A DNA stretch of 64,000 nucleotides from Actinomycetes bacterium. GTDB lineage: Bacteria > Actinomycetota > Acidimicrobiia > Acidimicrobiales > Acidimicrobiaceae. The translations under genes were made by a program, and so were the position numbers. The notes under the pieces were generated by a model. It did not search any database, had not been told where the DNA came from, and saw only the letters and a program-made list of their open reading frames with translations. The stretch lies in NCBI GenBank assembly GCA_021803345.1, contig JAJZLS010000024.1:55411-119410 (forward strand), written 5' to 3'. Numbering within the stretch: the first letter of the stretch is position 1; every line of letters begins with the position of its first letter. Shown in pieces: positions 1-64,000 of the stretch.

Positions 1-608
1 AGTCAGATGGATTCTTTGATAGGGAAATCACGCCATATCCTCTCCATGACGGGCATTTGATCACCAAAGATGACGGACCCCGACCCAATACTGACCTAGA
101 AAAATTGGGTCAGTTACCTCCAGCATTTCTTCCCGATGGAAGCGTAACTGCAGGCAACTCCTGCCCTTTGAACGACGGGGCTGCTGCTGTATTAGTGATG
201 TCTGATGACAAGGCTAAACGGCTAGGTATCACTCCACTGGCAAGGATAGTCGCTTCTTCGGTTACCGGTCTTGCTCCTGAAATAATGGGAGTTGGACCCA
301 TCGAAGCTGTCAAAAAAGTACTTTCATTAGCGAGAATGACACTCGCCGATATAGATATCGTTGAACTCAACGAAGCATTCGCCGCTCAAGTTCTCGCCGT
401 CTGTGACGAACTGTCAATTTCAATTGAAGACCAGCTGAATCCGCACGGTGGAGCAATTGCACTTGGGCACCCATTTGGAATGACTGGTGCACGAATCATG
501 ACTACGCTCCTAAACGGTCTGAAGATAGGCGACAAACAGTTTGGGCTCGAAACTATGTGCGTTGGAGGAGGCATGGGGATGGCCATGATAGTTGAACGGC
601 TGTCGTAA
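1..608 (+). CDS. Thiolase (acetyl-CoA acyltransferase), C-terminal part
   Basis: This is the 3' end of a thiolase gene whose start lies outside the window; the frame is open from base 3. Thiolases cleave 3-ketoacyl-CoA with CoA, or condense two acetyl-CoA, in beta-oxidation or ketone metabolism. The family's C-terminal motifs are visible: NEAFA, then NPHGGAIALGHPFGMTGAR with the catalytic His, then the CVGGGMG loop with the second catalytic Cys. The reading GHPFGMTG departs a little from the common GHPLGxSG. The degradative or biosynthetic subtype cannot be decided because the N-terminal nucleophile region is missing. Confidence 0.93.
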   Translation, partial: SDGFFDREITPYPLHDGHLITKDDGPRPNTDLEKLGQLPPAFLPDGSVTAGNSCPLNDGAAAVLVMSDDKAKRLGITPLARIVASSVTGLAPEIMGVGPIEAVKKVLSLARMTLADIDIVELNEAFAAQVLAVCDELSISIEDQLNPHGGAIALGHPFGMTGARIMTTLLNGLKIGDKQFGLETMCVGGGMGMAMIVERLS

Positions 609-669
609 ATAACGATATCGAACATCCCCCGGATGATTTTTCCAAAAGTCAGACTAACTTTCTTAATAC

Positions 670-1344
670 ATGAGTGAACAAAACAAGCAAGATAAGACAG
701 ATCAAAATACTGGAACCGTAAACGAAACGCCAACCACACTATTACTAGTTCGACACGGCAACACCCCAACCACAGGCAAGATTCTTCCAGGCCGTGCTCC
801 AGGCTTGGATCTTTCAGATCAGGGATTACAGCAGGCGGAAGAGGTAGCTCAGCAACTGTCGCAGCTGGAGGCGATTGCGGAAATATATTCAAGTCCCCTG
901 GAACGAGCACAACAGACTGCTACGCCACTCGCCAAACTTATTTCAAGGGAAGTACGAATACACAAACTCCTTAATGAATGCGATTTCGGGGAATGGACGG
1001 GCAGAGAACTCAAGGAACTTTATAAACTCCCGGAGTGGCAGCAGGTGCAAAAATCTCCTTCTACTTTTAGATTTCCATCAGGAGAATCATTTATGGAAAT
1101 GCAGGCCCGTGTATCAGCGTTTGTTGAATTCGTACAGAGAGAAAACAAAGGTAAAATAGTGGTTGCCTACTCGCATGCCGACCCAATAAAAACCTTCCTT
1201 TGTAATGCATTGGGAATGCATCTGGATATGTTCCAACGACTTACGGTTGGCACTTGTTCGGTCTCTGCAATATCGTATACATCCTCAGGACCAGTTGTTC
1301 TTGGAAGCAATTGGCATAAACAATTATCAGTCAAGGTGTCATAA
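670..1344 (+). CDS. Histidine phosphatase family protein (MSMEG_4193-type)
   Basis: A 224-residue histidine phosphatase. The phospho-accepting RHG motif (LLVRHGNT) lies near residue 28, and the second conserved His is in VVAYSHAD near residue 170. An ERAQQTA segment and a GExF segment match the family's phosphate pocket. It is followed directly (stop TAA, then TTG) by a DUF3090 gene and an overlapping SCO1664-family gene. This trio is conserved in many actinobacteria, often near mycothiol genes, so co-function is likely, but the substrate is unknown. Phosphoglycerate mutase is less likely given this context. Confidence 0.9.
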   Translation: MSEQNKQDKTDQNTGTVNETPTTLLLVRHGNTPTTGKILPGRAPGLDLSDQGLQQAEEVAQQLSQLEAIAEIYSSPLERAQQTATPLAKLISREVRIHKLLNECDFGEWTGRELKELYKLPEWQQVQKSPSTFRFPSGESFMEMQARVSAFVEFVQRENKGKIVVAYSHADPIKTFLCNALGMHLDMFQRLTVGTCSVSAISYTSSGPVVLGSNWHKQLSVKVS

Positions 1345-1848
1345 TTGTCAGATTCAAAAGATTTCCCAACCGTTGATCACGTTGCCTTAGGAGCTATTGG
1401 AGAACCGGGCAAACGGATATTTCTCTTCCAAGCTAGATACTTGGGTGACTTAATTACCTTAAAATTGGAAAAGACTCAGGTCGCCGCACTTGCTCAGCAC
1501 CTTGCAAATCTCATAAAAGAGCTTCCCAGGCCAGGTCATACCGATGAACCCAGCGATCTCATTCTCCCATATGAGATAAGCTGGCCAATAGGTTCCATTG
1601 CCATCTCATATTCGGAAGAAACTGATCAAATACACCTGCAACTCGAATCAATCGCTGAAGATGATGAGGGTGACAGCATTTCTCTTCTCCACGTTGGGAT
1701 TTCAAAAGAACAGGCCGTAATGATCGCCATACAGGGCACCAGACTGGTTGAAGCTGGCCGCCCTCCTTGTCCGCTTTGTGGTTATCCACTTGATCCCTCA
1801 GGTCACGCATGTCCCAAGACAAACGGCCACAGAGCTCCGAATTTATAG
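1345..1848 (+). CDS. DUF3090 family protein
   Basis: A 167-residue protein of the actinobacterial DUF3090 family. It begins with TTG immediately after the stop of the phosphatase gene, which suggests translational coupling. The C-terminus carries a CPLCGYPLDPSGHACP segment that looks like a zinc knuckle (C-x2-C, then H and C), and the family usually ends this way. No enzymatic motif is evident. The last 40 bases overlap the start of the next gene. The function is unknown; the fixed neighbours suggest a role shared with the phosphatase and the kinase-like protein. Confidence 0.9.
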   Translation: MSDSKDFPTVDHVALGAIGEPGKRIFLFQARYLGDLITLKLEKTQVAALAQHLANLIKELPRPGHTDEPSDLILPYEISWPIGSIAISYSEETDQIHLQLESIAEDDEGDSISLLHVGISKEQAVMIAIQGTRLVEAGRPPCPLCGYPLDPSGHACPKTNGHRAPNL

Positions 1849-2531
1849 ACTTACTGAACCTTGGTCAGCTTGAAGTAATAGGGAGAATGCCCTATAGCTC
1901 AAACGGCACCTACCTGGTTCAGGTAACACTGGAAGATAGAGCTATAAAAGCCATATACAAACCTCACCAAGGTGAGCGCGCTCTGTGGGATTTTCCCGAT
2001 GGACTATACGCACGAGAAGTAGCAGCTTATGAACTCTCACAAGCGTTAAACTGGGATCTCGTTCCACCCACGGTACTAAGAGGCGATGCCCCGCTCGGCA
2101 TTGGGAGCCTTCAGCTGTTTATTGAAGCTGACTTTTCAGAGCACTATTTTTCTCTGTTTGAGCGTGAAGAACTACACCCGCAGTTTATGAAGTTCGCGTT
2201 GTTTGACATTATCGCAAATAATGCCGACAGAAAATCTGGCCATTTGCTGATCGACGAAAATAACCATATATGGGGTATCGACCAAGGACTGTGTTTTCAC
2301 AGTATTTATAAATTGAGAACCGTGATCTGGGAATTCGCCGGTTTGAAAATCCCGGACGATCTCATAAGTCACATAAGAGAAGCGATTCCATTACTCATTA
2401 AGAGCACCAGGAACCTACTGACAGCGGAGGAGTCTGCCGCTCTTGAGCTTCGGGTCACTTCAATTTTGAAAAAGAGAAAATTCCCACTTCCAGATCCGGA
2501 AATGCGCTGCTACCCGTGGCCATTGGTATAG
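1809..2531 (+). CDS. SCO1664 family protein (PI3/PI4-kinase-like fold)
   Basis: A 240-residue protein of the SCO1664 family, distantly related to the phosphatidylinositol 3/4-kinase catalytic fold. The segment NNADRKSGHLLID followed by GIDQGLCFH resembles the catalytic loop and the metal-binding Asp of that superfamily. An N-terminal NGTYLVQV stretch with a Lys in IYKPHQGE may be the nucleotide-binding part. The ATG lies 40 bases inside the DUF3090 gene in another frame. Its substrate is unknown; kinase activity is an inference from fold similarity. It ends the small operon and converges on etfA. Confidence 0.88.
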   Translation: MSQDKRPQSSEFIDLLNLGQLEVIGRMPYSSNGTYLVQVTLEDRAIKAIYKPHQGERALWDFPDGLYAREVAAYELSQALNWDLVPPTVLRGDAPLGIGSLQLFIEADFSEHYFSLFEREELHPQFMKFALFDIIANNADRKSGHLLIDENNHIWGIDQGLCFHSIYKLRTVIWEFAGLKIPDDLISHIREAIPLLIKSTRNLLTAEESAALELRVTSILKKRKFPLPDPEMRCYPWPLV

Positions 2532-2583
2532 CAAATAAAAGGACACCTTCGGTGACTTATCCATTGCAGCCAGGTGCCACCAT

Positions 2584-3549
2584 TCAGGTCCGGGATTGCA
2601 GAGCCTCAATAAGTTTCGGGACAATTTTATGAACGTCGCCAACTATCCCAAGATCAGCGATTGAGAATATCGGAGCGTCCTCATCCTTATTGATGGCAAT
2701 AATATTCTTGGCGCCCTTCATCCCAACCATATGCTGAGTTGCTCCGGATATTCCACAGGCGATATACACATTTGGCTTTACCGTCTTACCGGTCTGACCT
2801 ACCTGATACGAATAGGGCACCCATCCTGCATCAACAATAGCCCTTGAGGCACCCGGAGCCCCACCGAGCAGCTTTGCTAATTCCTCAACCAATTTGTAGT
2901 TTTCCGCCTGGCCGAGCCCGCGTCCGCCAGAGACCACCACCGGGGCTTCATCGAGCTTCGGACCAGATCGCTCTTCTAAATGTTGTTCAACAATCCGAGC
3001 TTTACCTGCAGAACCCAAATCTCCAACACCGACTTGTACAACTTCAGCTGGCATTCCTCCGCGGCTTTCGGCAGTAAAAGACTTGGCTCTAATAGCAAAT
3101 ATTGCCGGAGATGAACCTGTAAATCCAGCCTGCACTATTTCAGAACCACCAAATATGGCATGCTCACTTACGAGGCGCGTCCCGTCAACTGAAAGATTGA
3201 CAACGTTGGTAAGCACGGGAACATCCAGTTTGACAGACAACCTTGCCGCACAGTCACGACCTTCCGGAGTCATGGCGAAAAATATCGCGTCCACAGTATT
3301 CCCTGAAAGCAGCTGAGCCATGGCCGAAGCTACCACCGTGCCGATCAGCCTGTCGTTTACATCAGTCACCTGGATAAGTTTGGTGGCACCGTAGGCGCCA
3401 ACTATTTCACTGTAACCTGGCTCCGGTGAAGCAACGAAAACTTCCACATGATCAGCAAATTTACTAGCCGCCGAAATAAGTTCAAGTGAAGTTGAAGTAA
3501 TTCCTGATTCAGTTGATTCCGCAAATACCCAAATCTTAGACAATGTCAT
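2584..3549 (-). CDS. etfA: Electron transfer flavoprotein, alpha subunit
   Basis: A 321-residue ETF alpha subunit. It carries FAD and, with EtfB, moves electrons from acyl-CoA dehydrogenases to the respiratory chain. The C-terminal FAD-binding region is intact: VVSGGRGLG near residue 209, SYQVGQTGKTVKP near 248, and the GISGATQHMVGM / AINKDEDAPIF segment near 268-290. It lies 46 bases downstream of etfB on the same strand, the usual order. The acyl-CoA dehydrogenase at 45.8-47.0 kb is a possible electron donor in this window. Confidence 0.96.
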   Translation of the reverse strand: MTLSKIWVFAESTESGITSTSLELISAASKFADHVEVFVASPEPGYSEIVGAYGATKLIQVTDVNDRLIGTVVASAMAQLLSGNTVDAIFFAMTPEGRDCAARLSVKLDVPVLTNVVNLSVDGTRLVSEHAIFGGSEIVQAGFTGSSPAIFAIRAKSFTAESRGGMPAEVVQVGVGDLGSAGKARIVEQHLEERSGPKLDEAPVVVSGGRGLGQAENYKLVEELAKLLGGAPGASRAIVDAGWVPYSYQVGQTGKTVKPNVYIACGISGATQHMVGMKGAKNIIAINKDEDAPIFSIADLGIVGDVHKIVPKLIEALQSRT

Positions 3550-3595
3550 TTATATGTTTACTTTCCTTGCGTAGCTTTGTATTCCCATATCCGGA

Positions 3596-4357
3596 CTAGA
3601 TGACCTTAAGTTGCTCCAGAAACTCAATAATTTGTTGGTGAGCATCTCCCTCGTCAGTAATAATCACTCCAGACGACCGCTCCTCAGCTGATCTAACCGT
3701 TATTATCTCCTGATTGCGACCTGGTTCAATACCCAGCGTTGACGCTTCCAGGACCTCTACGGGTTTGCTTTTGGCTGACATAATTCCTTTAAACGATGGA
3801 TATCTTGGTTCCACCACCCCAGCGGTAACTGATATCAGGGCCGGAAGAGGACACTCTACTTGGTCATATCCAAGTTCGGTCTGCCTTTGAACTTTGAGGA
3901 TGCCTCCGGATAACTCAACCTTTTTGGCAAAGCTTACAGAAGGAATATCCAGTATTTCAGCTATCTGCACAGGGACTGTCCCCGTGTATCCATCGGTGGA
4001 TTCGGTCGCAGCAATGACCAGATCGAAGGGGTTACGCTTGATCGCCGCAGCAAGAACCTTCGCCGTAGTAAGCGCATCGGCTCCCGCCAGCTTTGCATCT
4101 GAGACCAGCACCGCTTTATCCGCCCCCATGGCAAGTGCTGTACGAATGCCAGAAACTTCTCCATTTGGGGCCATGCTAACCAGCGTTACTTCGCCGCCAC
4201 CTGCCTCGGCGGCAAGCTGCAAAGCCATTTCAACTCCGTAACTGTCGGAATCATCAAGGATCAGCTTTCCATCCCGGACAAGATTATGCGACCCGGGATC
4301 CAATTTTCCGGGACTCGACTGATCAGGGATCTGTTTGACACAAACCGTAATGTTCAT
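3596..4357 (-). CDS. etfB: Electron transfer flavoprotein, beta subunit
   Basis: ETF beta subunit, 253 residues from the chosen ATG (MNITVCVKQIPD). An in-frame TTG 24 bases upstream is possible, but the family starts at this conserved segment. The AMP-binding region reads DGYTGTVP, with a LALISVTAGV-like region downstream. It forms a heterodimer with EtfA, whose gene follows 38 codon-free bases or so later. The pair is the electron sink for several flavin dehydrogenases. Nothing is unusual in length or motifs. Confidence 0.95.
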   Translation of the reverse strand: MNITVCVKQIPDQSSPGKLDPGSHNLVRDGKLILDDSDSYGVEMALQLAAEAGGGEVTLVSMAPNGEVSGIRTALAMGADKAVLVSDAKLAGADALTTAKVLAAAIKRNPFDLVIAATESTDGYTGTVPVQIAEILDIPSVSFAKKVELSGGILKVQRQTELGYDQVECPLPALISVTAGVVEPRYPSFKGIMSAKSKPVEVLEASTLGIEPGRNQEIITVRSAEERSSGVIITDEGDAHQQIIEFLEQLKVI

Positions 4358-4467
4358 ATTAGGTTTCCCTACCTTTTCCAAATTACGACGTTTAGTTTAT
4401 AACCAAACAGTTACTCAACAGTAATATTAACTTCAAGTTTCGCATTAACTATCACTGCATGATACTT

Positions 4468-5178
4468 TTAATGCCGAGTAATACCTATGGCAAGAGCTAC
4501 CTCATCGGTGATCAGATATTGCGCACCGACATTAATCAGGTTTGAAATTGCATCCGGCCTGTTGACCGTCCAAAACGAATAATCTAAATCTGCCTCTTTG
4601 AGTTTAAAAATCGTTCTTGGGGAAGCCCGGCGCCAGTTCAGATGGACAAGATCAAGCCCATTTTTGATGCAGAATTCGATCTCTTTGTCGACCTTGGATC
4701 TGATTCCCAGCAAGAGGGCAGGCTTGGCGAAATCCAAAATGGCCGACAGCTTAACCGCCAGGTCTCTATCGAAAGTGGAGAGTATAAAATTAAAGCTATC
4801 ACTTCTGGATTCAATCAACGATGCCAGTGACTCTGCGATTCTAGCTCTGTCTCCATCTTGATTTTTTGTAGAACTCTTAACCTCAACATTTATTACACAA
4901 TGCTGCAACTGATCGAACACCTCATCCAGCAACAGGATGTCCTCAGCGTGGGCTTTTCGCAAACCACTCAGTAAAGAATCCTCAATCCTTCGACCGTTTG
5001 ATATCGCAGGATCATGATATACCACAAATTCCCCACTTTTACATTGCCACACATCCAGTTCGACACCTGAGGCTCCGGCATCAAGAGCCTGTCTGAAAGC
5101 AACTATCGAATTCTCTTTGGCCCGGGAGGATAAGCCCCTATGACCGAGTATCTGCGTAACCTGGTTAAATCTGGACAT
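4468..5178 (-). CDS. Glycerophosphodiester phosphodiesterase family protein
   Basis: A 236-residue member of the GDPD family, which hydrolyses glycerophosphodiesters to glycerol-3-phosphate and an alcohol. Hallmarks are present: the HRG motif near residue 13, the ENS segment, the metal-binding ELDVW near 40, and VVYHDP near 52, followed by the later EVKSS barrel strand and a C-terminal FWTVNRPDAI segment. There is no signal peptide, so a cytosolic UgpQ-like role is likely. It starts 5 bases downstream of the sensor kinase stop, so the two are probably co-transcribed. Confidence 0.9.
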   Translation of the reverse strand: MSRFNQVTQILGHRGLSSRAKENSIVAFRQALDAGASGVELDVWQCKSGEFVVYHDPAISNGRRIEDSLLSGLRKAHAEDILLLDEVFDQLQHCVINVEVKSSTKNQDGDRARIAESLASLIESRSDSFNFILSTFDRDLAVKLSAILDFAKPALLLGIRSKVDKEIEFCIKNGLDLVHLNWRRASPRTIFKLKEADLDYSFWTVNRPDAISNLINVGAQYLITDEVALAIGITRH

Positions 5179-5183
5179 TACGG

Positions 5184-6665
5184 TTATACCGGTATGGACA
5201 AAGTAATCTTTGAACCGTTACCATTTCCAATAGTCATGGTCCCACCTAACTGCGATTCGACAATGTCCGTAACGATCAGAAGACCCAAACTCGAGGTTCT
5301 CCTGATATCGAATTCGGGCGGAAATCCTACTCCGTTATCTGAAAGCACCATATCGATGCTTTCGTCTTTTTGGTCCAAATAGATCTCGATCAAACCCGAC
5401 TCACCACTCTCGATTATCTGTGAGCCAACAAAACCGTGTTCGATGGAATTTTGCAGAAGCTCAGCTATAACCAATGCCAATGGAGTAGCCACTCCTGCGT
5501 CTAGGTCTTTGGCGCTCCCAGACACTTCAATTCTTACCGGACAATCGGGAAGAATCGACTCCTCTGCCAGTTTCACAATTGCCGAAACAATTTCCGGAAA
5601 TGAGACTTGATCTCCAATCTCACGTGAAAGGATCTCATGCACAACTGCTATTGACCGGATTCTCCGCTCCGCCTCACGAAGAGCGGCTTGGCCATCAGTG
5701 GAGCTAAGACGCCTGGCCTGAAGCCGCAAAAGTGACGAGATAGTCTGCAAGTTGTTCTTCACCCTATGATGCACTTCCCGGATAGTGGCATCCTTGCTGA
5801 GAAGCATCCGGTCTCTTCGCCTTAGCTCTGATATATCTCTAAGCAGCACTAATGCCCCGGTTACGTTCCCCTGTTCAAGTAAAGGAATGGCATGCATCAT
5901 CAGAGTTACGTCTGCCCGTTGTTCAATCTCTTCAATTACGGGCCTGTGGCTGGCAAACGCCCTATCAGGAGCCGAAAATCGAAGCCCGGTCTGGCCAAAA
6001 AGATCTCCAACTCGAATAAGGTGCAGACCAAGCCTATGCATCGCGCTAACTGCATTTGGCGACATGAAAGTAATAGTTTTGGTCTCATCCAATACCAGGA
6101 CTCCATCCCCAACCCTGGGTGCTTCTTCAATGTCGGTACCTTCAAAAGGAAACTCTCCGTGGGTTATCATGTTTGCGAATTGCTCAAAAAGACGCAGGTA
6201 GGTTCGCTCTAGTTCGCCATGGACCAGCCTGGCACTGGTGATATGCCTTCGGTCAATAACTGCGATCACTTTTCCCAAGCGTTTCACTGGTATGCATTGG
6301 GAAACGATCCACTCGCCCCCGTCTGGACTCACTGATTCCCTAAAGACCAGCATCTCAGACAAGTACCCTTGCGCCACAAACGATACCTCGTCAGGTGTCC
6401 CTTTTGTATCAACCAAATCATCGGGAATGGAAGTCTGTGCCGTAGCTGGTCTTACCTGAGCCAATACCACAAATTCCGGCACAAAAGGATCTTTAGCGTC
6501 TTCCTCGGCATCTTCAACTTCGTCACGCTTTACCGGTACATATAGCACTAGATCCGAAAAGCAGAGATCGGCCAGCATTCCCCACGAACTTATTAACCGC
6601 TGAAGATGGACAATATCAGCCTCGTCCAGTAGGGTCTTTTTGACTATCGAACCAAAGGTGGCCAT
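5184..6665 (-). CDS. pdtaS: PdtaS-type sensor histidine kinase
   Basis: A 493-residue soluble sensor kinase resembling mycobacterial PdtaS. The order is an N-terminal GAF-like domain (about 1-145), a PAS-like domain (about 160-280), the HisKA_2 dimerisation segment with EVHHRVKNNLQ and the phospho-accepting His near residue 298, and a C-terminal HATPase_c with AELLQNSIEHG (N box) and DNGVGFP (G1 box). In mycobacteria it signals to PdtaR, an ANTAR RNA-binding antiterminator; that partner is not in the window. There are no membrane segments. The length matches the family. Confidence 0.92.
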   Translation of the reverse strand: MATFGSIVKKTLLDEADIVHLQRLISSWGMLADLCFSDLVLYVPVKRDEVEDAEEDAKDPFVPEFVVLAQVRPATAQTSIPDDLVDTKGTPDEVSFVAQGYLSEMLVFRESVSPDGGEWIVSQCIPVKRLGKVIAVIDRRHITSARLVHGELERTYLRLFEQFANMITHGEFPFEGTDIEEAPRVGDGVLVLDETKTITFMSPNAVSAMHRLGLHLIRVGDLFGQTGLRFSAPDRAFASHRPVIEEIEQRADVTLMMHAIPLLEQGNVTGALVLLRDISELRRRDRMLLSKDATIREVHHRVKNNLQTISSLLRLQARRLSSTDGQAALREAERRIRSIAVVHEILSREIGDQVSFPEIVSAIVKLAEESILPDCPVRIEVSGSAKDLDAGVATPLALVIAELLQNSIEHGFVGSQIIESGESGLIEIYLDQKDESIDMVLSDNGVGFPPEFDIRRTSSLGLLIVTDIVESQLGGTMTIGNGNGSKITLSIPV

Positions 6666-6701
6666 CTAACCTCCCAGCCAATCAATGCTTTAGAGCGGCT
6701 T

Positions 6702-7601
6702 CTAAAGTTCTACCAGATATGATTTTCTGTCCCTGAATCCCGACAAAGACCGGTACCCTATCGAACTGACATATGACTTTATTTCCTCGGCCCTATAGGC
6801 CACATCTGCTATCCCATGCGAATCAGACGCAGTGGTTATAGGAACTCCGTATTCAAAAAACTTTCTCAACAGGTAAGGGTCGGGGTAGACCTGCTCAACC
6901 GGCTTTCTCCACCCTGCTGAGGAAACTTCTGCAGAGAGTTTCGAGTCTCTAGCTGCCTCTGCCATGCGGTCGTAAAATTCCTGCGGAACCTGGGGGAAAT
7001 GCCCAGCCACTTTTACTAGGTCAGGATGAGCCAACACATCAACAGCACCCGAATCAGCCAACTCTTCAAGAGATCGGGTATAACTTTCCCAAGCATTCTC
7101 AATACCGTAAGTGTCCCATTCCGCCATGATCACTGGATCACTGATATGGTCAAACGGCCAAGCACCAAGCCAGTGAATTGAACCCAGCAGGACATCGAAA
7201 GGGTACCCAGCCAAAAATTCAGAGACCTGATGCATTTTCCCGGGATAGTAATCAACTTCCATACCTAATACGATCGGAAGACCAGCGGACTTAGCCTCAA
7301 GCGCTACTTCCACGTAAGTATCAAGATCCGCTCTTGCATGTTCAGACCAGTAATGTTCCATGATTGAACGCACTGGCGAATCAGGATACTGATTAAAAAA
7401 CCCACCTAAAAATGCATCAACCTGCCGAAATCGAAACAGATGCTCAGTAATGGCAATTTCCTGAACACCGTTTTTCTGAGCGGCTTCACAGTAGCGCGCG
7501 AGTTCATCAATAGTGGGAGATTTGTCCCGCTGCCCGTGAGGCCAAAGATGAAGGTGATAATCAAGCACGCTTATATCGTAAAGGGTGATTGTGAGGAACA
7601 A
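6702..7601 (-). CDS. PHP-domain phosphoesterase (histidinol-phosphatase type)
   Basis: A 299-residue PHP-family metal-dependent phosphoesterase. The metal-binding motifs are in order: DYHLHLW near residue 15, an EIAITEH segment, GMEVDYYPG, LLGSIHWLG, LAHPDLVK and a C-terminal ASDSHG. It may be a histidinol phosphatase of the HisK type or another phosphoesterase; no his genes are nearby. The TTG at 7601 gives a 31-base overlap with the upstream ATPase gene. A GTG at 7565 would avoid the overlap and is an equally credible start. Neither has a strong ribosome binding site. Confidence 0.87.
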   Translation of the reverse strand: MFLTITLYDISVLDYHLHLWPHGQRDKSPTIDELARYCEAAQKNGVQEIAITEHLFRFRQVDAFLGGFFNQYPDSPVRSIMEHYWSEHARADLDTYVEVALEAKSAGLPIVLGMEVDYYPGKMHQVSEFLAGYPFDVLLGSIHWLGAWPFDHISDPVIMAEWDTYGIENAWESYTRSLEELADSGAVDVLAHPDLVKVAGHFPQVPQEFYDRMAEAARDSKLSAEVSSAGWRKPVEQVYPDPYLLRKFFEYGVPITTASDSHGIADVAYRAEEIKSYVSSIGYRSLSGFRDRKSYLVEL

Positions 7602-8782
7602 AGATGCACGGCAACTTTCCCTAGAGAATTTAGGTCAGAAATGTCAAAATTGAGGTGGGGAATCAGGGTTATCATCTCCTCATCAACTGCAAGCTTTGAT
7701 ATCTCGGCTGCTTCCTGAAGAGCCACTTCCGAAAAATTTAAAAAGCTTCCGGAAATCTCCAAAAAGACCCGCTCGACCAGAGCCTCCAGCCTTCCAGGAG
7801 GCAAATCAGTTTCGGAAATATACTTAAGCTTTTTACCTTTTACCAGGAAATCCTTGGCTATCTGCTCAAAATTATCCTGGAGCTTATGAGCTACAAATAT
7901 CGACCCAGGATCGCGGAAATAGTCCGGCAAAGTCCGATTTACCACCATCTGTGCCAAATTGAGATGCCTCTGATTTATCGCCGATATGAAGAACTCAGCC
8001 TCCTGCATAGGCGCGGCCTCCGGGGACGATACAACCACAAATTGAGTTGAAGGTGATTCCAGGATCTTGGACACCGACCTGGCCCTAACGATAAACCCAT
8101 CGTACATAGACTGAAACAAAAGGAAAAAATCAGCCACATCAGACAAAAACTGGGCCCCTAATATCTTGTCAGCAATTTGATAAAAAGGCTTGAATGCTCC
8201 CATCAACAACCGATTTCTGGCTGGCAGCGTAAGCCATTTCAGCAACTTTGAAGAGAAAAAATCAGCCATCTTGACCGGAGCATCGAGAAAATCAATCGCG
8301 TGCCTGGACGGCGGAGTGTCAATGACTATCAGATCGTAAGCGTTGGAAATATAAAGTTCATACAAAGACTCCATTGCAATGTAGTCATGACTTTGCACAA
8401 AACGAGAGGAAATATTTTTGTAGATTGGATTGGAGAGAATCTTGTCTCGGGTTATTGCGTCCGGAGCATGCCGCTTGATTAGTTCATCCCAAGAACTCTT
8501 TGCATCCAGCATCGCAACATATAACTCTCCTGGCACCTCGTGACCGATAGCCTGATTGAGCTGAATGGGATCAACTCGGTTGGCGTGGGAACTGAGCCCT
8601 ACCAACCCCAGCGCATCTGCCAGGCGTTTGGCTGGATCTACGGTAAGTACCAGAACCTTGTTGGTGCCAGACTCTGCCGCTGCAATTCCTAGAGCAGCAG
8701 CTATGGTAGTTTTCCCGACTCCTCCCGCTCCAGCTACAATCAGAATTTCCGAATCAAAAAATACGGACTCTAATCCACCCAT
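7571..8782 (-). CDS. ArsA/Get3-like ATPase (second subunit, BagB/Rv3680-type)
   Basis: A 403-residue ArsA-superfamily ATPase with a P-loop GAGGVGKTT near residues 19-27, a switch-like VIDTPPSRHAIDFLD segment near 155, and the family's signature around VLTVDPAKRL. Together with the adjacent 326-residue ATPase it matches the mycobacterial pair Rv3679/Rv3680, described as bacterial Get3-like proteins that form a heterodimer. Arsenite export is unlikely because no arsB or arsR is near. The start overlaps the upstream ATPase gene by 13 bases, so translation is probably coupled and the subunits made in equal amounts. Confidence 0.9.
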   Translation of the reverse strand: MGGLESVFFDSEILIVAGAGGVGKTTIAAALGIAAAESGTNKVLVLTVDPAKRLADALGLVGLSSHANRVDPIQLNQAIGHEVPGELYVAMLDAKSSWDELIKRHAPDAITRDKILSNPIYKNISSRFVQSHDYIAMESLYELYISNAYDLIVIDTPPSRHAIDFLDAPVKMADFFSSKLLKWLTLPARNRLLMGAFKPFYQIADKILGAQFLSDVADFFLLFQSMYDGFIVRARSVSKILESPSTQFVVVSSPEAAPMQEAEFFISAINQRHLNLAQMVVNRTLPDYFRDPGSIFVAHKLQDNFEQIAKDFLVKGKKLKYISETDLPPGRLEALVERVFLEISGSFLNFSEVALQEAAEISKLAVDEEMITLIPHLNFDISDLNSLGKVAVHLCSSQSPFTI

Positions 8783-9750
8783 AGCAGGTCATCCCATTCT
8801 GCCGACAATGCCTCTGCCAAGTCTCGGACCAGCCTAAGTCCAGATCCAATTCCGAACATCAGTGGCAGAAGTGCCACATGTATTTTGTCAGAAACCTCCA
8901 AGATCCTCTCGATATGAGGCTCTGCTGTTCTTCGCATCTCTAGAGCCGCGGCCGATCCATTCAGTAGAGAAGTAACATCGCCGGATACTGCTTTGGCAAA
9001 AACTGCAAGAGACTTTTCGTCCCTTAGCGAGGAAAAGAACTCTTCTTCTGCCTTAGAAAATAACTCCGGCATAACCTTGTTTACTACCAGAGCTCCTAAA
9101 TGCACATCGGTATCACTGTCTATCTTGCTTGCAAGTTCAAGCGCCTCGTTAACAGGCGTTTCTGCCGGCGTTGCCACAACAATTACCGAAGTAACCGATG
9201 GTTCATAGAGTATTTCTTCCATCCACTTGATCTGGTCCTTTACCATTCCAAGCTTCACCAGCTCCGAAATGCCCTTAGGCGAGGCTAATTGAGAAACAAT
9301 ATGACCGGTGGAAGACGCATCAACTAGGATCAGATCGTAATTTGACTCTTTTACCTCGTAGCAAAGCTTGCCAACTACCAGAACCTCTTGAACTCCTGGA
9401 GCCGCGTTTGCCACAAAATCGAAAGTCTTTGCAAGTGGACCAAGCTTCGACACCATCGAAAGACGGAGAAATATCCTTAGATATTCTCTTAGTGCCGCCT
9501 CAGTATCCATTGACATCAAATAAAGATTGTCCCTGATCTCAATCGGGTCAAAATCAGCTGGCTCGCTGTCGAATAAACGCGCTACATCCCCTTTAGCATC
9601 CACTTCGCAAATCAGGGTTTTCTTTCCTGCTCTGGAGGCTATCAAGCCCAGCGCAGCGGTGACGGAGGACTTGCCAACACCACCCTTACCAGTTATGAAG
9701 ACTAGGGAACGATCCAAAAGTCCAATAGAGCGATCCAGAGAATCAGACAT
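8770..9750 (-). CDS. ArsA/Get3-like ATPase (first subunit, BagA/Rv3679-type)
   Basis: A 326-residue ArsA-superfamily ATPase. The P-loop is GKGGVGKSS near residues 20-28, followed by LICEVDAKGDVAR and the switch-like VDASSTGHIV in which the usual D-x-P/A-x-T-G-H is recognisable. It precedes its larger partner (overlap 13 bases) and follows DUF3107 by 9 bases, so DUF3107, both ATPases and the PHP gene appear to form one transcription unit. The cellular role in actinobacteria is poorly defined. Client handling or envelope homeostasis are inferences from the Get3 relation. Confidence 0.9.
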   Translation of the reverse strand: MSDSLDRSIGLLDRSLVFITGKGGVGKSSVTAALGLIASRAGKKTLICEVDAKGDVARLFDSEPADFDPIEIRDNLYLMSMDTEAALREYLRIFLRLSMVSKLGPLAKTFDFVANAAPGVQEVLVVGKLCYEVKESNYDLILVDASSTGHIVSQLASPKGISELVKLGMVKDQIKWMEEILYEPSVTSVIVVATPAETPVNEALELASKIDSDTDVHLGALVVNKVMPELFSKAEEEFFSSLRDEKSLAVFAKAVSGDVTSLLNGSAAALEMRRTAEPHIERILEVSDKIHVALLPLMFGIGSGLRLVRDLAEALSAEWDDLLWVD

Positions 9751-9759
9751 CTAACCTGC

Positions 9760-9996
9760 CTACGGAGCTCCAAAACCTACGCGGCGGTCTTCCTTTGCAG
9801 CCCCAACCTCGATATAGGCAAGTTTTGCCGCGAAAATACCCAGCTTTCTACCTTTTTTATCAGTGAGCCATACGATTTGAGAACCAGAAGAAACCGATGA
9901 CTCAATAGCCTCAATTATGCTCTCCTGCGTCGTTCCCTCTGCCATCTCCAAATCTATTTCCCTTGGAGAATCCGAGATACCAATGCGTATTTCCAC
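9760..9996 (-). CDS. DUF3107 domain-containing protein
   Basis: A 78-residue protein that matches the actinobacterial DUF3107 family over its whole length, beginning MEIRIGISDSPREID and ending near VGFGAP. It has a ubiquitin-like alternation of strands and a helix but no catalytic motif. It is the first gene of the unit with the two ArsA-like ATPases, an arrangement seen in other actinobacteria. The function is unknown. A longer ORF in another frame over the same bases (9911-10120) is not supported. Confidence 0.88.
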   Translation of the reverse strand: MEIRIGISDSPREIDLEMAEGTTQESIIEAIESSVSSGSQIVWLTDKKGRKLGIFAAKLAYIEVGAAKEDRRVGFGAP

Positions 9997-10270
9997 TATC
10001 TGCCTCCGCTAGAAGTTCCTTTTCCCCAAGCCTAACTGGAAATTCGAGTAATCCTTGAATAATGTCCCAACTATCTTGGATAAGAGCCGCTTCACATGGA
10101 TAAATCTGCAATGTGGCCAACTGACCTTCCTGGGAAGGTACAAAAAAGATAAGTATAAGAAATTGATGAAATTTCAGGACCTAGCTCAACCAGTGACCAC
10201 ACTCTCCGGTAAACAAGTAGTAACCTCCCAAAATTAGGTTTTTCAGACAAACACACCAAACTTATATGCC

Positions 10271-11962
10271 ATGGCTAAATTAAATTTACATTTCACATCC
10301 ACTCCAATCAGATACTCCCTACTAGGCATGGGCACTGTTGCACTAGCAGTTGCAGTTGTATTGCTTACAACTCCCAATTCAAGAAACTTCTCCCCGAAAC
10401 AATCTTCGTCCGTCTCTTCTGGCATACAACCGCAACCAACAAGAGTTACTCAACCGGCTACTTCATCAACGTTTCCTGGTAAAGACGGAATTAAGGCCAA
10501 ATGGGTAGTGGAGCAGAACAGGTTGCCTGGAACCACGGCTTGGAAGATTAGTAGCGGTGCAAACACCGCCGGGATAAGTGGATTTGCCAATAAGACCTAT
10601 GCCGCCCAAAACCAAACTGTCACTCTCTATATTTCTTCCACCTCTCCCAGCTACAAAGTGTATGCCTACCGGATGGGCTACTATGGTGGCAAAGGTGGAC
10701 GACTGATTTGGAGCTCAAAGACCCTGAGGGGAATCACTCAAAAGCCTTGCACGGTCGCCAGACCTACGAATATGGTCAGCTGCGACAATTGGAAACCCTC
10801 ACTAAACCTGAAAATTTCTTCTCAATTTGTCCAGGGGGATTACCTGCTAAAACTGGTTGGCTCGACGGGTACTCAAAGCTACGTTCCTCTTACCATTTGG
10901 GATCCTAACAGCCATGCTACCTATATTGTAAAAAATGATGTATTCACCTGGCAAGCCTGGAACCCATACGGGGGATATGACTTTTACGCAGGTATAGGAA
11001 ACTGTCCAAAAGGACATTACCCCCTGTGTTCCCGGGCCAGAGTTGTGTCATTCGACAGACCTTACGCCTATGGAAACGGAGCGGCTGATTTCCTCGGGAA
11101 TGAATATCCACTGATATATTGGGCCGAAAAACATGGGCTCAACCTCACCTATTGGACTGACCAAACAGTTATTCAGCATCCGAACTTGCTTACCCAGCAC
11201 ACAACCATCCTTTCTCTAGGGCACGACGAGTGCTGGTCGTATCGGGAAAGAAAGGCAGTGGAATCGGCAAACCATAAAAACGGCCTAAACGTTGTATTTT
11301 TTGGTGCCAGTGCGATGCTGCGCCATGTCCGCCTCGAGTCATCTCCGCTAGGCAGCCTCAGACAGGAGGTCGACTATCGAAACAGCTACAAGGATCCATT
11401 ATACGGCAAAGGGAATCCGCTTGAGGTGACAGGCAATACCTGGGGATCCCCACCAGCCAGCTGGCCTGAAAATAACTTCGTGGGAGAAACTTATGTCGGT
11501 TACCTGCTCAATGGCGCCTCTCCACAGAACTTCGTCACAGTTGATTCACAAGCGTGGATATTCAATGGGACCGGTTTAAAAAATGGCCAATCAATTCCAG
11601 GGGTGATTCAATCAGATTTTGACTCCTTTGTCCCAACATTTGCACACCCGTCAAACCTTCAAATATTTGGCCACTCACCGCTTCCAGCAAGCGATGCCCA
11701 AGACAGCATCAACTCTGGCTCGAAATATGTCTACTCTGACATGACTTACTACGACAATCCAATAAGTAAAGGCGGGGTGTTTGACAGCGGCACCAACAAC
11801 TGGATCCACTCATTGTCACAATGCACCAGTGGATCACCAGCCTGTCCAAGCAAGCTGGTGAGGAGAATAACTGGAAATCTTCTGCTTGCTTTCGGTAAAG
11901 GCCCCGCAGGTATTGGCCATCCATCAGTTGCAAACTGGCAGAATTACCAAACCTCCTCCTGA
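10271..11962 (+). CDS. Exported N,N-dimethylformamidase beta subunit-like protein
   Basis: A 563-residue protein with an N-terminal hydrophobic segment (about residues 14-34, YSLLGMGTVALAVAVV) that acts as signal or anchor, then a Ser/Thr/Gln-rich linker. The body resembles the C-terminal domain of the large subunit of N,N-dimethylformamidase. It has a beta-sandwich region with YRMGYYGGKGGR and the SLGHDECWSYRERKAVE segment typical of this family (usually GHDEYWS). Most family members have no tested activity, so amidase function is uncertain. Surface binding is an alternative. It stands alone and converges on an acyltransferase gene. Confidence 0.75.
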   Translation: MAKLNLHFTSTPIRYSLLGMGTVALAVAVVLLTTPNSRNFSPKQSSSVSSGIQPQPTRVTQPATSSTFPGKDGIKAKWVVEQNRLPGTTAWKISSGANTAGISGFANKTYAAQNQTVTLYISSTSPSYKVYAYRMGYYGGKGGRLIWSSKTLRGITQKPCTVARPTNMVSCDNWKPSLNLKISSQFVQGDYLLKLVGSTGTQSYVPLTIWDPNSHATYIVKNDVFTWQAWNPYGGYDFYAGIGNCPKGHYPLCSRARVVSFDRPYAYGNGAADFLGNEYPLIYWAEKHGLNLTYWTDQTVIQHPNLLTQHTTILSLGHDECWSYRERKAVESANHKNGLNVVFFGASAMLRHVRLESSPLGSLRQEVDYRNSYKDPLYGKGNPLEVTGNTWGSPPASWPENNFVGETYVGYLLNGASPQNFVTVDSQAWIFNGTGLKNGQSIPGVIQSDFDSFVPTFAHPSNLQIFGHSPLPASDAQDSINSGSKYVYSDMTYYDNPISKGGVFDSGTNNWIHSLSQCTSGSPACPSKLVRRITGNLLLAFGKGPAGIGHPSVANWQNYQTSS

Positions 11963-11981
11963 CCTTCCTTCGGATACCCAC

Positions 11982-13211
11982 CTAAATGCTGGGCCTACTC
12001 TCCGCCATTTCGAAAGTTATATTGATGTCAGGCGCAAGCTGAGTCTTCTTTTCCTCCCTCTTGTGCCTGAACCAGTCGGACACTGGCTTTTCAATTAACC
12101 GCCATGACATTTCTGCAGACAGCAACGACAACCCAAGTGCCATAACAACGCCCAATAAACCTAGACCGCGAAACCAGGTCAGCCACACATAATGCCAAAG
12201 ATACAATCCGTAAGACCTTTTCCCTATGTATTGCATGACCGGATGAAGTGCCCATCTCCCTCCTCTGCCATGTGGCAATTCCACCATATAGATCACAGCA
12301 ACCGCACAAGCTATTGAAGTTAAAGGCCAAGCTAGCTGCTGGGAGATGGAAAAGGTGGGATCTGCAAACGCGTACATTGACCACAGAATCTCTATCGCCG
12401 AGATCAGCGCTGCTATCTTGAGAACCTTTGAAGTGCTGAAGTCTGTTCTCGTTCGAGACCATATCATGGCAGCCGCTGCCCCTGCCAGCAGCGACCCAGC
12501 TCTTACATCAGTTCCCATGTAAATCCTCAAGCCACTGTCGCCAAGATGCATCAACCAAATTGCCTCAGTACTCGCAGCGAAAGAACCGAGAACGGCAAAC
12601 CAGAGGACGGACTTCCGACCCCATCTGATCAAAAACACCAGGATGAAAGCCCAAACTAGATAAAATTGCATTTCTACCGCAAGGGACCAAATGTGGCCAA
12701 TAGGCACATAGCCGCTAAACATTTTGAAAATTTCTGCCCAGTTCATGAAATATGAAAGTGAGGCTACTACTCCTTCCAGCGCCACCTGCAATGTGAGCGA
12801 CCGACTGGCACCGCCTTGGGGAACAGTAGTCAACCAGGCGCTGCCTAGAAAGACCCAAACCACTAATATCCAGACAGCCAGAAACACTATTAAGGCTGGT
12901 AAGAGGCGTACTATTCTTCTTTTGAAAAACTCGCGCAAACGAATGGTTCCCCTGAAAGCCTGCTCCTCAACCAAAAGCTGGGTTATCAGGAACCCGCTCA
13001 ATCCGAAAAAAATGAACATTCCTGTATCAGCGGGTACAACGTTACTGAATGGTTGGACATGGCCTACGAACACAGACAGCCAAGCCAAACCCCTCAGGCC
13101 GTCAAGACCAGGCCTTCGACCCATCTGTTTCGCTTGTAAATTTCCGTTTTCAAGATGTTGGCCACCGACACGGCTTTGGCCCGGGGCAACATTTGCGCTG
13201 GATCTTTGCAA
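11982..13211 (-). CDS. Acyltransferase 3 family membrane protein (OafA/YrhL-like)
   Basis: An integral membrane acyltransferase of about 409 residues with roughly ten hydrophobic segments. The N-terminal signature RRPGLDGLRGLAWLSVFVGH and the later IGHIWSLAVEMQFYLVW motif are typical of acyltransferase 3 proteins. These transfer acetyl or other acyl groups to surface sugars or peptidoglycan. The listed start is a TTG with an AGGA about 10 bases upstream. An ATG at 13124 (MGRRPGLDG) would remove 29 poorly conserved residues and is just as likely. No glycan cluster is adjacent; gmd lies 30 kb away. Confidence 0.88.
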   Translation of the reverse strand: MQRSSANVAPGQSRVGGQHLENGNLQAKQMGRRPGLDGLRGLAWLSVFVGHVQPFSNVVPADTGMFIFFGLSGFLITQLLVEEQAFRGTIRLREFFKRRIVRLLPALIVFLAVWILVVWVFLGSAWLTTVPQGGASRSLTLQVALEGVVASLSYFMNWAEIFKMFSGYVPIGHIWSLAVEMQFYLVWAFILVFLIRWGRKSVLWFAVLGSFAASTEAIWLMHLGDSGLRIYMGTDVRAGSLLAGAAAAMIWSRTRTDFSTSKVLKIAALISAIEILWSMYAFADPTFSISQQLAWPLTSIACAVAVIYMVELPHGRGGRWALHPVMQYIGKRSYGLYLWHYVWLTWFRGLGLLGVVMALGLSLLSAEMSWRLIEKPVSDWFRHKREEKKTQLAPDINITFEMAESRPSI

Positions 13212-13457
13212 AGGTTCATGTTCCTATTTGTAAGCAGTTTTTGGATTGACAAATAAGCCATTTCCAAAGGCGGATTTCAAGAGATAGCAGGATTAGACAC
13301 CTTGGAAGATTAATAAGTTGAACTGAACTAAATGAACAAGACTTGCAGCCATATTCAAAAGCACGGCGTTGTGAAGCTTAACGGGCAAGCGCTAAATTTA
13401 CCTAAGCAACCACAAATTGAACACAAACGCGTGTGCTGCGTGTTTTAAAAATGTGTT

Positions 13458-13565
13458 TTAAATAGCTGGAAGCGGATTAGATAAGCCGCGCTTTTGGATT
13501 CTCCAGCCCACAACAGCTACCGCAGCAACTGCCACAGATCCGATCAGAAGTCTTCTGTTAAGCAT
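13458..13565 (-). CDS. Predicted 35-residue single-span membrane microprotein
   Basis: A short open frame encoding a 35-residue peptide. It starts MLNRRLLIGS, continues through a 16-residue Ala/Val-rich hydrophobic stretch ending in GW, then a basic RIQKRG turn and a short tail ending LPAI. The ribosome binding site is excellent: AAGGAG with GGAG seven bases before the ATG. The N-terminal RR plus hydrophobic helix predicts one membrane span with a positively charged N-side. I do not recognise a family. It sits alone in an 850-base region between an acyltransferase and mrp. Confidence 0.5.
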   Translation of the reverse strand: MLNRRLLIGSVAVAAVAVVGWRIQKRGLSNPLPAI

Positions 13566-14065
13566 TTGACAGCTCCTTTTCGTTGATCATGTTGCAACTA
13601 CCATTAAAGTCTTCATCCATAAAATGGATCGCAAATCAAGCTGTAGATATCCTGAGTAAACGATTAGCCCATTACCAAAATGGAGACCCAGGGTGTAAAA
13701 CCTCGGAATTAATCCACAATGTGACAGTCCAGGCCGCGGCGGCCATACCGTGACGTGAGTGAACTTGTGGAATTGTCACAGTACCCGGGAGGGTTTTCGA
13801 AATGACTGAGCTGAAAGTCTGCCACACCTACCGTCTGGAGGTTTCCACCGCACCACAACCTAGGTTGATGGCGCATGCGATAGCTGCCGATCCCCCCAGG
13901 AACCACTGCGTTACAAGATGAAATGAACTTAGATCTGCCAGTTCACGATGAGGCCCGACACTACTCGAAGTAGAGCAGCTGATGTTGATCGCATCTGCGT
14001 TGACCCTTCGACGGAGCTAAGCAGCCTAAGTCAGGAATTCCCTGGCTTTATCCTTGGGTAGGACC
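13566..14065. other. Intergenic region with inverted repeats, no convincing gene
   Basis: About 500 bases without a credible protein gene. A perfect 12-base palindrome CAACCTAGGTTG lies at about 13857-13868 within a larger imperfect stem (GCGCCA with TGGTGC). A second possible stem, GGAGGTTTCCACC, lies nearby. I checked for RNase P RNA, tmRNA, SRP RNA and tRNA signatures on both strands and did not find them. A leader for the microprotein or an unknown structured RNA is possible but not shown. Confidence 0.3.
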
Positions 14066-15217
14066 CTAGGACGATGTAACTTTGAGTTCGGATTTATATA
14101 CACGAGCAGGTCCCATTGAATCTATCGCCGCTGCCAATTTGGAATAGGCCCGAGAAGCCTCAGATTCGGGTGCTGATACTGTTACCGGAACACCGTCGTC
14201 TCCGCCTTCTCTTACGCCTGGAACCAATGGGATTTGAGCAATTAGTGGAACTCCAAGATCACCGGCAAGCGACTCTCCTCCACCTTCGCCGAATAGCTGG
14301 TACTTCTTCCCATCATCCCCAGTAAACCAAGACATATTCTCGATTACTCCTCTAAGGGGCAGCTTCAATTTTTTGGCAGCATAGGCGCTTCTTTGAGCAA
14401 CCCTTTGGGCGGCAAGCTGCGGCGTAGTCACAACAAAGATCTCAGATTTTGGAAGATATTGACCCATGGACAACGCAACGTCACCCGTACCCGGCGGCAT
14501 ATCCAGTAACAGGTAGTCCAAGTCTCCCCAATACACATCCACCAAAAACTGCTCCAAGGCTTTATGCAACATAGGACCGCGCCAAATGACCGGCGTGTCA
14601 TCGGATACAAAAAACCCAACAGAAATACATTTGACTCCATAAGCCACAGGAGGAAGCATCAAATCATCCACCATCAACGGATTTCGATTTATCCCCAACA
14701 TCTTGGGAACGGAAAAACCATACACATCAGCATCCAAAATTCCAACTTGACGCCCTCTGTCGGCAAGGGCGATAGCAAGATTAACCGTGGTAGACGATTT
14801 TCCAACTCCGCCCTTACCGGACGAAATCCCCAATACCCTAGTTTTAGATCCAGGTTCCATAAATTGATTTGGTCGGCCCTGCTCGTGGCCTATCGGATTA
14901 GACATTGCATTCGACTCAAAATCGGTAGCAGGCTTTAGAACTTGTCTCAAGCGCAGTAACCCCTGATCCGAAAGCGGCACTAACCGCACTTCCACCCGCT
15001 TGCCAATTTCGGCATCGACCAAAGCTTTCAGGACCGTAGACCGCAATTCTTCCTCATACGGGAGTGGATCCGCAATTGTCATCACAGGAACGACTATCTT
15101 TCCCCACGAAGTTTCCGGCTCCCCCACTAAATCCAATTCAGTCAAAGGTTTCCGAATCTCTGGCTCAAGTACATCGGCTAGCGCTGCAATTACGCGGTCG
15201 TTTATATCCATTACCAC
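14066..15217 (-). CDS. mrp: Mrp/NBP35-family iron-sulfur carrier ATPase
   Basis: A 383-residue P-loop ATPase of the Mrp/ApbC family. The N-terminal domain (about 1-95) is of the MIP18/DUF59 type. The deviant Walker A GKGGVGKSS lies near residue 134, followed by GILDADVYGFSVPKMLG and LLLDMPPGTGDV. Family members load or carry Fe-S clusters. The C-x2-C found after ENMS in many Mrp proteins is absent here (ENMSWFTGDDGKKYQ). The start is GTG 15217 or ATG 15211, both served by GGAGG. It is divergent from a SufR-like regulator, which supports a role in Fe-S metabolism. Confidence 0.93.
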   Translation of the reverse strand: MVMDINDRVIAALADVLEPEIRKPLTELDLVGEPETSWGKIVVPVMTIADPLPYEEELRSTVLKALVDAEIGKRVEVRLVPLSDQGLLRLRQVLKPATDFESNAMSNPIGHEQGRPNQFMEPGSKTRVLGISSGKGGVGKSSTTVNLAIALADRGRQVGILDADVYGFSVPKMLGINRNPLMVDDLMLPPVAYGVKCISVGFFVSDDTPVIWRGPMLHKALEQFLVDVYWGDLDYLLLDMPPGTGDVALSMGQYLPKSEIFVVTTPQLAAQRVAQRSAYAAKKLKLPLRGVIENMSWFTGDDGKKYQLFGEGGGESLAGDLGVPLIAQIPLVPGVREGGDDGVPVTVSAPESEASRAYSKLAAAIDSMGPARVYKSELKVTSS

Positions 15218-15254
15218 TTAGCCTCCATAGCTGCCAAAGATAATCGCTCGGCAT

Positions 15255-15283
15255 TTGACATCTTCAGTCAGTCTGATTTTACA
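15255..15283 (+). promoter_or_regulatory. Possible promoter for the SufR-like gene
   Basis: A perfect -35 hexamer TTGACA (15255-15260) is followed after 17 bases by TTTACA (15278-15283), a weak -10. The start codon is 22 bases further on, so the leader would be short. It lies in the 87-base gap shared with the divergent mrp gene. Confidence 0.35.
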
Positions 15284-15304
15284 ATTTGCGATAGTATAAA
15301 TGTT

Positions 15305-16132
15305 ATGCGGCAACTCGACCTGGCCAATCCTACTGATGACATAGAGTTATTAGATCCCAGCGGTATGGGACAGTCCGCTCATATCACTGGGTCCGAAGAT
15401 TACTTCTCAGATCTTCTTCCAGGCCCCAGCAGAACACTTACCGACGAGCAGTTTTCGGCCACTGTAACCGCAATTGTTTCTGCATTTGGAGACCCAACCA
15501 GACGAGAGATTTACCTTTTTACAAGGGAATCAAACGGAATCACAGCTGCCGAAGTAGCCTCAAAATTCCTCCTGCATCCGAACGTAGCTAGACATCACCT
15601 TGACAAATTGGCAGCGGGTGGATACCTTGACGTCTACATTGATCGCAATGGAATGAGTGGAGCCGGGCGTCCGTCCAAAAAGTACCGAGTTTCAAAAAGA
15701 GAAGAAACTATCGATGTAACTCCGCAGACCGATGAACTGATGAGCTTACTCCTAGTAAGCGCGCTTGAGAGGATGGGTGAAGCAGAAGCCGAGTGCTTGG
15801 CTGAAGAAGTCGGTGAAAAATATGGAACGCTACTTGCTTCACAAATGCAACCTGGAGCCGGGCAAAGATCCTTACATTATGCAATGAGAGCAATCGCTGA
15901 TGCCTTGACAGCTCATGGATTCTCTGCCAGATCCGAATACTCTTCGACAGCTGAAGACATGGTGGTCTCTCACAGCTGTCCGTTCGGTACGGTAGCGCTC
16001 TCACATCCAGTTCTTTGTGCTGTCGATCGAGGTATCGTCAAAGGCATGCTCAGTACCCTATGTGGCGATCCTGTTTCTATCAAGATGTCCTCTAGGGCAA
16101 GAGGCGACGACAACTGTGCGGTTACGGTTTAA
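15305..16132 (+). CDS. SufR-like Fe-S responsive transcriptional regulator
   Basis: A 275-residue regulator. A winged helix-turn-helix of the ArsR/DeoR type occupies about residues 55-125 (DPTRREIYLFTRE, then AAEVASKFLLHPNVARHHLDKL). The C-terminal part ends in a Cys-rich segment with spacing C-x12-C-x14-C-x17-C, starting at CPFGT. SufR proteins hold an Fe-S cluster on similarly spaced C-terminal cysteines (about C-x12-C-x13-C-x14-C) and repress suf genes when the cluster is present. The gene is divergent from mrp, an Fe-S carrier, which fits. The regulon itself is inferred. Confidence 0.82.
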   Translation: MRQLDLANPTDDIELLDPSGMGQSAHITGSEDYFSDLLPGPSRTLTDEQFSATVTAIVSAFGDPTRREIYLFTRESNGITAAEVASKFLLHPNVARHHLDKLAAGGYLDVYIDRNGMSGAGRPSKKYRVSKREETIDVTPQTDELMSLLLVSALERMGEAEAECLAEEVGEKYGTLLASQMQPGAGQRSLHYAMRAIADALTAHGFSARSEYSSTAEDMVVSHSCPFGTVALSHPVLCAVDRGIVKGMLSTLCGDPVSIKMSSRARGDDNCAVTV

Positions 16133-17027
16133 AGCTGAAAAACCTCGGCCAACCGCACTACTCCATCTCTCCAGTCGAATACCAACCACCGCTTCACCAT
16201 AGATCCACTAAAAGGCTTCATCAAAACCGAATCCGTGCTTCAAATCCATGATTTTCATTATTTGCAACGGGAGACGTGACCGACAGAACCAGTTCTAACC
16301 CAAACAAGGGAATGAGGTATCTAAGGCTTCTTGATGGTTCCGTTTGTTGGCTCCTTGAGATGTAAAGTGAACGCTTCATCGGAGTGGTGCCTGAATCCCG
16401 GATCGCAATGCTTTAGCTGGTTGCAGGTGTGCGACAAGCAGATTTGAAAGGGCAGATAGGAATTACTGCGCCTATGGCAACTGCTTTGAATCCTGAGCTG
16501 GAGTCTTTCAGAGATATTTACAAATATAGAGCTGCAGTTGAGACGAATTTGCTTCTCAATGCCATGGAAACTGTCAGTAATCCCAGCTTTGTAAGCTCAC
16601 CAGGCAGCCCTCACCACCTACGCAGGTTGTGAGTTATAGCAGAAGCTGGAAGTCACGTCCCATTGCCACAGAAGTTCCCGAATGGAACACGCTTTAAAGC
16701 TGAATCTTTCATAATAACTATTATTTAGAGTTCAATCACTGCATGATTACTGTGGAACTTATCATCGTCTATGGTAATTCCACCTAAATCGGTGAGAAAC
16801 CTGAAATATCTCCAATTCGGCCGTATTCCTGCTTATCTTCAGATCTGCCTGATACGATTCCGAACGAGCTACCCATTTCCGGATAAGCGACTTCGCAAAA
16901 ATTATGGCCCTTTGACTGGCTCCGGGGTGTGGTGTAAGATACCTAGCCACGGAACTGTTCGATTACTGGGGGGGGGAACCCACACGACACAGTACAGGTT
17001 CCATATCGAGAAACCCGGGAGGGCACA
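16133..17027. other. Non-coding border before the high-G+C island
   Basis: About 890 bases with only short open frames (for example 16429-16632 and 16771-17031) that have neither ribosome binding sites nor recognisable proteins. The composition changes from backbone-like to G+C-rich near 16.9 kb. A run of nine G lies at about 16969-16977. The last bases carry the GGGAGGG ribosome binding site for the hydantoinase operon. No tRNA or integrase was found here. Confidence 0.5.
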
Positions 17028-19160
17028 ATGAAGCGTGTTTCTATTGACGTGGGTGGAACTTTTACCGACTGCCTGGTGCTCGACGAGCAGGGAAGGCTCC
17101 GGGAGTTCAAATCTCCAACCACGCCCACAGACCCCGTCATGGGGGTTCTCGACTCCCTAAACAAAGCGTCGTCAGCTTTCTCTCAGCCACTGAACAGCTT
17201 CCTCGAACAGGTGGAGATGCTCATCCACGGCACAACCCTGGCTATCAACACCCTCCTAACCGGACGCGGTGCCAAGACCGGGATGATAACGACAATGAAC
17301 TTCAGAGATGTAATCGAGATGCGCAGAGGCCTCCGCGACCAGGACGTATCAATGTTCGACGTATTCGTGCCGCCATATGAGCCGCTGGTTCAGAGAAGAT
17401 GGAGAATAGGGGTGCCGGAAAGGGTGCGATACAACGGAGAGGTAATAACGCCCCTTGACGAGAAGGAAGTCCGAGAAGCAGCGGAAAAGTTAAAAACCGA
17501 AGGCATCACCTCACTGGCCGTCTGCTTTCTCTACTCGTTCGTAAATAGCGCGCACGAAAAACGTGCCGCAGAGATCTGCAGCGAGGTATTCGGAACCGAC
17601 AGGGTAACTACCTCACATGAAATTCTTCCCGTCTGGCGTGAGTTCGAACGCTTCAGCACTACAGCAGTAAGCGCATATGTGCAGCCCGTTGTTGCAGATT
17701 ATCTGGGTCGCCTCCAGAACAGGCTTAATGAGGAGCACTTTGGAGGCAGCCTGCTAATGATGCTTGCAAACGGGCTTGTCCAAACGGTTGAGCAATGCCG
17801 CGGTAGGGCGGTATACTTGCTCGGCTCTGGACCTGCCGCTGCACCATCTGCCGCTCTCAATCTCTCTTCCCCCCTTGTGGGCAAGGACCTGATCTCGGTC
17901 GACATGGGGGGAACCAGCTTCGATATCTGCGCCATCAGGAAGGGTGAGATACCGATGACAACCGAGAGCTGGGTCGGCAACCACAGGGTTGCCATCAAGA
18001 TGGTTGACGTGCACAGTATCGGTGCGGGTGGCGGCAGTATCGCCTGGATAGATTCCCTCGGCTTACTTCGGGTGGGTCCCCAAAGTGCTGGAGCCGACCC
18101 CGGGCCGGCATGCTATGACCATGGGAGTGTTGAGCCGACCGTCACCGATGCCGATCTGGTGCTCGGCTACGTGCCGGCAGACTACTTTCTTGGCGGCTCG
18201 ATCTCCCTCTCTGAGGAAAGCGCCCGCCATGCCGTCGACTCGGTCGCAAAGCAACTAGACATGACAATCGAAGAGGCGGCCCAGGCGATCTTTGAGACGG
18301 TGAATGCTCACATGGCGGATCTGATCACTGAGGTGTGCACCCGGCGCGGTCTCGACGTTCGAGACTTCACCATGGTTGTGGGCGGCGGCGCAGGCCCGGT
18401 GCATGCCGCCTTCCTCGCCGATCAGCTCGGCATCGGAACGGTATTCGTGCCATCGGTCGCAGCCTTGTACAGCGCGTTTGGAATGCTTAGCATGGACTTA
18501 GGCAGGGACTTCGCCCGTTCGCACGTAGGTCGAGCCGACAAAGTTGACCCTGACCGAGTTGCGAGCCTCTACAAGGAAATGGAAGAGCAGGCTCTGTCCG
18601 AGTTCGCTCCACTGGGGATTGGGAGAGACCAGATAAATTTTAGCCGCACCGCCGAGATGCGGTACATCGGGCAATTTCATGAGGTGGAAGTGCCCATTTT
18701 GGAGGAGGAAACCACCACCTCAACCATTGAAAGAGCCGTCGAGGCCCTGCATGAGAGGCACCAGGACCTTTATAGCTTTGCAATGCCCTGGATGCCTGCG
18801 CAGTTCCTCACCTTCCGACTCCTTGCGACAGTTACCCGAGCGCCATTAGAGCTGCAGCGCTTGAAAAGCTCAGGCTCTAGTACCAGTGTAACTCTGAAAC
18901 GAACCCGTAGGTGCCTCTGGAAGGGACGCGAACTCGAAACTCCCGTCTATGACGGTGACTCGATGGGTGCCGGTACGATAATCGCCGGGCCGGCCATCAT
19001 AGAGGAAAAAACCACGACTGTAGTGATACCCGAAGGATTCATCTGCCAGGTCGACGATTTCAAGAACTATGTACTCAAAAAGGCTGACACCGCCTCTGAT
19101 GGAAAGACGTGGTCCGGTAATGGAAAATCAGGTAATTCGACTGAAGGAGAGGTACGATGA
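17028..19160 (+). CDS. hyuA: Hydantoinase/oxoprolinase A subunit
   Basis: A 710-residue member of the HyuA/5-oxoprolinase N-terminal family. The acetate-kinase-like ATP site begins IDVGGTFTDCLVLDE at residue 4. LISVDMGGTSFDICAI near residue 288 and VVGGGAGPVHAAFLADQLG near 450 are the other phosphate-binding segments. These enzymes cleave or carboxylate small N- or O-containing substrates with ATP, together with a HyuB partner whose gene overlaps by four bases (ATGA). GGGAGGG precedes the ATG. The substrate cannot be read from sequence. The E1 genes downstream and the aromatic genes of the island argue against a plain 5-oxoprolinase. Confidence 0.92.
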   Translation: MKRVSIDVGGTFTDCLVLDEQGRLREFKSPTTPTDPVMGVLDSLNKASSAFSQPLNSFLEQVEMLIHGTTLAINTLLTGRGAKTGMITTMNFRDVIEMRRGLRDQDVSMFDVFVPPYEPLVQRRWRIGVPERVRYNGEVITPLDEKEVREAAEKLKTEGITSLAVCFLYSFVNSAHEKRAAEICSEVFGTDRVTTSHEILPVWREFERFSTTAVSAYVQPVVADYLGRLQNRLNEEHFGGSLLMMLANGLVQTVEQCRGRAVYLLGSGPAAAPSAALNLSSPLVGKDLISVDMGGTSFDICAIRKGEIPMTTESWVGNHRVAIKMVDVHSIGAGGGSIAWIDSLGLLRVGPQSAGADPGPACYDHGSVEPTVTDADLVLGYVPADYFLGGSISLSEESARHAVDSVAKQLDMTIEEAAQAIFETVNAHMADLITEVCTRRGLDVRDFTMVVGGGAGPVHAAFLADQLGIGTVFVPSVAALYSAFGMLSMDLGRDFARSHVGRADKVDPDRVASLYKEMEEQALSEFAPLGIGRDQINFSRTAEMRYIGQFHEVEVPILEEETTTSTIERAVEALHERHQDLYSFAMPWMPAQFLTFRLLATVTRAPLELQRLKSSGSSTSVTLKRTRRCLWKGRELETPVYDGDSMGAGTIIAGPAIIEEKTTTVVIPEGFICQVDDFKNYVLKKADTASDGKTWSGNGKSGNSTEGEVR

Positions 19161-20944
19161 CTGAGACAGAGAGCGCTTTGGCTAAAGAGAGGACTGAGGC
19201 GGGCACCGACCCGGTAACGGTTGCCACAATCTGGCACTACCTGCAAACTTCCGCTCGTGAAATGCGACATATTATCGACCGAACTGCACAGAACTACCTG
19301 ATAAGTCAACTTCATGACGTGTCAGTAGGGATCTGGCTGGCCAACGGCGAAACCGTGGCGATGCCCGTCGGCCTACCAGTGCAGTTCCTGGGAAGCGGCT
19401 TTGCAGTCCGATCGATCATGGAGATCTTCGAAGGGGACCTGAACCCCGGAGACGTCATCCTCACCAATGACCCATACCACGGTGGACACAACTGCCATCT
19501 TCCCGACTGGGGCTTTTTCAGGCCTATCTTTTACAATGGAGAGCTGCTGTTCTGGACTCTGGCCCGTGCACACCAACAGGATACCGGAGGCTCCTTTCCT
19601 GGCGGATACTTCCCTAACGGCTACGACATCCATGCCGAAGGCCTGTGTATTCCGCCAACTAAGGTAGTCGACAAAGGGCAAGAGCGTACAGATATAATGA
19701 AACTGATCTGGAACAATGTCCGGTGGCCTCTTGGAACTCGTGTCGACAACTACGCAATGATCGCTGCAACCAAACGCGCTGAAGAGCGCATTGTCTCCCT
19801 AATAGACAAGTATGGAGTAGATACGGTTCTTGGCTGCGTCGGCGAGATGACCCGCCGTACCGAGGCCGCGGTTCGCGAGGAGATCCGCCGCATCCCGGAT
19901 GGCACCTACTCCGGCGAGTCCGCGACAGATGATGACGGCACCGAGTTGGACGAGCCTGTATGGGTGCGGGTTGATGTCACCATTTCGGGAGATGAGATGA
20001 CTCTCGACTTTTCCCGCTCGGAACTACAGCGTAAGGGCTTCATCAACAGCGTTTATGCGGCAACCTATGGAAATGCGGTAGCCGCAGCGATCATGATCTT
20101 TGATCCCGCACTAGCCGATTTCCATAACGAAGGCACGATCAGACCGATCCATGTAATCGCACCCGAGGGTCTGGTAGTCAACTGCCAGTACCCCGCAACG
20201 GTGGGTGCCTCGCCGGTAAACGTTGGAGTGCAGGTTATGGAAGCCGTCCTGGAGGCCCTTTCCAAGGCAGTACCGGAACGCTCAATCGCAGCGTGGGGAA
20301 AGCACCGGGGAGACTACGTCTTCGCTGTTGACCCCAGAAACGGTGAACGATACGTGCGAACCTCTTTCGACTATGACGGCAGTGCAGGAGCAGTCTGGGG
20401 CTACGACGGCTATGTAGCCGTGAGCTGCCTTACTACGATGGGTGCTGTCAATCGAGGCAACATTGAGGAGGAAGAGACCCGCCTTCCCTGGCTGATTAAC
20501 AAGTGGGAGCTGATCCCGGACCTCACTGGAGCCGGGCGATGGCGTGGAGGACCGGGCATCTATTGGGAGGCGGTCAACGAAGGAAGCGATGGTCAGATGG
20601 CTACTGGCAGCACCGACGGAGACGTCGTGCAAGGATTCGGCGCACAGGGTGGACTTCCCTCGCCCGTGAGCCGCTGCTATATCCGACGAGATGGGGAGGA
20701 CCTTCTCATCGCGCCACACCGCCTCGTCCCCATCAAGAACGGCGACGTGGTGATAAAAGTGAGCAGCGGCGGAGGGGGCGTCGGCTCACCGTTCATGCGC
20801 GATCCTAAAATGGTCCTTAAAGACGTGGTAAACGAGCTCGTGACCATCGAAGGAGCCCGAAACGACTATGGAGTGGTAATCGACCCTGACAAGCTCTCAA
20901 TCGAGCTGGATGCTACCTCAGCGCTTCGAGCCAAAGTGAGCTGA
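19157..20944 (+). CDS. hyuB: Hydantoinase/oxoprolinase B subunit
   Basis: A 595-residue HyuB-family protein, the partner of HyuA. The conserved HNCHLPDWG segment follows PGDVILTNDPYHGGHN near residue 105. GASPVNVGVQVMEAVLEAL near 355 and AGRWRGGPGIYWE near 460 are also typical. Acetone carboxylases, hydantoinases and oxoprolinases share this fold, so the reaction is ATP-dependent but otherwise open. It overlaps hyuA by four bases and is followed after three bases by a thiamine-dependent E1 alpha gene, which is an unusual partner for hyuAB. Confidence 0.92.
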   Translation: MTETESALAKERTEAGTDPVTVATIWHYLQTSAREMRHIIDRTAQNYLISQLHDVSVGIWLANGETVAMPVGLPVQFLGSGFAVRSIMEIFEGDLNPGDVILTNDPYHGGHNCHLPDWGFFRPIFYNGELLFWTLARAHQQDTGGSFPGGYFPNGYDIHAEGLCIPPTKVVDKGQERTDIMKLIWNNVRWPLGTRVDNYAMIAATKRAEERIVSLIDKYGVDTVLGCVGEMTRRTEAAVREEIRRIPDGTYSGESATDDDGTELDEPVWVRVDVTISGDEMTLDFSRSELQRKGFINSVYAATYGNAVAAAIMIFDPALADFHNEGTIRPIHVIAPEGLVVNCQYPATVGASPVNVGVQVMEAVLEALSKAVPERSIAAWGKHRGDYVFAVDPRNGERYVRTSFDYDGSAGAVWGYDGYVAVSCLTTMGAVNRGNIEEEETRLPWLINKWELIPDLTGAGRWRGGPGIYWEAVNEGSDGQMATGSTDGDVVQGFGAQGGLPSPVSRCYIRRDGEDLLIAPHRLVPIKNGDVVIKVSSGGGGVGSPFMRDPKMVLKDVVNELVTIEGARNDYGVVIDPDKLSIELDATSALRAKVS

Positions 20945-20947
20945 GAC

Positions 20948-21979
20948 GTGCTCCCCAACCTCGATAAGACCGATCTAATTGAGCTACTGCACAAGATGCT
21001 GCTCGTACGCAGATGGGAAGAGCGGCTTATAAGGCTCGCTGAGGAAGGACCCTCGTTCGGACACTATCACGTCTACATCGGCCAGGAGACGATCGGCATT
21101 CCTGCCCTCGCCGCATTGCGTCCAACCGACCTGATTTTCCCGACCCATCGCAACCACGGATACCTTCTCGGCCGGGACGCCAATCCAGGGAGGCTCATGG
21201 CTGAGATCCTTGGCAAACAGACCGGCCTCAACGGCGGCAAGGCCGGAACCCTTCATGCCTCGGCACCAGAACTTGGGATCCCGCATACCTCCGCCATCGT
21301 AGGAGGTATAGTTCCCATCGCTGCCGGTGCTGCACTCGCGGCCCAGTTGAAGGGAAGTGACCAGATATCGGTAGCTCTTTTTGGAGACGGAGCGACCGAG
21401 GAAGGTGCGACCTTTGAAGCATTGAACATCGCATCTTTATGGAGAGTCCCGGTAATATTTCTGTGCGAAAACAATACGGAGGAAGCTCTGGGGGCGGCAG
21501 CCGGAGGCTACCCAAAATCTGTCACCGCGGCCACCGATCTCGGCAGCATCGCTCGTTCAGTCGGCGTACCCGCAGTAGTTGTAGATGGTACCGACACCGG
21601 GGCCGTGTTTACCGCAATAAGCGAGGCCGCAGAACGTGCCCGGGCATCTGGCGGCCCTACTTTCGTGGAAGCTCGGGTCGTCCGCTGGCCTGGAAGCAAT
21701 CCTTTGTGGCCTCAACTTCCGTCGGGCGAGACGGAACTTAGCTTTGCCTGGGAACCAGAAGCGGCACCCGAGCAGCTTCTCCGATGGTACCGCGACCAGG
21801 ACGGACTATTAAGGTATCTGCGAGAGATGCTGAGTGCCTCCCTTCTCACTAAGGACGAAGCAGTAAAGATCGATTCAGAAGTCAGGTCCCAAGTTGAAGC
21901 TGCAGTGCACTTCGCTAGAAATAGCGCCTATCCGACCCCCGATTCGGCCTATCTTGACGTGTTTGCGAGGCAAAGCTGA
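20948..21979 (+). CDS. Thiamine diphosphate-dependent dehydrogenase E1 alpha subunit (pair 1)
   Basis: A 343-residue E1 alpha of the pyruvate/acetoin/branched-chain 2-oxo acid dehydrogenase family. HRNHGYLLGRD near residue 60 and the thiamine diphosphate motif GDGATEEG through LCENN (about 140-175) are in place. It begins with GTG three bases after hyuB; the ribosome binding site is weak, so it probably depends on coupling. The E1 beta gene overlaps its stop by one base. No E2 or E3 gene accompanies it here, so the acyl acceptor may be an unlinked complex or a non-lipoyl acceptor. The substrate is unknown. Confidence 0.9.
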   Translation: MLPNLDKTDLIELLHKMLLVRRWEERLIRLAEEGPSFGHYHVYIGQETIGIPALAALRPTDLIFPTHRNHGYLLGRDANPGRLMAEILGKQTGLNGGKAGTLHASAPELGIPHTSAIVGGIVPIAAGAALAAQLKGSDQISVALFGDGATEEGATFEALNIASLWRVPVIFLCENNTEEALGAAAGGYPKSVTAATDLGSIARSVGVPAVVVDGTDTGAVFTAISEAAERARASGGPTFVEARVVRWPGSNPLWPQLPSGETELSFAWEPEAAPEQLLRWYRDQDGLLRYLREMLSASLLTKDEAVKIDSEVRSQVEAAVHFARNSAYPTPDSAYLDVFARQS

Positions 21980-23025
21980 TGGAAATATCCGCAATTGACG
22001 TAGACCTGCAACAGTCTTCACGTCAGCCCGCAGACAGGGAACTTACTTATGCCGAAGCCTTGGTCGAGGCTATCGTGAAGCTGATGAAAGAAGATCCGGA
22101 CTTTCTCATCATCGGAAGCTATTTGCTCGGACTTGGACCAATGCGCACCTTATTCGACGCGGTACGCAATGAATACCCAAAGCGTGTGCTCGATCCTCCG
22201 ACCGCGGAAATCGGCTTCACCGGCTTCGGGATCGGCGCTGCAATAAATGGACTTCACGTCCTAGTTGATCTCAGCACGGCAAGCTTCATATTCGAAGCGT
22301 TTCCACAGGTAGTCAATGAGGCTGCAAACGCCAGTTACATGAGCGGAGGCAGACTCGCTGTTCCGATCATATTTCACTTCCTTCACGGGCTTCGCGGTGG
22401 AGGGGCAGCACAGCACTCCCATAGTCCTCAAGCAATGCTTTGGAACACACCTGGGCTTCAGATCATGATGCCCTCCTCTCCAGCTGACGTAAGTGGCTTG
22501 CTTCCCGCTGCGATAAGGAGTGGAAACCCGACCGTCTTCGTTGATCACTCGAAGCTGATGGCAATCCGCGGGTATGTACCCGCCTTGCCCAAAGAAATCC
22601 CGCTTGGCGTGGCAGACATCAAAAGGAGCGGGAAAGACGTCACTATCGTGGCGACTTCCTACTCAGTCCAACAGGCACTTTCTGCTTGCGAAGCACTGGC
22701 CTCGGAAGGCATCGACACCGAGCTTGTTGACCCGCGTACGGTTGTCCCATTGGACCGCCAAACCATCCTTGAATCAGTGGCCAAGACCGGCAGGCTCGTT
22801 GTCGTCGATGAAACGCACCGCAGCTGCGGCATAGCTTCTGAAATCGCTGCAATCGTAAGCGAGGAGATATTAGACGCACTCAAGGTCCCCATTATCAGGG
22901 TCACAGTTCCTGATGTACCGGTGCCGTTCAGCCCGGTACTGGAAAACGAACTCGATACTACACCGGAAAGGATTGCGGCTGCGGTCCGGACCCAGATGAC
23001 ACGAAAGCAAATCAGCCGTCCATGA
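21979..23025 (+). CDS. Thiamine diphosphate-dependent dehydrogenase E1 beta subunit (pair 1)
   Basis: A 348-residue transketolase-type E1 beta subunit. PPTAEIGFTGFGIGAAING near residue 75 holds the Glu that activates thiamine. HGLRGGGAAQHSHSPQA near 140 and the C-terminal LVDPRTVVPLDRQTI and VVVDETHRSCG segments are typical of the family. Its ATG overlaps the TGA of the alpha gene. With the preceding gene it forms a complete E1 heterotetramer. It is clearly different in sequence from the second beta subunit two genes on, so this is not a simple recent duplication. Confidence 0.9.
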   Translation: MEISAIDVDLQQSSRQPADRELTYAEALVEAIVKLMKEDPDFLIIGSYLLGLGPMRTLFDAVRNEYPKRVLDPPTAEIGFTGFGIGAAINGLHVLVDLSTASFIFEAFPQVVNEAANASYMSGGRLAVPIIFHFLHGLRGGGAAQHSHSPQAMLWNTPGLQIMMPSSPADVSGLLPAAIRSGNPTVFVDHSKLMAIRGYVPALPKEIPLGVADIKRSGKDVTIVATSYSVQQALSACEALASEGIDTELVDPRTVVPLDRQTILESVAKTGRLVVVDETHRSCGIASEIAAIVSEEILDALKVPIIRVTVPDVPVPFSPVLENELDTTPERIAAAVRTQMTRKQISRP

Positions 23026-23109
23026 GCATAGTGGCGCTCGCAGCCAAGCTTACTCTGTGATAACATTTCACCGCAAGACAGGTGGTCAGAGCTTAAGGAG
23101 CGGTTGGAA

Positions 23110-24042
23110 TTGCCTGAAGCCACGTCGGGACTCTTAGAGTTTTTTGATCATATCTCCAAAATAAGGGCCTTTGAAGAAGCCGTCGCAGAGGGATATCGCG
23201 ATCGCAAGCTTCCAGGGCTTCTCCATCTCTCCATGGGTTCGGAGGCTGCCGCTGTGGGGGTAATTGCCGCCTTGAGCCGTGGCGACAAGATATACTCTTC
23301 CCACCGTCCACATGGTCACTTTCTCGCCTCCGGCAGTGATCCAGCCAGCTTATTGGCCGAGCTTGCTGGCATGGAAGACGGGCTCTGTCGAGGACGGGCA
23401 GGCTCCATGCATCTGATGGACGATCGCACAGTGATGGCAACTGGGATCGTAGGAGGCACAATTTCCGTTGCCCTCGGTCACTCTTTGACTTTGGAACCCC
23501 CTTCAATCACGGTCTCCTTCTTTGGAGACGGGGCAGTTCAGACCGGCACCTTCCATGAGACAATGAACATGGCTGCCCTATGGAAAGCGCCGGTCGTTTT
23601 CGTCTGTGAGAATAACGAAATGGTTGAATTCAGCACACGCACAGAGCATACGCCCGTAGCAGACATAACCGAATACGGGCGACTGTACGGTATTCACAGC
23701 CAAAGGGTGGACGGCTGCGATGTCGAAGCTGTCTACCGGAGCTTCTCCGGGCTTGCTCAGAATGCAAGACAAAGATTAGGACCGGCCCTTCTAGTGTGCG
23801 ACATTTCACGGTTGCGCCCACACTATGAGGGCGATCTGCGCCGTCAGGAATCCGCCGTCGACCCCCTCGAAAAATGCATCTCCCGTCTAACACAGCTTGG
23901 CTGGCGCAGAGAGGAGCTGGAGAAACAACACGATCAAGCCGTCGCAAGTGCCAGAGCACTACTAGAATCAGTGCTCAAAAAGGGGATCCTGCCAAATCCC
24001 GCTGACGATACCGCCCTTGTTTTCAGAAAACCGCTGCCATGA
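23110..24042 (+). CDS. Thiamine diphosphate-dependent dehydrogenase E1 alpha subunit (pair 2)
   Basis: A second E1 alpha of about 310 residues. HRPHGHFLASG near residue 60, then the thiamine motif FGDGAVQTG through VCENNEMVE near 137-170. The start is a TTG. AAGGAG lies nine bases before the TTG at 23110 and only three before an in-frame TTG at 23104, so 23110 is preferred. It follows pair 1 after 84 bases and overlaps its own beta gene by four bases. This pair resembles acetoin-dehydrogenase-type E1 more than pair 1 does, but the substrate is not certain. Confidence 0.9.
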   Translation: MPEATSGLLEFFDHISKIRAFEEAVAEGYRDRKLPGLLHLSMGSEAAAVGVIAALSRGDKIYSSHRPHGHFLASGSDPASLLAELAGMEDGLCRGRAGSMHLMDDRTVMATGIVGGTISVALGHSLTLEPPSITVSFFGDGAVQTGTFHETMNMAALWKAPVVFVCENNEMVEFSTRTEHTPVADITEYGRLYGIHSQRVDGCDVEAVYRSFSGLAQNARQRLGPALLVCDISRLRPHYEGDLRRQESAVDPLEKCISRLTQLGWRREELEKQHDQAVASARALLESVLKKGILPNPADDTALVFRKPLP

Positions 24043-24998
24043 GGAACGAAACGTTAATACAAGCGGCACGCAACGGCCTAGCTGAAGCGATGAGGGCCGA
24101 CCCCCGAGTTATGGCACTCGGAGAGGACGTGGCAAGCGGTGGGCCGTTCGGCTTAACAAAGGGGCTCTCTGCTGAGTTTGGTACAAACCGTGTTCGCAAC
24201 ACTCCGATTAGCGAAGCTTCATTCGTCGGAGTTGGAATCGGCCTAGCCCTTGGAGGCGCGCATCCGCTCATCGATGTAATGTTCAACGACTTCCTCACCC
24301 TCGCAAGCGACCAGTTGTTCAACCATGCTGCAAAAATCCATTTCATGAGTGGGGGCCGATACTCGGTTCCCCTTGCAATCTGGACGGTTGGAGGGGCCGG
24401 CACGCGTTGGGGAGCGCAGCACTCGCAACGCTTTGACGGCTGGCTAAGCCAGATACCCGGCCTCAAGGTGGTCTCCCCTTCAAGTCCGGAAATGATGCGC
24501 AATACGATGAGGGAAGCACTCGGCGATCCAGATCCAGTGGTGATTCTTGTTGACAGGACTCTCCTCTATGCTCAGGTCGGACTCCCCGGTGACGACGGAT
24601 CACCCTGGGAAGCCAGGATTATCTCGGAAGGAGAGAGGGTCACAGTTGCTGCATCCGGCCGACTGGCTCACATGGCTCTGAAGTTTGCGCACACCCGTCC
24701 CGGAGAAATCGAGGTGATAGACCTTCAGCGACTCGCCCCGCTCGATGTCACTACTGTATGCAAATCGGTTGAAAAGACCGGCCGACTGGTACTTCTAAAC
24801 GACGAGGTTTCTACTGGCGGGTTCATCGCTTCTCTCGCCCTAGCAGTGTACGACCGTGCATACTGGCTGTTGGATGCTCCCATCGGTCATCTGACCTCAC
24901 CACCGACACCTGTCCCTGCGGCTCCCAGCTTGGAGGATGCATACATGATCACTAGCTCTGACATAGAAAGAGTGGTGCTGGAAACCTTGAACAGATAA
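24039..24998 (+). CDS. Thiamine diphosphate-dependent dehydrogenase E1 beta subunit (pair 2)
   Basis: A 319-residue E1 beta subunit. NTPISEASFVGVGIGLALGG near residue 52 carries the thiamine-activating Glu; GGAGTRWGAQHSQ near 117 and EVIDLQRLAPLDVTTV near 224 are family segments. The start ATG overlaps the upstream TGA. It is the last gene of the six-gene hyu/E1 operon, and no lipoyl E2 or dihydrolipoyl dehydrogenase follows. Downstream DNA is decayed mobile-element sequence, so a lost E2/E3 is one explanation for their absence. Confidence 0.9.
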   Translation: MRNETLIQAARNGLAEAMRADPRVMALGEDVASGGPFGLTKGLSAEFGTNRVRNTPISEASFVGVGIGLALGGAHPLIDVMFNDFLTLASDQLFNHAAKIHFMSGGRYSVPLAIWTVGGAGTRWGAQHSQRFDGWLSQIPGLKVVSPSSPEMMRNTMREALGDPDPVVILVDRTLLYAQVGLPGDDGSPWEARIISEGERVTVAASGRLAHMALKFAHTRPGEIEVIDLQRLAPLDVTTVCKSVEKTGRLVLLNDEVSTGGFIASLALAVYDRAYWLLDAPIGHLTSPPTPVPAAPSLEDAYMITSSDIERVVLETLNR

Positions 24999-25099
24999 AA
25001 TCCCTCAGCCTCTCTAGCTCAGCTTGACTGATGTTCATGATCGCGTATTGCCACGAAACTGGATCTTTGGATGTAAGGACAAAGACGCTAAGGTGGTAA
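24999..25099 (+). other. Degenerate sequence upstream of the maturase fragment
   Basis: In one frame, about 25055-25111 reads RNWIFGCKDKDAKVVTGK before a stop. This resembles the region just upstream of the conserved RHTKIKGDA segment of group II intron proteins. It probably belongs to the same relic but is out of frame with it. Confidence 0.35.
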
Positions 25100-25414
25100 C
25101 CGGTAAATGAGCGTGATACCGCAATTGTCCGCCACACGAAAATCAAAGGTGACGCTTACCCATTCGATTCCAACTGGAACGCTTACTTTGAGGACTGTAT
25201 TGGTCGTCAGATAGGGATTAAGGGAAGGAACCAAAAGATGTTAGTTCACCTTTGGCTTCAACAGAACGGAAACTGTCAGAGTTGTGGAGATGCAATCACT
25301 TCTCAAACGAGATGGGCACTTCAAAACATAGTTCCCCGAGTACTCGGTGAATCTGATACTAATTCCAATCGGGTCCTAGTCCATGAAAGCTGCCACGAAC
25401 TGTTTGACACCTAA
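25100..25414 (+). pseudogene. Group II intron reverse transcriptase/maturase, C-terminal HNH fragment
   Basis: An open frame without a start that reads RHTKIKGDAYPFDSNW, then a zinc/HNH region with C-x2-C (GNCQSCGD), NIVPRVLGESDTNSN, and a final VHESCHELFD. This is the order of the maturase tail and HNH endonuclease of LtrA-type proteins (usually HH-I-x-P-R-x-x-G-G, N, L-x-H-x-x-CH). The first His of the HNH pair appears to be replaced (QNIVPR) and GG reads GE, so even the endonuclease is probably dead. A stop at 25097-25099 closes the frame upstream. Confidence 0.8.
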
Positions 25415-25464
25415 CGCTTGAAAGCTGTGTAACCGGGTCCCATACAGGAGTCTTAGTAAGGCTT

Positions 25465-25498
25465 GAGCCAAATGTAGCGAAAGTTGCACGTTTGGTTC
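25465..25498 (+). ncRNA. Group II intron domain V (remnant 1)
   Basis: Thirty-four bases from GAGCC to GGTTC that fold as a domain V hairpin: a long stem with a GAAA tetraloop and the conserved bulge near ACG. Length and loop match the catalytic domain of bacterial group II introns. It lies 50 bases after the maturase stop, the usual place. Confidence 0.75.
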
Positions 25499-25545
25499 TT
25501 AGGGGGCATGGTCCAGTAATGGGCTGTGCCTACCCGACCTTACGA

Positions 25546-25776
25546 TCACTGAAATTCCCTACCTCCTGACCATCCCTTTGGCGTTGATTGAAAACAGATA
25601 TTCACCACATGGAGCGTGCAGGCACCAGATGACGATGTGTCGCAGCCGACGTTTGTGCCTGTCAATCCAAGCACATCTCTAGCGTAGTGAACAAGCAGCG
25701 TGCGAGGTTCAACATCCTTTGTGAAGGATTTGCCGTTTACCACGGTTGTAATTTGTATGAAACCCCGATGCGTCAA
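25546..25776 (-). pseudogene. Truncated CO dehydrogenase-like small subunit (coxS fragment)
   Basis: The first 55 or so residues match the small [2Fe-2S] subunit of CO dehydrogenase-type molybdenum hydroxylases: [21 protein letters not shown], then [22 protein letters not shown]. In intact proteins the last segment reads CDTSxCGACTV; here the second Cys is Ser, which would break the cluster. After HVV the sequence loses all similarity and stops. No coxM or coxL remains beside it. It is a relic of a second molybdenum hydroxylase, distinct from the intact set at 31.5-35.3 kb. Confidence 0.75.
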
Positions 25777-26026
25777 AGGTTAAACCCAGCATATCTTCAA
25801 GTCAACGACCCCAGCTTTCAGCTGACAGTTTGTCCATTCCCATGTGAGCGATGATTACGTCAAACCGGCAAAATTACAGGACTAGCGCAGGTTTTCGAAT
25901 GTCAATGAACCAGCATTATCTTTCAGAGATCCGTAGATAAACCCCGATTACTCGTGGAAACGCGAAGCCGAGGATCCCCCATGCCCTTCTGGAATTGAAG
26001 AATTTTTGGTCACGAAGTCTTTTGAG
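25777..26026. other. Unassigned sequence between the coxS fragment and the IclR gene
   Basis: About 250 bases with no gene that I can support. It probably contains further decayed sequence plus the 3' untranslated region of the IclR gene. Confidence 0.4.
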
Positions 26027-26806
26027 CTACCTCGTAGCCCTGCCGGATATTCCCAAATTCGCCCCTGCCCTCGAGGCATACTCGATCATCTTCCGGCCAA
26101 TCTTCTCCGTATCGGTCAACCTGAACCTCACCGTCGGCATCGAAACGGAAAACGCGGCGATCTGCTTTCCGGTCCATGTCTTTACGCAGGCGCTTATAGA
26201 GACGAGACCTGCCTCGCTCTCCTCGAGGTTCAGGCCGAATCCCTGCTGTCGCGTCTTTTCGAGTTCCTTGATGAACTGGTCAAAACCGCTCATTACCTCC
26301 TTTGCGATGACGGACTTGTAAGAAGAGTAGAGATCAAAGACCTCCTCGTCAGAGAGACTACTGAGAAGAGCTTTTCCGCTCGAGGTCTTATGCGCGGGAA
26401 AGAGCCTTCCCGCTCGTGAGCTCACCCTGAAATCTCTGTTGGCCTCGGCGCTTCTCAAAAACCGTATACTGCACCCTTCGAGAACCACAAGGTGAGAAGT
26501 CTCGCCCAAGTCTTTTATAATCTCATCCAGCCAGGGCCCAAGCTGCTTTTCCAGCACCTTGTGAGTCTGGATGCTTCCCTCCCCCAGCCAGAAGAAAGCT
26601 GGACCACGACTGTACCTTCGGTGCGCAGCTGGAATGGCAAAGTTGCAGCTACACAGAGTCTTGAGCAACCTATGTGCACTCGAGGGAGCAATGCCAACTG
26701 CGTCGGCAACCTCGCTCACGCCAACGGTCTCGTTTTTCGACAGCATCATCAGCAGTTCGAGGGCATTTTCCACCGAACCGATCCCATATTTGCTCATTTT
26801 CTGCAT
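26027..26806 (-). CDS. IclR-family transcriptional regulator
   Basis: A 259-residue IclR regulator. The N-terminal winged helix (about 8-70) includes SVENALELLMMLSK and SEVADAVGIAPSSAHRLLKTL. The C-terminal effector domain carries HLVVLEGCSIRFL and FPAHKTSSGKALLS, then SISACVKTWTGKQIAAFSVSMP. IclR proteins commonly control aromatic and small-acid catabolism. The gene diverges from an MFS carrier across a 178-base gap, a common regulator/target arrangement. The start may be three codons later (MSKYG). The flanking hyu/E1 and hcr operons are candidate targets by position only. Confidence 0.92.
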   Translation of the reverse strand: MQKMSKYGIGSVENALELLMMLSKNETVGVSEVADAVGIAPSSAHRLLKTLCSCNFAIPAAHRRYSRGPAFFWLGEGSIQTHKVLEKQLGPWLDEIIKDLGETSHLVVLEGCSIRFLRSAEANRDFRVSSRAGRLFPAHKTSSGKALLSSLSDEEVFDLYSSYKSVIAKEVMSGFDQFIKELEKTRQQGFGLNLEESEAGLVSISACVKTWTGKQIAAFSVSMPTVRFRLTDTEKIGRKMIEYASRAGANLGISGRATR

Positions 26807-26984
26807 CGTGGAAATTCTAGCTCATAGGTTTGCACCTGTCGAAATTTCTCGGTTATCATTGTCATCAATTCAAAGCGATTTGGGGGGATTGACCTTTGCA
26901 GAGCATCGTATGGCGAGCGACAATGCGGCTGACAAGAATCCTTTCTTATTGCGTTGGATGCAACTTGTGCACTAGGAGGGGAAA

Positions 26985-28439
26985 ATGCGCACTCAGCAAA
27001 ACATCGGTGATCCAGCCGATGAATCCGCGGCACGCGACGTCATAGCAAGACTGGACCGACTCGGTTCGTGGCCACTGCCGTATGCCTATCTCATCATCAT
27101 TGGAATAGGCTTTTTGTTTACGTTTTTCGATATCTTCGATATCAACGTCTCATTCATTCAGACCTGCATCGCCCTTAGACCGGGCTGTACGCCACAAACC
27201 GCGCTATCGTCGCTGTCGCTACCAGTCTTTCTAAACGTTGTGGGATACGTCGTAGGAACCTTGATCCTCAGCCCGATCTCCGACCGAATCGGCCGCAGGA
27301 ACATGCTTCTCATCACCATGCTCATAACGGCTGCCGGGTCGCTTTACACGGCATTAACGCCCGACTATACGAACTTCATCATCGCCAGAATTCTCACTGG
27401 AGTGGGAATAGGCGCAGACCTGGCCGTGGTCAACACCTATATAGGCGAGATCGCTCCCTCGAAGTCCCGGGCGCGATTTACATCGATCATCTTCATAAAC
27501 TCAGCATTAGGTGCGTTCTTCGCGATATGGCTAGGCCTTCTTCTCACCCAGCCTTCGTCGCCATGGCCCACCGGCCTTCCTTTCGCACTGGCGAGTAAGA
27601 CCTTTTCCGATGGGTGGAGATACCTCTACGGAATTGGTGCGCTCCTGGCCGTGATTGGAGTATTCATTCGATTTGAACTGCCGGAGTCGCCGCGTTGGCT
27701 AGTAGGCCAGGGAAAGATCGACAAAGCGAAGGCGATTGTACAAAAGATGGAATCCGTTGTCGAAAGAAGGGGCGAGACGCTCGCACCGGTTTTGCCATCG
27801 GTTGCAATCGAGAGCAAGCAGGTGGCCAAGAACCCGTACTCCGAGATCTTCTCGAATCCTCTCTACGTACGCAGGTTCATTATAATGGTCCTGACCTGGC
27901 TGATCGGGTACGTGACGGTCTACTCGTTTGCCGCAGGCTTCACCTCTGTGCTGACGTCGATTCACTATCCGCCTCCGGAGGCTGGCGTCATTGTTGCAGT
28001 GGGAACCATCGGCTTCATTGTCGGCTGCATCATCACCTCCACTTGGGGGGACTCGATTGAGAGAAAGTACTGGCTCCCAATAAGTGCCGTCATAACGCTC
28101 ATTGGTGGAATCTTGATCGCTACAGCTGGAACCGACTTGACGATCAGCTTTATCGGCTCCGGAGTGGTGTTCCTGGGATTCAATCTATGGGTATCGCCGA
28201 CCTATGCCCTGTCGGCGGAGTGCTTCCCCAGCCGGGCCAGAACAACCGGATTCGGACTTGTCGACGGCTTCGGACACATCGGTGGAGGAATCGGAATCCT
28301 AGTTATTGCTCCGCTGGTTCCAAAGATGTCACCAACGGGCGCTTTGTTACTGATCTGCGCATTCCTGATCGTTGCGGCAGTGATCGTGCAGCTTTCTCCG
28401 GCCACAAAAGGCAAAGACCTGGAGGAAGTCTCTCCGTAA
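26985..28439 (+). CDS. MFS transporter, metabolite:H+ symporter type
   Basis: A 484-residue, 12-helix major facilitator. The loop 2-3 signature DRIGRRNMLL (about residue 100) and its second-half equivalent GDSIERKYWLP are present, with RILTGVGIGADLAVVNTYIGEIAPSKSRAR between helices 4 and 5. AGGAGGGG lies just before the ATG. The pattern fits the sugar/metabolite porter branch, which includes carriers for aromatic acids and dicarboxylates. Its place between an IclR gene and the hydroxybenzoyl-CoA reductase genes suggests uptake of the island's growth substrate. The exact substrate is open. Confidence 0.9.
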   Translation: MRTQQNIGDPADESAARDVIARLDRLGSWPLPYAYLIIIGIGFLFTFFDIFDINVSFIQTCIALRPGCTPQTALSSLSLPVFLNVVGYVVGTLILSPISDRIGRRNMLLITMLITAAGSLYTALTPDYTNFIIARILTGVGIGADLAVVNTYIGEIAPSKSRARFTSIIFINSALGAFFAIWLGLLLTQPSSPWPTGLPFALASKTFSDGWRYLYGIGALLAVIGVFIRFELPESPRWLVGQGKIDKAKAIVQKMESVVERRGETLAPVLPSVAIESKQVAKNPYSEIFSNPLYVRRFIIMVLTWLIGYVTVYSFAAGFTSVLTSIHYPPPEAGVIVAVGTIGFIVGCIITSTWGDSIERKYWLPISAVITLIGGILIATAGTDLTISFIGSGVVFLGFNLWVSPTYALSAECFPSRARTTGFGLVDGFGHIGGGIGILVIAPLVPKMSPTGALLLICAFLIVAAVIVQLSPATKGKDLEEVSP

Positions 28440-28500
28440 CGTTTTCGGACAGCAACTACCCCCAAATTGGGAAGGGGGCCGTGTCTCTCGACCCCCTTCC

Positions 28501-28535
28501 ACACCGCCGAACATGCAGGTCCGCATCCGGGGTTC
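28501..28535 (-). ncRNA. Group II intron domain V (remnant 2)
   Basis: On the minus strand the bases from GAACC to GGCGGTGT form a domain V-like hairpin, with an outer CCCCGG/CGGCGG-type stem and an ATGCGGACCTGCAT apical part. It directly follows the maturase stop and precedes a domain VI-like stem. The form resembles domain V of E. coli-type introns that end with a GGTGTG segment. Confidence 0.6.
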
Positions 28536-28536
28536 G

Positions 28537-29100
28537 TCATGTGCTTTTCAAGCGAGACCATGTGGATTTGATGCCTTCCAGGCCAGCATCTGTCCAGTAG
28601 GCATTGGAAAGAGCGATCTATAACACATAGGTGTTGGCCAGTCGCCAAGAGCCTTTGGACGACGCACCCCAGTATCGGGCTTTGTCGTTGACACTGATAC
28701 CCAAGCTGACAAGGACGGAGCACGTCTGGTCCTGATGTTCTTCCATTGCCTCCAGTAGACCTGTCTCAGACGCCGTCGCAGCCATCCGTCGCTGTTTACA
28801 GTTTACAACACTGAACACATTTGGAGTGTTGGCAAATCTGAAGTAGGCCATCCAGGACGAGATGTATCGGTTGAGGCGAGAGATGCGATATCGCATAGAC
28901 ACGCCCCAGTTCCGTCCAGTCAGGGTCCGTATTCGCATCTTGAACCGCTCTATACCGGCCGGAGCGACACGAATCTTGACCTGCCCTGAACCAGAAGTAG
29001 AACCCAAAGCCCAACAGCACAGCTTTTGGCAATGTTATGACCCTTGGACTTCTCGACGTTCACCTTCGGCTTCAGTCGGTGTTCGACCGTGCGTAACGTT
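28537..29100 (-). pseudogene. Group II intron reverse transcriptase/maturase, decayed C-terminal part
   Basis: Pieces in successive frames align with the tail of bacterial intron proteins. In order they are HRLKPKVNVEKSKGHNIAK; then AVLLGFGFYFW; then IERFKMRIRTLTGRNWGVSM with LNRYISSWMAYFRFANTP; a scrambled basic stretch; SLGISVNDKARYWGASSKGSWRLAN; and, after an in-frame TAG, ALSNAYWTDAGLEGIKSTW. At least two frameshifts and one stop make it non-functional. It has no HNH domain, unlike remnant 1, so the two come from different intron lineages. Confidence 0.8.
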
Positions 29101-29117
29101 TCCGTAACGCCAAGCTA

Positions 29118-29144
29118 TGCTGAGGATCACGGTGATCCTCAGCA
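29118..29144. repeat. Perfect 27-base palindrome
   Basis: Two 13-base arms (TGCTGAGGATCAC and its complement) around one central base. It sits just upstream of the second intron remnant and next to transposon debris. It could be a transcription terminator, an element end, or a target hairpin. No adjacent intact gene explains it. Confidence 0.7.
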
Positions 29145-29239
29145 CCACCAGGGCGCGCTTGGAGGTGGTGCTCCGAGGCCTGCAGGCAGGCAGCATGGCG
29201 TATACGCTCAGCTGCTCCCCAACCAGTACAGCCTGCTAA

Positions 29240-29719
29240 ACCAGACACGATATATGAGTGCCCTGAGTGCGAAGCCAGCTGCTTAGGAGTCCAGCGCTGC
29301 GAGGACACTGCAACCTCTGGAGCCGGCGCCTTGGGCCAGGAGGATACTGCCTTCATTGAAACGAGCTGGTGGCACTCAGCGATCTTCTCCGACCCGAGCA
29401 GCTAGGTGGCCAGTCGCCGTTCTCAGTAACACCGCTATCAAAGGAACAACCATGACAACCGCAGCCATCTATGCCCGGGTATCCTCCATCGCCCATGCAG
29501 CACGCCCGATAAGCACACCGAGATATTTTTGGAGTTGGCTCCCTACGATAAATCGTACAGTACCCACGGGAACGGCGCCAAAAATAGAATATCTTGCTGA
29601 GGAGATACCTGTCAATGGCCACGAATAGCTCCCTGCACGACACGCTGTTCGCTGATATTAAAAGGCGCCATGACCTTGGAGACCGCAAGAACTCAGGTCA
29701 AGCAGACGGCCTCTGGTAG
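29240..29719 (+). mobile_element. Decayed transposon with serine recombinase N-terminus
   Basis: Around 29252-29402 one frame reads YECPECEASCLGVQRC and ends at a stop, resembling a zinc-ribbon tail of a mobile-element protein. At 29452 an ATG with GGAAC upstream begins MTTAAIYARVSS, the typical start of a serine recombinase including the catalytic Ser. All similarity is lost after these 12 residues. A 34-codon open frame at 29615-29719 (MATNSSLHDTLFADIK) has a GAGGAG site but no recognised family. No complete recombinase or transposase survives. Confidence 0.5.
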
Positions 29720-29735
29720 CAGCCAAAACCAAGGC

Positions 29736-31004
29736 TCACCCCATGACGTGCACTACCCTCTTTGACTTCATCTCATTCGATGGCAATGAGCCACTCGGTA
29801 CGCATTGACAGTCAATGCGTACGCCGAAAGAGTGGCGAAGATCCAAGATGACTCTTTCAACAATTGAACTGTCACCGCCACGGGTCTCTATCATTAGACA
29901 GACCTCATCCATATGGCGAACCTTCTGATGGCGGATCTGAAAGTTGACTATCTCCGGGTAGCGTCTGAGCACCTCTTCCACCTGCGACGGGTAGAGGTTT
30001 ATCCCTCGCACCGTGAACATGTCGTCCACGCGTCCGCGTATTCCCCCGACTGCCTTGACAAACGGACTGCCACAGGGGCAGGGTTCGCGCGACAGCTCCA
30101 CGAGATCTCCAGTGCGGTAACGTATCACTGGAGAGCAGAAGCGACCAAGATTGGTGATCACCAACTCCCCCGTACCTTCGAATCTAGTCGACATAGGGTC
30201 AGCATCGGTTCCGACGGGGATGATCTCCAAGATGAACTCCGTCTCGACGAAGTGAACGCCGTCTCCTGCAGAACAAGTGAATCCCGTCGGCCCGACCTCA
30301 GTCATGCCCGTATGGTCATAACATTGTGCACCGAATGCAGTTTCAATTGCCTTCTTCGTTGCGGGGATGCTCGCGCCAGGCTCGCCAGCATGGAGCGTCT
30401 TGTGGATAGACGACTTCGACATATCGATGCCCATATCGTTGGCAACCTCTGCCAGTCGCAGCGCGTAGGTAGGCGTAGAGCAGAGCACCGTGGGCTCAAG
30501 ATCTCCGATGGCCAGAATACGCTGTTCCGAACTCATCGATCCGCCAGGGATCACCGTCGCTCCAAGCCTTTCGGCTCCGGCGTATGCGGACCAGAAGCCA
30601 ACGAAGGGACCAAAGCTGAAAGCGAAGAAGATCCTGTCCTCGCTTGTTATCCCAGCCCCCTTGAAGATGTGGTTGGCCCATATGCTTGTCCACCAAACCC
30701 ACGACTGAGCCGTATCCAGCCACCTGAGAGGACGTCCACCTGAGCTTCCAGAGGTCTGGTGAAGACGCACATAGTCGCGGAGAGGGTATGTGAGATTTGT
30801 CCCAAACGGAGTGTTTTCTTTCTGGTCTTCCACCAATTCAGCCTTGGTCAAAAAAGCCAGATCGTAGAAGTCATTCCAAGAACTCACGCCATGAAGGCGT
30901 GGCTTATAGAATCGATTTGAGGCCAGTAGCTTTTCCACACCAGCCTGCAGTTTCTCCAGCTGCAAAGCTCTTATATCGCCCTGGGAGTTAACTTTCGTGC
31001 TCAT
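29736..31004 (-). CDS. PaaK-like AMP-forming acyl-CoA ligase
   Basis: About 422 residues of the phenylacetate-CoA ligase family. The ATP-binding motif is TSGSSGGRPLRW near residue 85; CYDHTGMTEVGPTGF near 230 and YRTGDLVELSREPCPCGSPF near 320 are typical, with the C-terminal GRVDDMFTVRGINLYPSQVEE segment. The family activates aryl-acetates, benzoates and other aryl acids to CoA thioesters. The ATG at 31004 is preferred because the family begins there; an ATG 96 bases upstream adds unlike sequence. It follows hcrB on the same strand, so it may supply the aryl-CoA used by the reductase. Confidence 0.9.
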   Translation of the reverse strand: MSTKVNSQGDIRALQLEKLQAGVEKLLASNRFYKPRLHGVSSWNDFYDLAFLTKAELVEDQKENTPFGTNLTYPLRDYVRLHQTSGSSGGRPLRWLDTAQSWVWWTSIWANHIFKGAGITSEDRIFFAFSFGPFVGFWSAYAGAERLGATVIPGGSMSSEQRILAIGDLEPTVLCSTPTYALRLAEVANDMGIDMSKSSIHKTLHAGEPGASIPATKKAIETAFGAQCYDHTGMTEVGPTGFTCSAGDGVHFVETEFILEIIPVGTDADPMSTRFEGTGELVITNLGRFCSPVIRYRTGDLVELSREPCPCGSPFVKAVGGIRGRVDDMFTVRGINLYPSQVEEVLRRYPEIVNFQIRHQKVRHMDEVCLMIETRGGDSSIVERVILDLRHSFGVRIDCQCVPSGSLPSNEMKSKRVVHVMG

Positions 31005-31508
31005 CTGCCACCATCCTGGAAAAGCAAGGTCAGGTCTCGACAGCTCTTTGCCGATCCCAAACGGCGGCACTTTGAGCCGACGGGATCCCACCTTTTCCAT
31101 GTTCGGGCCAGCATTCCCGGCCTACTTGCACCAATGGCTGAGTTGATCATATGCATTTGATCATCCCCCAAACTCATATCTGGTCGTTCCTGCCACGCTA
31201 GAGATCCGGAGGTCTCTCTGCGTAGCTGGGAATTCCAATTAACCCGAGGGCGGCGGGTCCCCAAGACAGCAACTACATCCGCTGACCTCGCTTCTCCCGA
31301 TATCTGCTGCGCAAAGCTTGGGACACATCCACCCATCTCGGAAGATAGCAGCCTTGCAAACCGGCGCGCGAGACATCCAACTCCCTGAATTTTTCTCAGT
31401 TCAACACCTACGTTTCTTGACTCTTCGCTTTCAAGATTCTTCACACAGGCCACTTCCCACACTTTCAACTTTCCCACTTTATGCTGCTGCCCCAGTTGCC
31501 CTCGAAGA
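31005..31508. other. Gap between the ligase and hcrB, no supported gene
   Basis: About 500 bases. A 171-codon open frame on the minus strand (31001-31516) crosses it and overlaps the ligase start. It has no ribosome binding site, low-complexity charged composition and no recognisable family. I treat the region as spacer or decayed sequence. Confidence 0.5.
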
Positions 31509-32495
31509 TCATGCAACTTCTACGGCCTCCCGAATAGCCTGCTCGATCGCTCGGCGCATCATCCTTTTTCTCCATACGTAGGAGAGATCAGCGTTGTCAA
31601 GAGGCCGTGCGGGTTTAGCCGCTTCGCTGGCAACCTCCTCGAGAATCGCGGCATCGATCGCCTTGCCGAGCAACGGCTCCGCCGCCTGGCTCACGTCGAG
31701 TGGTTGCGGACCGACCGCTGTTATCACAATCCGGCACGCCTCGACCAAAGAGCCGTTCATGTGCACGGCTGCTGCAGCACCCACGAGAGGAAAATCGATC
31801 GAGCCGCGGCTCCGCACCTTGACATAGGATGACTTCCACTTCCCCGGCTCTGGCAGACGAAGGCTCACCAGAATCTCATCAGCCGCCTTGGTGATGTAGA
31901 ACTGACCGTCGTCCTGGTATAAAGAGGCGACGGGAACCTCGCGCTCTCCGTTCGGGCCGGCTAGCACTACCGTTGCATTCATTGAAATGGCAGCAGGCGC
32001 AGTATCCGACGAGGCGATGGCCCGACAGGTGGCACTGGCAGGTGCCACGCGGCAGATGTCGCCGTCCTTCTTCATGCAAAATCCGAGAGCCTTGCGCCAC
32101 TCGTAACTCTGGTCATAGTAGTTGCAGCGGGTGTCAACGCAGAGGTTCCCTCCGATTGTTCCTGAGTTTCGCAGTGCCGGCGAGGAAACCAAACCAGCCG
32201 CTCTCACATAGCCAGGATACGCGGATCGCAGAAGCGGGTTGGATACCACTTCGGTTAGAGTCACACATGCTCCGATTTCGAAACCGCCATCTCCTGTCGG
32301 GCGGATATGACGAAGATCGTCGAGATGCCCGAGACCGACGACTACCTCCGGCTCGATCTGGCCGCGCTTCATCTTTGGCAGGAGATCTGTTCCGCCGGCC
32401 ACAACTCTGGCCCTGGCTCCATAGTCTGAAAGGATCTGAACGGCCTCTGCGACAGACTCCGGCCGCAGGTAACTAAAACGGGGAAGACGAAGCAT
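31509..32495 (-). CDS. hcrB: 4-hydroxybenzoyl-CoA reductase-type FAD subunit with extra [4Fe-4S] cysteines
   Basis: A 328-residue FAD-binding medium subunit of the xanthine oxidase family. The flavin motifs are ARVVAGGTDLLP near residue 30 and RNSGTIGGNLC near 110. What identifies it is an insertion with four further cysteines at 124, 140, 148 and 157 (DTRC, GFC, DIC, ATC). This insertion is known in the beta subunit of 4-hydroxybenzoyl-CoA reductase, where it binds a [4Fe-4S] cluster, and is absent from CO and xanthine dehydrogenases. The gene overlaps hcrA by 23 bases and ends the molybdoenzyme operon. Confidence 0.88.
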   Translation of the reverse strand: MLRLPRFSYLRPESVAEAVQILSDYGARARVVAGGTDLLPKMKRGQIEPEVVVGLGHLDDLRHIRPTGDGGFEIGACVTLTEVVSNPLLRSAYPGYVRAAGLVSSPALRNSGTIGGNLCVDTRCNYYDQSYEWRKALGFCMKKDGDICRVAPASATCRAIASSDTAPAAISMNATVVLAGPNGEREVPVASLYQDDGQFYITKAADEILVSLRLPEPGKWKSSYVKVRSRGSIDFPLVGAAAAVHMNGSLVEACRIVITAVGPQPLDVSQAAEPLLGKAIDAAILEEVASEAAKPARPLDNADLSYVWRKRMMRRAIEQAIREAVEVA

Positions 32496-34845
32496 CGAAC
32501 GGAGGCACCTTTACAATAGACGGATAGGAAATTTTCGGGAAGTTCTTCGGTCCGTACCGGCCTTCACGTCCCTTGGCTTTCGCGTCAAGCGCTCGCATAA
32601 TCTTGTCTGGTGTAATCGGCACTTCGTCTACCCAGACGTCAAGAGCATCATGTACGGCGGAAGCCACAGCAGGAATCACTGGGAGCAGAGGGCCCTGTCC
32701 GACCTCCTTAGCACCGTAGGGACCCTCAAGATCAACCGTCTCCACCAGGAACGTTTCAACCTCCGGCATCTCAAAAAAGGTGAACGACTTGTAGTCCAGC
32801 ATCGAAGGCTGCTTGTGAAGGCCATGACGATAGAGCTGGGCCTCCATCATCGCCTCGCTCAAGCCCATGTATACGCCGCCCTCAACCTGGCCTTTCACAG
32901 CCAGAGAGTTGATCGATCTTCCTATGTCGTGTGCTATCCAAACCTTGTTCAGCTGGATCTCGCCGCTATATGGATCGGCGTCCAAGTCCGCTACCGCAGC
33001 GGAGTAGCTGTATGCAGGGCTTGGCCCAACGCCAGACGCCTTGTACCTTCCACCTATATTCGGCGGTGGGGCGTAACTGCCCCGTGTCGACAGGACACCA
33101 ACCTTTTCCTGGGCCAGTGTTGCAGCCTCTTCAAAAGTCAGCTCTCCGACCTTGCCATCTGCAACCATCACTTCTTGAGGGCTACACTCCATCTTCTCCG
33201 CGACTGCATCTACGAGAATATCGCGCATCTCGCGGGCGGCCTGCAGTGCTGCGTTTCCCGCCATGAACGTGACGCGCGAAGAGTACGAGCCTAGGTCGAC
33301 CGGAGCCAGATCCGTGTCACCACTTACGACCCTGATGTCGGTTGGCCACAGCCCGAGCTGCTCCGCCGCCACGGTAGCCAGCACCGTATCGGACCCCTGA
33401 CCGATGTCGGTGGCACCACAGTACAGAGAAACGCCTCCGCGGTTCACCTGGATGATGCACTCACTGTGAGGGAGCTTGTTCCAGTAGATAGGCAAGCCTG
33501 CTCCACACATATAGCTCGAAATGGCAAACCCCATGCCGTGGCCAAGACGCCTCTTGCGATTCAAGAACCCTGATGCCTCGATCACCCGATCGGTCACCTC
33601 TTCAATTCCGCACGAGGTGATCCGCAGATGATTCACTGTACGGGTATATGGCTTGACATAATTGCGTCGGCGCAGCTCCACGGGATCGAGGCCGATCTCC
33701 TGAGCGATCTTGTCAAGGTGCAGTTCTAGTGCAAACCGAGGCTGCGGAGTGCCGTGGCCACGCTTTGGGCCGCATGGAGCCTTGTTTGTGAAGACTCTAA
33801 CGCCTTCAAACCGATAGGCAGGGATGTTATACGTAGTCGTCTGAAGCGCTCCTGTATAAAGCATCGAAGCCGGACCGTACGATCCGTACGCGCCACCGTC
33901 CAGCGCAGTGCGGAAGTGCATGGCCATTATCTTGCCATCTTCGGAGACTCCTGTCCTCACCCACATCAGCACTGGATGACGTCCACGATGAACGTAGAAT
34001 ACCTCCTCGCGGGTGAGAGTGCACTTGACAGGGCGTCCGGTCACCATCGCCAGCTTGCAAACCGCCATTTCATGAGAGAAGGGGTCGGACTTCCCACCAA
34101 ACCCACCACCGTGCGGAGCAGCTACAACCCGTATGTGCCCCATCGGCATGTCGAACACTCTCGCCAACGCGCGGTGAACATAGTGAGGGTTCTGTGTCGA
34201 CGACCAAAGCGTCAATTTATCGCCCACGAAAGTGGCGATGGCAGAGTGCTGCTCCATGGGAAGGTGGGTGTTGCCCTCGTAGAAAAAGATATCCTCGCGG
34301 ATGTGGCTTGAGTTTTCGAAACCCTGATCTACGTCACCGAACTCCAGCGCGCCCATCCTGTGGATGTTGCCGGGTCCGGCGTAGTCGTGAATGGGTTCGT
34401 CGCTTGGAGGAAGCAATGCGTGCTCAATGGATTCAATGGCCTCCAACGGCTCGTACTCAATCTTGATGAGCTTACAGGCAGCCAGTGCAGTCTCCTCATC
34501 CACAGCCGCTACGGCGGCGACCGGATCCCCGACGAAACGAACCTTCTCGTTCTCGAGTGCATGCTCGTCTTGGCTGGTTGGCATAATGCCGTACTTTATC
34601 GGCAGATCGTCACCGGTAATTACAGCTGCCACGCCCTCCATCGCCAGCGCTGCGCTGGTGTCTATCGAGAGCACGCGAGCGTGCGGATGGTGGCTTCTCA
34701 GTAGCTTGCAGTAGAGGGTATTGGGCAGCTCCATGTCGTCGGTATAGGCGGTCAGCCCCTTCAGCTTTCCAACCGCATCCACCCTCGGAAGCGACTTTCC
34801 GACCACCCGCAGATCCGAACTCGTCTCATTGACCACGTTAGTCAT
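32473..34845 (-). CDS. hcrA: 4-hydroxybenzoyl-CoA reductase-type molybdopterin subunit
   Basis: A 790-residue large subunit of the xanthine oxidase family. The hammerhead domain starts SLPRVDAVGKLKGLTAYTDD. Molybdopterin motifs include APHGGGFGGKSDPFSHEMA near 250, RGHGTPQPRFALE near 365 and GATDIGQGSDTV near 478. In Thauera and Rhodopseudomonas this enzyme dehydroxylates 4-hydroxybenzoyl-CoA to benzoyl-CoA. Oddly, the position of the catalytic Glu in the C-terminal G-x-G-E motif reads VGQGP (Gln717). It overlaps hcrC by four bases and hcrB by 23. Another hydroxylase of the family cannot be excluded, but the hcrB insertion favours this assignment. Confidence 0.87.
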   Translation of the reverse strand: MTNVVNETSSDLRVVGKSLPRVDAVGKLKGLTAYTDDMELPNTLYCKLLRSHHPHARVLSIDTSAALAMEGVAAVITGDDLPIKYGIMPTSQDEHALENEKVRFVGDPVAAVAAVDEETALAACKLIKIEYEPLEAIESIEHALLPPSDEPIHDYAGPGNIHRMGALEFGDVDQGFENSSHIREDIFFYEGNTHLPMEQHSAIATFVGDKLTLWSSTQNPHYVHRALARVFDMPMGHIRVVAAPHGGGFGGKSDPFSHEMAVCKLAMVTGRPVKCTLTREEVFYVHRGRHPVLMWVRTGVSEDGKIMAMHFRTALDGGAYGSYGPASMLYTGALQTTTYNIPAYRFEGVRVFTNKAPCGPKRGHGTPQPRFALELHLDKIAQEIGLDPVELRRRNYVKPYTRTVNHLRITSCGIEEVTDRVIEASGFLNRKRRLGHGMGFAISSYMCGAGLPIYWNKLPHSECIIQVNRGGVSLYCGATDIGQGSDTVLATVAAEQLGLWPTDIRVVSGDTDLAPVDLGSYSSRVTFMAGNAALQAAREMRDILVDAVAEKMECSPQEVMVADGKVGELTFEEAATLAQEKVGVLSTRGSYAPPPNIGGRYKASGVGPSPAYSYSAAVADLDADPYSGEIQLNKVWIAHDIGRSINSLAVKGQVEGGVYMGLSEAMMEAQLYRHGLHKQPSMLDYKSFTFFEMPEVETFLVETVDLEGPYGAKEVGQGPLLPVIPAVASAVHDALDVWVDEVPITPDKIMRALDAKAKGREGRYGPKNFPKISYPSIVKVPPFDASSSPF

Positions 34846-35324
34846 GCCATGAACCTCCCAGCGTCCTCAACGGCCTCAATGATGCTAGCGTATCCAGTGC
34901 ACCTGCAAAGATTTCCCGAGAGAGCCTCTTTGATCTCTTCTCGGGAGGGCACAGGATTGGACTCGAGAAGTGCTACGGAGCTGAGGATCATTCCAGGAGT
35001 GCAGTATCCGCACTGCAGAGCCCCGTGGTCCATAAAGGCCTGCTGCACCGGGTGTAGCTCAGATCCGTTAGTGACACCCTCTATAGTAGTAATCTCGCTG
35101 CCCTCGATCTGACCCGGAAGAACGAGACAGCTCAACTGTGGAACCCCATCTATGAGCACCACGCACGTACCGCATTCTCCAGCCTCGCAGCCGTGCTTGG
35201 TCCCTGTGAGTCTCAAGTCTTCACGGAGAATTTCCAGCAACGTTGCGTAGGGCTTTACCAGCAGTTCGTGACTGCGCCCGTTGACCGAGAGCTCTAACAC
35301 CTCGCGGCTGCCAATGCTTCCCAT
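34842..35324 (-). CDS. hcrC: 4-hydroxybenzoyl-CoA reductase-type [2Fe-2S] subunit
   Basis: A 160-residue small subunit with two [2Fe-2S] centres. The plant-ferredoxin-type cluster is GCEAGECGTC followed by a Cys in LSCLVL; the second is CGYCTPGM and LCRCTGY. Length and spacing match HcrC and related small subunits, and all eight cysteines are intact, unlike the coxS relic 9 kb away. It is the first gene of hcrC-hcrA-hcrB-ligase on the minus strand. No strong promoter was identified in the 1.1 kb upstream, which is partly decayed. Confidence 0.9.
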   Translation of the reverse strand: MGSIGSREVLELSVNGRSHELLVKPYATLLEILREDLRLTGTKHGCEAGECGTCVVLIDGVPQLSCLVLPGQIEGSEITTIEGVTNGSELHPVQQAFMDHGALQCGYCTPGMILSSVALLESNPVPSREEIKEALSGNLCRCTGYASIIEAVEDAGRFMA

Positions 35325-35797
35325 ACTTACCTCCTAAAACGTCTGAACCTGGCGATCTTGACACCTGAAGCTAGGATGGTCCGTCGACTTCATGAAAACC
35401 GTCAAATAGGCTCGCAACCGGATCGGAAAACCTTGAGCGCAGAGCTGACCCGGTAAACCGTTACGCTGCAGCCTTCGCCGTCCGCATCGCTTTGGGACAA
35501 AGGCCAGGCAACAAGTCACTTAAGAAACCCCTCAAAACTCTCGGTATTCTAAATGTGACATGCTGCGCTCCCACCAGAGCAATGCTCTCTACGACATCGC
35601 AAAGCGTAACATGCGTCCCCATCGCAATCAAATGGATCTTGTGCATTTTCTGTTATTCAGAAAAACTATGGTCTATGTGGGTAAATAGCCATAGCCTGCA
35701 GAGCCAGCCATGGATTTTTCGCCATATCGGAAAACCATGCAATGACCGATTTCCGAGAGTACGAAGCCTCAAGGGACTGTGTTCCACCTTTGGTGAA
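35325..35797. other. Upstream region of hcrC with inverted repeats
   Basis: About 470 bases without a supported gene. A 19-base inverted repeat TTTTCTG-5-CAGAAAA lies at 35646-35664, and CTATGG/CCATAG arms follow at about 35667-35695. Either could be an operator for an IclR-type regulator of the hcr operon, or debris. Small frames here (35461-35646 minus) have no recognisable product. Confidence 0.35.
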
Positions 35798-36154
35798 AGC
35801 ACGCTGAGGAGGCACCTAGGGATCAGGCCCACGGCATCTTCAGAGGCGATTTTGGCACTGCCATCTCTTATGGCTCTTATAAAACCATGGGACTGATCGT
35901 AATACCCTGCTCCATGCGGACACTCCAGGCGATAGCCTCGGGATACTCACCCGATCTCCTGACCAGAATGGCTGACATCAGCCTCAAAGAGCATCGGAAG
36001 CTGGTGATGGTCACCAGGGAGACTCCCCTGAGCCTCATACACCTCAGCAACATCGAAACGGCCACTCGCCACTATCTTGCTGGCAGTGCCGGCTTTCCAC
36101 CACCACCCGCAGACGATCGGCGACCTCGTAAAGAGCTCGACCAGTTTGAGATAG
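35798..36154 (+). pseudogene. ubiX: Flavin prenyltransferase UbiX, frameshifted C-terminal part
   Basis: One frame reads GDFGTAISYGSYKTMGLIVIPCSMRTL, then AIASGYSPDLLTRMADISLKEHRK and RETPLSLIHLSN, which is the C-terminal half of UbiX with its prenyl/FMN-binding CSM and RETPLSLIH segments. After HLSN the frame shifts. The family's next part (LAVPAFHHHPQTIGDLV) continues in another frame to a stop at 36154. The N-terminal half is missing; a stop precedes the frame near 35794. UbiX makes prenyl-FMN for UbiD decarboxylases, which often act on hydroxybenzoates, so the relic fits the aromatic theme of the island. Confidence 0.82.
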
Positions 36155-36413
36155 ATAACAAACTCTTCAAGCGAGGGGAAGGAACCGGGGGAACCGGCAC
36201 AAAGAAGTAGTATACGCCTGCCAGAGGGGGCTCCTAGAAACAAGGTCTTCCAAACCGATCGAGTCTTTGCCGTTCTGACGAGAACCGTAATGCCACTCTT
36301 GTCCGCGTTTTCGAGTGAACCCGGTGCTAAGCCCTAAGGGATGTGCGAACCTGCCGCAGGCGAAAAAGACTTGAACTGGGCTTTTCCGCTCAAAAAGTGC
36401 GTGCCAATAAAAT

Positions 36414-36461
36414 ATCAAAATTGGGAGACCGCGGAAGGCGATGCCGTCTCCCAATTTTGAT
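36414..36461 (-). terminator. Rho-independent terminator-like hairpin
   Basis: Two perfect 16-base arms (ATCAAAATTGGGAGAC and its complement) with a 16-base loop, followed on the minus strand by ATTTTATT. It begins 34 bases after the stop of the sulfite-oxidase-like gene and marks the boundary between the island and the backbone. Confidence 0.65.
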
Positions 36462-36494
36462 CTGGTTGCCGTGAAACCAGCCTCAGCATAAGAG

Positions 36495-37121
36495 TCAATC
36501 TCCCCAGTAACGCTGTTCTTTCCAGGGGTCTCCATACATGTGATATCCATTTTGCTCCCAAAATCCTGCCTGATCATGATCTAAAAACTCAACACCTCGC
36601 AACCACTTCGCTGATTTCCAGAAATACAATTTGGGAACGAAAAATCTTAGCGGATAACCGTGATCCGGCTCAAGGGGCACGCCGTCATAGTCATAAGCGA
36701 GCAACGCAACATTTTCGCCAGTCACGTCGGCCAGAGGAATATTCGCAGTAAATCCATATTCACTGTGACACAAAATATGAGTGGCTGAACTTTTTACCTT
36801 TGCAAGCTCGTATATCTTCGAAAATGGTACACCCTTCCACTTGGTGTCGAATTTGGACCATTTCGTAACGCAATGAATATCAACCGTAACTTCTTGTGAC
36901 GGAAGGTTGCGTATCTCTTCATATGAAAGAACAAACGGATTATCGACCAACCCTGATACCGTGAATGTCCACTTAGACAGGTCTTTATACCTTGGAACAC
37001 TTCCAGCATGCAGCACAGGGAATCTGTCAGTATGATACTGTCCCGGGGGTAATCGACTCGGATCAATCCCGGCTTCAAGAAGGTCCCGCCTGTTTCTGTC
37101 AAAAAATCCCATACTTAACAT
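36495..37121 (-). CDS. Sulfite oxidase-like molybdopterin oxidoreductase
   Basis: About 208 residues with a sulfite-oxidase-type molybdopterin fold. RFPVLHAGSVPRYKDLSKWTFTVSGLV near residue 35, then VTVDIHCVTKWSKFDTKWKGVPF, in which the Cys is the likely molybdenum ligand, and PLEPDHGYPLRFFVPKLYFWKSAKW near the end. There is no signal peptide, so it is cytosolic, unlike MsrP/YedY. ATG 37121 has GGA seven bases upstream; another ATG lies three codons in. It follows the ccm operon by 31 bases and may share its transcript. The substrate is unknown. Confidence 0.88.
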   Translation of the reverse strand: MLSMGFFDRNRRDLLEAGIDPSRLPPGQYHTDRFPVLHAGSVPRYKDLSKWTFTVSGLVDNPFVLSYEEIRNLPSQEVTVDIHCVTKWSKFDTKWKGVPFSKIYELAKVKSSATHILCHSEYGFTANIPLADVTGENVALLAYDYDGVPLEPDHGYPLRFFVPKLYFWKSAKWLRGVEFLDHDQAGFWEQNGYHMYGDPWKEQRYWGD

Positions 37122-37157
37122 TACCAATTCCAGATATCTATTTGTTTAGGCCTGCTC

Positions 37158-38321
37158 TTACTTGAGCAATTGAGCAGGAACTGGCAGCCCTGCTTTCTTG
37201 TAAGCCGCAACAAGCATCGGCTTAGTCGCATCTAAGAATGAAACGGAAGGCTTATCCGCTAAAAATGCGTTGAATTGAGTAATTGCCCCGCTAACATCAT
37301 GCCGATCCTGAAAAAGGATCAGGCCAAGAAATACTCTGGCATCAGGATAACCGGGATCAAGTTTAACAGCCTTCTGCAACAGCTGCTGGCCTTGAGTGAT
37401 CAATGCCTGGTTCTTATCTTTCTCCCCAGCCTGACGCAATAACCAACCTTGATAGGCCAGGGCAATAGGCTGATTTGGGTCGGATTTCAATACTGAGGAA
37501 AGTAGTTGCAGCGCCTGAACGTCTTGGCCTTTGTTAGCCAGTACTCGAGCCTGAAGAATCTCCTGCGCCTGATTCTGCGCCTGAGTTACTTCTGCCAGCG
37601 CTTGGTTGTTTGCATCCTGCTGAGTCTTTATCAGATATAAACCAGATCCAATACCGGCAACTATTAGTATAATGCCCAGGTAAAGAGGCCAAAGCTTCTT
37701 AAATGGTCTTCGTTCCGCTTTCCCAGGAGGCACCTGGGATTCCAGTGCCTTTGAGTTGGCTCGCTCTCGCCCATTTGATGCGTCAACCACTAGTGAATCC
37801 GACGCTTTACCACTCGCGGGCTTTGAGCCTTGGCCTAAAGCATCGCTACCGAAAGAACCTTTGGGTTCACCACTTCGACTTAAATATCTCTTATTTCTCC
37901 GGTATCCAAAAAAAGCTACCAAAGCAATCATCAGCGCAGCAAAGGCAAAGGGAAGGATTTCAATGACTGTACCGCCATAGGAGGCCGGTGGCGTCATCAA
38001 AATATTTGGCCCATAACTTGCCTGGAGCTGGGATATGATTTGGGAGCTGGATTCCCCTTTATCCACCTCTTTTTGGACAAAGTTCCTGACCGCAAAGGCT
38101 CCCGCAGTATTTGAGTCAAGGGCAGAAATCCCCTCACAACTTGGGCACTTAACCGTAGACTCGATCTGCTGAATTCTCTGGGCTTTGGTCAAGTGGCTTG
38201 ATGAGGTTAATAATGAAAAGCCAATTCCAGCCAGAGCGATAATCGTGGCGCTCACCAGCACTAAAGTACGTAGTTTGACCCTCTTAGACCGAGTCAATGA
38301 ATCACCGGCGTTGCCAACCAT
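37158..38321 (-). CDS. ccmH: CcmH-CcmI fusion, cytochrome c maturation
   Basis: A 387-residue protein joining CcmH and CcmI functions. After a first membrane segment (about 22-42) the redox motif KCPSCEG near residue 58 and a SQIISQLQASYGPNILMTPP tail define CcmH, which reduces apocytochrome thiols. A second span (about 120-140), a Ser/Lys linker and a third span (about 213-233) lead to TPR-like repeats (QALQLLSSVLKSDPNQPIALAYQGWLL and LDPGYPDARVFLGL) typical of CcmI, which holds the apocytochrome C-terminus. It is the last ccm gene of the operon. Confidence 0.9.
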   Translation of the reverse strand: MVGNAGDSLTRSKRVKLRTLVLVSATIIALAGIGFSLLTSSSHLTKAQRIQQIESTVKCPSCEGISALDSNTAGAFAVRNFVQKEVDKGESSSQIISQLQASYGPNILMTPPASYGGTVIEILPFAFAALMIALVAFFGYRRNKRYLSRSGEPKGSFGSDALGQGSKPASGKASDSLVVDASNGRERANSKALESQVPPGKAERRPFKKLWPLYLGIILIVAGIGSGLYLIKTQQDANNQALAEVTQAQNQAQEILQARVLANKGQDVQALQLLSSVLKSDPNQPIALAYQGWLLRQAGEKDKNQALITQGQQLLQKAVKLDPGYPDARVFLGLILFQDRHDVSGAITQFNAFLADKPSVSFLDATKPMLVAAYKKAGLPVPAQLLK

Positions 38322-38366
38322 TTAACCTACCCAAGGATCGTCATCGAGGCAGCAATATACAACCAT

Positions 38367-38954
38367 TTAGTAACCCTTGGACTTTGCAATAGCTATTAGC
38401 TGATTTAGAGAATTTAAATTCACCGGTCCCAGTATTTCTGTTAGAATCGTACCCTGAGGGGATATCAAGTAGGTCTGAGGAGGATTAGTGACTCCATAGG
38501 ACAAAGCTATTTGACCCTGGGGATCTGTAACCGCCTGGTAGTTAGCCCCAAAGCTGCTCAAAAACTGCCTTGCTGAAGAATTGGCATCGTCATATGGAAC
38601 TCCCAACACTTTGACATTGCGATGCTGAGCAGCAAATCTAACCAGGTTCTGCTCCTCACTTTGGCATGGTGTACACCATGAGGCGAAAAAATTTACCAAT
38701 ACAAACTTTCCTGAATAATCTGCAAGAGAAATCTGTCTACCCTGCAATGAGGTACCAGATATTTCGGGGGCGGGCTTATTCAAAAGCGGCGACGCCACCG
38801 TTTGCATATTTACCGGTTTACGGGTGGCTAACAGAACCGAAAAGGCGACAACCAAAATACCCACTATGATCGAAATATTCCGCACAGTTTTTCTTGACCG
38901 GGATGATTGCCGTGGAAACTGATCTTCAGCCTGATTCACCGAATAGCCTTCCAA
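38367..38954 (-). CDS. ccmG: Thiol:disulfide oxidoreductase, CcmG/TlpA type
   Basis: A 195-residue membrane-anchored thioredoxin-like protein. One span (about 25-43, ISIIVGILVVAFSVLLA) is followed by an AlkHP/redoxin domain with the active site FFASWCTPCQSE near residue 90 and the cis-Pro segment VTNPPQTYLIS near 155. It would keep CcmH or apocytochrome cysteines reduced outside the membrane. It lies between ccmF (11 bases upstream) and ccmH, which supports the CcmG role over a general TlpA. Confidence 0.9.
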   Translation of the reverse strand: MEGYSVNQAEDQFPRQSSRSRKTVRNISIIVGILVVAFSVLLATRKPVNMQTVASPLLNKPAPEISGTSLQGRQISLADYSGKFVLVNFFASWCTPCQSEEQNLVRFAAQHRNVKVLGVPYDDANSSARQFLSSFGANYQAVTDPQGQIALSYGVTNPPQTYLISPQGTILTEILGPVNLNSLNQLIAIAKSKGY

Positions 38955-38965
38955 TTTCTTTGCTT

Positions 38966-40945
38966 CTAACCGACTGGAACTTCTTGCTTCTGTTCAGATT
39001 CCTCTTCAACGCTTTCAAGTGGCGAAACATCTTTTGTCCCGAATACTGCTATCGCAGTTCCAATTCCCATTAGCGCTCCACCAATCCAAAGCCAGGAGAC
39101 TAGCGGTTGGATCACCACCCCAAAGGTTGCTGGACCTGATCCAGTCTTGGGAGGCAAATTTAGCGTCAAATACACGTCGTCCAGAATCCCTGCTTTTACC
39201 GCTGGGGTTCCGACAACCTGAACATTATTCCCAAACTGGGAAATCTTCGGGGCAAAGTTCGCTGATCCATCCACAGAAATAAGAGCTTCTAAAGAAGTGC
39301 GAGCCGGTGTTACCACAGTTTGAACCCCATGATATACAAAAGTATGCCCATCAAAGACTGCTTTTTGCCCGGGCCTTAGCACTAAAGATCCCCTGTGACC
39401 ATATGAAGTGGAAGTTACCAGTGCTACAGCAACCAGGACCACTGCCACGTGCACCAGCATTCCGCCATTCGTTCTCGAAAAAAGAAGCCTAAGAAGATTG
39501 TCCTTCCTTCGACGGCTATAAATGGTATGGACAACCGCCTGACGCAGAGCTGCAACTCCTGCAAATGCAGCCATAGGATAAGCGAAAATCTGTCCAGGCG
39601 AATGGACCTGAGCCAATATTTCTATCACTACCGCCAGTGCAGCAGCAATAATGGGCCACATAAGCCGTTTCTGCACCAGCTCCCTATTGCTCCGCTGCCA
39701 TGGCAAAAGTGGAGCAATAGCCATGAAAAATAGAATCGCTATTCCCAGGGGTCCAATGAATGAGTCAAAAAATGGAGCTCCAACAGTCACCTGTGCACCG
39801 TCAAGCGCTTCAATCAGTAACGGGAAAGTGGTCCCAAGAAGCACCACGAATGTGAATGCGGCAAAAAGGAGATTATTAACAAAAAATGCAGTCTCGCGTG
39901 ACATCCCTGGAATGATTGCACGGCTTGACCTTAGGCCGTCTCCACGCCACGCTATTAGAGCCAGTGAAGACAAGACCACGATAAAGAAAAACACTAACAG
40001 GTAAGGTCCCAGCGACGAATCCGAAAATGAGTGAACCGACTGGAGAATTCCAGATCTCGTGAAAAAGGTGCCCAGTATTGTGAGAGAAAAAGCGGACACA
40101 ATTAGTGAGATATTCCAGATCCTCATGATTCCCCGTCGCTGTTGGGCGATCGATGAATGCAAATAAGCTGTTCCGGCCAACCAGGGCAACAGGGCTGCAT
40201 TCTCTACCGGATCCCAGCCCCAGTAACCTCCCCATCCAAGCACCTGATACGACCACCATGCTCCGAGAAAAATACCAAGGGTTAAAAATCCCCAAGCAAT
40301 AAGTGACCACCGCCTGGTCTCTGTAACCCAGTCATCTTCAAGACGGTTCGTAATAAGACTGGCGAGAGCAAAAGCGAATGGGATAGTAAAACCAACAAAT
40401 CCAAGATATAAAAGCGGAGGGTGGATAGCCACCAGGGGAAAGTCTTGCAGTAGCGGATTCGGCCCTGAACCGTCCGCCGGTATAGCACCTTTTACATGAA
40501 CAAATGGGTTAGCAGGACCAAGCATCAAAGCAAAGAAAAATAGTGCTACCAAATTGGTGATCAGGATAGCCCAGCCAGGCAATTCATCCCCGGGACGCCT
40601 TCTAGTCCTTACCACCAGGGCAGCTATGTAAACCGCCAGGACAAGACCCCAGAGCAATATTGACCCCTGCAGTGCCGACCACATTCCCGTGATGGTATAC
40701 AGCAAAGGGGTCTCTCTTGAATTATTGGAAGCTACATAGGCTAGTGAGAAGTCATGAGTTATAAGTGCCCGCTCCATCGCAAATGTTGCAAGCAAAGCTC
40801 CAGCTAAAAGCACGAAACTATAGGCTCGTCCATGCCGTATTATGGCTTGCTTATGTTTAATCAAACCATAACCGAGCACCATAATGCTTGCTAAAGACCC
40901 TACAAATGCCAGTAGGACTCCAGTTTGACCCAATGCTGCGTTCAT
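38966..40945 (-). CDS. ccmF: Cytochrome c heme lyase CcmF
   Basis: A 659-residue polytopic protein of the heme-handling family. The WWD signature WGGYWGWDPVENAALLPWL near residue 235 and conserved histidines around external loops (HPPLLYLGFVGF near 173) are present, as is a C-terminal region with a large external domain before the last span. CcmF attaches heme from CcmE to apocytochrome c. The start ATG overlaps the ccmE stop by four bases. The length agrees with bacterial CcmF. Confidence 0.95.
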   Translation of the reverse strand: MNAALGQTGVLLAFVGSLASIMVLGYGLIKHKQAIIRHGRAYSFVLLAGALLATFAMERALITHDFSLAYVASNNSRETPLLYTITGMWSALQGSILLWGLVLAVYIAALVVRTRRRPGDELPGWAILITNLVALFFFALMLGPANPFVHVKGAIPADGSGPNPLLQDFPLVAIHPPLLYLGFVGFTIPFAFALASLITNRLEDDWVTETRRWSLIAWGFLTLGIFLGAWWSYQVLGWGGYWGWDPVENAALLPWLAGTAYLHSSIAQQRRGIMRIWNISLIVSAFSLTILGTFFTRSGILQSVHSFSDSSLGPYLLVFFFIVVLSSLALIAWRGDGLRSSRAIIPGMSRETAFFVNNLLFAAFTFVVLLGTTFPLLIEALDGAQVTVGAPFFDSFIGPLGIAILFFMAIAPLLPWQRSNRELVQKRLMWPIIAAALAVVIEILAQVHSPGQIFAYPMAAFAGVAALRQAVVHTIYSRRRKDNLLRLLFSRTNGGMLVHVAVVLVAVALVTSTSYGHRGSLVLRPGQKAVFDGHTFVYHGVQTVVTPARTSLEALISVDGSANFAPKISQFGNNVQVVGTPAVKAGILDDVYLTLNLPPKTGSGPATFGVVIQPLVSWLWIGGALMGIGTAIAVFGTKDVSPLESVEEESEQKQEVPVG

Positions 40946-41445
40946 AGTTTCTTTCCATTTACCGTTGCGACTCGATCAGGATGAGCAGCGACGTAATTAG
41001 CCGAATGCTTGACCATGATCTGATCCGAAAGAAATATGTTTCCGGAAAAATGACCCACTAAAACCACCGGTATATTTGGCTGGAACAATTGAGGAGGATT
41101 GGCAGTGTCGTGAACTTCAACTGATACATTCTTAGACTTCACAGCGAAATCAACCCCAGCTTTGGTGTCATGAATGGTGCCCGGAACCACGACACCTTCC
41201 AACCTAAAGACGCTCGTGCCAAGTTGGGCCTTTTCACGGACTGCTTCAGAGGCAGTCCGAAAATATACCAACGAGTTACCAAGACCTTTATAAAGCAAAA
41301 ATCCGATCGCCAACACAATAACGCCTACTGCAGCCCATGCTCTACGCACCTTGGTCTTTGAAGGCAGGCCTCTTTGCTTTGGCAAAGAAGAGCCAGAACT
41401 TGGGCGGTTCAGACCATTATTACCATTTGGTGCATTAGTAGTCAT
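40942..41445 (-). CDS. ccmE: Heme chaperone CcmE
   Basis: A 167-residue protein with a basic Pro/Ser-rich N-terminus, one membrane span (about 36-53, AAVGVIVLAIGFLLYKGL) and an OB-fold domain. The C-terminal VKHSANYVAAHPD holds the H-x3-Y motif whose His binds heme covalently, so this is the His-type, not the Cys variant of archaea and sulfate reducers. Its ATG directly follows the TAG of ccmD. It receives heme from CcmABCD and passes it to CcmF. Confidence 0.95.
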   Translation of the reverse strand: MTTNAPNGNNGLNRPSSGSSLPKQRGLPSKTKVRRAWAAVGVIVLAIGFLLYKGLGNSLVYFRTASEAVREKAQLGTSVFRLEGVVVPGTIHDTKAGVDFAVKSKNVSVEVHDTANPPQLFQPNIPVVLVGHFSGNIFLSDQIMVKHSANYVAAHPDRVATVNGKKL

Positions 41446-41595
41446 CTAATCGTTTGGCCTCGATTTATTCTGGTCCTCTACCTTGGCCGGGATCAGCGCC
41501 TTCCTCATCTTTTTTGATCTACCTGCCAGCGTTGCTGAATAGCCCCCCAACGTCCCAAGTACAACCAAATAGCCAGCTTCTACATAGCCATTCAT
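41446..41595 (-). CDS. ccmD: Small heme exporter protein CcmD
   Basis: A 49-residue protein beginning MNGYVEAGYLVVLGTLGGYS with one span and a basic tail (RSKKMRKAL), the layout of CcmD. It fills the space between ccmC and ccmE, with GGAG eight bases before the ATG, and its TAG abuts the ccmE ATG. CcmD helps release holo-CcmE from CcmC. The sequence is poorly conserved in general; size, topology and place make the case. Confidence 0.85.
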   Translation of the reverse strand: MNGYVEAGYLVVLGTLGGYSATLAGRSKKMRKALIPAKVEDQNKSRPND

Positions 41596-41613
41596 ATTCG
41601 CTTCTCCAATTTC

Positions 41614-42402
41614 CTAATAAACCTTTGAGGGCTGATCAACCTGGGCATCACCTAAGACGTCCTCTGCAAGTTCAATTTCGGACTCGTGCTGGCGCTCTTC
41701 CAGCAACTGTTCAAGCTCGGCATCGAGTGCCTCTTGTTCAATGGTTGCAATCTCGTATCTGTGCATAAGCATCCATACATAAACAAACGTGAAAGCTATG
41801 AATCCAAGTAGAAGTGTCCAAGCCATCACTCCATGGATCTTAAGACTCAAACTCGAATTTAGTACAGTTGCGCTTTGATGAAGAGTGCGCCACCAAACTA
41901 CAGATTGATGCACAATAGGCACATCCACAAAAGCGACCAATCCAGCAATTGCCGACCTGGTTGCTCTCCTATGATTGTCTGCCGGAACCCTTCTCAGGGC
42001 TAAATAGCCCAGATAAAGAACGAAAAGCAGAGCAGTCGTGGTAAGTCTCGCATCCCAGGTCCACCATACACCCCACGCAGGCCTACCCCAAATTGATCCA
42101 GTGATCAGTGTAAGCCCGGTGAAAATGACCCCAACCTCAGCTGAAGAGGCGGCCAGCAAATCCCATTTGATATTTCTAGTTCGCTTCCACAGATATAGAA
42201 CGCTTGCAATCGAAGTAACACCGTAGGCCAAATAGGCCACCCAGGCTACTGGGGGATGCACATATATCAAGCGGACCAGATTCCCCTGAATAACATCTGG
42301 GGGAGTTATCCACAACCCATAGATCACGGTAGCTACCACAAGTATCAGCGATACCAGTCCTACTGATCTTCTTGTCCATAAATAACCCTTGGATTCCATC
42401 AA
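41614..42402 (-). CDS. ccmC: Heme exporter permease CcmC
   Basis: About 262 residues with six spans. The tryptophan-rich motif WGRPAWGVWWTWDARLTT near residue 125 and the conserved histidines in YVHPPVAW and VHQSVVWWRTLHQS identify CcmC, which hands heme to CcmE. A longer open frame upstream (to 42684) is out of family. The ATG at 42402 has GGAGG four bases upstream and overlaps the ccmB stop. The C-terminal tail is longer and more acidic than usual (QEALDAELEQLLEERQHESE). Confidence 0.95.
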   Translation of the reverse strand: MMESKGYLWTRRSVGLVSLILVVATVIYGLWITPPDVIQGNLVRLIYVHPPVAWVAYLAYGVTSIASVLYLWKRTRNIKWDLLAASSAEVGVIFTGLTLITGSIWGRPAWGVWWTWDARLTTTALLFVLYLGYLALRRVPADNHRRATRSAIAGLVAFVDVPIVHQSVVWWRTLHQSATVLNSSLSLKIHGVMAWTLLLGFIAFTFVYVWMLMHRYEIATIEQEALDAELEQLLEERQHESEIELAEDVLGDAQVDQPSKVY

Positions 42403-43064
42403 TCCTCCAAAATGGCACTGTAAAAAATAGTCCCTAAAGCAAGATAGACCACTGCAAAAATAATTAGTAGTCGGAGCCATGGGTCTCCCAAGGTTCCACT
42501 TCCCGAAAATCCGTCCTGCCATGCTTTTGTCCCCGCTAACAAAACTGGTGAGACAATTGGAATTAAAAGCAGGGGTAGCAGAGTCTGCTTTGCCTTGGAA
42601 CCGCTTGCTAGCTGGGAATACATGACGCCCGCGCCACAAATTCCCAATGTTGCAAAAAGTGACGACAAGAGCACAAGAGGCCACCCTGCCACCTTAGGCG
42701 AATACAGAACTACCACTCCAGCCAGCAATACAACTTCAAGAAAAAATAATTGGATAAATGTGGACAAGACTTTGCCCAAAAAGATTCCACCCGGATCTAC
42801 CCCGTAGATCAGTAGTCCATCCCCTGCGTTTTGGTCGCTTTCAATAGCAGTTGCTCGTTCCACGCTAAAGATCGCTGAAAATAGCACCGCAACCCAGAAC
42901 AGACCTGGCGCAACTTTTTGAAGGGTTGCAGGTGAGGTGTCCAAAGCAAAAGCGAAAATGATCAACACCACCAAAGAAAATGGAAGTATCTGATTCGCCG
43001 TCACTTTTGATCTTAGCTCAATACGCAGGTCCTTTACGGCGATCAAAATGACGTCACGCCACAT
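42399..43064 (-). CDS. ccmB: Heme exporter permease CcmB
   Basis: About 221 residues with six predicted spans, starting MWRDVILIAVKDLRIELRSK, the conserved CcmB N-terminus. GVDPGGIFLGKVLSTFIQLFFLE near residue 85 is typical. The longer frame to 43151 lacks family similarity in its first 29 residues, and GGTGGGAG lies upstream of the chosen ATG. With CcmA it forms the ABC part of the heme handling complex. It overlaps ccmA by 11 bases and ccmC by four. Confidence 0.94.
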   Translation of the reverse strand: MWRDVILIAVKDLRIELRSKVTANQILPFSLVVLIIFAFALDTSPATLQKVAPGLFWVAVLFSAIFSVERATAIESDQNAGDGLLIYGVDPGGIFLGKVLSTFIQLFFLEVVLLAGVVVLYSPKVAGWPLVLLSSLFATLGICGAGVMYSQLASGSKAKQTLLPLLLIPIVSPVLLAGTKAWQDGFSGSGTLGDPWLRLLIIFAVVYLALGTIFYSAILED

Positions 43065-43818
43065 TTCCACTCCCACCTTTAGAGAGAAGGACCTTTTTGC
43101 TGTTTGTTTCGTTGACCACGGTATCGCCACCGACTTTGCCACCAGCAACATCGATTATCCTGCTAGGCATGAGCGATCCGTGATGAGCTTCATGGGAAAC
43201 AAGCAGCACGGTAGAGCCATGTTCGACTGCTAGATTTAGCGTCGCATCAAGAACACCCCGTGTCCAAGAATCAAGTGAAGTATGCGGCTCGTCCAACAAC
43301 CAAAGTTCGGGAGCCCGTGCTATCAGCGAAGCCAGAGCTACTTTCTTTTTTTGCCCGGCTGACATTTTCGAGACTTTGAGCGAAGAGAGTCTTCCACCAA
43401 GGCCAACCGCATCTAGAGCAGAGTCAAGCAAATTAGTATCCGATCTGGTGGCTTTTAGCACGAACTTCACATTCTCCCTGGCAGTAAGATCCTCGTACAG
43501 AAAGCTTTCATGACCAAGAAATCCAACCCGTTGTCTCACATCAGCTGGACGTGCGACAACGTCCACACCAAGCACCTTGGCTTGACCTCGGGTGACTCTC
43601 AGAAGTCCCGCAACTGCGCGCAAAAACGAGGTTTTACCAGCACCATTTCGCCCTCTGAGCAGCACAATTTCACTGGGGCCAATCTCGACATCAAAGCCTG
43701 TTAATACCGGGAAATTACCAGATACTGCGATCACATTTTTGAAGCTAACCAGACTTTGCATCGAATACAATCTATTCGGAATCGCACCTCGGCCATCTGC
43801 CGGAAAAAATTTAGACAA
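43054..43818 (-). CDS. ccmA: Heme exporter ATP-binding protein CcmA
   Basis: An ABC ATPase of 254 residues: Walker A GRNGAGKTS near residue 56, signature KMSAGQKKKVALA near 150, Walker B LWLLDEPHTSLD near 175, and the H-loop VSHEAHHGS near 210. ATP hydrolysis by CcmAB drives release of holo-CcmE. The TTG at 43818 has AGGA close upstream; an ATG at 43761 (MQSLVSFKNV) is the alternative, and family length fits either. It opens the ccm operon, 18 bases after gmd. Confidence 0.93.
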   Translation of the reverse strand: MSKFFPADGRGAIPNRLYSMQSLVSFKNVIAVSGNFPVLTGFDVEIGPSEIVLLRGRNGAGKTSFLRAVAGLLRVTRGQAKVLGVDVVARPADVRQRVGFLGHESFLYEDLTARENVKFVLKATRSDTNLLDSALDAVGLGGRLSSLKVSKMSAGQKKKVALASLIARAPELWLLDEPHTSLDSWTRGVLDATLNLAVEHGSTVLLVSHEAHHGSLMPSRIIDVAGGKVGGDTVVNETNSKKVLLSKGGSGNVA

Positions 43819-43836
43819 AATCCTGAGCTGAATTGA

Positions 43837-44817
43837 TCAATGCGATCTTTCGATCATCTTGAGATCATGGGATACCATCATCTCCACAAGTGAAGGAAAA
43901 TCCACCTCTGTCCTCCAACCAAGTTTCTCTTTGGCCTTGGTTGCATCACCAACTAGAAAATCCACCTCAGCAGGTCTCATGAATGCCTGGTCGACTACCA
44001 CATACTTCTCCCAGTCCAATCCAACCGCATCAAAGGCTACCTCACAGAATTCTTTTACTGAATGGGTCTCACCGGTAGCTACTACAAAATCCTCCGCCGT
44101 CTCCTGCTGGAGCATGAGCCACATCGCCCGAACATAATCGCCAGCATAACCCCAGTCTCTCTTTGCTTCTAGATTTCCAAGCGTCAAAGTGCTGTCTAAC
44201 CCGCACTTTATCCTTGCCACCCCGTTGGAAATCTTTCTAGTCACAAACTCAAGACCGCGTCTCGGAGATTCATGATTGAACAATATTCCCGAGATCGCAT
44301 GCATATTGTGGCTCTCCCGATAGTTCACTGTTATCCAGTGACCGTAAACCTTGGCTACTCCATACGGGCTTCTTGGATAAAAAGGGGTATTTTCATCTTG
44401 AGGAACACGCACTACCTTGCCAAACATCTCCGAAGAGGAGGCCTGATAAAACCGAATCTCCGGATCCACGATCCTGATCGCATCCAGCAATCTGGTAACT
44501 CCAAGAGCAGTCGTCTCCCCGGTGAAAACCGGCTGAAGCCACGAGGTCTGCACAAATGACTGAGCTGCCAGGTTATAGACCTCGCTAGGACGACACTCTT
44601 GTAAAACATGGATCATTGAAACTTCGTCCAACAAATCTCCGGCAACCAATGATATCTGATTCTGGATATGTGCAATACGCTCAAAATTCACTGTTGAAGA
44701 ACGGCGGATCATTCCAAATACCTGGTATCCCTCCGAAAGAAGGAACTCCGCCAAATACGAGCCGTCCTGACCTGTTATGCCCGTAATTAGAGCTCGCTTT
44801 TTTGCCACAAATTCCAC
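43837..44817 (-). CDS. gmd: GDP-mannose 4,6-dehydratase
   Basis: A 326-residue short-chain dehydrogenase/reductase of the extended type. NAD(P)-binding ITGITGQDGSYLAEFLL is at residue 11; the catalytic set is Ser/Glu in ASSSEMFG near 128 and YGVAKVYGHW near 150. LFNHESPRRGLEFVTRKI is diagnostic for GMD. It converts GDP-mannose to GDP-4-keto-6-deoxymannose for fucose or rhamnose-type sugars. The start may be GTG 44808, which has GGTGG five bases upstream. No partner epimerase is in the window. Confidence 0.95.
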   Translation of the reverse strand: MEFVAKKRALITGITGQDGSYLAEFLLSEGYQVFGMIRRSSTVNFERIAHIQNQISLVAGDLLDEVSMIHVLQECRPSEVYNLAAQSFVQTSWLQPVFTGETTALGVTRLLDAIRIVDPEIRFYQASSSEMFGKVVRVPQDENTPFYPRSPYGVAKVYGHWITVNYRESHNMHAISGILFNHESPRRGLEFVTRKISNGVARIKCGLDSTLTLGNLEAKRDWGYAGDYVRAMWLMLQQETAEDFVVATGETHSVKEFCEVAFDAVGLDWEKYVVVDQAFMRPAEVDFLVGDATKAKEKLGWRTEVDFPSLVEMMVSHDLKMIERSH

Positions 44818-45092
44818 CTTCGTGTAGGATCTTCTAGGTCAAATCAGATTTTCAAGCATAGCTATCTTTAGTGGACCATTACCTAATTTGAATCGACCAA
44901 TAGATGATTTTACGAAATTGTATTACAAACCAAGTCTCAGAACCTCCTTTGCAATACAAAGTCAGGGTAAGTGATAGTGAGGTGAGCACTAAATGCTTCG
45001 CCTTCATTGATTCATTCACCGCGGATCACAAACAGAACCGATGGATTGGTAATATAGAGGTCAACTTCCATCGGGATAACGGATAACAAATA

Positions 45093-45803
45093 ATGATCGT
45101 TGACCAATCGAGAAACAGAAGTCGGCCTAGTCAAAGCGAATTTCCAACCCAAACGAGATTACCTGCCGCAGAGCGAAAAGTGCTACTGATGCACCATGCT
45201 ATAAAATGCTTTGCCCAGTCGAGCTACCACTCAACCTCAATGGATGAAATTGCACTAGCATCCGGCGTTACCAAACCAGTCATCTATCAACATTTTTCAT
45301 CGAAACGCGACCTCTATGCCTCGCTGATCTACAGCATCGGCAAGGAGTTATGTCAGCAGATAAAAGCTGCTACTGAAAGTGCAGAGTCGCTCAGGGGGAG
45401 GGTGGAAAACGGATACCTTGCATATTTTCGCTTTGCTGCCGAAAATCGAGCTGGATATGAGCTTTTATTTGGAACAGGGCCACGACGAGACCCGGAATTT
45501 CGCCAACTAATTGTGGATATCGAAGAAGAGATCTCCGACCTGGTTACCTCGAAAATAGAAGCTGATATCAACGAGACTTATCGCCGGTTCCTGGCACTGG
45601 GGGTTATTTCCCTGGCAGAAGGAACCGTGCGACGATGGTTGGGGACATTGGATCCAAAACAGTATCCTCGGCTTGAACCCATCGATTTTGATCACACTGA
45701 TGGCGCATTATGGGCACAGAGAAGTGCAAACCTGATTTGGGCCGGTCTTCGATCAGTGCAAAGGGAAGATCCTACCGTATATGAACTTTGGAAATTGCCC
45801 TAG
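45093..45803 (+). CDS. TetR-family transcriptional regulator
   Basis: A 236-residue TetR regulator. The helix-turn-helix lies at about residues 47-75 ([27 protein letters not shown]), and the ligand domain follows with [25 protein letters not shown], seen in regulators of lipid and acyl-CoA metabolism. It converges on an acyl-CoA dehydrogenase, overlapping the end of that gene by 32 bases, so control of fatty-acid genes is plausible but not shown. Confidence 0.9.
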
Positions 45804-46986
45804 AGATGATTAATCGCTGTATTTCTGAAGTGCCTTCAAAAATCGTGTAGATTTTTGCATCGCGATACCATCGCTGTACCGGGTAGTCTCGCACATAGCC
45901 GTAGCCACCAAGTATTTGTATCGCTTCCTCGGTTACCCGTACTGCGGTCTCACCCGCAAATAGCTTGGACATTGAGCCTTCGGCTGATGCGAACGGAACC
46001 TTGTTGGCCGCCATCCAAGCAGCGCGATGAACCAATAGTCTGGCCGCATCAATGCTGGTGGCCATATCGGCCAATTTGAACGCAATGGCCTGGTTTTCAA
46101 TAATCGGCCGGCCAAACTGAACTCTTTCCTTGGCGTATTCAAGTGAGTACTCATATGCTGCTCGGGCAATTCCCAGTGCTTGTGCTCCAACCATGGGTCT
46201 CGAAGCCTCAAATGTTGCTAGAGCAGCCTGGCTCTGTGATCTTTTCCCTTCCCGGGCACGTGCCAGCCGTTCGTCTAATGCTTCCTTTCCACCAAGCAAA
46301 GCATTCCCTGGAATCTTGCAATCATCTAGCACCACTTCAGCAGTATGCGAAGCTCTGATTCCAAGTTTCTTGAACTTCTGCCCCATGGATAACCCGGGAT
46401 TCCCTGGCCCCACTACGAAAGACGCCTGGCCACGGGCACCCAAAGAGGGATCAACGCTTGCAACTATGACATGCACATCAGCAATCCCACCATTTGTGAT
46501 CCATGTCTTTCTACCATTGAGAGTCCAGGTATCGTCCTTCGGACTATATACCGCGCTGGTTCTAAGTGAAGAAACATCAGAACCCGCATCAGGCTCACTG
46601 ACCGCAAATGCTGCCAAGTGAGGCTTGTCTTGAGATCCGAAACACTGTGGAATCCACTCAGCTATTTGTTCATCGGTACCATTGGCGAAAATACCCGCAA
46701 CCGCCAATGAAGAACCAAATATCGCCAGAGCTATCCCGGCATCACCCCAAGATAGTTCTTCGTTTACTAACGCCAAGGTTAATCCGGTCTTATCGGCGTA
46801 ACCATTAGCTACAAAATCAAACGAGTACAAACCAATCTTGGCCGCTTCTTGAATTATCGGCCAGGGTGTTTCTTCCCGTTCATCCCACTCCTCAGCTGCC
46901 GGACGAACCACATTTTCTGCAAAGTGATGAACCCACTGCGCTATACCTAGCTGATCTTCGCTTAACTGTAACGAATACTCCCCCAC
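45772..46986 (-). CDS. Acyl-CoA dehydrogenase
   Basis: About 404 residues of the acyl-CoA dehydrogenase family. FAD/substrate motifs are [19 protein letters not shown] near 140, [10 protein letters not shown] near 170, and the C-terminal [34 protein letters not shown] segment with the usual catalytic Glu in the EGT motif. The GTG at 46986 has a perfect AAGGAG six bases upstream, so it is preferred over the ATG at 47007, which has none. It passes electrons to ETF (genes at 2.6-4.4 kb). The chain-length preference is not clear. Confidence 0.93.
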
Positions 46987-47138
46987 GGCAAACTCCTTAT
47001 ATTCCATCTATGCTCTAGATGTTACTGACCAGTAAGTAGCTGGTCAAGAGAAGTACTCAATTAAAAAAGTTGAACTAAGAACGCGAAAATCCTTAGTTCA
47101 ACTAACAAATTACCGAAGATTGCTTGGAAAGATTGAGA

Positions 47139-47339
47139 CTACGAAAGTCTGACGTCTACAGCCTGCAGGCCTTTAGGCCCTTCCTGGACATCAAATTCGA
47201 CAACCTGACCCTCTTCAAGAACTCTATAGCCATTCATCTGAATAGCACTGAAATGGACAAAAACGTCCGCACCATCATCCTGAGAAATAAAGCCGAAGCC
47301 CTTCTCGGAGTTGAACCACTTTACTGTACCGGTCGCCAC
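47139..47339 (-). CDS. cspA: Cold-shock protein
   Basis: A 66-residue cold-shock domain protein that starts at GTG with GGGAG nine bases upstream. RNA-binding motifs RNP1 (KGFGFIS, residue 13) and RNP2 (VFVHFSAI, residue 26) are intact. It binds single-stranded nucleic acids and melts RNA structure. The leader upstream is A+T-rich, as is common for csp genes. Confidence 0.96.
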
Positions 47340-47698
47340 AGTGGCGATCTCCCTTCTAAAAAATAACCAAAATCAAGAAGGGAATTTCCAAAATCAAACG
47401 AAAAGTCTTAACAGACAGCATTCAGATGGGTAGGCTACCCCTTCTCAGATCCTAACGTTAGCACCTCAAATGACTACTTGGCCACCATTATTTATTTAAA
47501 AAACTCAATTAAATTCTCTTCTAAAAGCAACCAATGGCAGCCCCAATCCTACTCCCCCAGATTTTTCGATAGAAATTAGCATGTCGGAGCGTATTTCTAA
47601 TTAAGTATTGTTTTGGCACTAACAATTACAAAAATCTTTGCCATCAAAAAAGAATTTCTTAAAAACAAACTGAGAAAGCATATTCAATGAAAATTTAT
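47340..47698. other. A+T-rich intergenic region: csp leader and cysS 3' region
   Basis: About 360 bases of low G+C between two minus-strand genes. It should contain the csp promoter and leader and the end of the cysS transcript. I see no clear hairpin-plus-T-run and no gene. Confidence 0.5.
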
Positions 47699-49066
47699 TT
47701 ACAAACGCCTCACCCTCTGTCCCTCTGGAGTGTCCTCAATAACAAAGCCAAGTTCTGTTAGGATGTTTCTTATTCGATCCGCTTCATCAAATGCACGCCT
47801 CGCACGTGCGTTAGTCCTCTGCTCTAAAAGACTCATCACCTCAGGTGGAAATTGGGCCTCTTCCGATTCCATCAGCTTGATACCAAGAACCCCTAACAGA
47901 TGCTCAAGCGTTGTAAATGATCGCGCTGCGGCCTCTTTCTCCCCTCTATCGAGCAACTGATTTATTGAGCTTCGCAAGTCAAACAGATCAGCCATAGCAC
48001 GGGGCGTATCAAGATCGCTGTCCATTGCCGATCGAAATGTGTCGCATATGTCATCTTGCGGTTCTAGGCCAATAGTCCTTATATCCGAATCTTTGATGCG
48101 GCGGTAAGTCAAATCAAAGCGGTTTAAAGCCCTTGAAGCTTCGGACAGGGTTTGTGCATTGACTTCAAGCGGAGAGCGATAATGGGACTGAAGCACCAAA
48201 AGTCTGTATGCTCTTGGATCAGTATTTTCGAGCAGTTCATCAAGAGTGGTGAAATTTCCAAGAGATTTCGACATCTTGTCGTTTCCGACCATTACGAATC
48301 CGTTGTGAACCCAGTGATGAGAAAACCCAATTCCAATGGCACAAGCCTGTGCTCGCTCGTTTTCGTGATGAGGAAAAGATAGATCGAGCCCTCCTCCATG
48401 AAGGTCAAATTCTGAACCGAGCAAGTCGGTCGACATCACTACACATTCAGTATGCCAACCCGGTCGCCCAATCCCCCAGGGTGACTCCCATGCCCAGGAA
48501 GCATCGGAATCGAACTTCCACAATACAAAATCTGTCGAAGATCTTTTAAAACCTTTATCTTCAATACGAGCGCCCGCCCGAAGCGACGAAAGACTCTGCC
48601 TTGCCAAAAGCCCATAGTCCGATACCTTGGTACTGTCAAAATAGACACCATCATCGCCAATATAGGCAGCATCAAGATCTATGAGAGAACTGATAAGAGA
48701 GATCATTTTGGCGATATATTCAGTCGCGTGCGGAGTGAAGTGAGGTCTAAGGACCCCTAGCCGATCCATGGTTGCGAACCACTTTTGTTCAAATTCCAAT
48801 GTAACTTCACCGGGAGTACGGTTTTCTCGCCTGGCTCTATCTAAAATCTTGTCATCAACATCTGTGATATTTGAAACATGCCTGACGTTTAAGCCACGCC
48901 ATTCAAGATATCTACGGAGTACGTCGAACACCAAAGCGTATCGGCCGTGTCCCAAGTGGGCAAGATCGTATACGGTTGGGCCGCAGACATACATGGAAAA
49001 ATTGTCAGAATGTATAGGAGACACTTCAACAATGTCCCCAATTGCAGTATCAAAAAGACGAAACAC
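47699..49066 (-). CDS. cysS: Cysteinyl-tRNA synthetase
   Basis: A 455-residue class I synthetase starting at GTG. The HIGH-type motif reads AHLGHGR near residue 36 after YVCGPTVYD, whose Cys is a zinc ligand. GRPGWHTECVVM near 204 and PHHENERAQA near 230 carry the other zinc ligands, and KMSKSLGN near 264 is the second signature. The full anticodon-binding C-terminus separates it from the shorter MshC cysteine ligase of mycothiol synthesis. It diverges from valS with only 21 bases between the two start codons. Confidence 0.96.
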   Translation of the reverse strand: MFRLFDTAIGDIVEVSPIHSDNFSMYVCGPTVYDLAHLGHGRYALVFDVLRRYLEWRGLNVRHVSNITDVDDKILDRARRENRTPGEVTLEFEQKWFATMDRLGVLRPHFTPHATEYIAKMISLISSLIDLDAAYIGDDGVYFDSTKVSDYGLLARQSLSSLRAGARIEDKGFKRSSTDFVLWKFDSDASWAWESPWGIGRPGWHTECVVMSTDLLGSEFDLHGGGLDLSFPHHENERAQACAIGIGFSHHWVHNGFVMVGNDKMSKSLGNFTTLDELLENTDPRAYRLLVLQSHYRSPLEVNAQTLSEASRALNRFDLTYRRIKDSDIRTIGLEPQDDICDTFRSAMDSDLDTPRAMADLFDLRSSINQLLDRGEKEAAARSFTTLEHLLGVLGIKLMESEEAQFPPEVMSLLEQRTNARARRAFDEADRIRNILTELGFVIEDTPEGQRVRRL

Positions 49067-49087
49067 AAAAGGTACGGTACCGGATAG

Positions 49088-51754
49088 ATGAGTTATTCAG
49101 TCCCCGAAAAGCCATCTCTTGATGGTTTAGAGGAAAATTGGCTAATAAAATGGCAGAGCGACGGTACTTACAAGTACAGGTTTGGTGCTCAAAGAGACCA
49201 AATATACTCAATTGATACCCCTCCGCCCACTGTAAGTGGTTCCCTCCATATCGGACATGTATTTTCATACACTCATACTGATGTTATTGCCCGCTTCAAG
49301 AGAATGAGGGGCTTTAACGTATTTTACCCGATCGGTTGGGATGATAACGGAGTGCCAACTGAACGCCGAGTACAGAACTACTTTGGCGTGAGATGCGATC
49401 CCACGCTGCAGTATGATCCCAATTTTGAGGTTCCCCAAAGTCCTGGTAAAAATCAAATACCCATTTCGAGAAAGAATTTTATAGAACTCTGCCAAAGACT
49501 TACTGCCGAAGACGAAAAGGCATTCGAAGATCTGTGGCGTCATCTTGGATTGTCAGTAGATTGGGACCTTACATACACGACTGTAGGACCGCATGCTCAG
49601 AAAATCTCCCAAGCGGCATTCCTCAAACTAATCGGAAAAGGCGAGGTCTATAGCGCTGAAGCACCTACATTGTGGGACGTCGATTTTGCAACTGCAGTTT
49701 CGCAAGCAGAACTCGAAGACCGGGAAATAGAGGGAGCGTTTCATAAGATTCGTTTTTACCGAGACACCGATGACAAAGAAGTGGTAATCGAAACCACCAG
49801 GCCCGAACTTATACCTGCAGTTGTCGCTCTTGTAGCGAACCCGGAAGACGAGCGCTACAAGCCCTTGTTCGGCACCTATGTATATTCGCCACTTTTTGGA
49901 GTCAAGGTGCCGATTGTATCGCACCATCTCGCCGATCCTGAAAAAGGTTCGGGTATAGCTATGGTGTGTACCTTTGGTGATCTTACCGACGTAACCTGGT
50001 GGAAAGAACTAGGTCTTGACCTGCGTCTCATTCTTGGCAGAAACGGACGACTGCAAGACATCTCCTGGGGATCACCAGGTTGGGAATCCCGCAATGTCGA
50101 GCTTGCGATCGCCAATTACATCCAGCTACAGGGGAAAACTGCGCGGACTGCCAGGGAAATCATCGTAGACCTTTTAGACAAGCAGGGACATCTGGTTGAA
50201 GCTCCCCGAAAAATCAAACACCCTGTCAAATTTTATGAAAAAGGTGACAAACCTCTTGAAGTAGTGGCTTCCAGACAATGGTTCATAAAGACGCTAGCTC
50301 ATAAGGACCGGCTCATAGAGCTGGGAAAACAACTGAACTGGGTGCCGTCACATATGCGGATTCGGTACGAAACCTGGGTTGATGGACTAAACACAGACTG
50401 GAATATCTCCCGACAGCGATTCTTCGGAATCCCCATTCCGGTTTGGTATAGATTAGATAAATCAGGCGAGCCAATCTATTCGGATCCAATAGTTCCATCG
50501 ATCGACCTGCTTCCAGTTGACCCTTCCCAAGATGTCCCATTTGGTTATTCAGAAGTGCAAAGGGGAATCCCGGGAGGATTTATCGGGGATCCTGACGTCA
50601 TGGACACATGGGCAACGTCGTCGCTTACCCCTCAGATCGCTACATTTTGGCTTGACGATGAGGAAAGCTTCAAAACGCTGTTCCCAATGGACTTACGCCC
50701 TCAGGGTCAGGACATCATACGGACCTGGCTTTTTTACACCGTCCTTAGGTCACATCTTGAGCACGGAGTCCTGCCTTGGGAAAATACGGTCATCTCTGGT
50801 TTCGTACTAGATCCCGATCGAAAGAAAATGTCAAAATCAAAAGGCAATGTAGTAACTCCCATGCCACTACTTATAGCTCACGGTGCCGATGCACTGCGAT
50901 ACTGGGCAGCAAGTGGACGCCCCGGGGTTGATACAGCTGCGGACGAAGGACAAATAAAGATTGGCAGAAGGATGGCCATAAAGCTCTTAAATGCCTCTAA
51001 ATTTGCCCTCGCTATTGCAAACCTTCCTACTCCCGAAAACTCAGGTTTTATCGATTCAGTTAGCCTGCACCCTCTCGACGCGTCGATGCTCGCGCACCTA
51101 TCTGACGTGGTGGACGAGGCTACAAAAGCCTTGGAAACTTATGACCATACAAAGGCACTTGAGGTGGCCGAAAAGTTCTTCTGGAGCTTCTGCGATGATT
51201 ACCTGGAACTGGTAAAGCTTCGTGCCTATGGGGAAGTCAGGGAATTCGGCCCGTTCAAAGGTTCTTTCGACCTTTCAGCAACCATGTCAGCGCGTATATC
51301 GTTGTTATCAGCAACACGTGTGCTTCTGAGACTGTTCGCACCGTTTATGCCATTCGTCTCCGAGGAAGTCTGGTCATGGTTCAATGATGACTCACTGCAC
51401 CTTCAGATATGGCCAAGTTCAGAAATGATGGGCAAGGAACTAGTCCAAAACGCAGATCAACTATTCGGCATTAGCGAAGTCAGTGAATATCCTGCAGATA
51501 AAAGGATCCTCGAGCTAGTAGCTGAATTATTGACTGCGGTTAGAAAGGCTAAATCGGAATCAAAACTGTCTATGAAGACTCGCGTACAGCACCTTGAAAT
51601 CGAAGCAAGTCCTGCAGACCTGGCCATTGTTAATATGGGACTCGATGATCTATGCGATGCGGGCGGAGTGGTTGCTTTAACGGCCGTAGAAAACCAAAAC
51701 TTAGCGCGATTTGAAGTTAAGGCCAAACTGGAATCAACTGGGACTTCCGCATGA
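49088..51754 (+). CDS. valS: Valyl-tRNA synthetase
   Basis: An 888-residue class I synthetase. The HIGH motif (GSLHIGHVFSYTHTD) is near residue 45 and KMSKSKGN near 578. WDDNGVPTERRVQNYFGVRCDP near 80 and an editing domain with EVVIETTRPELIPAVVALVA near 215 are typical of ValRS. It ends without the long coiled-coil of E. coli ValRS but with AELLTAVRKAKSESKLSMKT, consistent with the shorter form. The start is 21 bases from the divergent cysS start. Confidence 0.96.
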   Translation: MSYSVPEKPSLDGLEENWLIKWQSDGTYKYRFGAQRDQIYSIDTPPPTVSGSLHIGHVFSYTHTDVIARFKRMRGFNVFYPIGWDDNGVPTERRVQNYFGVRCDPTLQYDPNFEVPQSPGKNQIPISRKNFIELCQRLTAEDEKAFEDLWRHLGLSVDWDLTYTTVGPHAQKISQAAFLKLIGKGEVYSAEAPTLWDVDFATAVSQAELEDREIEGAFHKIRFYRDTDDKEVVIETTRPELIPAVVALVANPEDERYKPLFGTYVYSPLFGVKVPIVSHHLADPEKGSGIAMVCTFGDLTDVTWWKELGLDLRLILGRNGRLQDISWGSPGWESRNVELAIANYIQLQGKTARTAREIIVDLLDKQGHLVEAPRKIKHPVKFYEKGDKPLEVVASRQWFIKTLAHKDRLIELGKQLNWVPSHMRIRYETWVDGLNTDWNISRQRFFGIPIPVWYRLDKSGEPIYSDPIVPSIDLLPVDPSQDVPFGYSEVQRGIPGGFIGDPDVMDTWATSSLTPQIATFWLDDEESFKTLFPMDLRPQGQDIIRTWLFYTVLRSHLEHGVLPWENTVISGFVLDPDRKKMSKSKGNVVTPMPLLIAHGADALRYWAASGRPGVDTAADEGQIKIGRRMAIKLLNASKFALAIANLPTPENSGFIDSVSLHPLDASMLAHLSDVVDEATKALETYDHTKALEVAEKFFWSFCDDYLELVKLRAYGEVREFGPFKGSFDLSATMSARISLLSATRVLLRLFAPFMPFVSEEVWSWFNDDSLHLQIWPSSEMMGKELVQNADQLFGISEVSEYPADKRILELVAELLTAVRKAKSESKLSMKTRVQHLEIEASPADLAIVNMGLDDLCDAGGVVALTAVENQNLARFEVKAKLESTGTSA

Positions 51755-51802
51755 CCAGGTTGAATATCAAGTCCAGCCAGAAAAGGTCATTATCTGAATT
51801 TA

Positions 51803-51841
51803 GCCAGGGATTAGACTGGTGGGACCAATCTCACCCCTGGC
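51803..51841. terminator. Hairpin between convergent valS and thiC
   Basis: An interrupted stem: GCCAGGG pairs with CCCTGGC, with an inner AGACTGGT/ACCAATCT arm (one mismatch) around GGG. It lies between the valS stop and the thiC stop and could stop transcription from both sides. A T-run is weak on both strands. Confidence 0.45.
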
Positions 51842-51845
51842 GCTA

Positions 51846-53622
<1,777 letters not shown>

Positions 53623-53815
53623 TTCAGTTAAATGCTATCTTGACCTTACCACTTATTGATGAACAGAAGCCAGAAGATCTCTGCGATCCCGAAAAAATTT
53701 GGAATCTGTAGTCGACCAAGGGCGTGAGAGTTTTTTAATTTTGAATCAACAAACTATTTGAAATCAAGGCCTAAATTCACCTTGGAGCGAACGAGCAAGC
53801 CGATAGGACCCTACC

Positions 53816-54499
53816 TTGCATAACATTTGCCCCCAAAAGCGAACCGTTATAGGTTATCCTCTCCTGATAGCATCGCTGGCGCTGCTCCTATCTTCGTGTG
53901 CTTATTTCACACAATCCAAAAGTTCCCCTGCAGATACTGCAATAGGCGCCAGTCAGCTCCAAAATGGTTCAACATCTACATCTAAAACTTCTGCTCAATC
54001 GATTTACATCGATAACTTGACCGGGGTAGACACTCAAATTACCTTTTCAACCTCTGTCGGATCGGGCTGGACCAATCGAAAACTGATAGTTAGCTCAATA
54101 AATCCAGCCTCAGTAGAGTCCCAGAATGGCCAAAAAACTCTTTCTGTCCCAATTACCGGTGGTCACATCGAGTATCAAGAGCCCAACTACCGTCTAGTGG
54201 GAATCGTGACCAACTCTGGCGGAATCAAAATTCAGTTGCCGGGATATCGAACATTTCTTGCTACCAACTTTAGATTTGATTTCTTGACCCACCAGGTTAC
54301 CGCCTTGATTGACAATCAAAAAGTCGATGCGATATTTACCATCCATGGTAAGCCTAGGTTTACCATGCGATCTGGCCAAAAAGCTATTGATGGGCTATGG
54401 CTGGAACTTTCACCTTTTTCAAGTCAAAGATTGCGGAACTTCTTTCCTAAGGACACATCCTTGGGACAAGTTGTAATAACCATTTCAGGTGCACCCTAA
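53816..54499 (+). CDS. Predicted lipoprotein of unknown function
   Basis: A 227-residue protein with a lipoprotein signal: basic start (QKRT), hydrophobic core and lipobox LSSC with Cys28. A Ser/Thr-rich linker follows, then a soluble domain of mostly beta character (ITFSTSVGSGWTNRKLIVSS, SVPITGGHIEYQEPNYRLVGIV). The start is TTG. No family is recognised. The composition matches the backbone. The small exported protein 160 bases on has the same orientation, and the two may be related in function. Confidence 0.7.
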   Translation: MHNICPQKRTVIGYPLLIASLALLLSSCAYFTQSKSSPADTAIGASQLQNGSTSTSKTSAQSIYIDNLTGVDTQITFSTSVGSGWTNRKLIVSSINPASVESQNGQKTLSVPITGGHIEYQEPNYRLVGIVTNSGGIKIQLPGYRTFLATNFRFDFLTHQVTALIDNQKVDAIFTIHGKPRFTMRSGQKAIDGLWLELSPFSSQRLRNFFPKDTSLGQVVITISGAP

Positions 54500-54662
54500 A
54501 CGACAAATCATCAGCCCATCATTACCGACAATCCGTGTAACATCGCTGGGCTGGGTCTCAAATCTTGTGAGGCAGATAAACTAGCTCTTGACAACTACCA
54601 GATGCTATCCAGATGGTACTGCCATTTGTCGGCATTGATCGCAAACTCGGAACGGATTTACT

Positions 54663-55124
54663 TTGGCAAGCTTAGAAAATGGTGAAACCCAAAACACTAG
54701 CAATCCTGCACTTGACAATGAGATCTACGACGAAATTTTTGATAAGCAGGACCGGACCGGGGTAATCGCTGCGGTGATCGATGCCACCATCCTCGGGATT
54801 GGAGTTATCATCGCCCTGGTTTGGCAATTTAGTTTGGTATCACACCCGGCGCAATCGAGTACCACTAATTGGCAATCCTCTCCGTTCCAAACCGCAGCGT
54901 CCCAGACTTCGTCTTCCATAACCCAGAACACCTCTAATGCGCCGACAAAAGAAAATGTTGCGATATGCCAGGCATTCATCAAAACCACTTTCAAAAACGG
55001 TCAAACTCACTATGTCGAGTTCCGAGGCAATTGCAGCTCGATAAGGGCTATAGCCAAAAACTCCACTTCAACAGTTAGGTTGCTTCCAGCAAGACACTAC
55101 AACGTTGCTTTAACTGGCAATTAG
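54663..55124 (+). CDS. Single-span membrane protein of unknown function
   Basis: A 153-residue protein starting at TTG. An acidic N-terminal part (about 1-32) precedes one strong span (VIDATILGIGVIIALVWQF, about 37-55), then a Ser/Thr/Gln-rich linker and a small external domain with two Cys (NVAICQAF and FRGNCSS) that could form a disulfide. No family is recognised. The topology is a cytoplasmic tail with a short external domain. Confidence 0.6.
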   Translation: MASLENGETQNTSNPALDNEIYDEIFDKQDRTGVIAAVIDATILGIGVIIALVWQFSLVSHPAQSSTTNWQSSPFQTAASQTSSSITQNTSNAPTKENVAICQAFIKTTFKNGQTHYVEFRGNCSSIRAIAKNSTSTVRLLPARHYNVALTGN

Positions 55125-55262
55125 ATAACTGGATCAACGAAATAAACGATTTCTATTTCTAACTAAAAATGGAAATCGCCTTGGCAAATCTCAAAACCTT
55201 TTAGTACCACTCAGGCTATTTTGCATATTTACTTTACTTGCTCCAAAGCTAGGATATGAGGA

Positions 55263-56246
55263 ATGGCAAATCTCACATTCACAGTTGCATGCGGACCTTA
55301 TGACCGTACCGAGGCGCTCCGGACCGGAGAGGTCAAACCAGAAGGCATAGACCTCAACTATATACCAATACAATCGCCTCCAGAAATTTTTTCACGAATG
55401 ATAGATTTCAAATCCTTTGATGGATCAGAAATGTCGCTTTCCCAGTACCTTCAAATGAGAGCAAATGGAAACGACGAATTTACTGGACTACCGATATTTC
55501 CATCCCGAGTGTTCCGCCAGGGCTTTATTTTCGTCAGAGACAACATTAAAAATCCAAAAGATTTAGAAGGTAAAACAGTCGGTGTTCCCGAATATTGGCA
55601 AACTGCAGCCGTGTGGATCCGCGGGTTGCTTCAACATGAGTACGACGTAGATCTCCATTCAATCAACTGGATTGAGGGTGGAGTTGATGTCCCATTATCA
55701 TATGAAGAAATCGAAGCCAGGAAAACGATGGCTGGTTATAGACCCGCAATGCTTCCCTATGGCAAATGCCTAAGTGAGGAGCTCAGAAACGGCGGTATCG
55801 ACGCCGCTATCGGAGCTCGAAAGCCTGCGTCAGTAGATTCCACCAAAGAAGTTGATCGGCTATTTCCCAATTACAGGGAAATCGAAAGACAATACTTTGA
55901 AAAGACCGGAATCTTCCCCATAATGCATACTTTCGTAATTCGTACGGAAATATTTGAGCGGTACCCTTGGGTCACCGAAAGTCTCTACAAGGCGTTTACC
56001 GAAGCCAAGCGAATTGCAATAAGAAAGATGCACTTCACGGGCACGATAAAGTACACGTTACCCTGGCTGTTTAATGACCTTGAGGAAATTGACACAATCT
56101 TCAATGGAGACCCATGGCCGTATGGATTTTCTGCCAACAAACATGTCCTGGAAGCATTTTCCAGCTATTTGCTGGAACAAAACTTCATCAAAAAACCTTT
56201 TGATGTGAGTCAATTTTTCACGCCGATTCTCGACAGCACTCAGTAA
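55263..56246 (+). CDS. 4,5-dihydroxyphthalate decarboxylase-like protein
   Basis: A 327-residue protein of the 4,5-dihydroxyphthalate decarboxylase family, which has a periplasmic-binding-protein type fold. ACGPYDRTEALRTGEVKPEGIDLNYIP at the start, LPIFPSRVFRQGFIFVR near 80, and KTVGVPEYWQTAAVWIRGLL near 105 are typical. There is no signal peptide. Many homologues occur in aromatic gene clusters and lack proven activity; an amidohydrolase-linked binding role is an alternative. A zinc alcohol dehydrogenase follows on the same strand. Confidence 0.82.
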   Translation: MANLTFTVACGPYDRTEALRTGEVKPEGIDLNYIPIQSPPEIFSRMIDFKSFDGSEMSLSQYLQMRANGNDEFTGLPIFPSRVFRQGFIFVRDNIKNPKDLEGKTVGVPEYWQTAAVWIRGLLQHEYDVDLHSINWIEGGVDVPLSYEEIEARKTMAGYRPAMLPYGKCLSEELRNGGIDAAIGARKPASVDSTKEVDRLFPNYREIERQYFEKTGIFPIMHTFVIRTEIFERYPWVTESLYKAFTEAKRIAIRKMHFTGTIKYTLPWLFNDLEEIDTIFNGDPWPYGFSANKHVLEAFSSYLLEQNFIKKPFDVSQFFTPILDSTQ

Positions 56247-56473
56247 CAAAAAGACGCCAAGGCTTTGGAATTGAATCGTCTCCGAGCATTGCCGCCACAG
56301 CAAGCTTTAGCGAAATAGACAACTTACTTTCGAAGCTTCGTGTCTTATTCATGATGACAATACATTTCGAGCAGGGTAAAAACTCTTTCAACATATTCGA
56401 ACTTACATATGGCTTGGGTTAAAAACCGCTATAGTTGGAAGCCATATCAGCGAGATTTAGGAGACTTCTAAAG

Positions 56474-57574
56474 ATGCAGATCCAGGCAGCTGTAGTAAAC
56501 ACCAAGGGCCAAGACTTCGAGATCGAAACAATAGAACTCGATCCACCCAAAAGTGGAGAAGTTCTGGTACGTATGGTGGCATCTGGAATATGTCACACTG
56601 ATGTCAATGTGAAAAATCAGACTCACCGAGTTCCAGCACCGGCTGTTTTGGGACACGAAGGCTCAGCGATAGTAGAAGAGGTCGGGCCCGGCGTCACAGA
56701 CCTCGAGGTAGGCGATCATGTTGTTCTTGGATTTGCGTCCTGTGGTAGTTGTCGCAACTGCTTGAGAGCCCGTCCATATGCGTGTGCACGACATGCCGAG
56801 TTGAATTTCGGCGGCAAAATGGAAGACCTCTCACATCGTCTACACCGCGGGGATCAACTGCTTTCCAACTTCTTTGGACAATCATCATTTGCGACTTACT
56901 CAGTAGTAAAGTCCCGCAATGCAATCAAGGTTCCAAAAGATGTCGATTTGGCCCTTCTTGGTCCGCTCGGTTGCGGACTACTCACCGGAGCCGGAACTGT
57001 ATTCAACCGACTGCGACCGGAGCCTGGATCAATCATCGCAGTGATTGGAGCCGGAGCAGTTGGCCTCAGCGCAGTAATGGCCGCAGCAATTGTTGGGTGC
57101 GGTACCATAATTTCTGTTGATGTCCATGAGAATCGCCTAGCGCTTGCACGAGAACTCGGTGCTACCCATGTGATCAACGCCAGCAAGTTGTCTGACCTGG
57201 TTTCAGAGATCCGCACACTTACCGATGGTGGAGCCGACTTCACCATTGAAGCTGCTGGCCACCCAGCATTGCTTCGCCAGGCAATTGATTCACTTGCTCC
57301 GCTTGGAACCGCAGTCCAGCTCGGAGGACTTCCGCAGGGCACTGAAGCTGCAATAGACTCAAATGATCTCAGGTCAAAAAATAAAACAGTTGCTGGACTG
57401 GTTGAAGGTGCTAGCGTGCCAAGAGTTCTGATTCCGCAACTAATCGATTTTTACAAGGCGGGTAAATTCGCGTTTGACAAGCTGGTGACCTACTATCGAT
57501 TTGACGAAATCAACAAAGCCTGCGAAGACGCCCATGACGGCAAAGTGATTAAACCAATCATTAAATTTGGATAA
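56474..57574 (+). CDS. Zinc-dependent alcohol dehydrogenase (MDR family)
   Basis: About 366 residues. The catalytic zinc ligand Cys lies in SGICHTDVN near 37, with GHEGSAIVEEVG near 62, and the structural zinc set is C-x2-C-x2-C-x7-C (CGSCRNCLRARPYAC). The NAD fold is GAGAVGLSAVMAA near 185, followed by the Asp of ISVDVHENR, which favours NAD over NADP. AGGAG lies ten bases before the ATG at 56474; the longer frame to 56435 is not needed. It resembles aryl-alcohol or benzyl-alcohol dehydrogenases, but the substrate is not certain. Confidence 0.9.
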   Translation: MQIQAAVVNTKGQDFEIETIELDPPKSGEVLVRMVASGICHTDVNVKNQTHRVPAPAVLGHEGSAIVEEVGPGVTDLEVGDHVVLGFASCGSCRNCLRARPYACARHAELNFGGKMEDLSHRLHRGDQLLSNFFGQSSFATYSVVKSRNAIKVPKDVDLALLGPLGCGLLTGAGTVFNRLRPEPGSIIAVIGAGAVGLSAVMAAAIVGCGTIISVDVHENRLALARELGATHVINASKLSDLVSEIRTLTDGGADFTIEAAGHPALLRQAIDSLAPLGTAVQLGGLPQGTEAAIDSNDLRSKNKTVAGLVEGASVPRVLIPQLIDFYKAGKFAFDKLVTYYRFDEINKACEDAHDGKVIKPIIKFG

Positions 57575-58067
57575 TTGAAACATGACAAATTCGAACCACT
57601 ATGGTTGGGTTGAAATAGTACAAAGAAACAGGTGTACAAGAGGGTAACTGAAAAGTTACCAATAAAGCAGCCTGAAACAATGCCAAATCACAAACAGTGT
57701 TATTTCAAACCACACAAGCCGCCTCCAACTGAAGGGACCTTCTGCACTTCTCTAGTGGCGGAGATGGGGTTTAAACCTATGACCTTCGGGTTACTAGTTC
57801 TGCCTGAGGTGTCTTGAGGGTCCGGCACTGGCCTCCATCGTCGCCCTGATTTTGCCGTCCACATGAATATCTATTGGGGATGTAGCTCCATAGGGTCAAC
57901 GTCATAGCAGATCGTCCTGCGATTATAGGGATGGATTGGAGACGGGTCCGTCGTTGCTAAAAGCGGCAGAGTTACCGTCATCTATGCTTAAGAGCGAGCA
58001 CACTGAGGACAGATCTCAAAAATCGGGAAACATTCTTGTCACAAAATCTTGCATAATTTCAATAACT
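57575..58067. other. Intergenic region before the sulfur module
   Basis: About 490 bases with no protein gene. It contains a degenerate tRNA 3' half (57755-57804, minus). Short open frames over it are artefacts of the tRNA-like sequence. The operator of the ArsR gene begins at its right edge. Confidence 0.5.
57755..57804 (-). pseudogene. Degenerate tRNA 3' half (possible attachment site)
   Basis: On the minus strand the bases read like the 3' half of a tRNA: an anticodon-arm part with AACCCGAAGGTC, a T-arm ATAGG-TTTAAAC-CCCAT with one mismatch, and an acceptor strand TCTCCGCCA. The 5' half (D-arm and acceptor partner) is absent, and the T-loop TTTAAAC departs from TTCRANY. tRNA 3' halves are often left at the ends of integrated elements. 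No integrase is seen here. Confidence 0.5.
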
Positions 58068-58095
58068 GTGTTATCCATAGATCTATGGATAACAC
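58068..58095. promoter_or_regulatory. Perfect 28-bp palindromic operator overlapping the ArsR start
   Basis: Two 14-base arms (GTGTTATCCATAGA and its complement) without spacer. The second arm contains the ATG (58085-58087) of the ArsR-rhodanese gene. ArsR regulators bind such dyads at their own promoters. Binding here would block initiation, and the mRNA hairpin would also hide the start codon. Confidence 0.8.
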
Positions 58096-58807
58096 AAAAA
58101 CCTATGAAGCACCAGTCGTCATCTACGAACAGCTGGCACGAATTGGCAAGGTTGTGGTACATCCAAAGCGCATCGAGCTGCTTGACCTACTTTGCCAAGG
58201 TGAGCGAAGTGTGGAGGCACTCGCCGCGGCGACAGGCCTCAAACTCACAACCACCTCGGCACACCTCCAGATCATGCGACAAGCACGGTTAGTCGACACT
58301 CGCAGGGAGGCCAATCGCGTCTACTACAAGGCTGCAGGCGAGGAAGTCTGCCGGTTCATTGCAGCTCTCGGTGACCTTGCTCAGGCTCGGCTCGCCGAGG
58401 TGAAACAAATATTGTCAGAAATAGGGTCCCATGCTGAAACCACCCAACGGGTGAGCCGCGTCGAGCTCCTAAATCGCGTACGTGCCGGTGACGTGGTGGT
58501 GTTAGACGTGCGACCGACGCAAGAGTACCAAGCTGGACATATTCCTGGCGCTATTTCCCTACCACTAGAGCATCTGGAAGCGCGTTTGGATGAGTTCGAC
58601 CCTCAAGTCGAGATTGTAGCCTACTGCCGCGGCCCACTGTGCCTACTTGCTCCTCAAGCGGTGGCAACCCTGCAACAGCATGGCCGCCAAGCCCGTTGCC
58701 TTGAAGATGGCATGCCCGAATGGCGCCAAGCCAACCTGCCGGTGGCAGTTGGATCGGAAGTTTCAAACCTACGGCAGGAATTTTCTCCAACTGCAATGAC
58801 TGAATAA
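58085..58807 (+). CDS. ArsR-family regulator fused to a rhodanese domain
   Basis: About 240 residues. The N-terminal winged helix (about 15-95) has KRIELLDLLCQGERSVEAL and TTTSAHLQIMRQARLV. The C-terminal rhodanese domain (about 130-225) has VVVLDVRPTQEYQAGHIPGA and the active loop YCRGPLC with the persulfide Cys. Such fusions probably sense sulfane sulfur by persulfidation. The ATG at 58085 lies inside a 28-bp palindrome, pointing to autoregulation. A longer frame from 58049 would include the palindrome in coding sequence and is less likely. DsrE and SQR-like genes follow on the same strand. Confidence 0.92.
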   Translation: MDNTKTYEAPVVIYEQLARIGKVVVHPKRIELLDLLCQGERSVEALAAATGLKLTTTSAHLQIMRQARLVDTRREANRVYYKAAGEEVCRFIAALGDLAQARLAEVKQILSEIGSHAETTQRVSRVELLNRVRAGDVVVLDVRPTQEYQAGHIPGAISLPLEHLEARLDEFDPQVEIVAYCRGPLCLLAPQAVATLQQHGRQARCLEDGMPEWRQANLPVAVGSEVSNLRQEFSPTAMTE

Positions 58808-58818
58808 GCGAGGTCCCA

Positions 58819-59169
58819 ATGAAAGTACTAGTTATTCTGAATGATCCACCCTATGGCACCGAACGATCCTACAACGGGTTGCGTTTGGCTGGTTCGTTAG
58901 CCCGCCGCGACAGCGTGGAGGTTAGAGTCTTTCTCTTTGGTGACTCCGTCGGCTGCGCTGTCGCCAACCAAAAGGTACCCGATGGTTACTACCATCTAGA
59001 TCGCATGGTTACCTCAGTGCTCCGGCACGGTGGCTCAGTCGGCTGCTGTGGCACCTGCATGGAGGCACGAGCTATTGACGAAAGCGCCCTGGTGGATGGC
59101 GCACGACGTTCGACGCTTGAGGAGTCTGCCGACTGGACGGTCTGGGCTGACAAGGTGGTCAGCTTTTGA
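58819..59169 (+). CDS. DsrE-family sulfur carrier-like protein
   Basis: A 116-residue DsrE/DsrF-like protein: MKVLVILNDPPYGTERSYNGLRLAGSL at the start and VRVFLFGDSVGCAV near 35, with a Cys cluster (GGSVGCCGTCMEARAI) near 77-83. The Cys in this second region corresponds to the sulfur-carrying position of the family. It starts 11 bases after the ArsR-rhodanese gene, so the two are co-transcribed. Trafficking of sulfane sulfur between the rhodanese domain and the flavoprotein is inferred. Confidence 0.88.
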   Translation: MKVLVILNDPPYGTERSYNGLRLAGSLARRDSVEVRVFLFGDSVGCAVANQKVPDGYYHLDRMVTSVLRHGGSVGCCGTCMEARAIDESALVDGARRSTLEESADWTVWADKVVSF

Positions 59170-59267
59170 GTACCTTCATTTGCCTGATGAGAACTAGATC
59201 CGAAACTGCGATGCTCTCGGACCCAATCCACACGAATGTTCCCCAATCATGAAAGAGTTGGTGGTCT

Positions 59268-60488
59268 ATGACTAAACGAATACAAATACTCATTGTGGGT
59301 GGTTCATTTGGCGGTCTTACCGCCGCCTATGAGCTGCGCCGTCACCTCGACCCCGATCGAGCCGAAATTACTCTTATATCCAAAGACGAGCGCTTTACAT
59401 TCGTGCCTTCGCTGACCTGGGTGGCAATTGGATCGCGCAAGCTAAGTGAAATCTCCTTCGACCTTGCTGGGCCGATCGCAGGTAAGCAGGTGAAATTCGC
59501 TCATGAAACTGTGACTGCCATCGATACCGAGCAAAAATCCTTGACGACAACAGTGGCAGAGCATCGATACGACTTCCTCATCATTGCTACCGGCCATCGC
59601 AGCGCGAACGAGGCAGTCGAGGGTCTTGGACCTTTTGATGGGCCTGGCCACTCACCCATGTCTCCCCGAGAAGCCGAGGAACTTGCTAGCGCAGTCCAGG
59701 GGCTGCTTAGACAGCCAGGTCCGATCGTCGTTGGGGCGGCTCCGGGCGCCAGTTGCATAGGACCCGCCTACGAACTGGCCTTTGAACTCGATCACCTGTT
59801 GCGCCGACGAAAGCTGCGTCACTTGGTCCCAATGACCTTTGTCACTCCCGAACCATTCCTTGGACACATGGGAATGGGCGGAGTGGGCAAGATCCGCCAA
59901 CTTCTCGAAGGTGAAATGGAGGAGCGTGAAATCAGATATCAAACTTCTGCGGTGGTAACAAAGATAACTGCTGCGGTAGTTGAAGTTCAAGAATTGCGTC
60001 CGATTGAGTCTGTGCTTTCAATCGTAATTCCACCGTTGGCTGGCATCGATGCCGTGGCAAAAAGCCCTGGCCTTTCTAACCCAAAAGGATTTATCCCGGT
60101 CGATGCTCACTATCGCCACCACTCTGCAGACGGAGTCTACACGGTTGGAGTCGCGGTTGCCTTGCCGCCAGAAGGCGAAACACCTGTTCCAGTCAACTTC
60201 CCAAAGACAGGTCACATGACCGAGCAGATGGCACACATTGCCGTGGCCGACATTGTCGCCCGAGTAAATGGAACAGAAGCGCCATATGCTGAGCTGTCAG
60301 CCCGCTGCATACTGGATATGGGAAATCGCGGTGCCTACATCAATGTGGATCCAGTGCGACCGCCTCGAAACCGAAAACCTACCGTTTCAGAAGGATGGCA
60401 GTGGCTCTTAGCCAAACGTGCCTTTGAGCGGACCTACCTATGGCATGCCCGTCGTGGCAGGAAGATGCCGACCACACTTGGATGGTAA
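59268..60488 (+). CDS. sqr: Sulfide:quinone oxidoreductase-like flavoprotein
   Basis: A 406-residue FAD enzyme of the SQR/NDH-2 superfamily. The FAD motif is VGGSFGGLTAAYEL near residue 10, and ATGHR near 108 and the GVYTVGVAVAL segment near 298 are the other nucleotide sites. Two cysteines sit where SQR has its redox pair: Cys163 in GASCIGPAYE and Cys347 in ARCILDMG. There is no NAD motif of the NDH-2 type. SQR oxidises sulfide to sulfane sulfur and reduces quinone. The DsrE-like and rhodanese-fusion genes upstream fit that role. Confidence 0.88.
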   Translation: MTKRIQILIVGGSFGGLTAAYELRRHLDPDRAEITLISKDERFTFVPSLTWVAIGSRKLSEISFDLAGPIAGKQVKFAHETVTAIDTEQKSLTTTVAEHRYDFLIIATGHRSANEAVEGLGPFDGPGHSPMSPREAEELASAVQGLLRQPGPIVVGAAPGASCIGPAYELAFELDHLLRRRKLRHLVPMTFVTPEPFLGHMGMGGVGKIRQLLEGEMEEREIRYQTSAVVTKITAAVVEVQELRPIESVLSIVIPPLAGIDAVAKSPGLSNPKGFIPVDAHYRHHSADGVYTVGVAVALPPEGETPVPVNFPKTGHMTEQMAHIAVADIVARVNGTEAPYAELSARCILDMGNRGAYINVDPVRPPRNRKPTVSEGWQWLLAKRAFERTYLWHARRGRKMPTTLGW

Positions 60489-60566
60489 TCCGGTGATTAC
60501 CAGAATTTGCCGAACTAAATTGATGGTCCAGTCAGTCGCTGCAAGCATCCTACTGAAGCCGCTGCC

Positions 60567-61235
60567 ATGAACTCTACTGGTTACGTCCTACCCGCAATCA
60601 AAGAAGTGTTGGTTGTATGTGCACATCCCGACGACGAGTCCTTTGGACTTGGCTCGGTAATCGGCATTTTGTCAGAGCGGGCAATAAAAGTTAGAGCGCT
60701 ATGCTTCACCCACGGTGAGGCTTCAACCCTTGGTGACTCGAGCCGCCCGCTCTCAGAGGTGCGTGCCGAAGAGCTCAGCGCAGCAGCGGACATACTCGGT
60801 ATCGAAGATGCAGAACTGCTTTCCTATCCCGACGGGCACCTCGCCGAAGTGTCGGTAGAGGAACTGGCACATCAGGTTGAAGAAGTGCTCGGAAATGCGG
60901 AGTTGCTCCTAGTCTTTGACGAAGGTGGAATCACCGGGCACCCCGACCATAGCCGTGCAACCCAAGCGGCGGTCCTAATAGCCGAGCGGTTCGGCCTTCC
61001 CGTGCTCGCCTGGGCACTGCCAGAAGGCGTCGCCTTACAGCTCAACTCCGAGTATGGGACAAACTTTGTGGGACGCCCCAAATCTGAAATCGACATCGTC
61101 ATCGACGTAGACCGCGGACGGCAGAAGGCTGCTATCGCATGTCACGCTAGCCAATCATCTCACAATCCGGTGCTCTGGCGCCGCCTAGAATTGCTGGGGA
61201 CCGAGGAGCATTTACGCTGGGTAGTGAAGAGATGA
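60567..61235 (+). CDS. PIG-L family deacetylase
   Basis: A 222-residue zinc deacetylase of the PIG-L/LmbE family. The metal-binding AHPDDESFG lies near residue 19 and GHPDHSRAT near 128. The family includes MshB (mycothiol), Mca (mycothiol S-conjugate amidase) and BshB. The gene is in the sulfur module, so a role with low-molecular-weight thiols is possible but not proved. It overlaps the following membrane-protein gene by four bases. Confidence 0.9.
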   Translation: MNSTGYVLPAIKEVLVVCAHPDDESFGLGSVIGILSERAIKVRALCFTHGEASTLGDSSRPLSEVRAEELSAAADILGIEDAELLSYPDGHLAEVSVEELAHQVEEVLGNAELLLVFDEGGITGHPDHSRATQAAVLIAERFGLPVLAWALPEGVALQLNSEYGTNFVGRPKSEIDIVIDVDRGRQKAAIACHASQSSHNPVLWRRLELLGTEEHLRWVVKR

Positions 61236-61663
61236 CGACACGTTACGGTGACCAGCCGCCGATGCCAAATAGTAGGTCAACAATCAAAACAGTGCCACTC
61301 GGAATGCTTGGACTATTGGCGATACAGTTCTTACTGGGCATGGGGGTCAATCTGTATGTGACACTGCCGTCAACTGGGTTCGCCATGGCAGAAATGATGT
61401 ACAGTGGGCCGCTGGTGATGGTCCATATGATACTCGGTATGCTCCTGGTAGTCGGAGCGGTGTTTTCCATAGTTGAGGCACTTGAATATGGCCAGTGGGC
61501 GATAGTCCGTGCGTTCATCTCCCTTGGAGGCATTCTAGTTGCCGGGGTCGGGGGTGTGATCTTCCTCATGGGCGGCCAGAGTAACGGTGCATCTTTTCTG
61601 ATGGCAGTCGGATTTCTCGTCGCAGTTGGTGGCTATGTCGTTGAACTCGTTAAGGCCAATTGA
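61232..61663 (+). CDS. Four-helix membrane protein of unknown function
   Basis: A 143-residue protein with four predicted spans at about 26-46, 60-80, 88-108 and 116-138 and very short loops. There are no cysteines or obvious metal ligands beyond HMILG in helix 2. It overlaps the PIG-L gene (ATGA) and so belongs to the same unit. A quinone- or heme-linked role is conceivable, but no family is recognised. Confidence 0.7.
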   Translation: MTTRYGDQPPMPNSRSTIKTVPLGMLGLLAIQFLLGMGVNLYVTLPSTGFAMAEMMYSGPLVMVHMILGMLLVVGAVFSIVEALEYGQWAIVRAFISLGGILVAGVGGVIFLMGGQSNGASFLMAVGFLVAVGGYVVELVKAN

Positions 61664-62298
61664 ACGGCTATTTTCTTTCTTTTACAGCGCTACATTTCAC
61701 GCGTGTCCAATCGTCCAGACCGGTTGAGGAAAGAGCCCGAGGGCAAATCTCTCATTGTACCAGATGGCACCTCCCCAACGCTACTACACAACCAAGCTGT
61801 AGCACGGAGCACGGCTCGGGCCACATGGACTTGAACCAACATATGCCGAAAGGATGGCTTAGGTTGAGTCTAAACCTTGAGAATTTCAGCCAGTTTGTGG
61901 GTATCTATCGAGAGACTTATGTTTAATTTTCATTTTCATCTCTAGGTTGACCCTTCTGGCTGTGACGATACCCACAATGAATTCATCGCTGGCAGAGGTG
62001 CTTGGTGTCGATAATGTTGCGCGTGACAGTAGCTATTCCTAGTTCTCCTGGTTTGAAACTTATTACATGTGAATGTGGGAGAAGCACATGTCTCTTTGTT
62101 TTTCCCTCGCGCACAATCCACAGCAGATCAGACTCTTGACCAATTCCTGAAAAATTGATGATCAGTTATCGGGATCCATATCACATGGGCAGGTCAACCG
62201 GGCCCACCATTTTGAAACCAATGTAGTTTACTTCAAGATACTCGACTGATAGTATTTGCTACGAGCATATTCAGTGTCCCAAGGGGGGATAAGAAGGC
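61664..62298. other. Intergenic region, no gene seen
   Basis: About 630 bases. Short frames at the left end have no ribosome binding site. The right end carries AAGGGGGGATAAGAAGG before the amidohydrolase start. No tRNA, terminator with a T-run, or mobile-element end was recognised. Confidence 0.5.
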
Positions 62299-62925
62299 AT
62301 GGTTATTGCTGACGAGGAACTGTTTCGGCAGCGAGGATTTGGTAAGACAATCGGTTTCGGTCAGTCTCCTGCCGTAATCGTGATCGATCTCATCGGTGCA
62401 TTCACCGATCCCGATATGCCCCTAGGAGCTCCCCTCGAAGATGTGATCGAGGAGACATCCAAAATACTGCAAGCTGCGAGAACTCGCAATCTCCCCATTT
62501 TTTATACTTCAGTCGCCTACGAAGACCGAGATCTGAGCGATGCCGGGATATGGGCTTCAAAGATGCAAGGCCTTATGACACTTAGGTCCGGGACACCAGA
62601 GGTCGAGGTAGACTCAAGACTTGGTCGAAAACCGACTGAAGCAGTAATCTTCAAGAAATATGCATCAGCATTTTTCGGTACCGATCTCTCGACACGGCTC
62701 ACTACCCTTCGTGTGGATACACTCATCATAACTGGCTGCACCACCAGTGGATGTGTAAGAGCGACAGCCGTAGATGCACTGCAATATGGATTCAGGCCAA
62801 TGGTCGCTCGGGAAGCTGTAGGAGATCGTTCCAAAGCGGCACACGATCAGTCTCTTTTTGACCTACAAGCCAAATATGCAGACGTGATGGCAGTAGACCA
62901 AATCTTAGCCCAGCTAAAGAACTAG
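62299..62925 (+). CDS. Isochorismatase-family cysteine amidohydrolase
   Basis: A 208-residue cysteine hydrolase. The catalytic triad is visible as Asp30 (VIVIDLIGAF), Lys in IFKKYASAFFGT near 116, and Cys152 in GCTTSGCVRATA. The cis-peptide TTSGC and RKPTEAVIFKKYASAFFGT resemble N-carbamoylsarcosine amidase and maleamate amidohydrolase more than nicotinamidase. The PuuE-like deacetylase 67 bases downstream suggests a ureide or N-carbamoyl degradation pathway. The exact substrate is not known. Confidence 0.88.
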   Translation: MVIADEELFRQRGFGKTIGFGQSPAVIVIDLIGAFTDPDMPLGAPLEDVIEETSKILQAARTRNLPIFYTSVAYEDRDLSDAGIWASKMQGLMTLRSGTPEVEVDSRLGRKPTEAVIFKKYASAFFGTDLSTRLTTLRVDTLIITGCTTSGCVRATAVDALQYGFRPMVAREAVGDRSKAAHDQSLFDLQAKYADVMAVDQILAQLKN

Positions 62926-62992
62926 CAGTACAAAAACAAGTTGATTCGATTCTTTATGGGTTGAGTGAAACATTCAACGAAAGGAGCCCACG

Positions 62993-63898
62993 ATGGACAA
63001 CACGCTTTACAATTTCTGGCCTATCACTGACCGCCCTAAAATTGAATGGCCCAATGGCACCAAGCTAGCCTTCTGGCTGGGTCTCAATATCGAACATTAC
63101 GAGGTGGACAAGCCCTCGACGAGTATCTTCTCCGGAACAGCTGGTTTGGTCCCAGATCCGCTCAATTTTGGTTGGAGGGACTACGGTCCACGGGTTGGAC
63201 TCTGGCGGATGGCTGACGTCATGGAAACTCATGGAGTACGAGGCAGCGTACTGCTCAACTCAGATGTCTGCCTCCGATATCCGCAAATCATTGAACTTGG
63301 CAACGAGAGAAACTGGGTATGGCTCGCTCATGGCAAGAACAATTCTATTTTCCAGGCTGGATTCACCGAAGACGAGGAACGCAAGTATCTCACTGAAATC
63401 GTTAACCTACTCACCACAGAAACCGGACATTCACCGAAAGGTTGGCTAGGCCCAGCGCTGACCGAGACCTACAACACACCTAAGTTACTGTCTGAATTAG
63501 GTTTGACCTACCTCTGCGACTGGTGCAGCGATGACCAACCATTCCCGCTCAACGTTTCTGGTAGCAGAATGATCTCAGTTCCCTATTCGATCGAAATAAA
63601 CGACATTCCGCTCTTTGTTGGGAAAAGCTTAAGTGGCGACGATTTCTACCGCATAGTAATGGATCAGTTCGAAACTTTGTATGAGTGTGCCTCAGCGAGC
63701 GGACTGGTGATGTCTCTGGCAGTCCACCCATTTGTAACAGGTCAGCCATTCCGCCTGAAATATCTTGACAAAATTCTTGCTGCAATCGCTTCAACGAATG
63801 ACGTTTGGATGACTACCAGCGATGAGATTGCGGACTATTACTTCGCTCATTATTACGAATTGGCGCTAGAGCATTTAGCCTCAAAACACCGAACCTAA
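62993..63898 (+). CDS. PuuE-like polysaccharide deacetylase family protein
   Basis: A 301-residue NodB-fold hydrolase of the cofactor-independent allantoinase (PuuE) branch. LAFWLGLNIEHYEV near 28, WRDYGPRVGLWRMADVMETHGVRGSVLLNSDVC near 62, and the HGKNNS and HPFVTGQPFRLKYL segments are typical. There is no signal peptide, so a cytosolic amidohydrolase is likely rather than a cell-wall deacetylase. AAAGGAG precedes the ATG. It forms a probable operon with the upstream cysteine amidohydrolase. Confidence 0.87.
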   Translation: MDNTLYNFWPITDRPKIEWPNGTKLAFWLGLNIEHYEVDKPSTSIFSGTAGLVPDPLNFGWRDYGPRVGLWRMADVMETHGVRGSVLLNSDVCLRYPQIIELGNERNWVWLAHGKNNSIFQAGFTEDEERKYLTEIVNLLTTETGHSPKGWLGPALTETYNTPKLLSELGLTYLCDWCSDDQPFPLNVSGSRMISVPYSIEINDIPLFVGKSLSGDDFYRIVMDQFETLYECASASGLVMSLAVHPFVTGQPFRLKYLDKILAAIASTNDVWMTTSDEIADYYFAHYYELALEHLASKHRT

Positions 63899-63949
63899 CC
63901 GCATAGAAAGAGCCAACTATTAAGAAATAGTGCCCTCTGAGCTGGTAGA

Positions 63950-64000
63950 ATGGTTGTTGATAAAACAGTGCAAACCGACCAACAAAAGGGCAGTAATTGT
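63950..64000 (+). CDS. Possible start of a further gene, cut by the window end
   Basis: An ATG at 63950 opens 17 codons to the window edge (MVVDKTVQTDQQKGSNC). The ribosome binding site is weak (GGTAG). It may be the next gene of the amidohydrolase/deacetylase unit, but too little is visible to name it. Confidence 0.25.
   Translation, partial: MVVDKTVQTDQQKGSNC

Follow-up and report, generated by a model that had tools for sequence, protein, structure and literature searches.

What pathway would bring together a two-subunit enzyme of the hydantoinase family (HyuAB) and two complete ThDP-dependent E1 alpha/beta pairs in a single operon, with no lipoyl E2 or E3 gene beside them? This arrangement was found in the window, i.e. 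the whole 64-kb stretch of DNA analyzed in the present study. The first-pass annotation knew of no described system with this layout, and no description of HyuAB with two E1 pairs was found in the literature searched; likewise, no matching operon was found in the literature on resorcinol/hydroxybenzoquinone, UbiD with hydantoinase, acetovanillone, or indoleacetate. The recurrence of parts of this HyuAB and two-E1 set in unrelated bacteria points to an undescribed breakdown pathway. Herein, we propose, with a probability of about 0.4, that the operon encodes an ATP-dependent hydrolase of cyclic amides whose product enters a two-E1 oxo-acid unit, with E2 and E3 borrowed in trans.

Organization and conservation of the operon

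The six genes are as follows.

17028-19160, + strand: hyuA, ATP-binding large subunit of the hydantoinase/oxoprolinase family, 710 aa (Pfam Hydant_A_N, Hydantoinase_A, and Hydant_A_C)
19157-20944, + strand: hyuB, metal-binding subunit, 595 aa (Pfam Hydantoinase_B)
20948-21979, + strand: E1 alpha 1 (pair 1), 343 aa, GTG start (Pfam E1_dh)
21979-23025, + strand: E1 beta 1 (pair 1), 348 aa (Pfam Transket_pyr and Transketolase_C)
23104-24042, + strand: E1 alpha 2 (pair 2), 312 aa, TTG start (Pfam E1_dh)
24039-24998, + strand: E1 beta 2 (pair 2), 319 aa (Pfam Transket_pyr and Transketolase_C)

The six-gene operon described in the first-pass annotation was borne out with exact coordinates, the whole set lying on the + strand, and the expected Pfam domains scored above the gathering cut-off in all six genes. 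The junctions, read 5' to 3', are a 4-base overlap, a 3-base gap, a 1-base overlap, a 78-base gap, and a 4-base overlap. The tightly joined layout of hyuA-hyuB and two E1 pairs was supported. The gap before pair 2, previously given as 84 bases, is 78 bases if E1 alpha 2 starts at the first TTG, and 84 bases holds if the second TTG (23110) is used; in congener locus L034, an ATG occupies the position that corresponds to the first TTG. Promoter-like and terminator-like matches in 16000-26100 were in no excess over shuffles, and joint transcription is therefore deduced from gene spacing only.

HyuB together with E1 alpha 1 was observed in 4 of 10 genomes of the genus (that of the window included), and all six genes were observed in three of these four, the fourth stopping at a contig edge. 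The same gene order is kept in three congener loci, two complete and the third cut within E1 alpha 2 by the contig end, and their flanks differ. The dN/dS values between the window and L032 were 0.095 (hyuA), 0.020 (hyuB), 0.061 (E1 alpha 1), 0.087 (E1 beta 1), 0.129 (E1 alpha 2), and 0.093 (E1 beta 2); thus, all six genes are under strong purifying selection (0.02-0.13). This low dN/dS, together with an order kept in three loci while the flanks differ, suggests that the operon is more than a chance assembly. When 396 genomes sampled from the phylum were searched with HyuB (E <= 1e-100), the own genome was the sole match; the HyuB-holding congeners did not appear among the matches.

HyuAB as a two-subunit hydrolase

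The best NCBIfam match of HyuA was CapA (613.8 bits), and that of HyuB was CapB (349.4 bits), both under the equivalog cut-off of 1000. The catalytic motifs are intact. The ATP-site motifs DxGGTxTD, DxGGT, and GxxPGP (phosphate and adenosine motifs) lie at residues 7, 292, and 355 of HyuA, and PMC8453981 describes these motifs for this enzyme branch. In HyuB, Asp54, His114, Asp117, and His139 are invariant in all 12 clade rows, and the metal site was assigned to them by a spacing match to the CapB positions (41/99/102/124), not by alignment with CapB. According to PMC5214803, the hydrolase (Hyd) branch has just a pair of subunit genes, ordered hydAB, and lacks a gamma subunit. HyuAB shows this order; the spacing between hyuA, hyuB, and the E1 genes leaves no space for a gamma subunit gene, and no further ORF of at least 100 aa was seen by eye directly beside them on the + strand. 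These sequence features fit the two-subunit hydrolase branch, not the carboxylases.

Carboxylation by HyuAB, which had been raised in the first-pass annotation, was not supported in view of this two-gene organization without a gamma subunit and a best curated match to caprolactamase, not Apc. In such a scheme, HyuAB would carboxylate a ketone in an ATP-dependent manner, and the E1 unit would act on the resulting product. HyuAB does share a superfamily with Apc and Acx, and the doubled hyuA/hyuB genes in L117, L121, and L219 recall the Apc gene set; however, the gamma subunit is absent, the subunit lengths (710/595) fit Hyd and not Acx, and HyuA scored only 326 bits against ApcC and 223 against ApcA (NCBIfam), versus 614 against CapA, making this scheme highly unlikely.

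The two E1 pairs and the lipoyl E2/E3

Both pairs are ThDP E1 alpha/beta proteins with the GDG..NN motif, and the beta active-site Glu and His are present in both. The reported divergence of the pairs was confirmed (about 29-33% identical). E1 alpha of pair 1 carries the clade motifs THRNHG and RWPGS. The GHS/GHY-type loop His of usual E1 alpha proteins is absent from pair 1 in 47 of 48 aligned rows, whereas it is kept in pair 2 in 13 of 13. In the E1 beta tree, window E1 beta 1 falls in a 53-row pair-1 clade (support 100/100), whereas E1 beta 2 groups with the pair-2 betas of quartets (15 rows, support 98/96). A further E1 pair encoded in the same genome (L037) is directly followed by an aldehyde-dehydrogenase-like ORF, as seen by eye.

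No lipoyl E2 or E3 was recognised by eye among ORFs of at least 100 aa in 10000-32000, and inspection by eye showed no E2 close to the operon, either here or in the three congener loci read. However, one lipoyl E2 with E3 is encoded elsewhere in the genome. Moreover, in two relatives, L298 and L316, a lipoyl E2 lies directly after, or is fused to, the same E1 quartet; L298 also carries the HyuAB clade, L316 is by path the row nearest to window E1 beta 1 outside Actinobacteria, and pair-1 alpha is likewise without the loop His in both. E2 linkage was found in 2 of 36 places read in one taxonomic order and 0 of 10 in another family, the E2 matches in the E1-fetched scan resting on the L094 and L097 E2 queries, with L289-L328 only partly rescanned with the own-genome E2. 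With the latter as query, E2 was not found in L349-L357, and, with the known congeners set aside, 1 of 36 HyuAB-clade loci had an E2. Since E2 and E3 are located elsewhere in the genome and E2 is joined to the quartet in two relatives, the absence of E2 describes the locus, not the chemistry, and the same two observations speak against the non-lipoyl acceptor suggested earlier.

The E1 pairs might nevertheless work independently of E2 and, in the manner of cyclohexane-1,2-dione hydrolase, cleave a 1,2-diketone or an oxo acid so that a free acid or aldehyde is released. The 35 of 36 HyuAB-clade loci without a detected E2, the loop His lost from pair 1, and the L037 pair with its following ORF would be consistent with this chemistry, as would an acetolactate-synthase-like enzyme that immediately precedes HyuB in L214 and follows it at a distance of 2 kb in L117, as if another ThDP enzyme could replace E1. 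Set against this are the E2 and E3 encoded in the genome and the E2 joined to the quartet in L298 and in L316, the nearest row outside Actinobacteria, and we regard E2-free action as rather unlikely.

Recurrence beyond the genus

HyuB belongs to a distinct clade (57-97% identity, next match 37%), and three of eight genomes searched carry 7 to 10 copies of it. This clade adjoins a pair-1-type E1 in 10 of 30 HyuB-fetched loci and in 16 of 36 in all, counts that rest on tblastn positions, as ORF picking in GC-rich loci took some antisense ORFs. The titles of the 10 loci include Actinomycetes, Rhodospirillaceae, Betaproteobacteria, and Deltaproteobacteria. The HyuAB-E1 linkage is a recurrent arrangement in several lineages. 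The first-pass annotation was to fall if the E1 pairs were routinely E2/E3-linked in relatives and the hyuAB adjacency was unique to this genome; the outcome was split, in that E2 linkage exists but is rare and the adjacency is not unique. UbiD was observed in 9 of 36 HyuAB-clade loci and is absent from the window operon.

The two E1 pairs also recur as a quartet without HyuAB. In one taxonomic order, 12 of 36 pair-1 places read contained the quartet, and 11 of 22 strong pair-2 places lay within quartets; pair 2 was also found standing alone. Pair-1 E1 fetched by E1 had HyuAB in five of the 36 places in one order (L120 and L227 among the five) and lacked it in 31, and 20 of 36 HyuAB-clade loci had no E1, many contigs being short. 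These two results suggest that the HyuAB and E1 activities are separable. They would also agree with two independent functions that came to occupy the same operon through common regulation or transfer, with HyuAB opening one compound and the quartet, of which pair 2 can occur alone, serving another pathway. Against this stands a link that is recurrent in several E1 lineages, tightly spaced, and found in either gene order, and independent functions therefore appear improbable. In the E1 beta tree, the HyuAB label requires at least 10 changes versus a shuffled mean of 21.6, suggesting that the link is clustered but has been gained or lost repeatedly. A dedicated E1 clade for HyuAB, seen in a first tree in which all 13 pair-1 rows stood beside HyuAB (support 100/99), was withdrawn as a sampling effect, since those loci were HyuB-fetched or congeners and E1-first searches gave many HyuAB-free members.

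Neighbouring genes

Four features lie downstream.

26027-26806, - strand: IclR-type regulator, possible regulator of the stretch (Pfam)
26985-28439, + strand: MFS transporter, possible uptake gene (Pfam Sugar_tr and MFS_1)
29736-31100, - strand: acyl-CoA ligase resembling PaaK, located in the same GC-rich stretch (NCBIfam PaaK, 201 bits, under the cut-off)
31509-35324, - strand: three-subunit molybdenum hydroxylase, xanthine dehydrogenase/4-hydroxybenzoyl-CoA reductase family (NCBIfam)

The IclR-type gene had no match in congener loci L032-L036, whose ORFs were compared with the window proteins. The best NCBIfam match was 4-hydroxybenzoyl-CoA reductase for the molybdenum subunit (797 bits, equivalog cut-off 994.55) and the FAD subunit (290 bits, cut-off 404.55); the FeS subunit scored 182 bits against that enzyme (cut-off 257.8) and 190 against its best match, glyceraldehyde dehydrogenase gamma, also below cut-off. 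The ligase and the hydroxylase may take part in the pathway of the operon. As to the borders of the GC-rich stretch, no tRNA was found in the 64-kb window, and the interval 15000-38000 contained neither inverted repeats nor direct repeats of more than 26 bases. Plasmid carriage was rejected, as no PLSDB record had a best place reaching 60% identity for E1 alpha 1, HyuA, or HyuB, and no relative of E1 alpha 2 was found in a scan of viral contigs.

Proposed pathway and comparison with known systems

For the cyclic-amide hydrolase feeding the two-E1 unit, we infer the substrate, a hydrolytic reaction, a deamination step, and the acceptor as follows. First, HyuA would phosphorylate the amide oxygen of a cyclic amide (lactam, imide, or ureide), and the metal site of HyuB would open the ring. 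Second, the ring-opened product would lose nitrogen, giving a 2-oxo acid or 1,2-dicarbonyl compound. An ORF resembling an aminotransferase, which immediately follows HyuB in L220 (by eye), and the RidA-family gene in L113 fit an amine-releasing pathway; no deaminating enzyme was found in the window operon. Third, the E1 quartet (two ThDP heterotetramers) would cleave or decarboxylate that compound, and the acyl group would pass in trans to the lipoyl E2/E3 of the single housekeeping set. Against this route to E2 stand the lack of an E2 near the operon here and in the congener loci read and the presence of E2 in only one of the other HyuAB-clade loci; the loss of the loop His from pair 1 could mean a different reaction, although the E2-linked L298 and L316 have lost it as well. 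A more speculative scheme, which we consider doubtful, is that the quartet is a two-stage ThDP machine in which pair 1 carries out the initial C-C cleavage of an N-heterocycle after ring opening, and pair 2 completes the processing of the acyl fragment and charges lipoyl E2; together with ATP-dependent ring opening by the new HyuAB clade and, in relatives, with UbiD or molybdenum hydroxylases, this would represent oxygen-independent heterocycle degradation in uncultivated bacteria. The idea is drawn from a pair 1 without the loop His across phyla versus a pair 2 with an ordinary loop.

If the operon represents one pathway, it joins two enzyme classes that no paper found in the searched literature connects, and would provide a function for the multi-copy HyuAB clade and for the paired-E1 arrangement of several bacterial groups. 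For annotation, E1 genes without an adjacent E2 need not be E2-independent.

Compared with 2-oxo acid and acetoin dehydrogenase E1 (PDH family), the window proteins share the alpha/beta organization, the ThDP motif, and the E2 linkage in L298 and L316, but score below the NCBIfam E1 cut-offs, form two pairs in tandem, are unlinked to E2/E3 at the window operon, and have an altered loop in pair-1 alpha. The acetone and acetophenone carboxylases belong to the same superfamily as HyuAB, whereas HyuAB lacks the third (gamma) subunit and differs in subunit lengths. The lactam hydrolase IaaCE of anaerobic indoleacetate degradation is, in the available part of its description, hydantoinase-like and opens a lactam in an ATP-dependent manner, and it belongs to a cluster for ring degradation in which a CoA ligase is also present; unlike here, that part mentions no E1 genes, and inspection by eye of the ORFs near the window operon revealed no gene for benzylmalonyl-CoA mutase or dehydrogenase. 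Caprolactamase CapAB of Pseudomonas jessenii and the ATP-dependent hydantoinase/oxoprolinase branch share with HyuAB the hydAB order, the ATP motifs, and the Asp-His-Asp-His site, whereas HyuAB, below the equivalog cut-offs, forms the separate group delimited above by HyuB identity, partly linked to E1, UbiD, and tripartite transport genes.

Operon structure and conserved residues

The six genes proposed in the first-pass annotation were confirmed on the + strand. The start sites were inspected in the sequence, and Pfam domains identify HyuA, HyuB and two E1 alpha/beta pairs.

17028-19160, + strand, hyuA
19157-20944, + strand, hyuB
onward to 24998, + strand, E1 alpha 1 and beta 1 (pair 1), E1 alpha 2 and beta 2 (pair 2)
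16000-36000, GC-rich stretch spanning the operon plus genes for an IclR regulator, an MFS transporter, a PaaK-like ligase and the three subunits of a Mo hydroxylase
58000-62000, second GC-rich patch (GC 0.54) with, by eye, ArsR-rhodanese-like, sulfide-quinone-reductase-like and LmbE-like deacetylase genes

The junctions from hyuA to E1 beta 2 are, in order, -4, +3, -1, +78 and -4 bases. The two E1 pairs share about 29-33% identity, consistent with the divergence noted earlier. Across the six genes, dN/dS was 0.020-0.129 against the congener G001 (locus L032), and dS was saturated against G002. HyuA has all of its motifs and HyuB all of its metal ligands, and both E1 alphas retain GDG and NN. 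GC content is 0.51-0.58 at 16-36 kb vs about 0.475 on either side; no tRNA genes were found in the whole window, and no direct repeats longer than 26 bases between 15000 and 38000.

Lipoyl E2 and E3 in the genome

The assembly (G000; 2.65 Mb, 90 contigs) holds five E1 alpha loci when queried with E1 alpha 1, two in the operon and one each on contigs C36, C22 and C82. PF00198 matches two places, namely a single lipoyl E2 on C23 and a 1284-aa frame also bearing a Transket_pyr domain, which is taken to be the oxoglutarate enzyme. The one lipoamide dehydrogenase above the cut-off adjoins the lipoyl E2. Thus, E2 and E3 are present in the genome, but on C23, away from all five E1 loci, and unlinked E1 is therefore the rule here. 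Around another E1 pair of this genome (L037, 2211-9292), hydroxyisobutyrate-dehydrogenase-, amidohydrolase- and aldehyde-dehydrogenase-like genes and no E2 were seen by eye. Searched at E <= 1e-30, the genome also shows ten places of the HyuB family, which is many for 2.65 Mb, and the two hyuAB sets on C89 recur on G001:C178.

Recurrence of the gene set

Among ten genus genomes, own genome counted, a HyuB ortholog at >=90% was observed in five (G000, G001, G002, G005, where it sits at the end of a contig, and G006) and E1 alpha 1 at >=78% in four. All six genes stand in the same order in L032 (G001) and L035 (G002), and the contig of L034 (G006) stops within E1 alpha 2. The neighbours are UbiD and PEP-utilising genes by Pfam in L032 and fatty-acid genes by eye in L034, and the IclR, MFS, PaaK and Mo genes were absent from the ORFs of L032-L036 when compared with the window proteins. 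The six genes thus stay together without the genes that flank them in the window.

Beyond the genus, scanning genome contigs with HyuB gave at least 80 loci; among the matches listed, 13 were at 57-97% identity (one being G001 itself, L110) and the next at 37%. Eight of the underlying genomes were searched again at E <= 1e-150, and G450, G456 and G455 carried 10, 9 and 7 HyuB copies. Neighbours were scanned in 36 loci of the HyuAB clade, the distinct HyuB group of the window, outside known congeners, L115 (HyuB 87%, GC 0.70) included. A pair-1-type E1 was present in 16.

Loci of the HyuAB clade with a pair-1-type E1
Fetched by HyuB: L111, L112 (E1 alpha only, contig end), L113, L115, L119, L120, L216, L219, L220, L227
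Fetched by E1: L289, L290, L298, L323, L324, L325

Because six of the 16 were fetched by E1, the fair figure for linkage is 10/30; the association of HyuAB with E1 does recur beyond the genus. Transport genes (TctC/TctA/TAXI) were found in 18/36 loci, UbiD in 9, a molybdenum enzyme in 7 and a lipoyl E2 in 1; absences are weak since many of the contigs are short, and the loci that supplied the neighbour queries (L111, L113, L117, L118 = L211, L214, L216, L218, L219, L227, L298) match by construction. Among the neighbours of the HyuB clade that were sampled, Pfam verified genes for UbiD, TctC, TAXI-like NMT1_3 and IclR and those of xanthine-dehydrogenase and DMSO-reductase type, and L113 has a pyrogallol-hydroxytransferase-like large subunit nearby.

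Acetolactate-synthase-like ThDP enzymes stand near HyuB in L214 and L117 (Pfam) and L116 (by eye), where other loci carry E1 pairs. On the Corynebacterium glutamicum plasmid p48A (L030, 8920-16036), IclR, hyuA (42%) and hyuB (36%) are accompanied by a gene of the acetamidase/formamidase family and two hypothetical ORFs.

E1 pairs with and without HyuAB

The E1 beta 1 profile (A5, E <= 1e-100) was run over three genome sets and matched 1/300 genomes in the order of G456 (G456 itself), 11/98 in its family and 31/35 in the G454 order, where the named genomes bear the title Deltaproteobacteria. In the last, 36 of 63 places listed were read, picked mostly from the top (34 newly fetched, L289-L322, plus the known L120 and L227). 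The HyuAB clade was present in five (L120, L227, L289, L290, L298; L321, with HyuAB of another family at 30-36%, was left out), a second E1 pair in 12, one cut by a contig end, and a lipoyl E2 in two. In the G456 family, 10 of 25 listed places were read; HyuAB stood in seven, for a fair figure of 3/6 since four had been fetched by HyuB, and lipoyl E2 in none. An eleventh place there (G802:C244) coincides with L119 and also has HyuB. Exclusivity of pair 1 to HyuAB, drawn from an earlier tree, is ruled out by the E1-fetched places lacking HyuAB.

The pair-2 profile (A6) gave 22 strong places (>540 bits) in the same 35 genomes, and in 11 of them a pair 1 lies no more than 3 kb away. Of the remaining 11, nine were read (G854 and G846 were left out): five were lone and four ran into a contig edge beyond which pair 1 may lie. 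Several flanking ORFs are common to the five lone loci (L349-L353, five genomes), and in L349, whose ORFs alone were viewed by eye, pair 2 follows menaquinone-biosynthesis-like genes.

In the tree of 83 E1 beta rows (LG+G4 without mixture; L031, L037 and L039 dropped before the build), pair-1 betas form a 53-row clade (support 100/100) and quartet pair-2 betas, from loci with both pairs side by side, a 15-row clade (98/96), except L113, whose first E1 pair is another type. The HyuAB label takes a minimum of 10 changes, of which starred branches force 9, vs a shuffled mean of 21.6, and 0/500 shuffles were as low. The program's long-branch warning includes the join of the pair-1 clade to L090, L091 and L095.

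The E1 pairs had been proposed to use a non-lipoyl acceptor. The alpha-loop His, which we take to be important for lipoyl acylation, is missing in 47/48 aligned pair-1 rows (kept in L320), where the loop reads WPGS or similar, and present in 13/13 aligned pair-2 rows (RGHY in most, RPHY in the window). However, pair 1 of L298 and L316 lacks this His although E2-linked. In L298, pair 2 and then pair 1 are followed by a protein that bears a lipoyl and an acyltransferase domain, and HyuAB of the clade lies 3 kb away from this quartet. L316 has E1 beta 1 in one frame (8021-9958) with lipoyl and E2 catalytic domains, either a genuine fusion or an error of assembly. Identity between the two E2 parts is 78%. 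These two loci are the strongest counter-evidence to a general non-lipoyl acceptor, which was not borne out.

Comparison with known systems

Three HyuB-clade loci (L211, L212, L226; 28-30% to the window Mo subunit) and the window's GC-rich stretch carry hydroxylases of the xanthine-dehydrogenase type, with which a nitrogen ring could be hydroxylated and then opened, but the Mo hydroxylase genes are not retained beside the operon in the congener loci. The substrate and deamination step of the pathway are inferred. No paper on HyuAB with E1 pairs was found in a search of titles and abstract openings, mostly of literature outside subscription journals, in line with the earlier view of a layout without described precedent. 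By the criteria published in PMC5214803, HyuAB belongs to the two-subunit hydrolases. PMC8453981 describes CapAB as an ATP- and bicarbonate-dependent lactam ring opener, CapA providing activation and CapB metal-assisted opening, and by analogy HyuAB may act through ATP activation followed by metal-assisted opening. IaaCE, acting on 2-oxoindoleacetate, is a further parallel to HyuAB (PMC8453981, PMC8360864).
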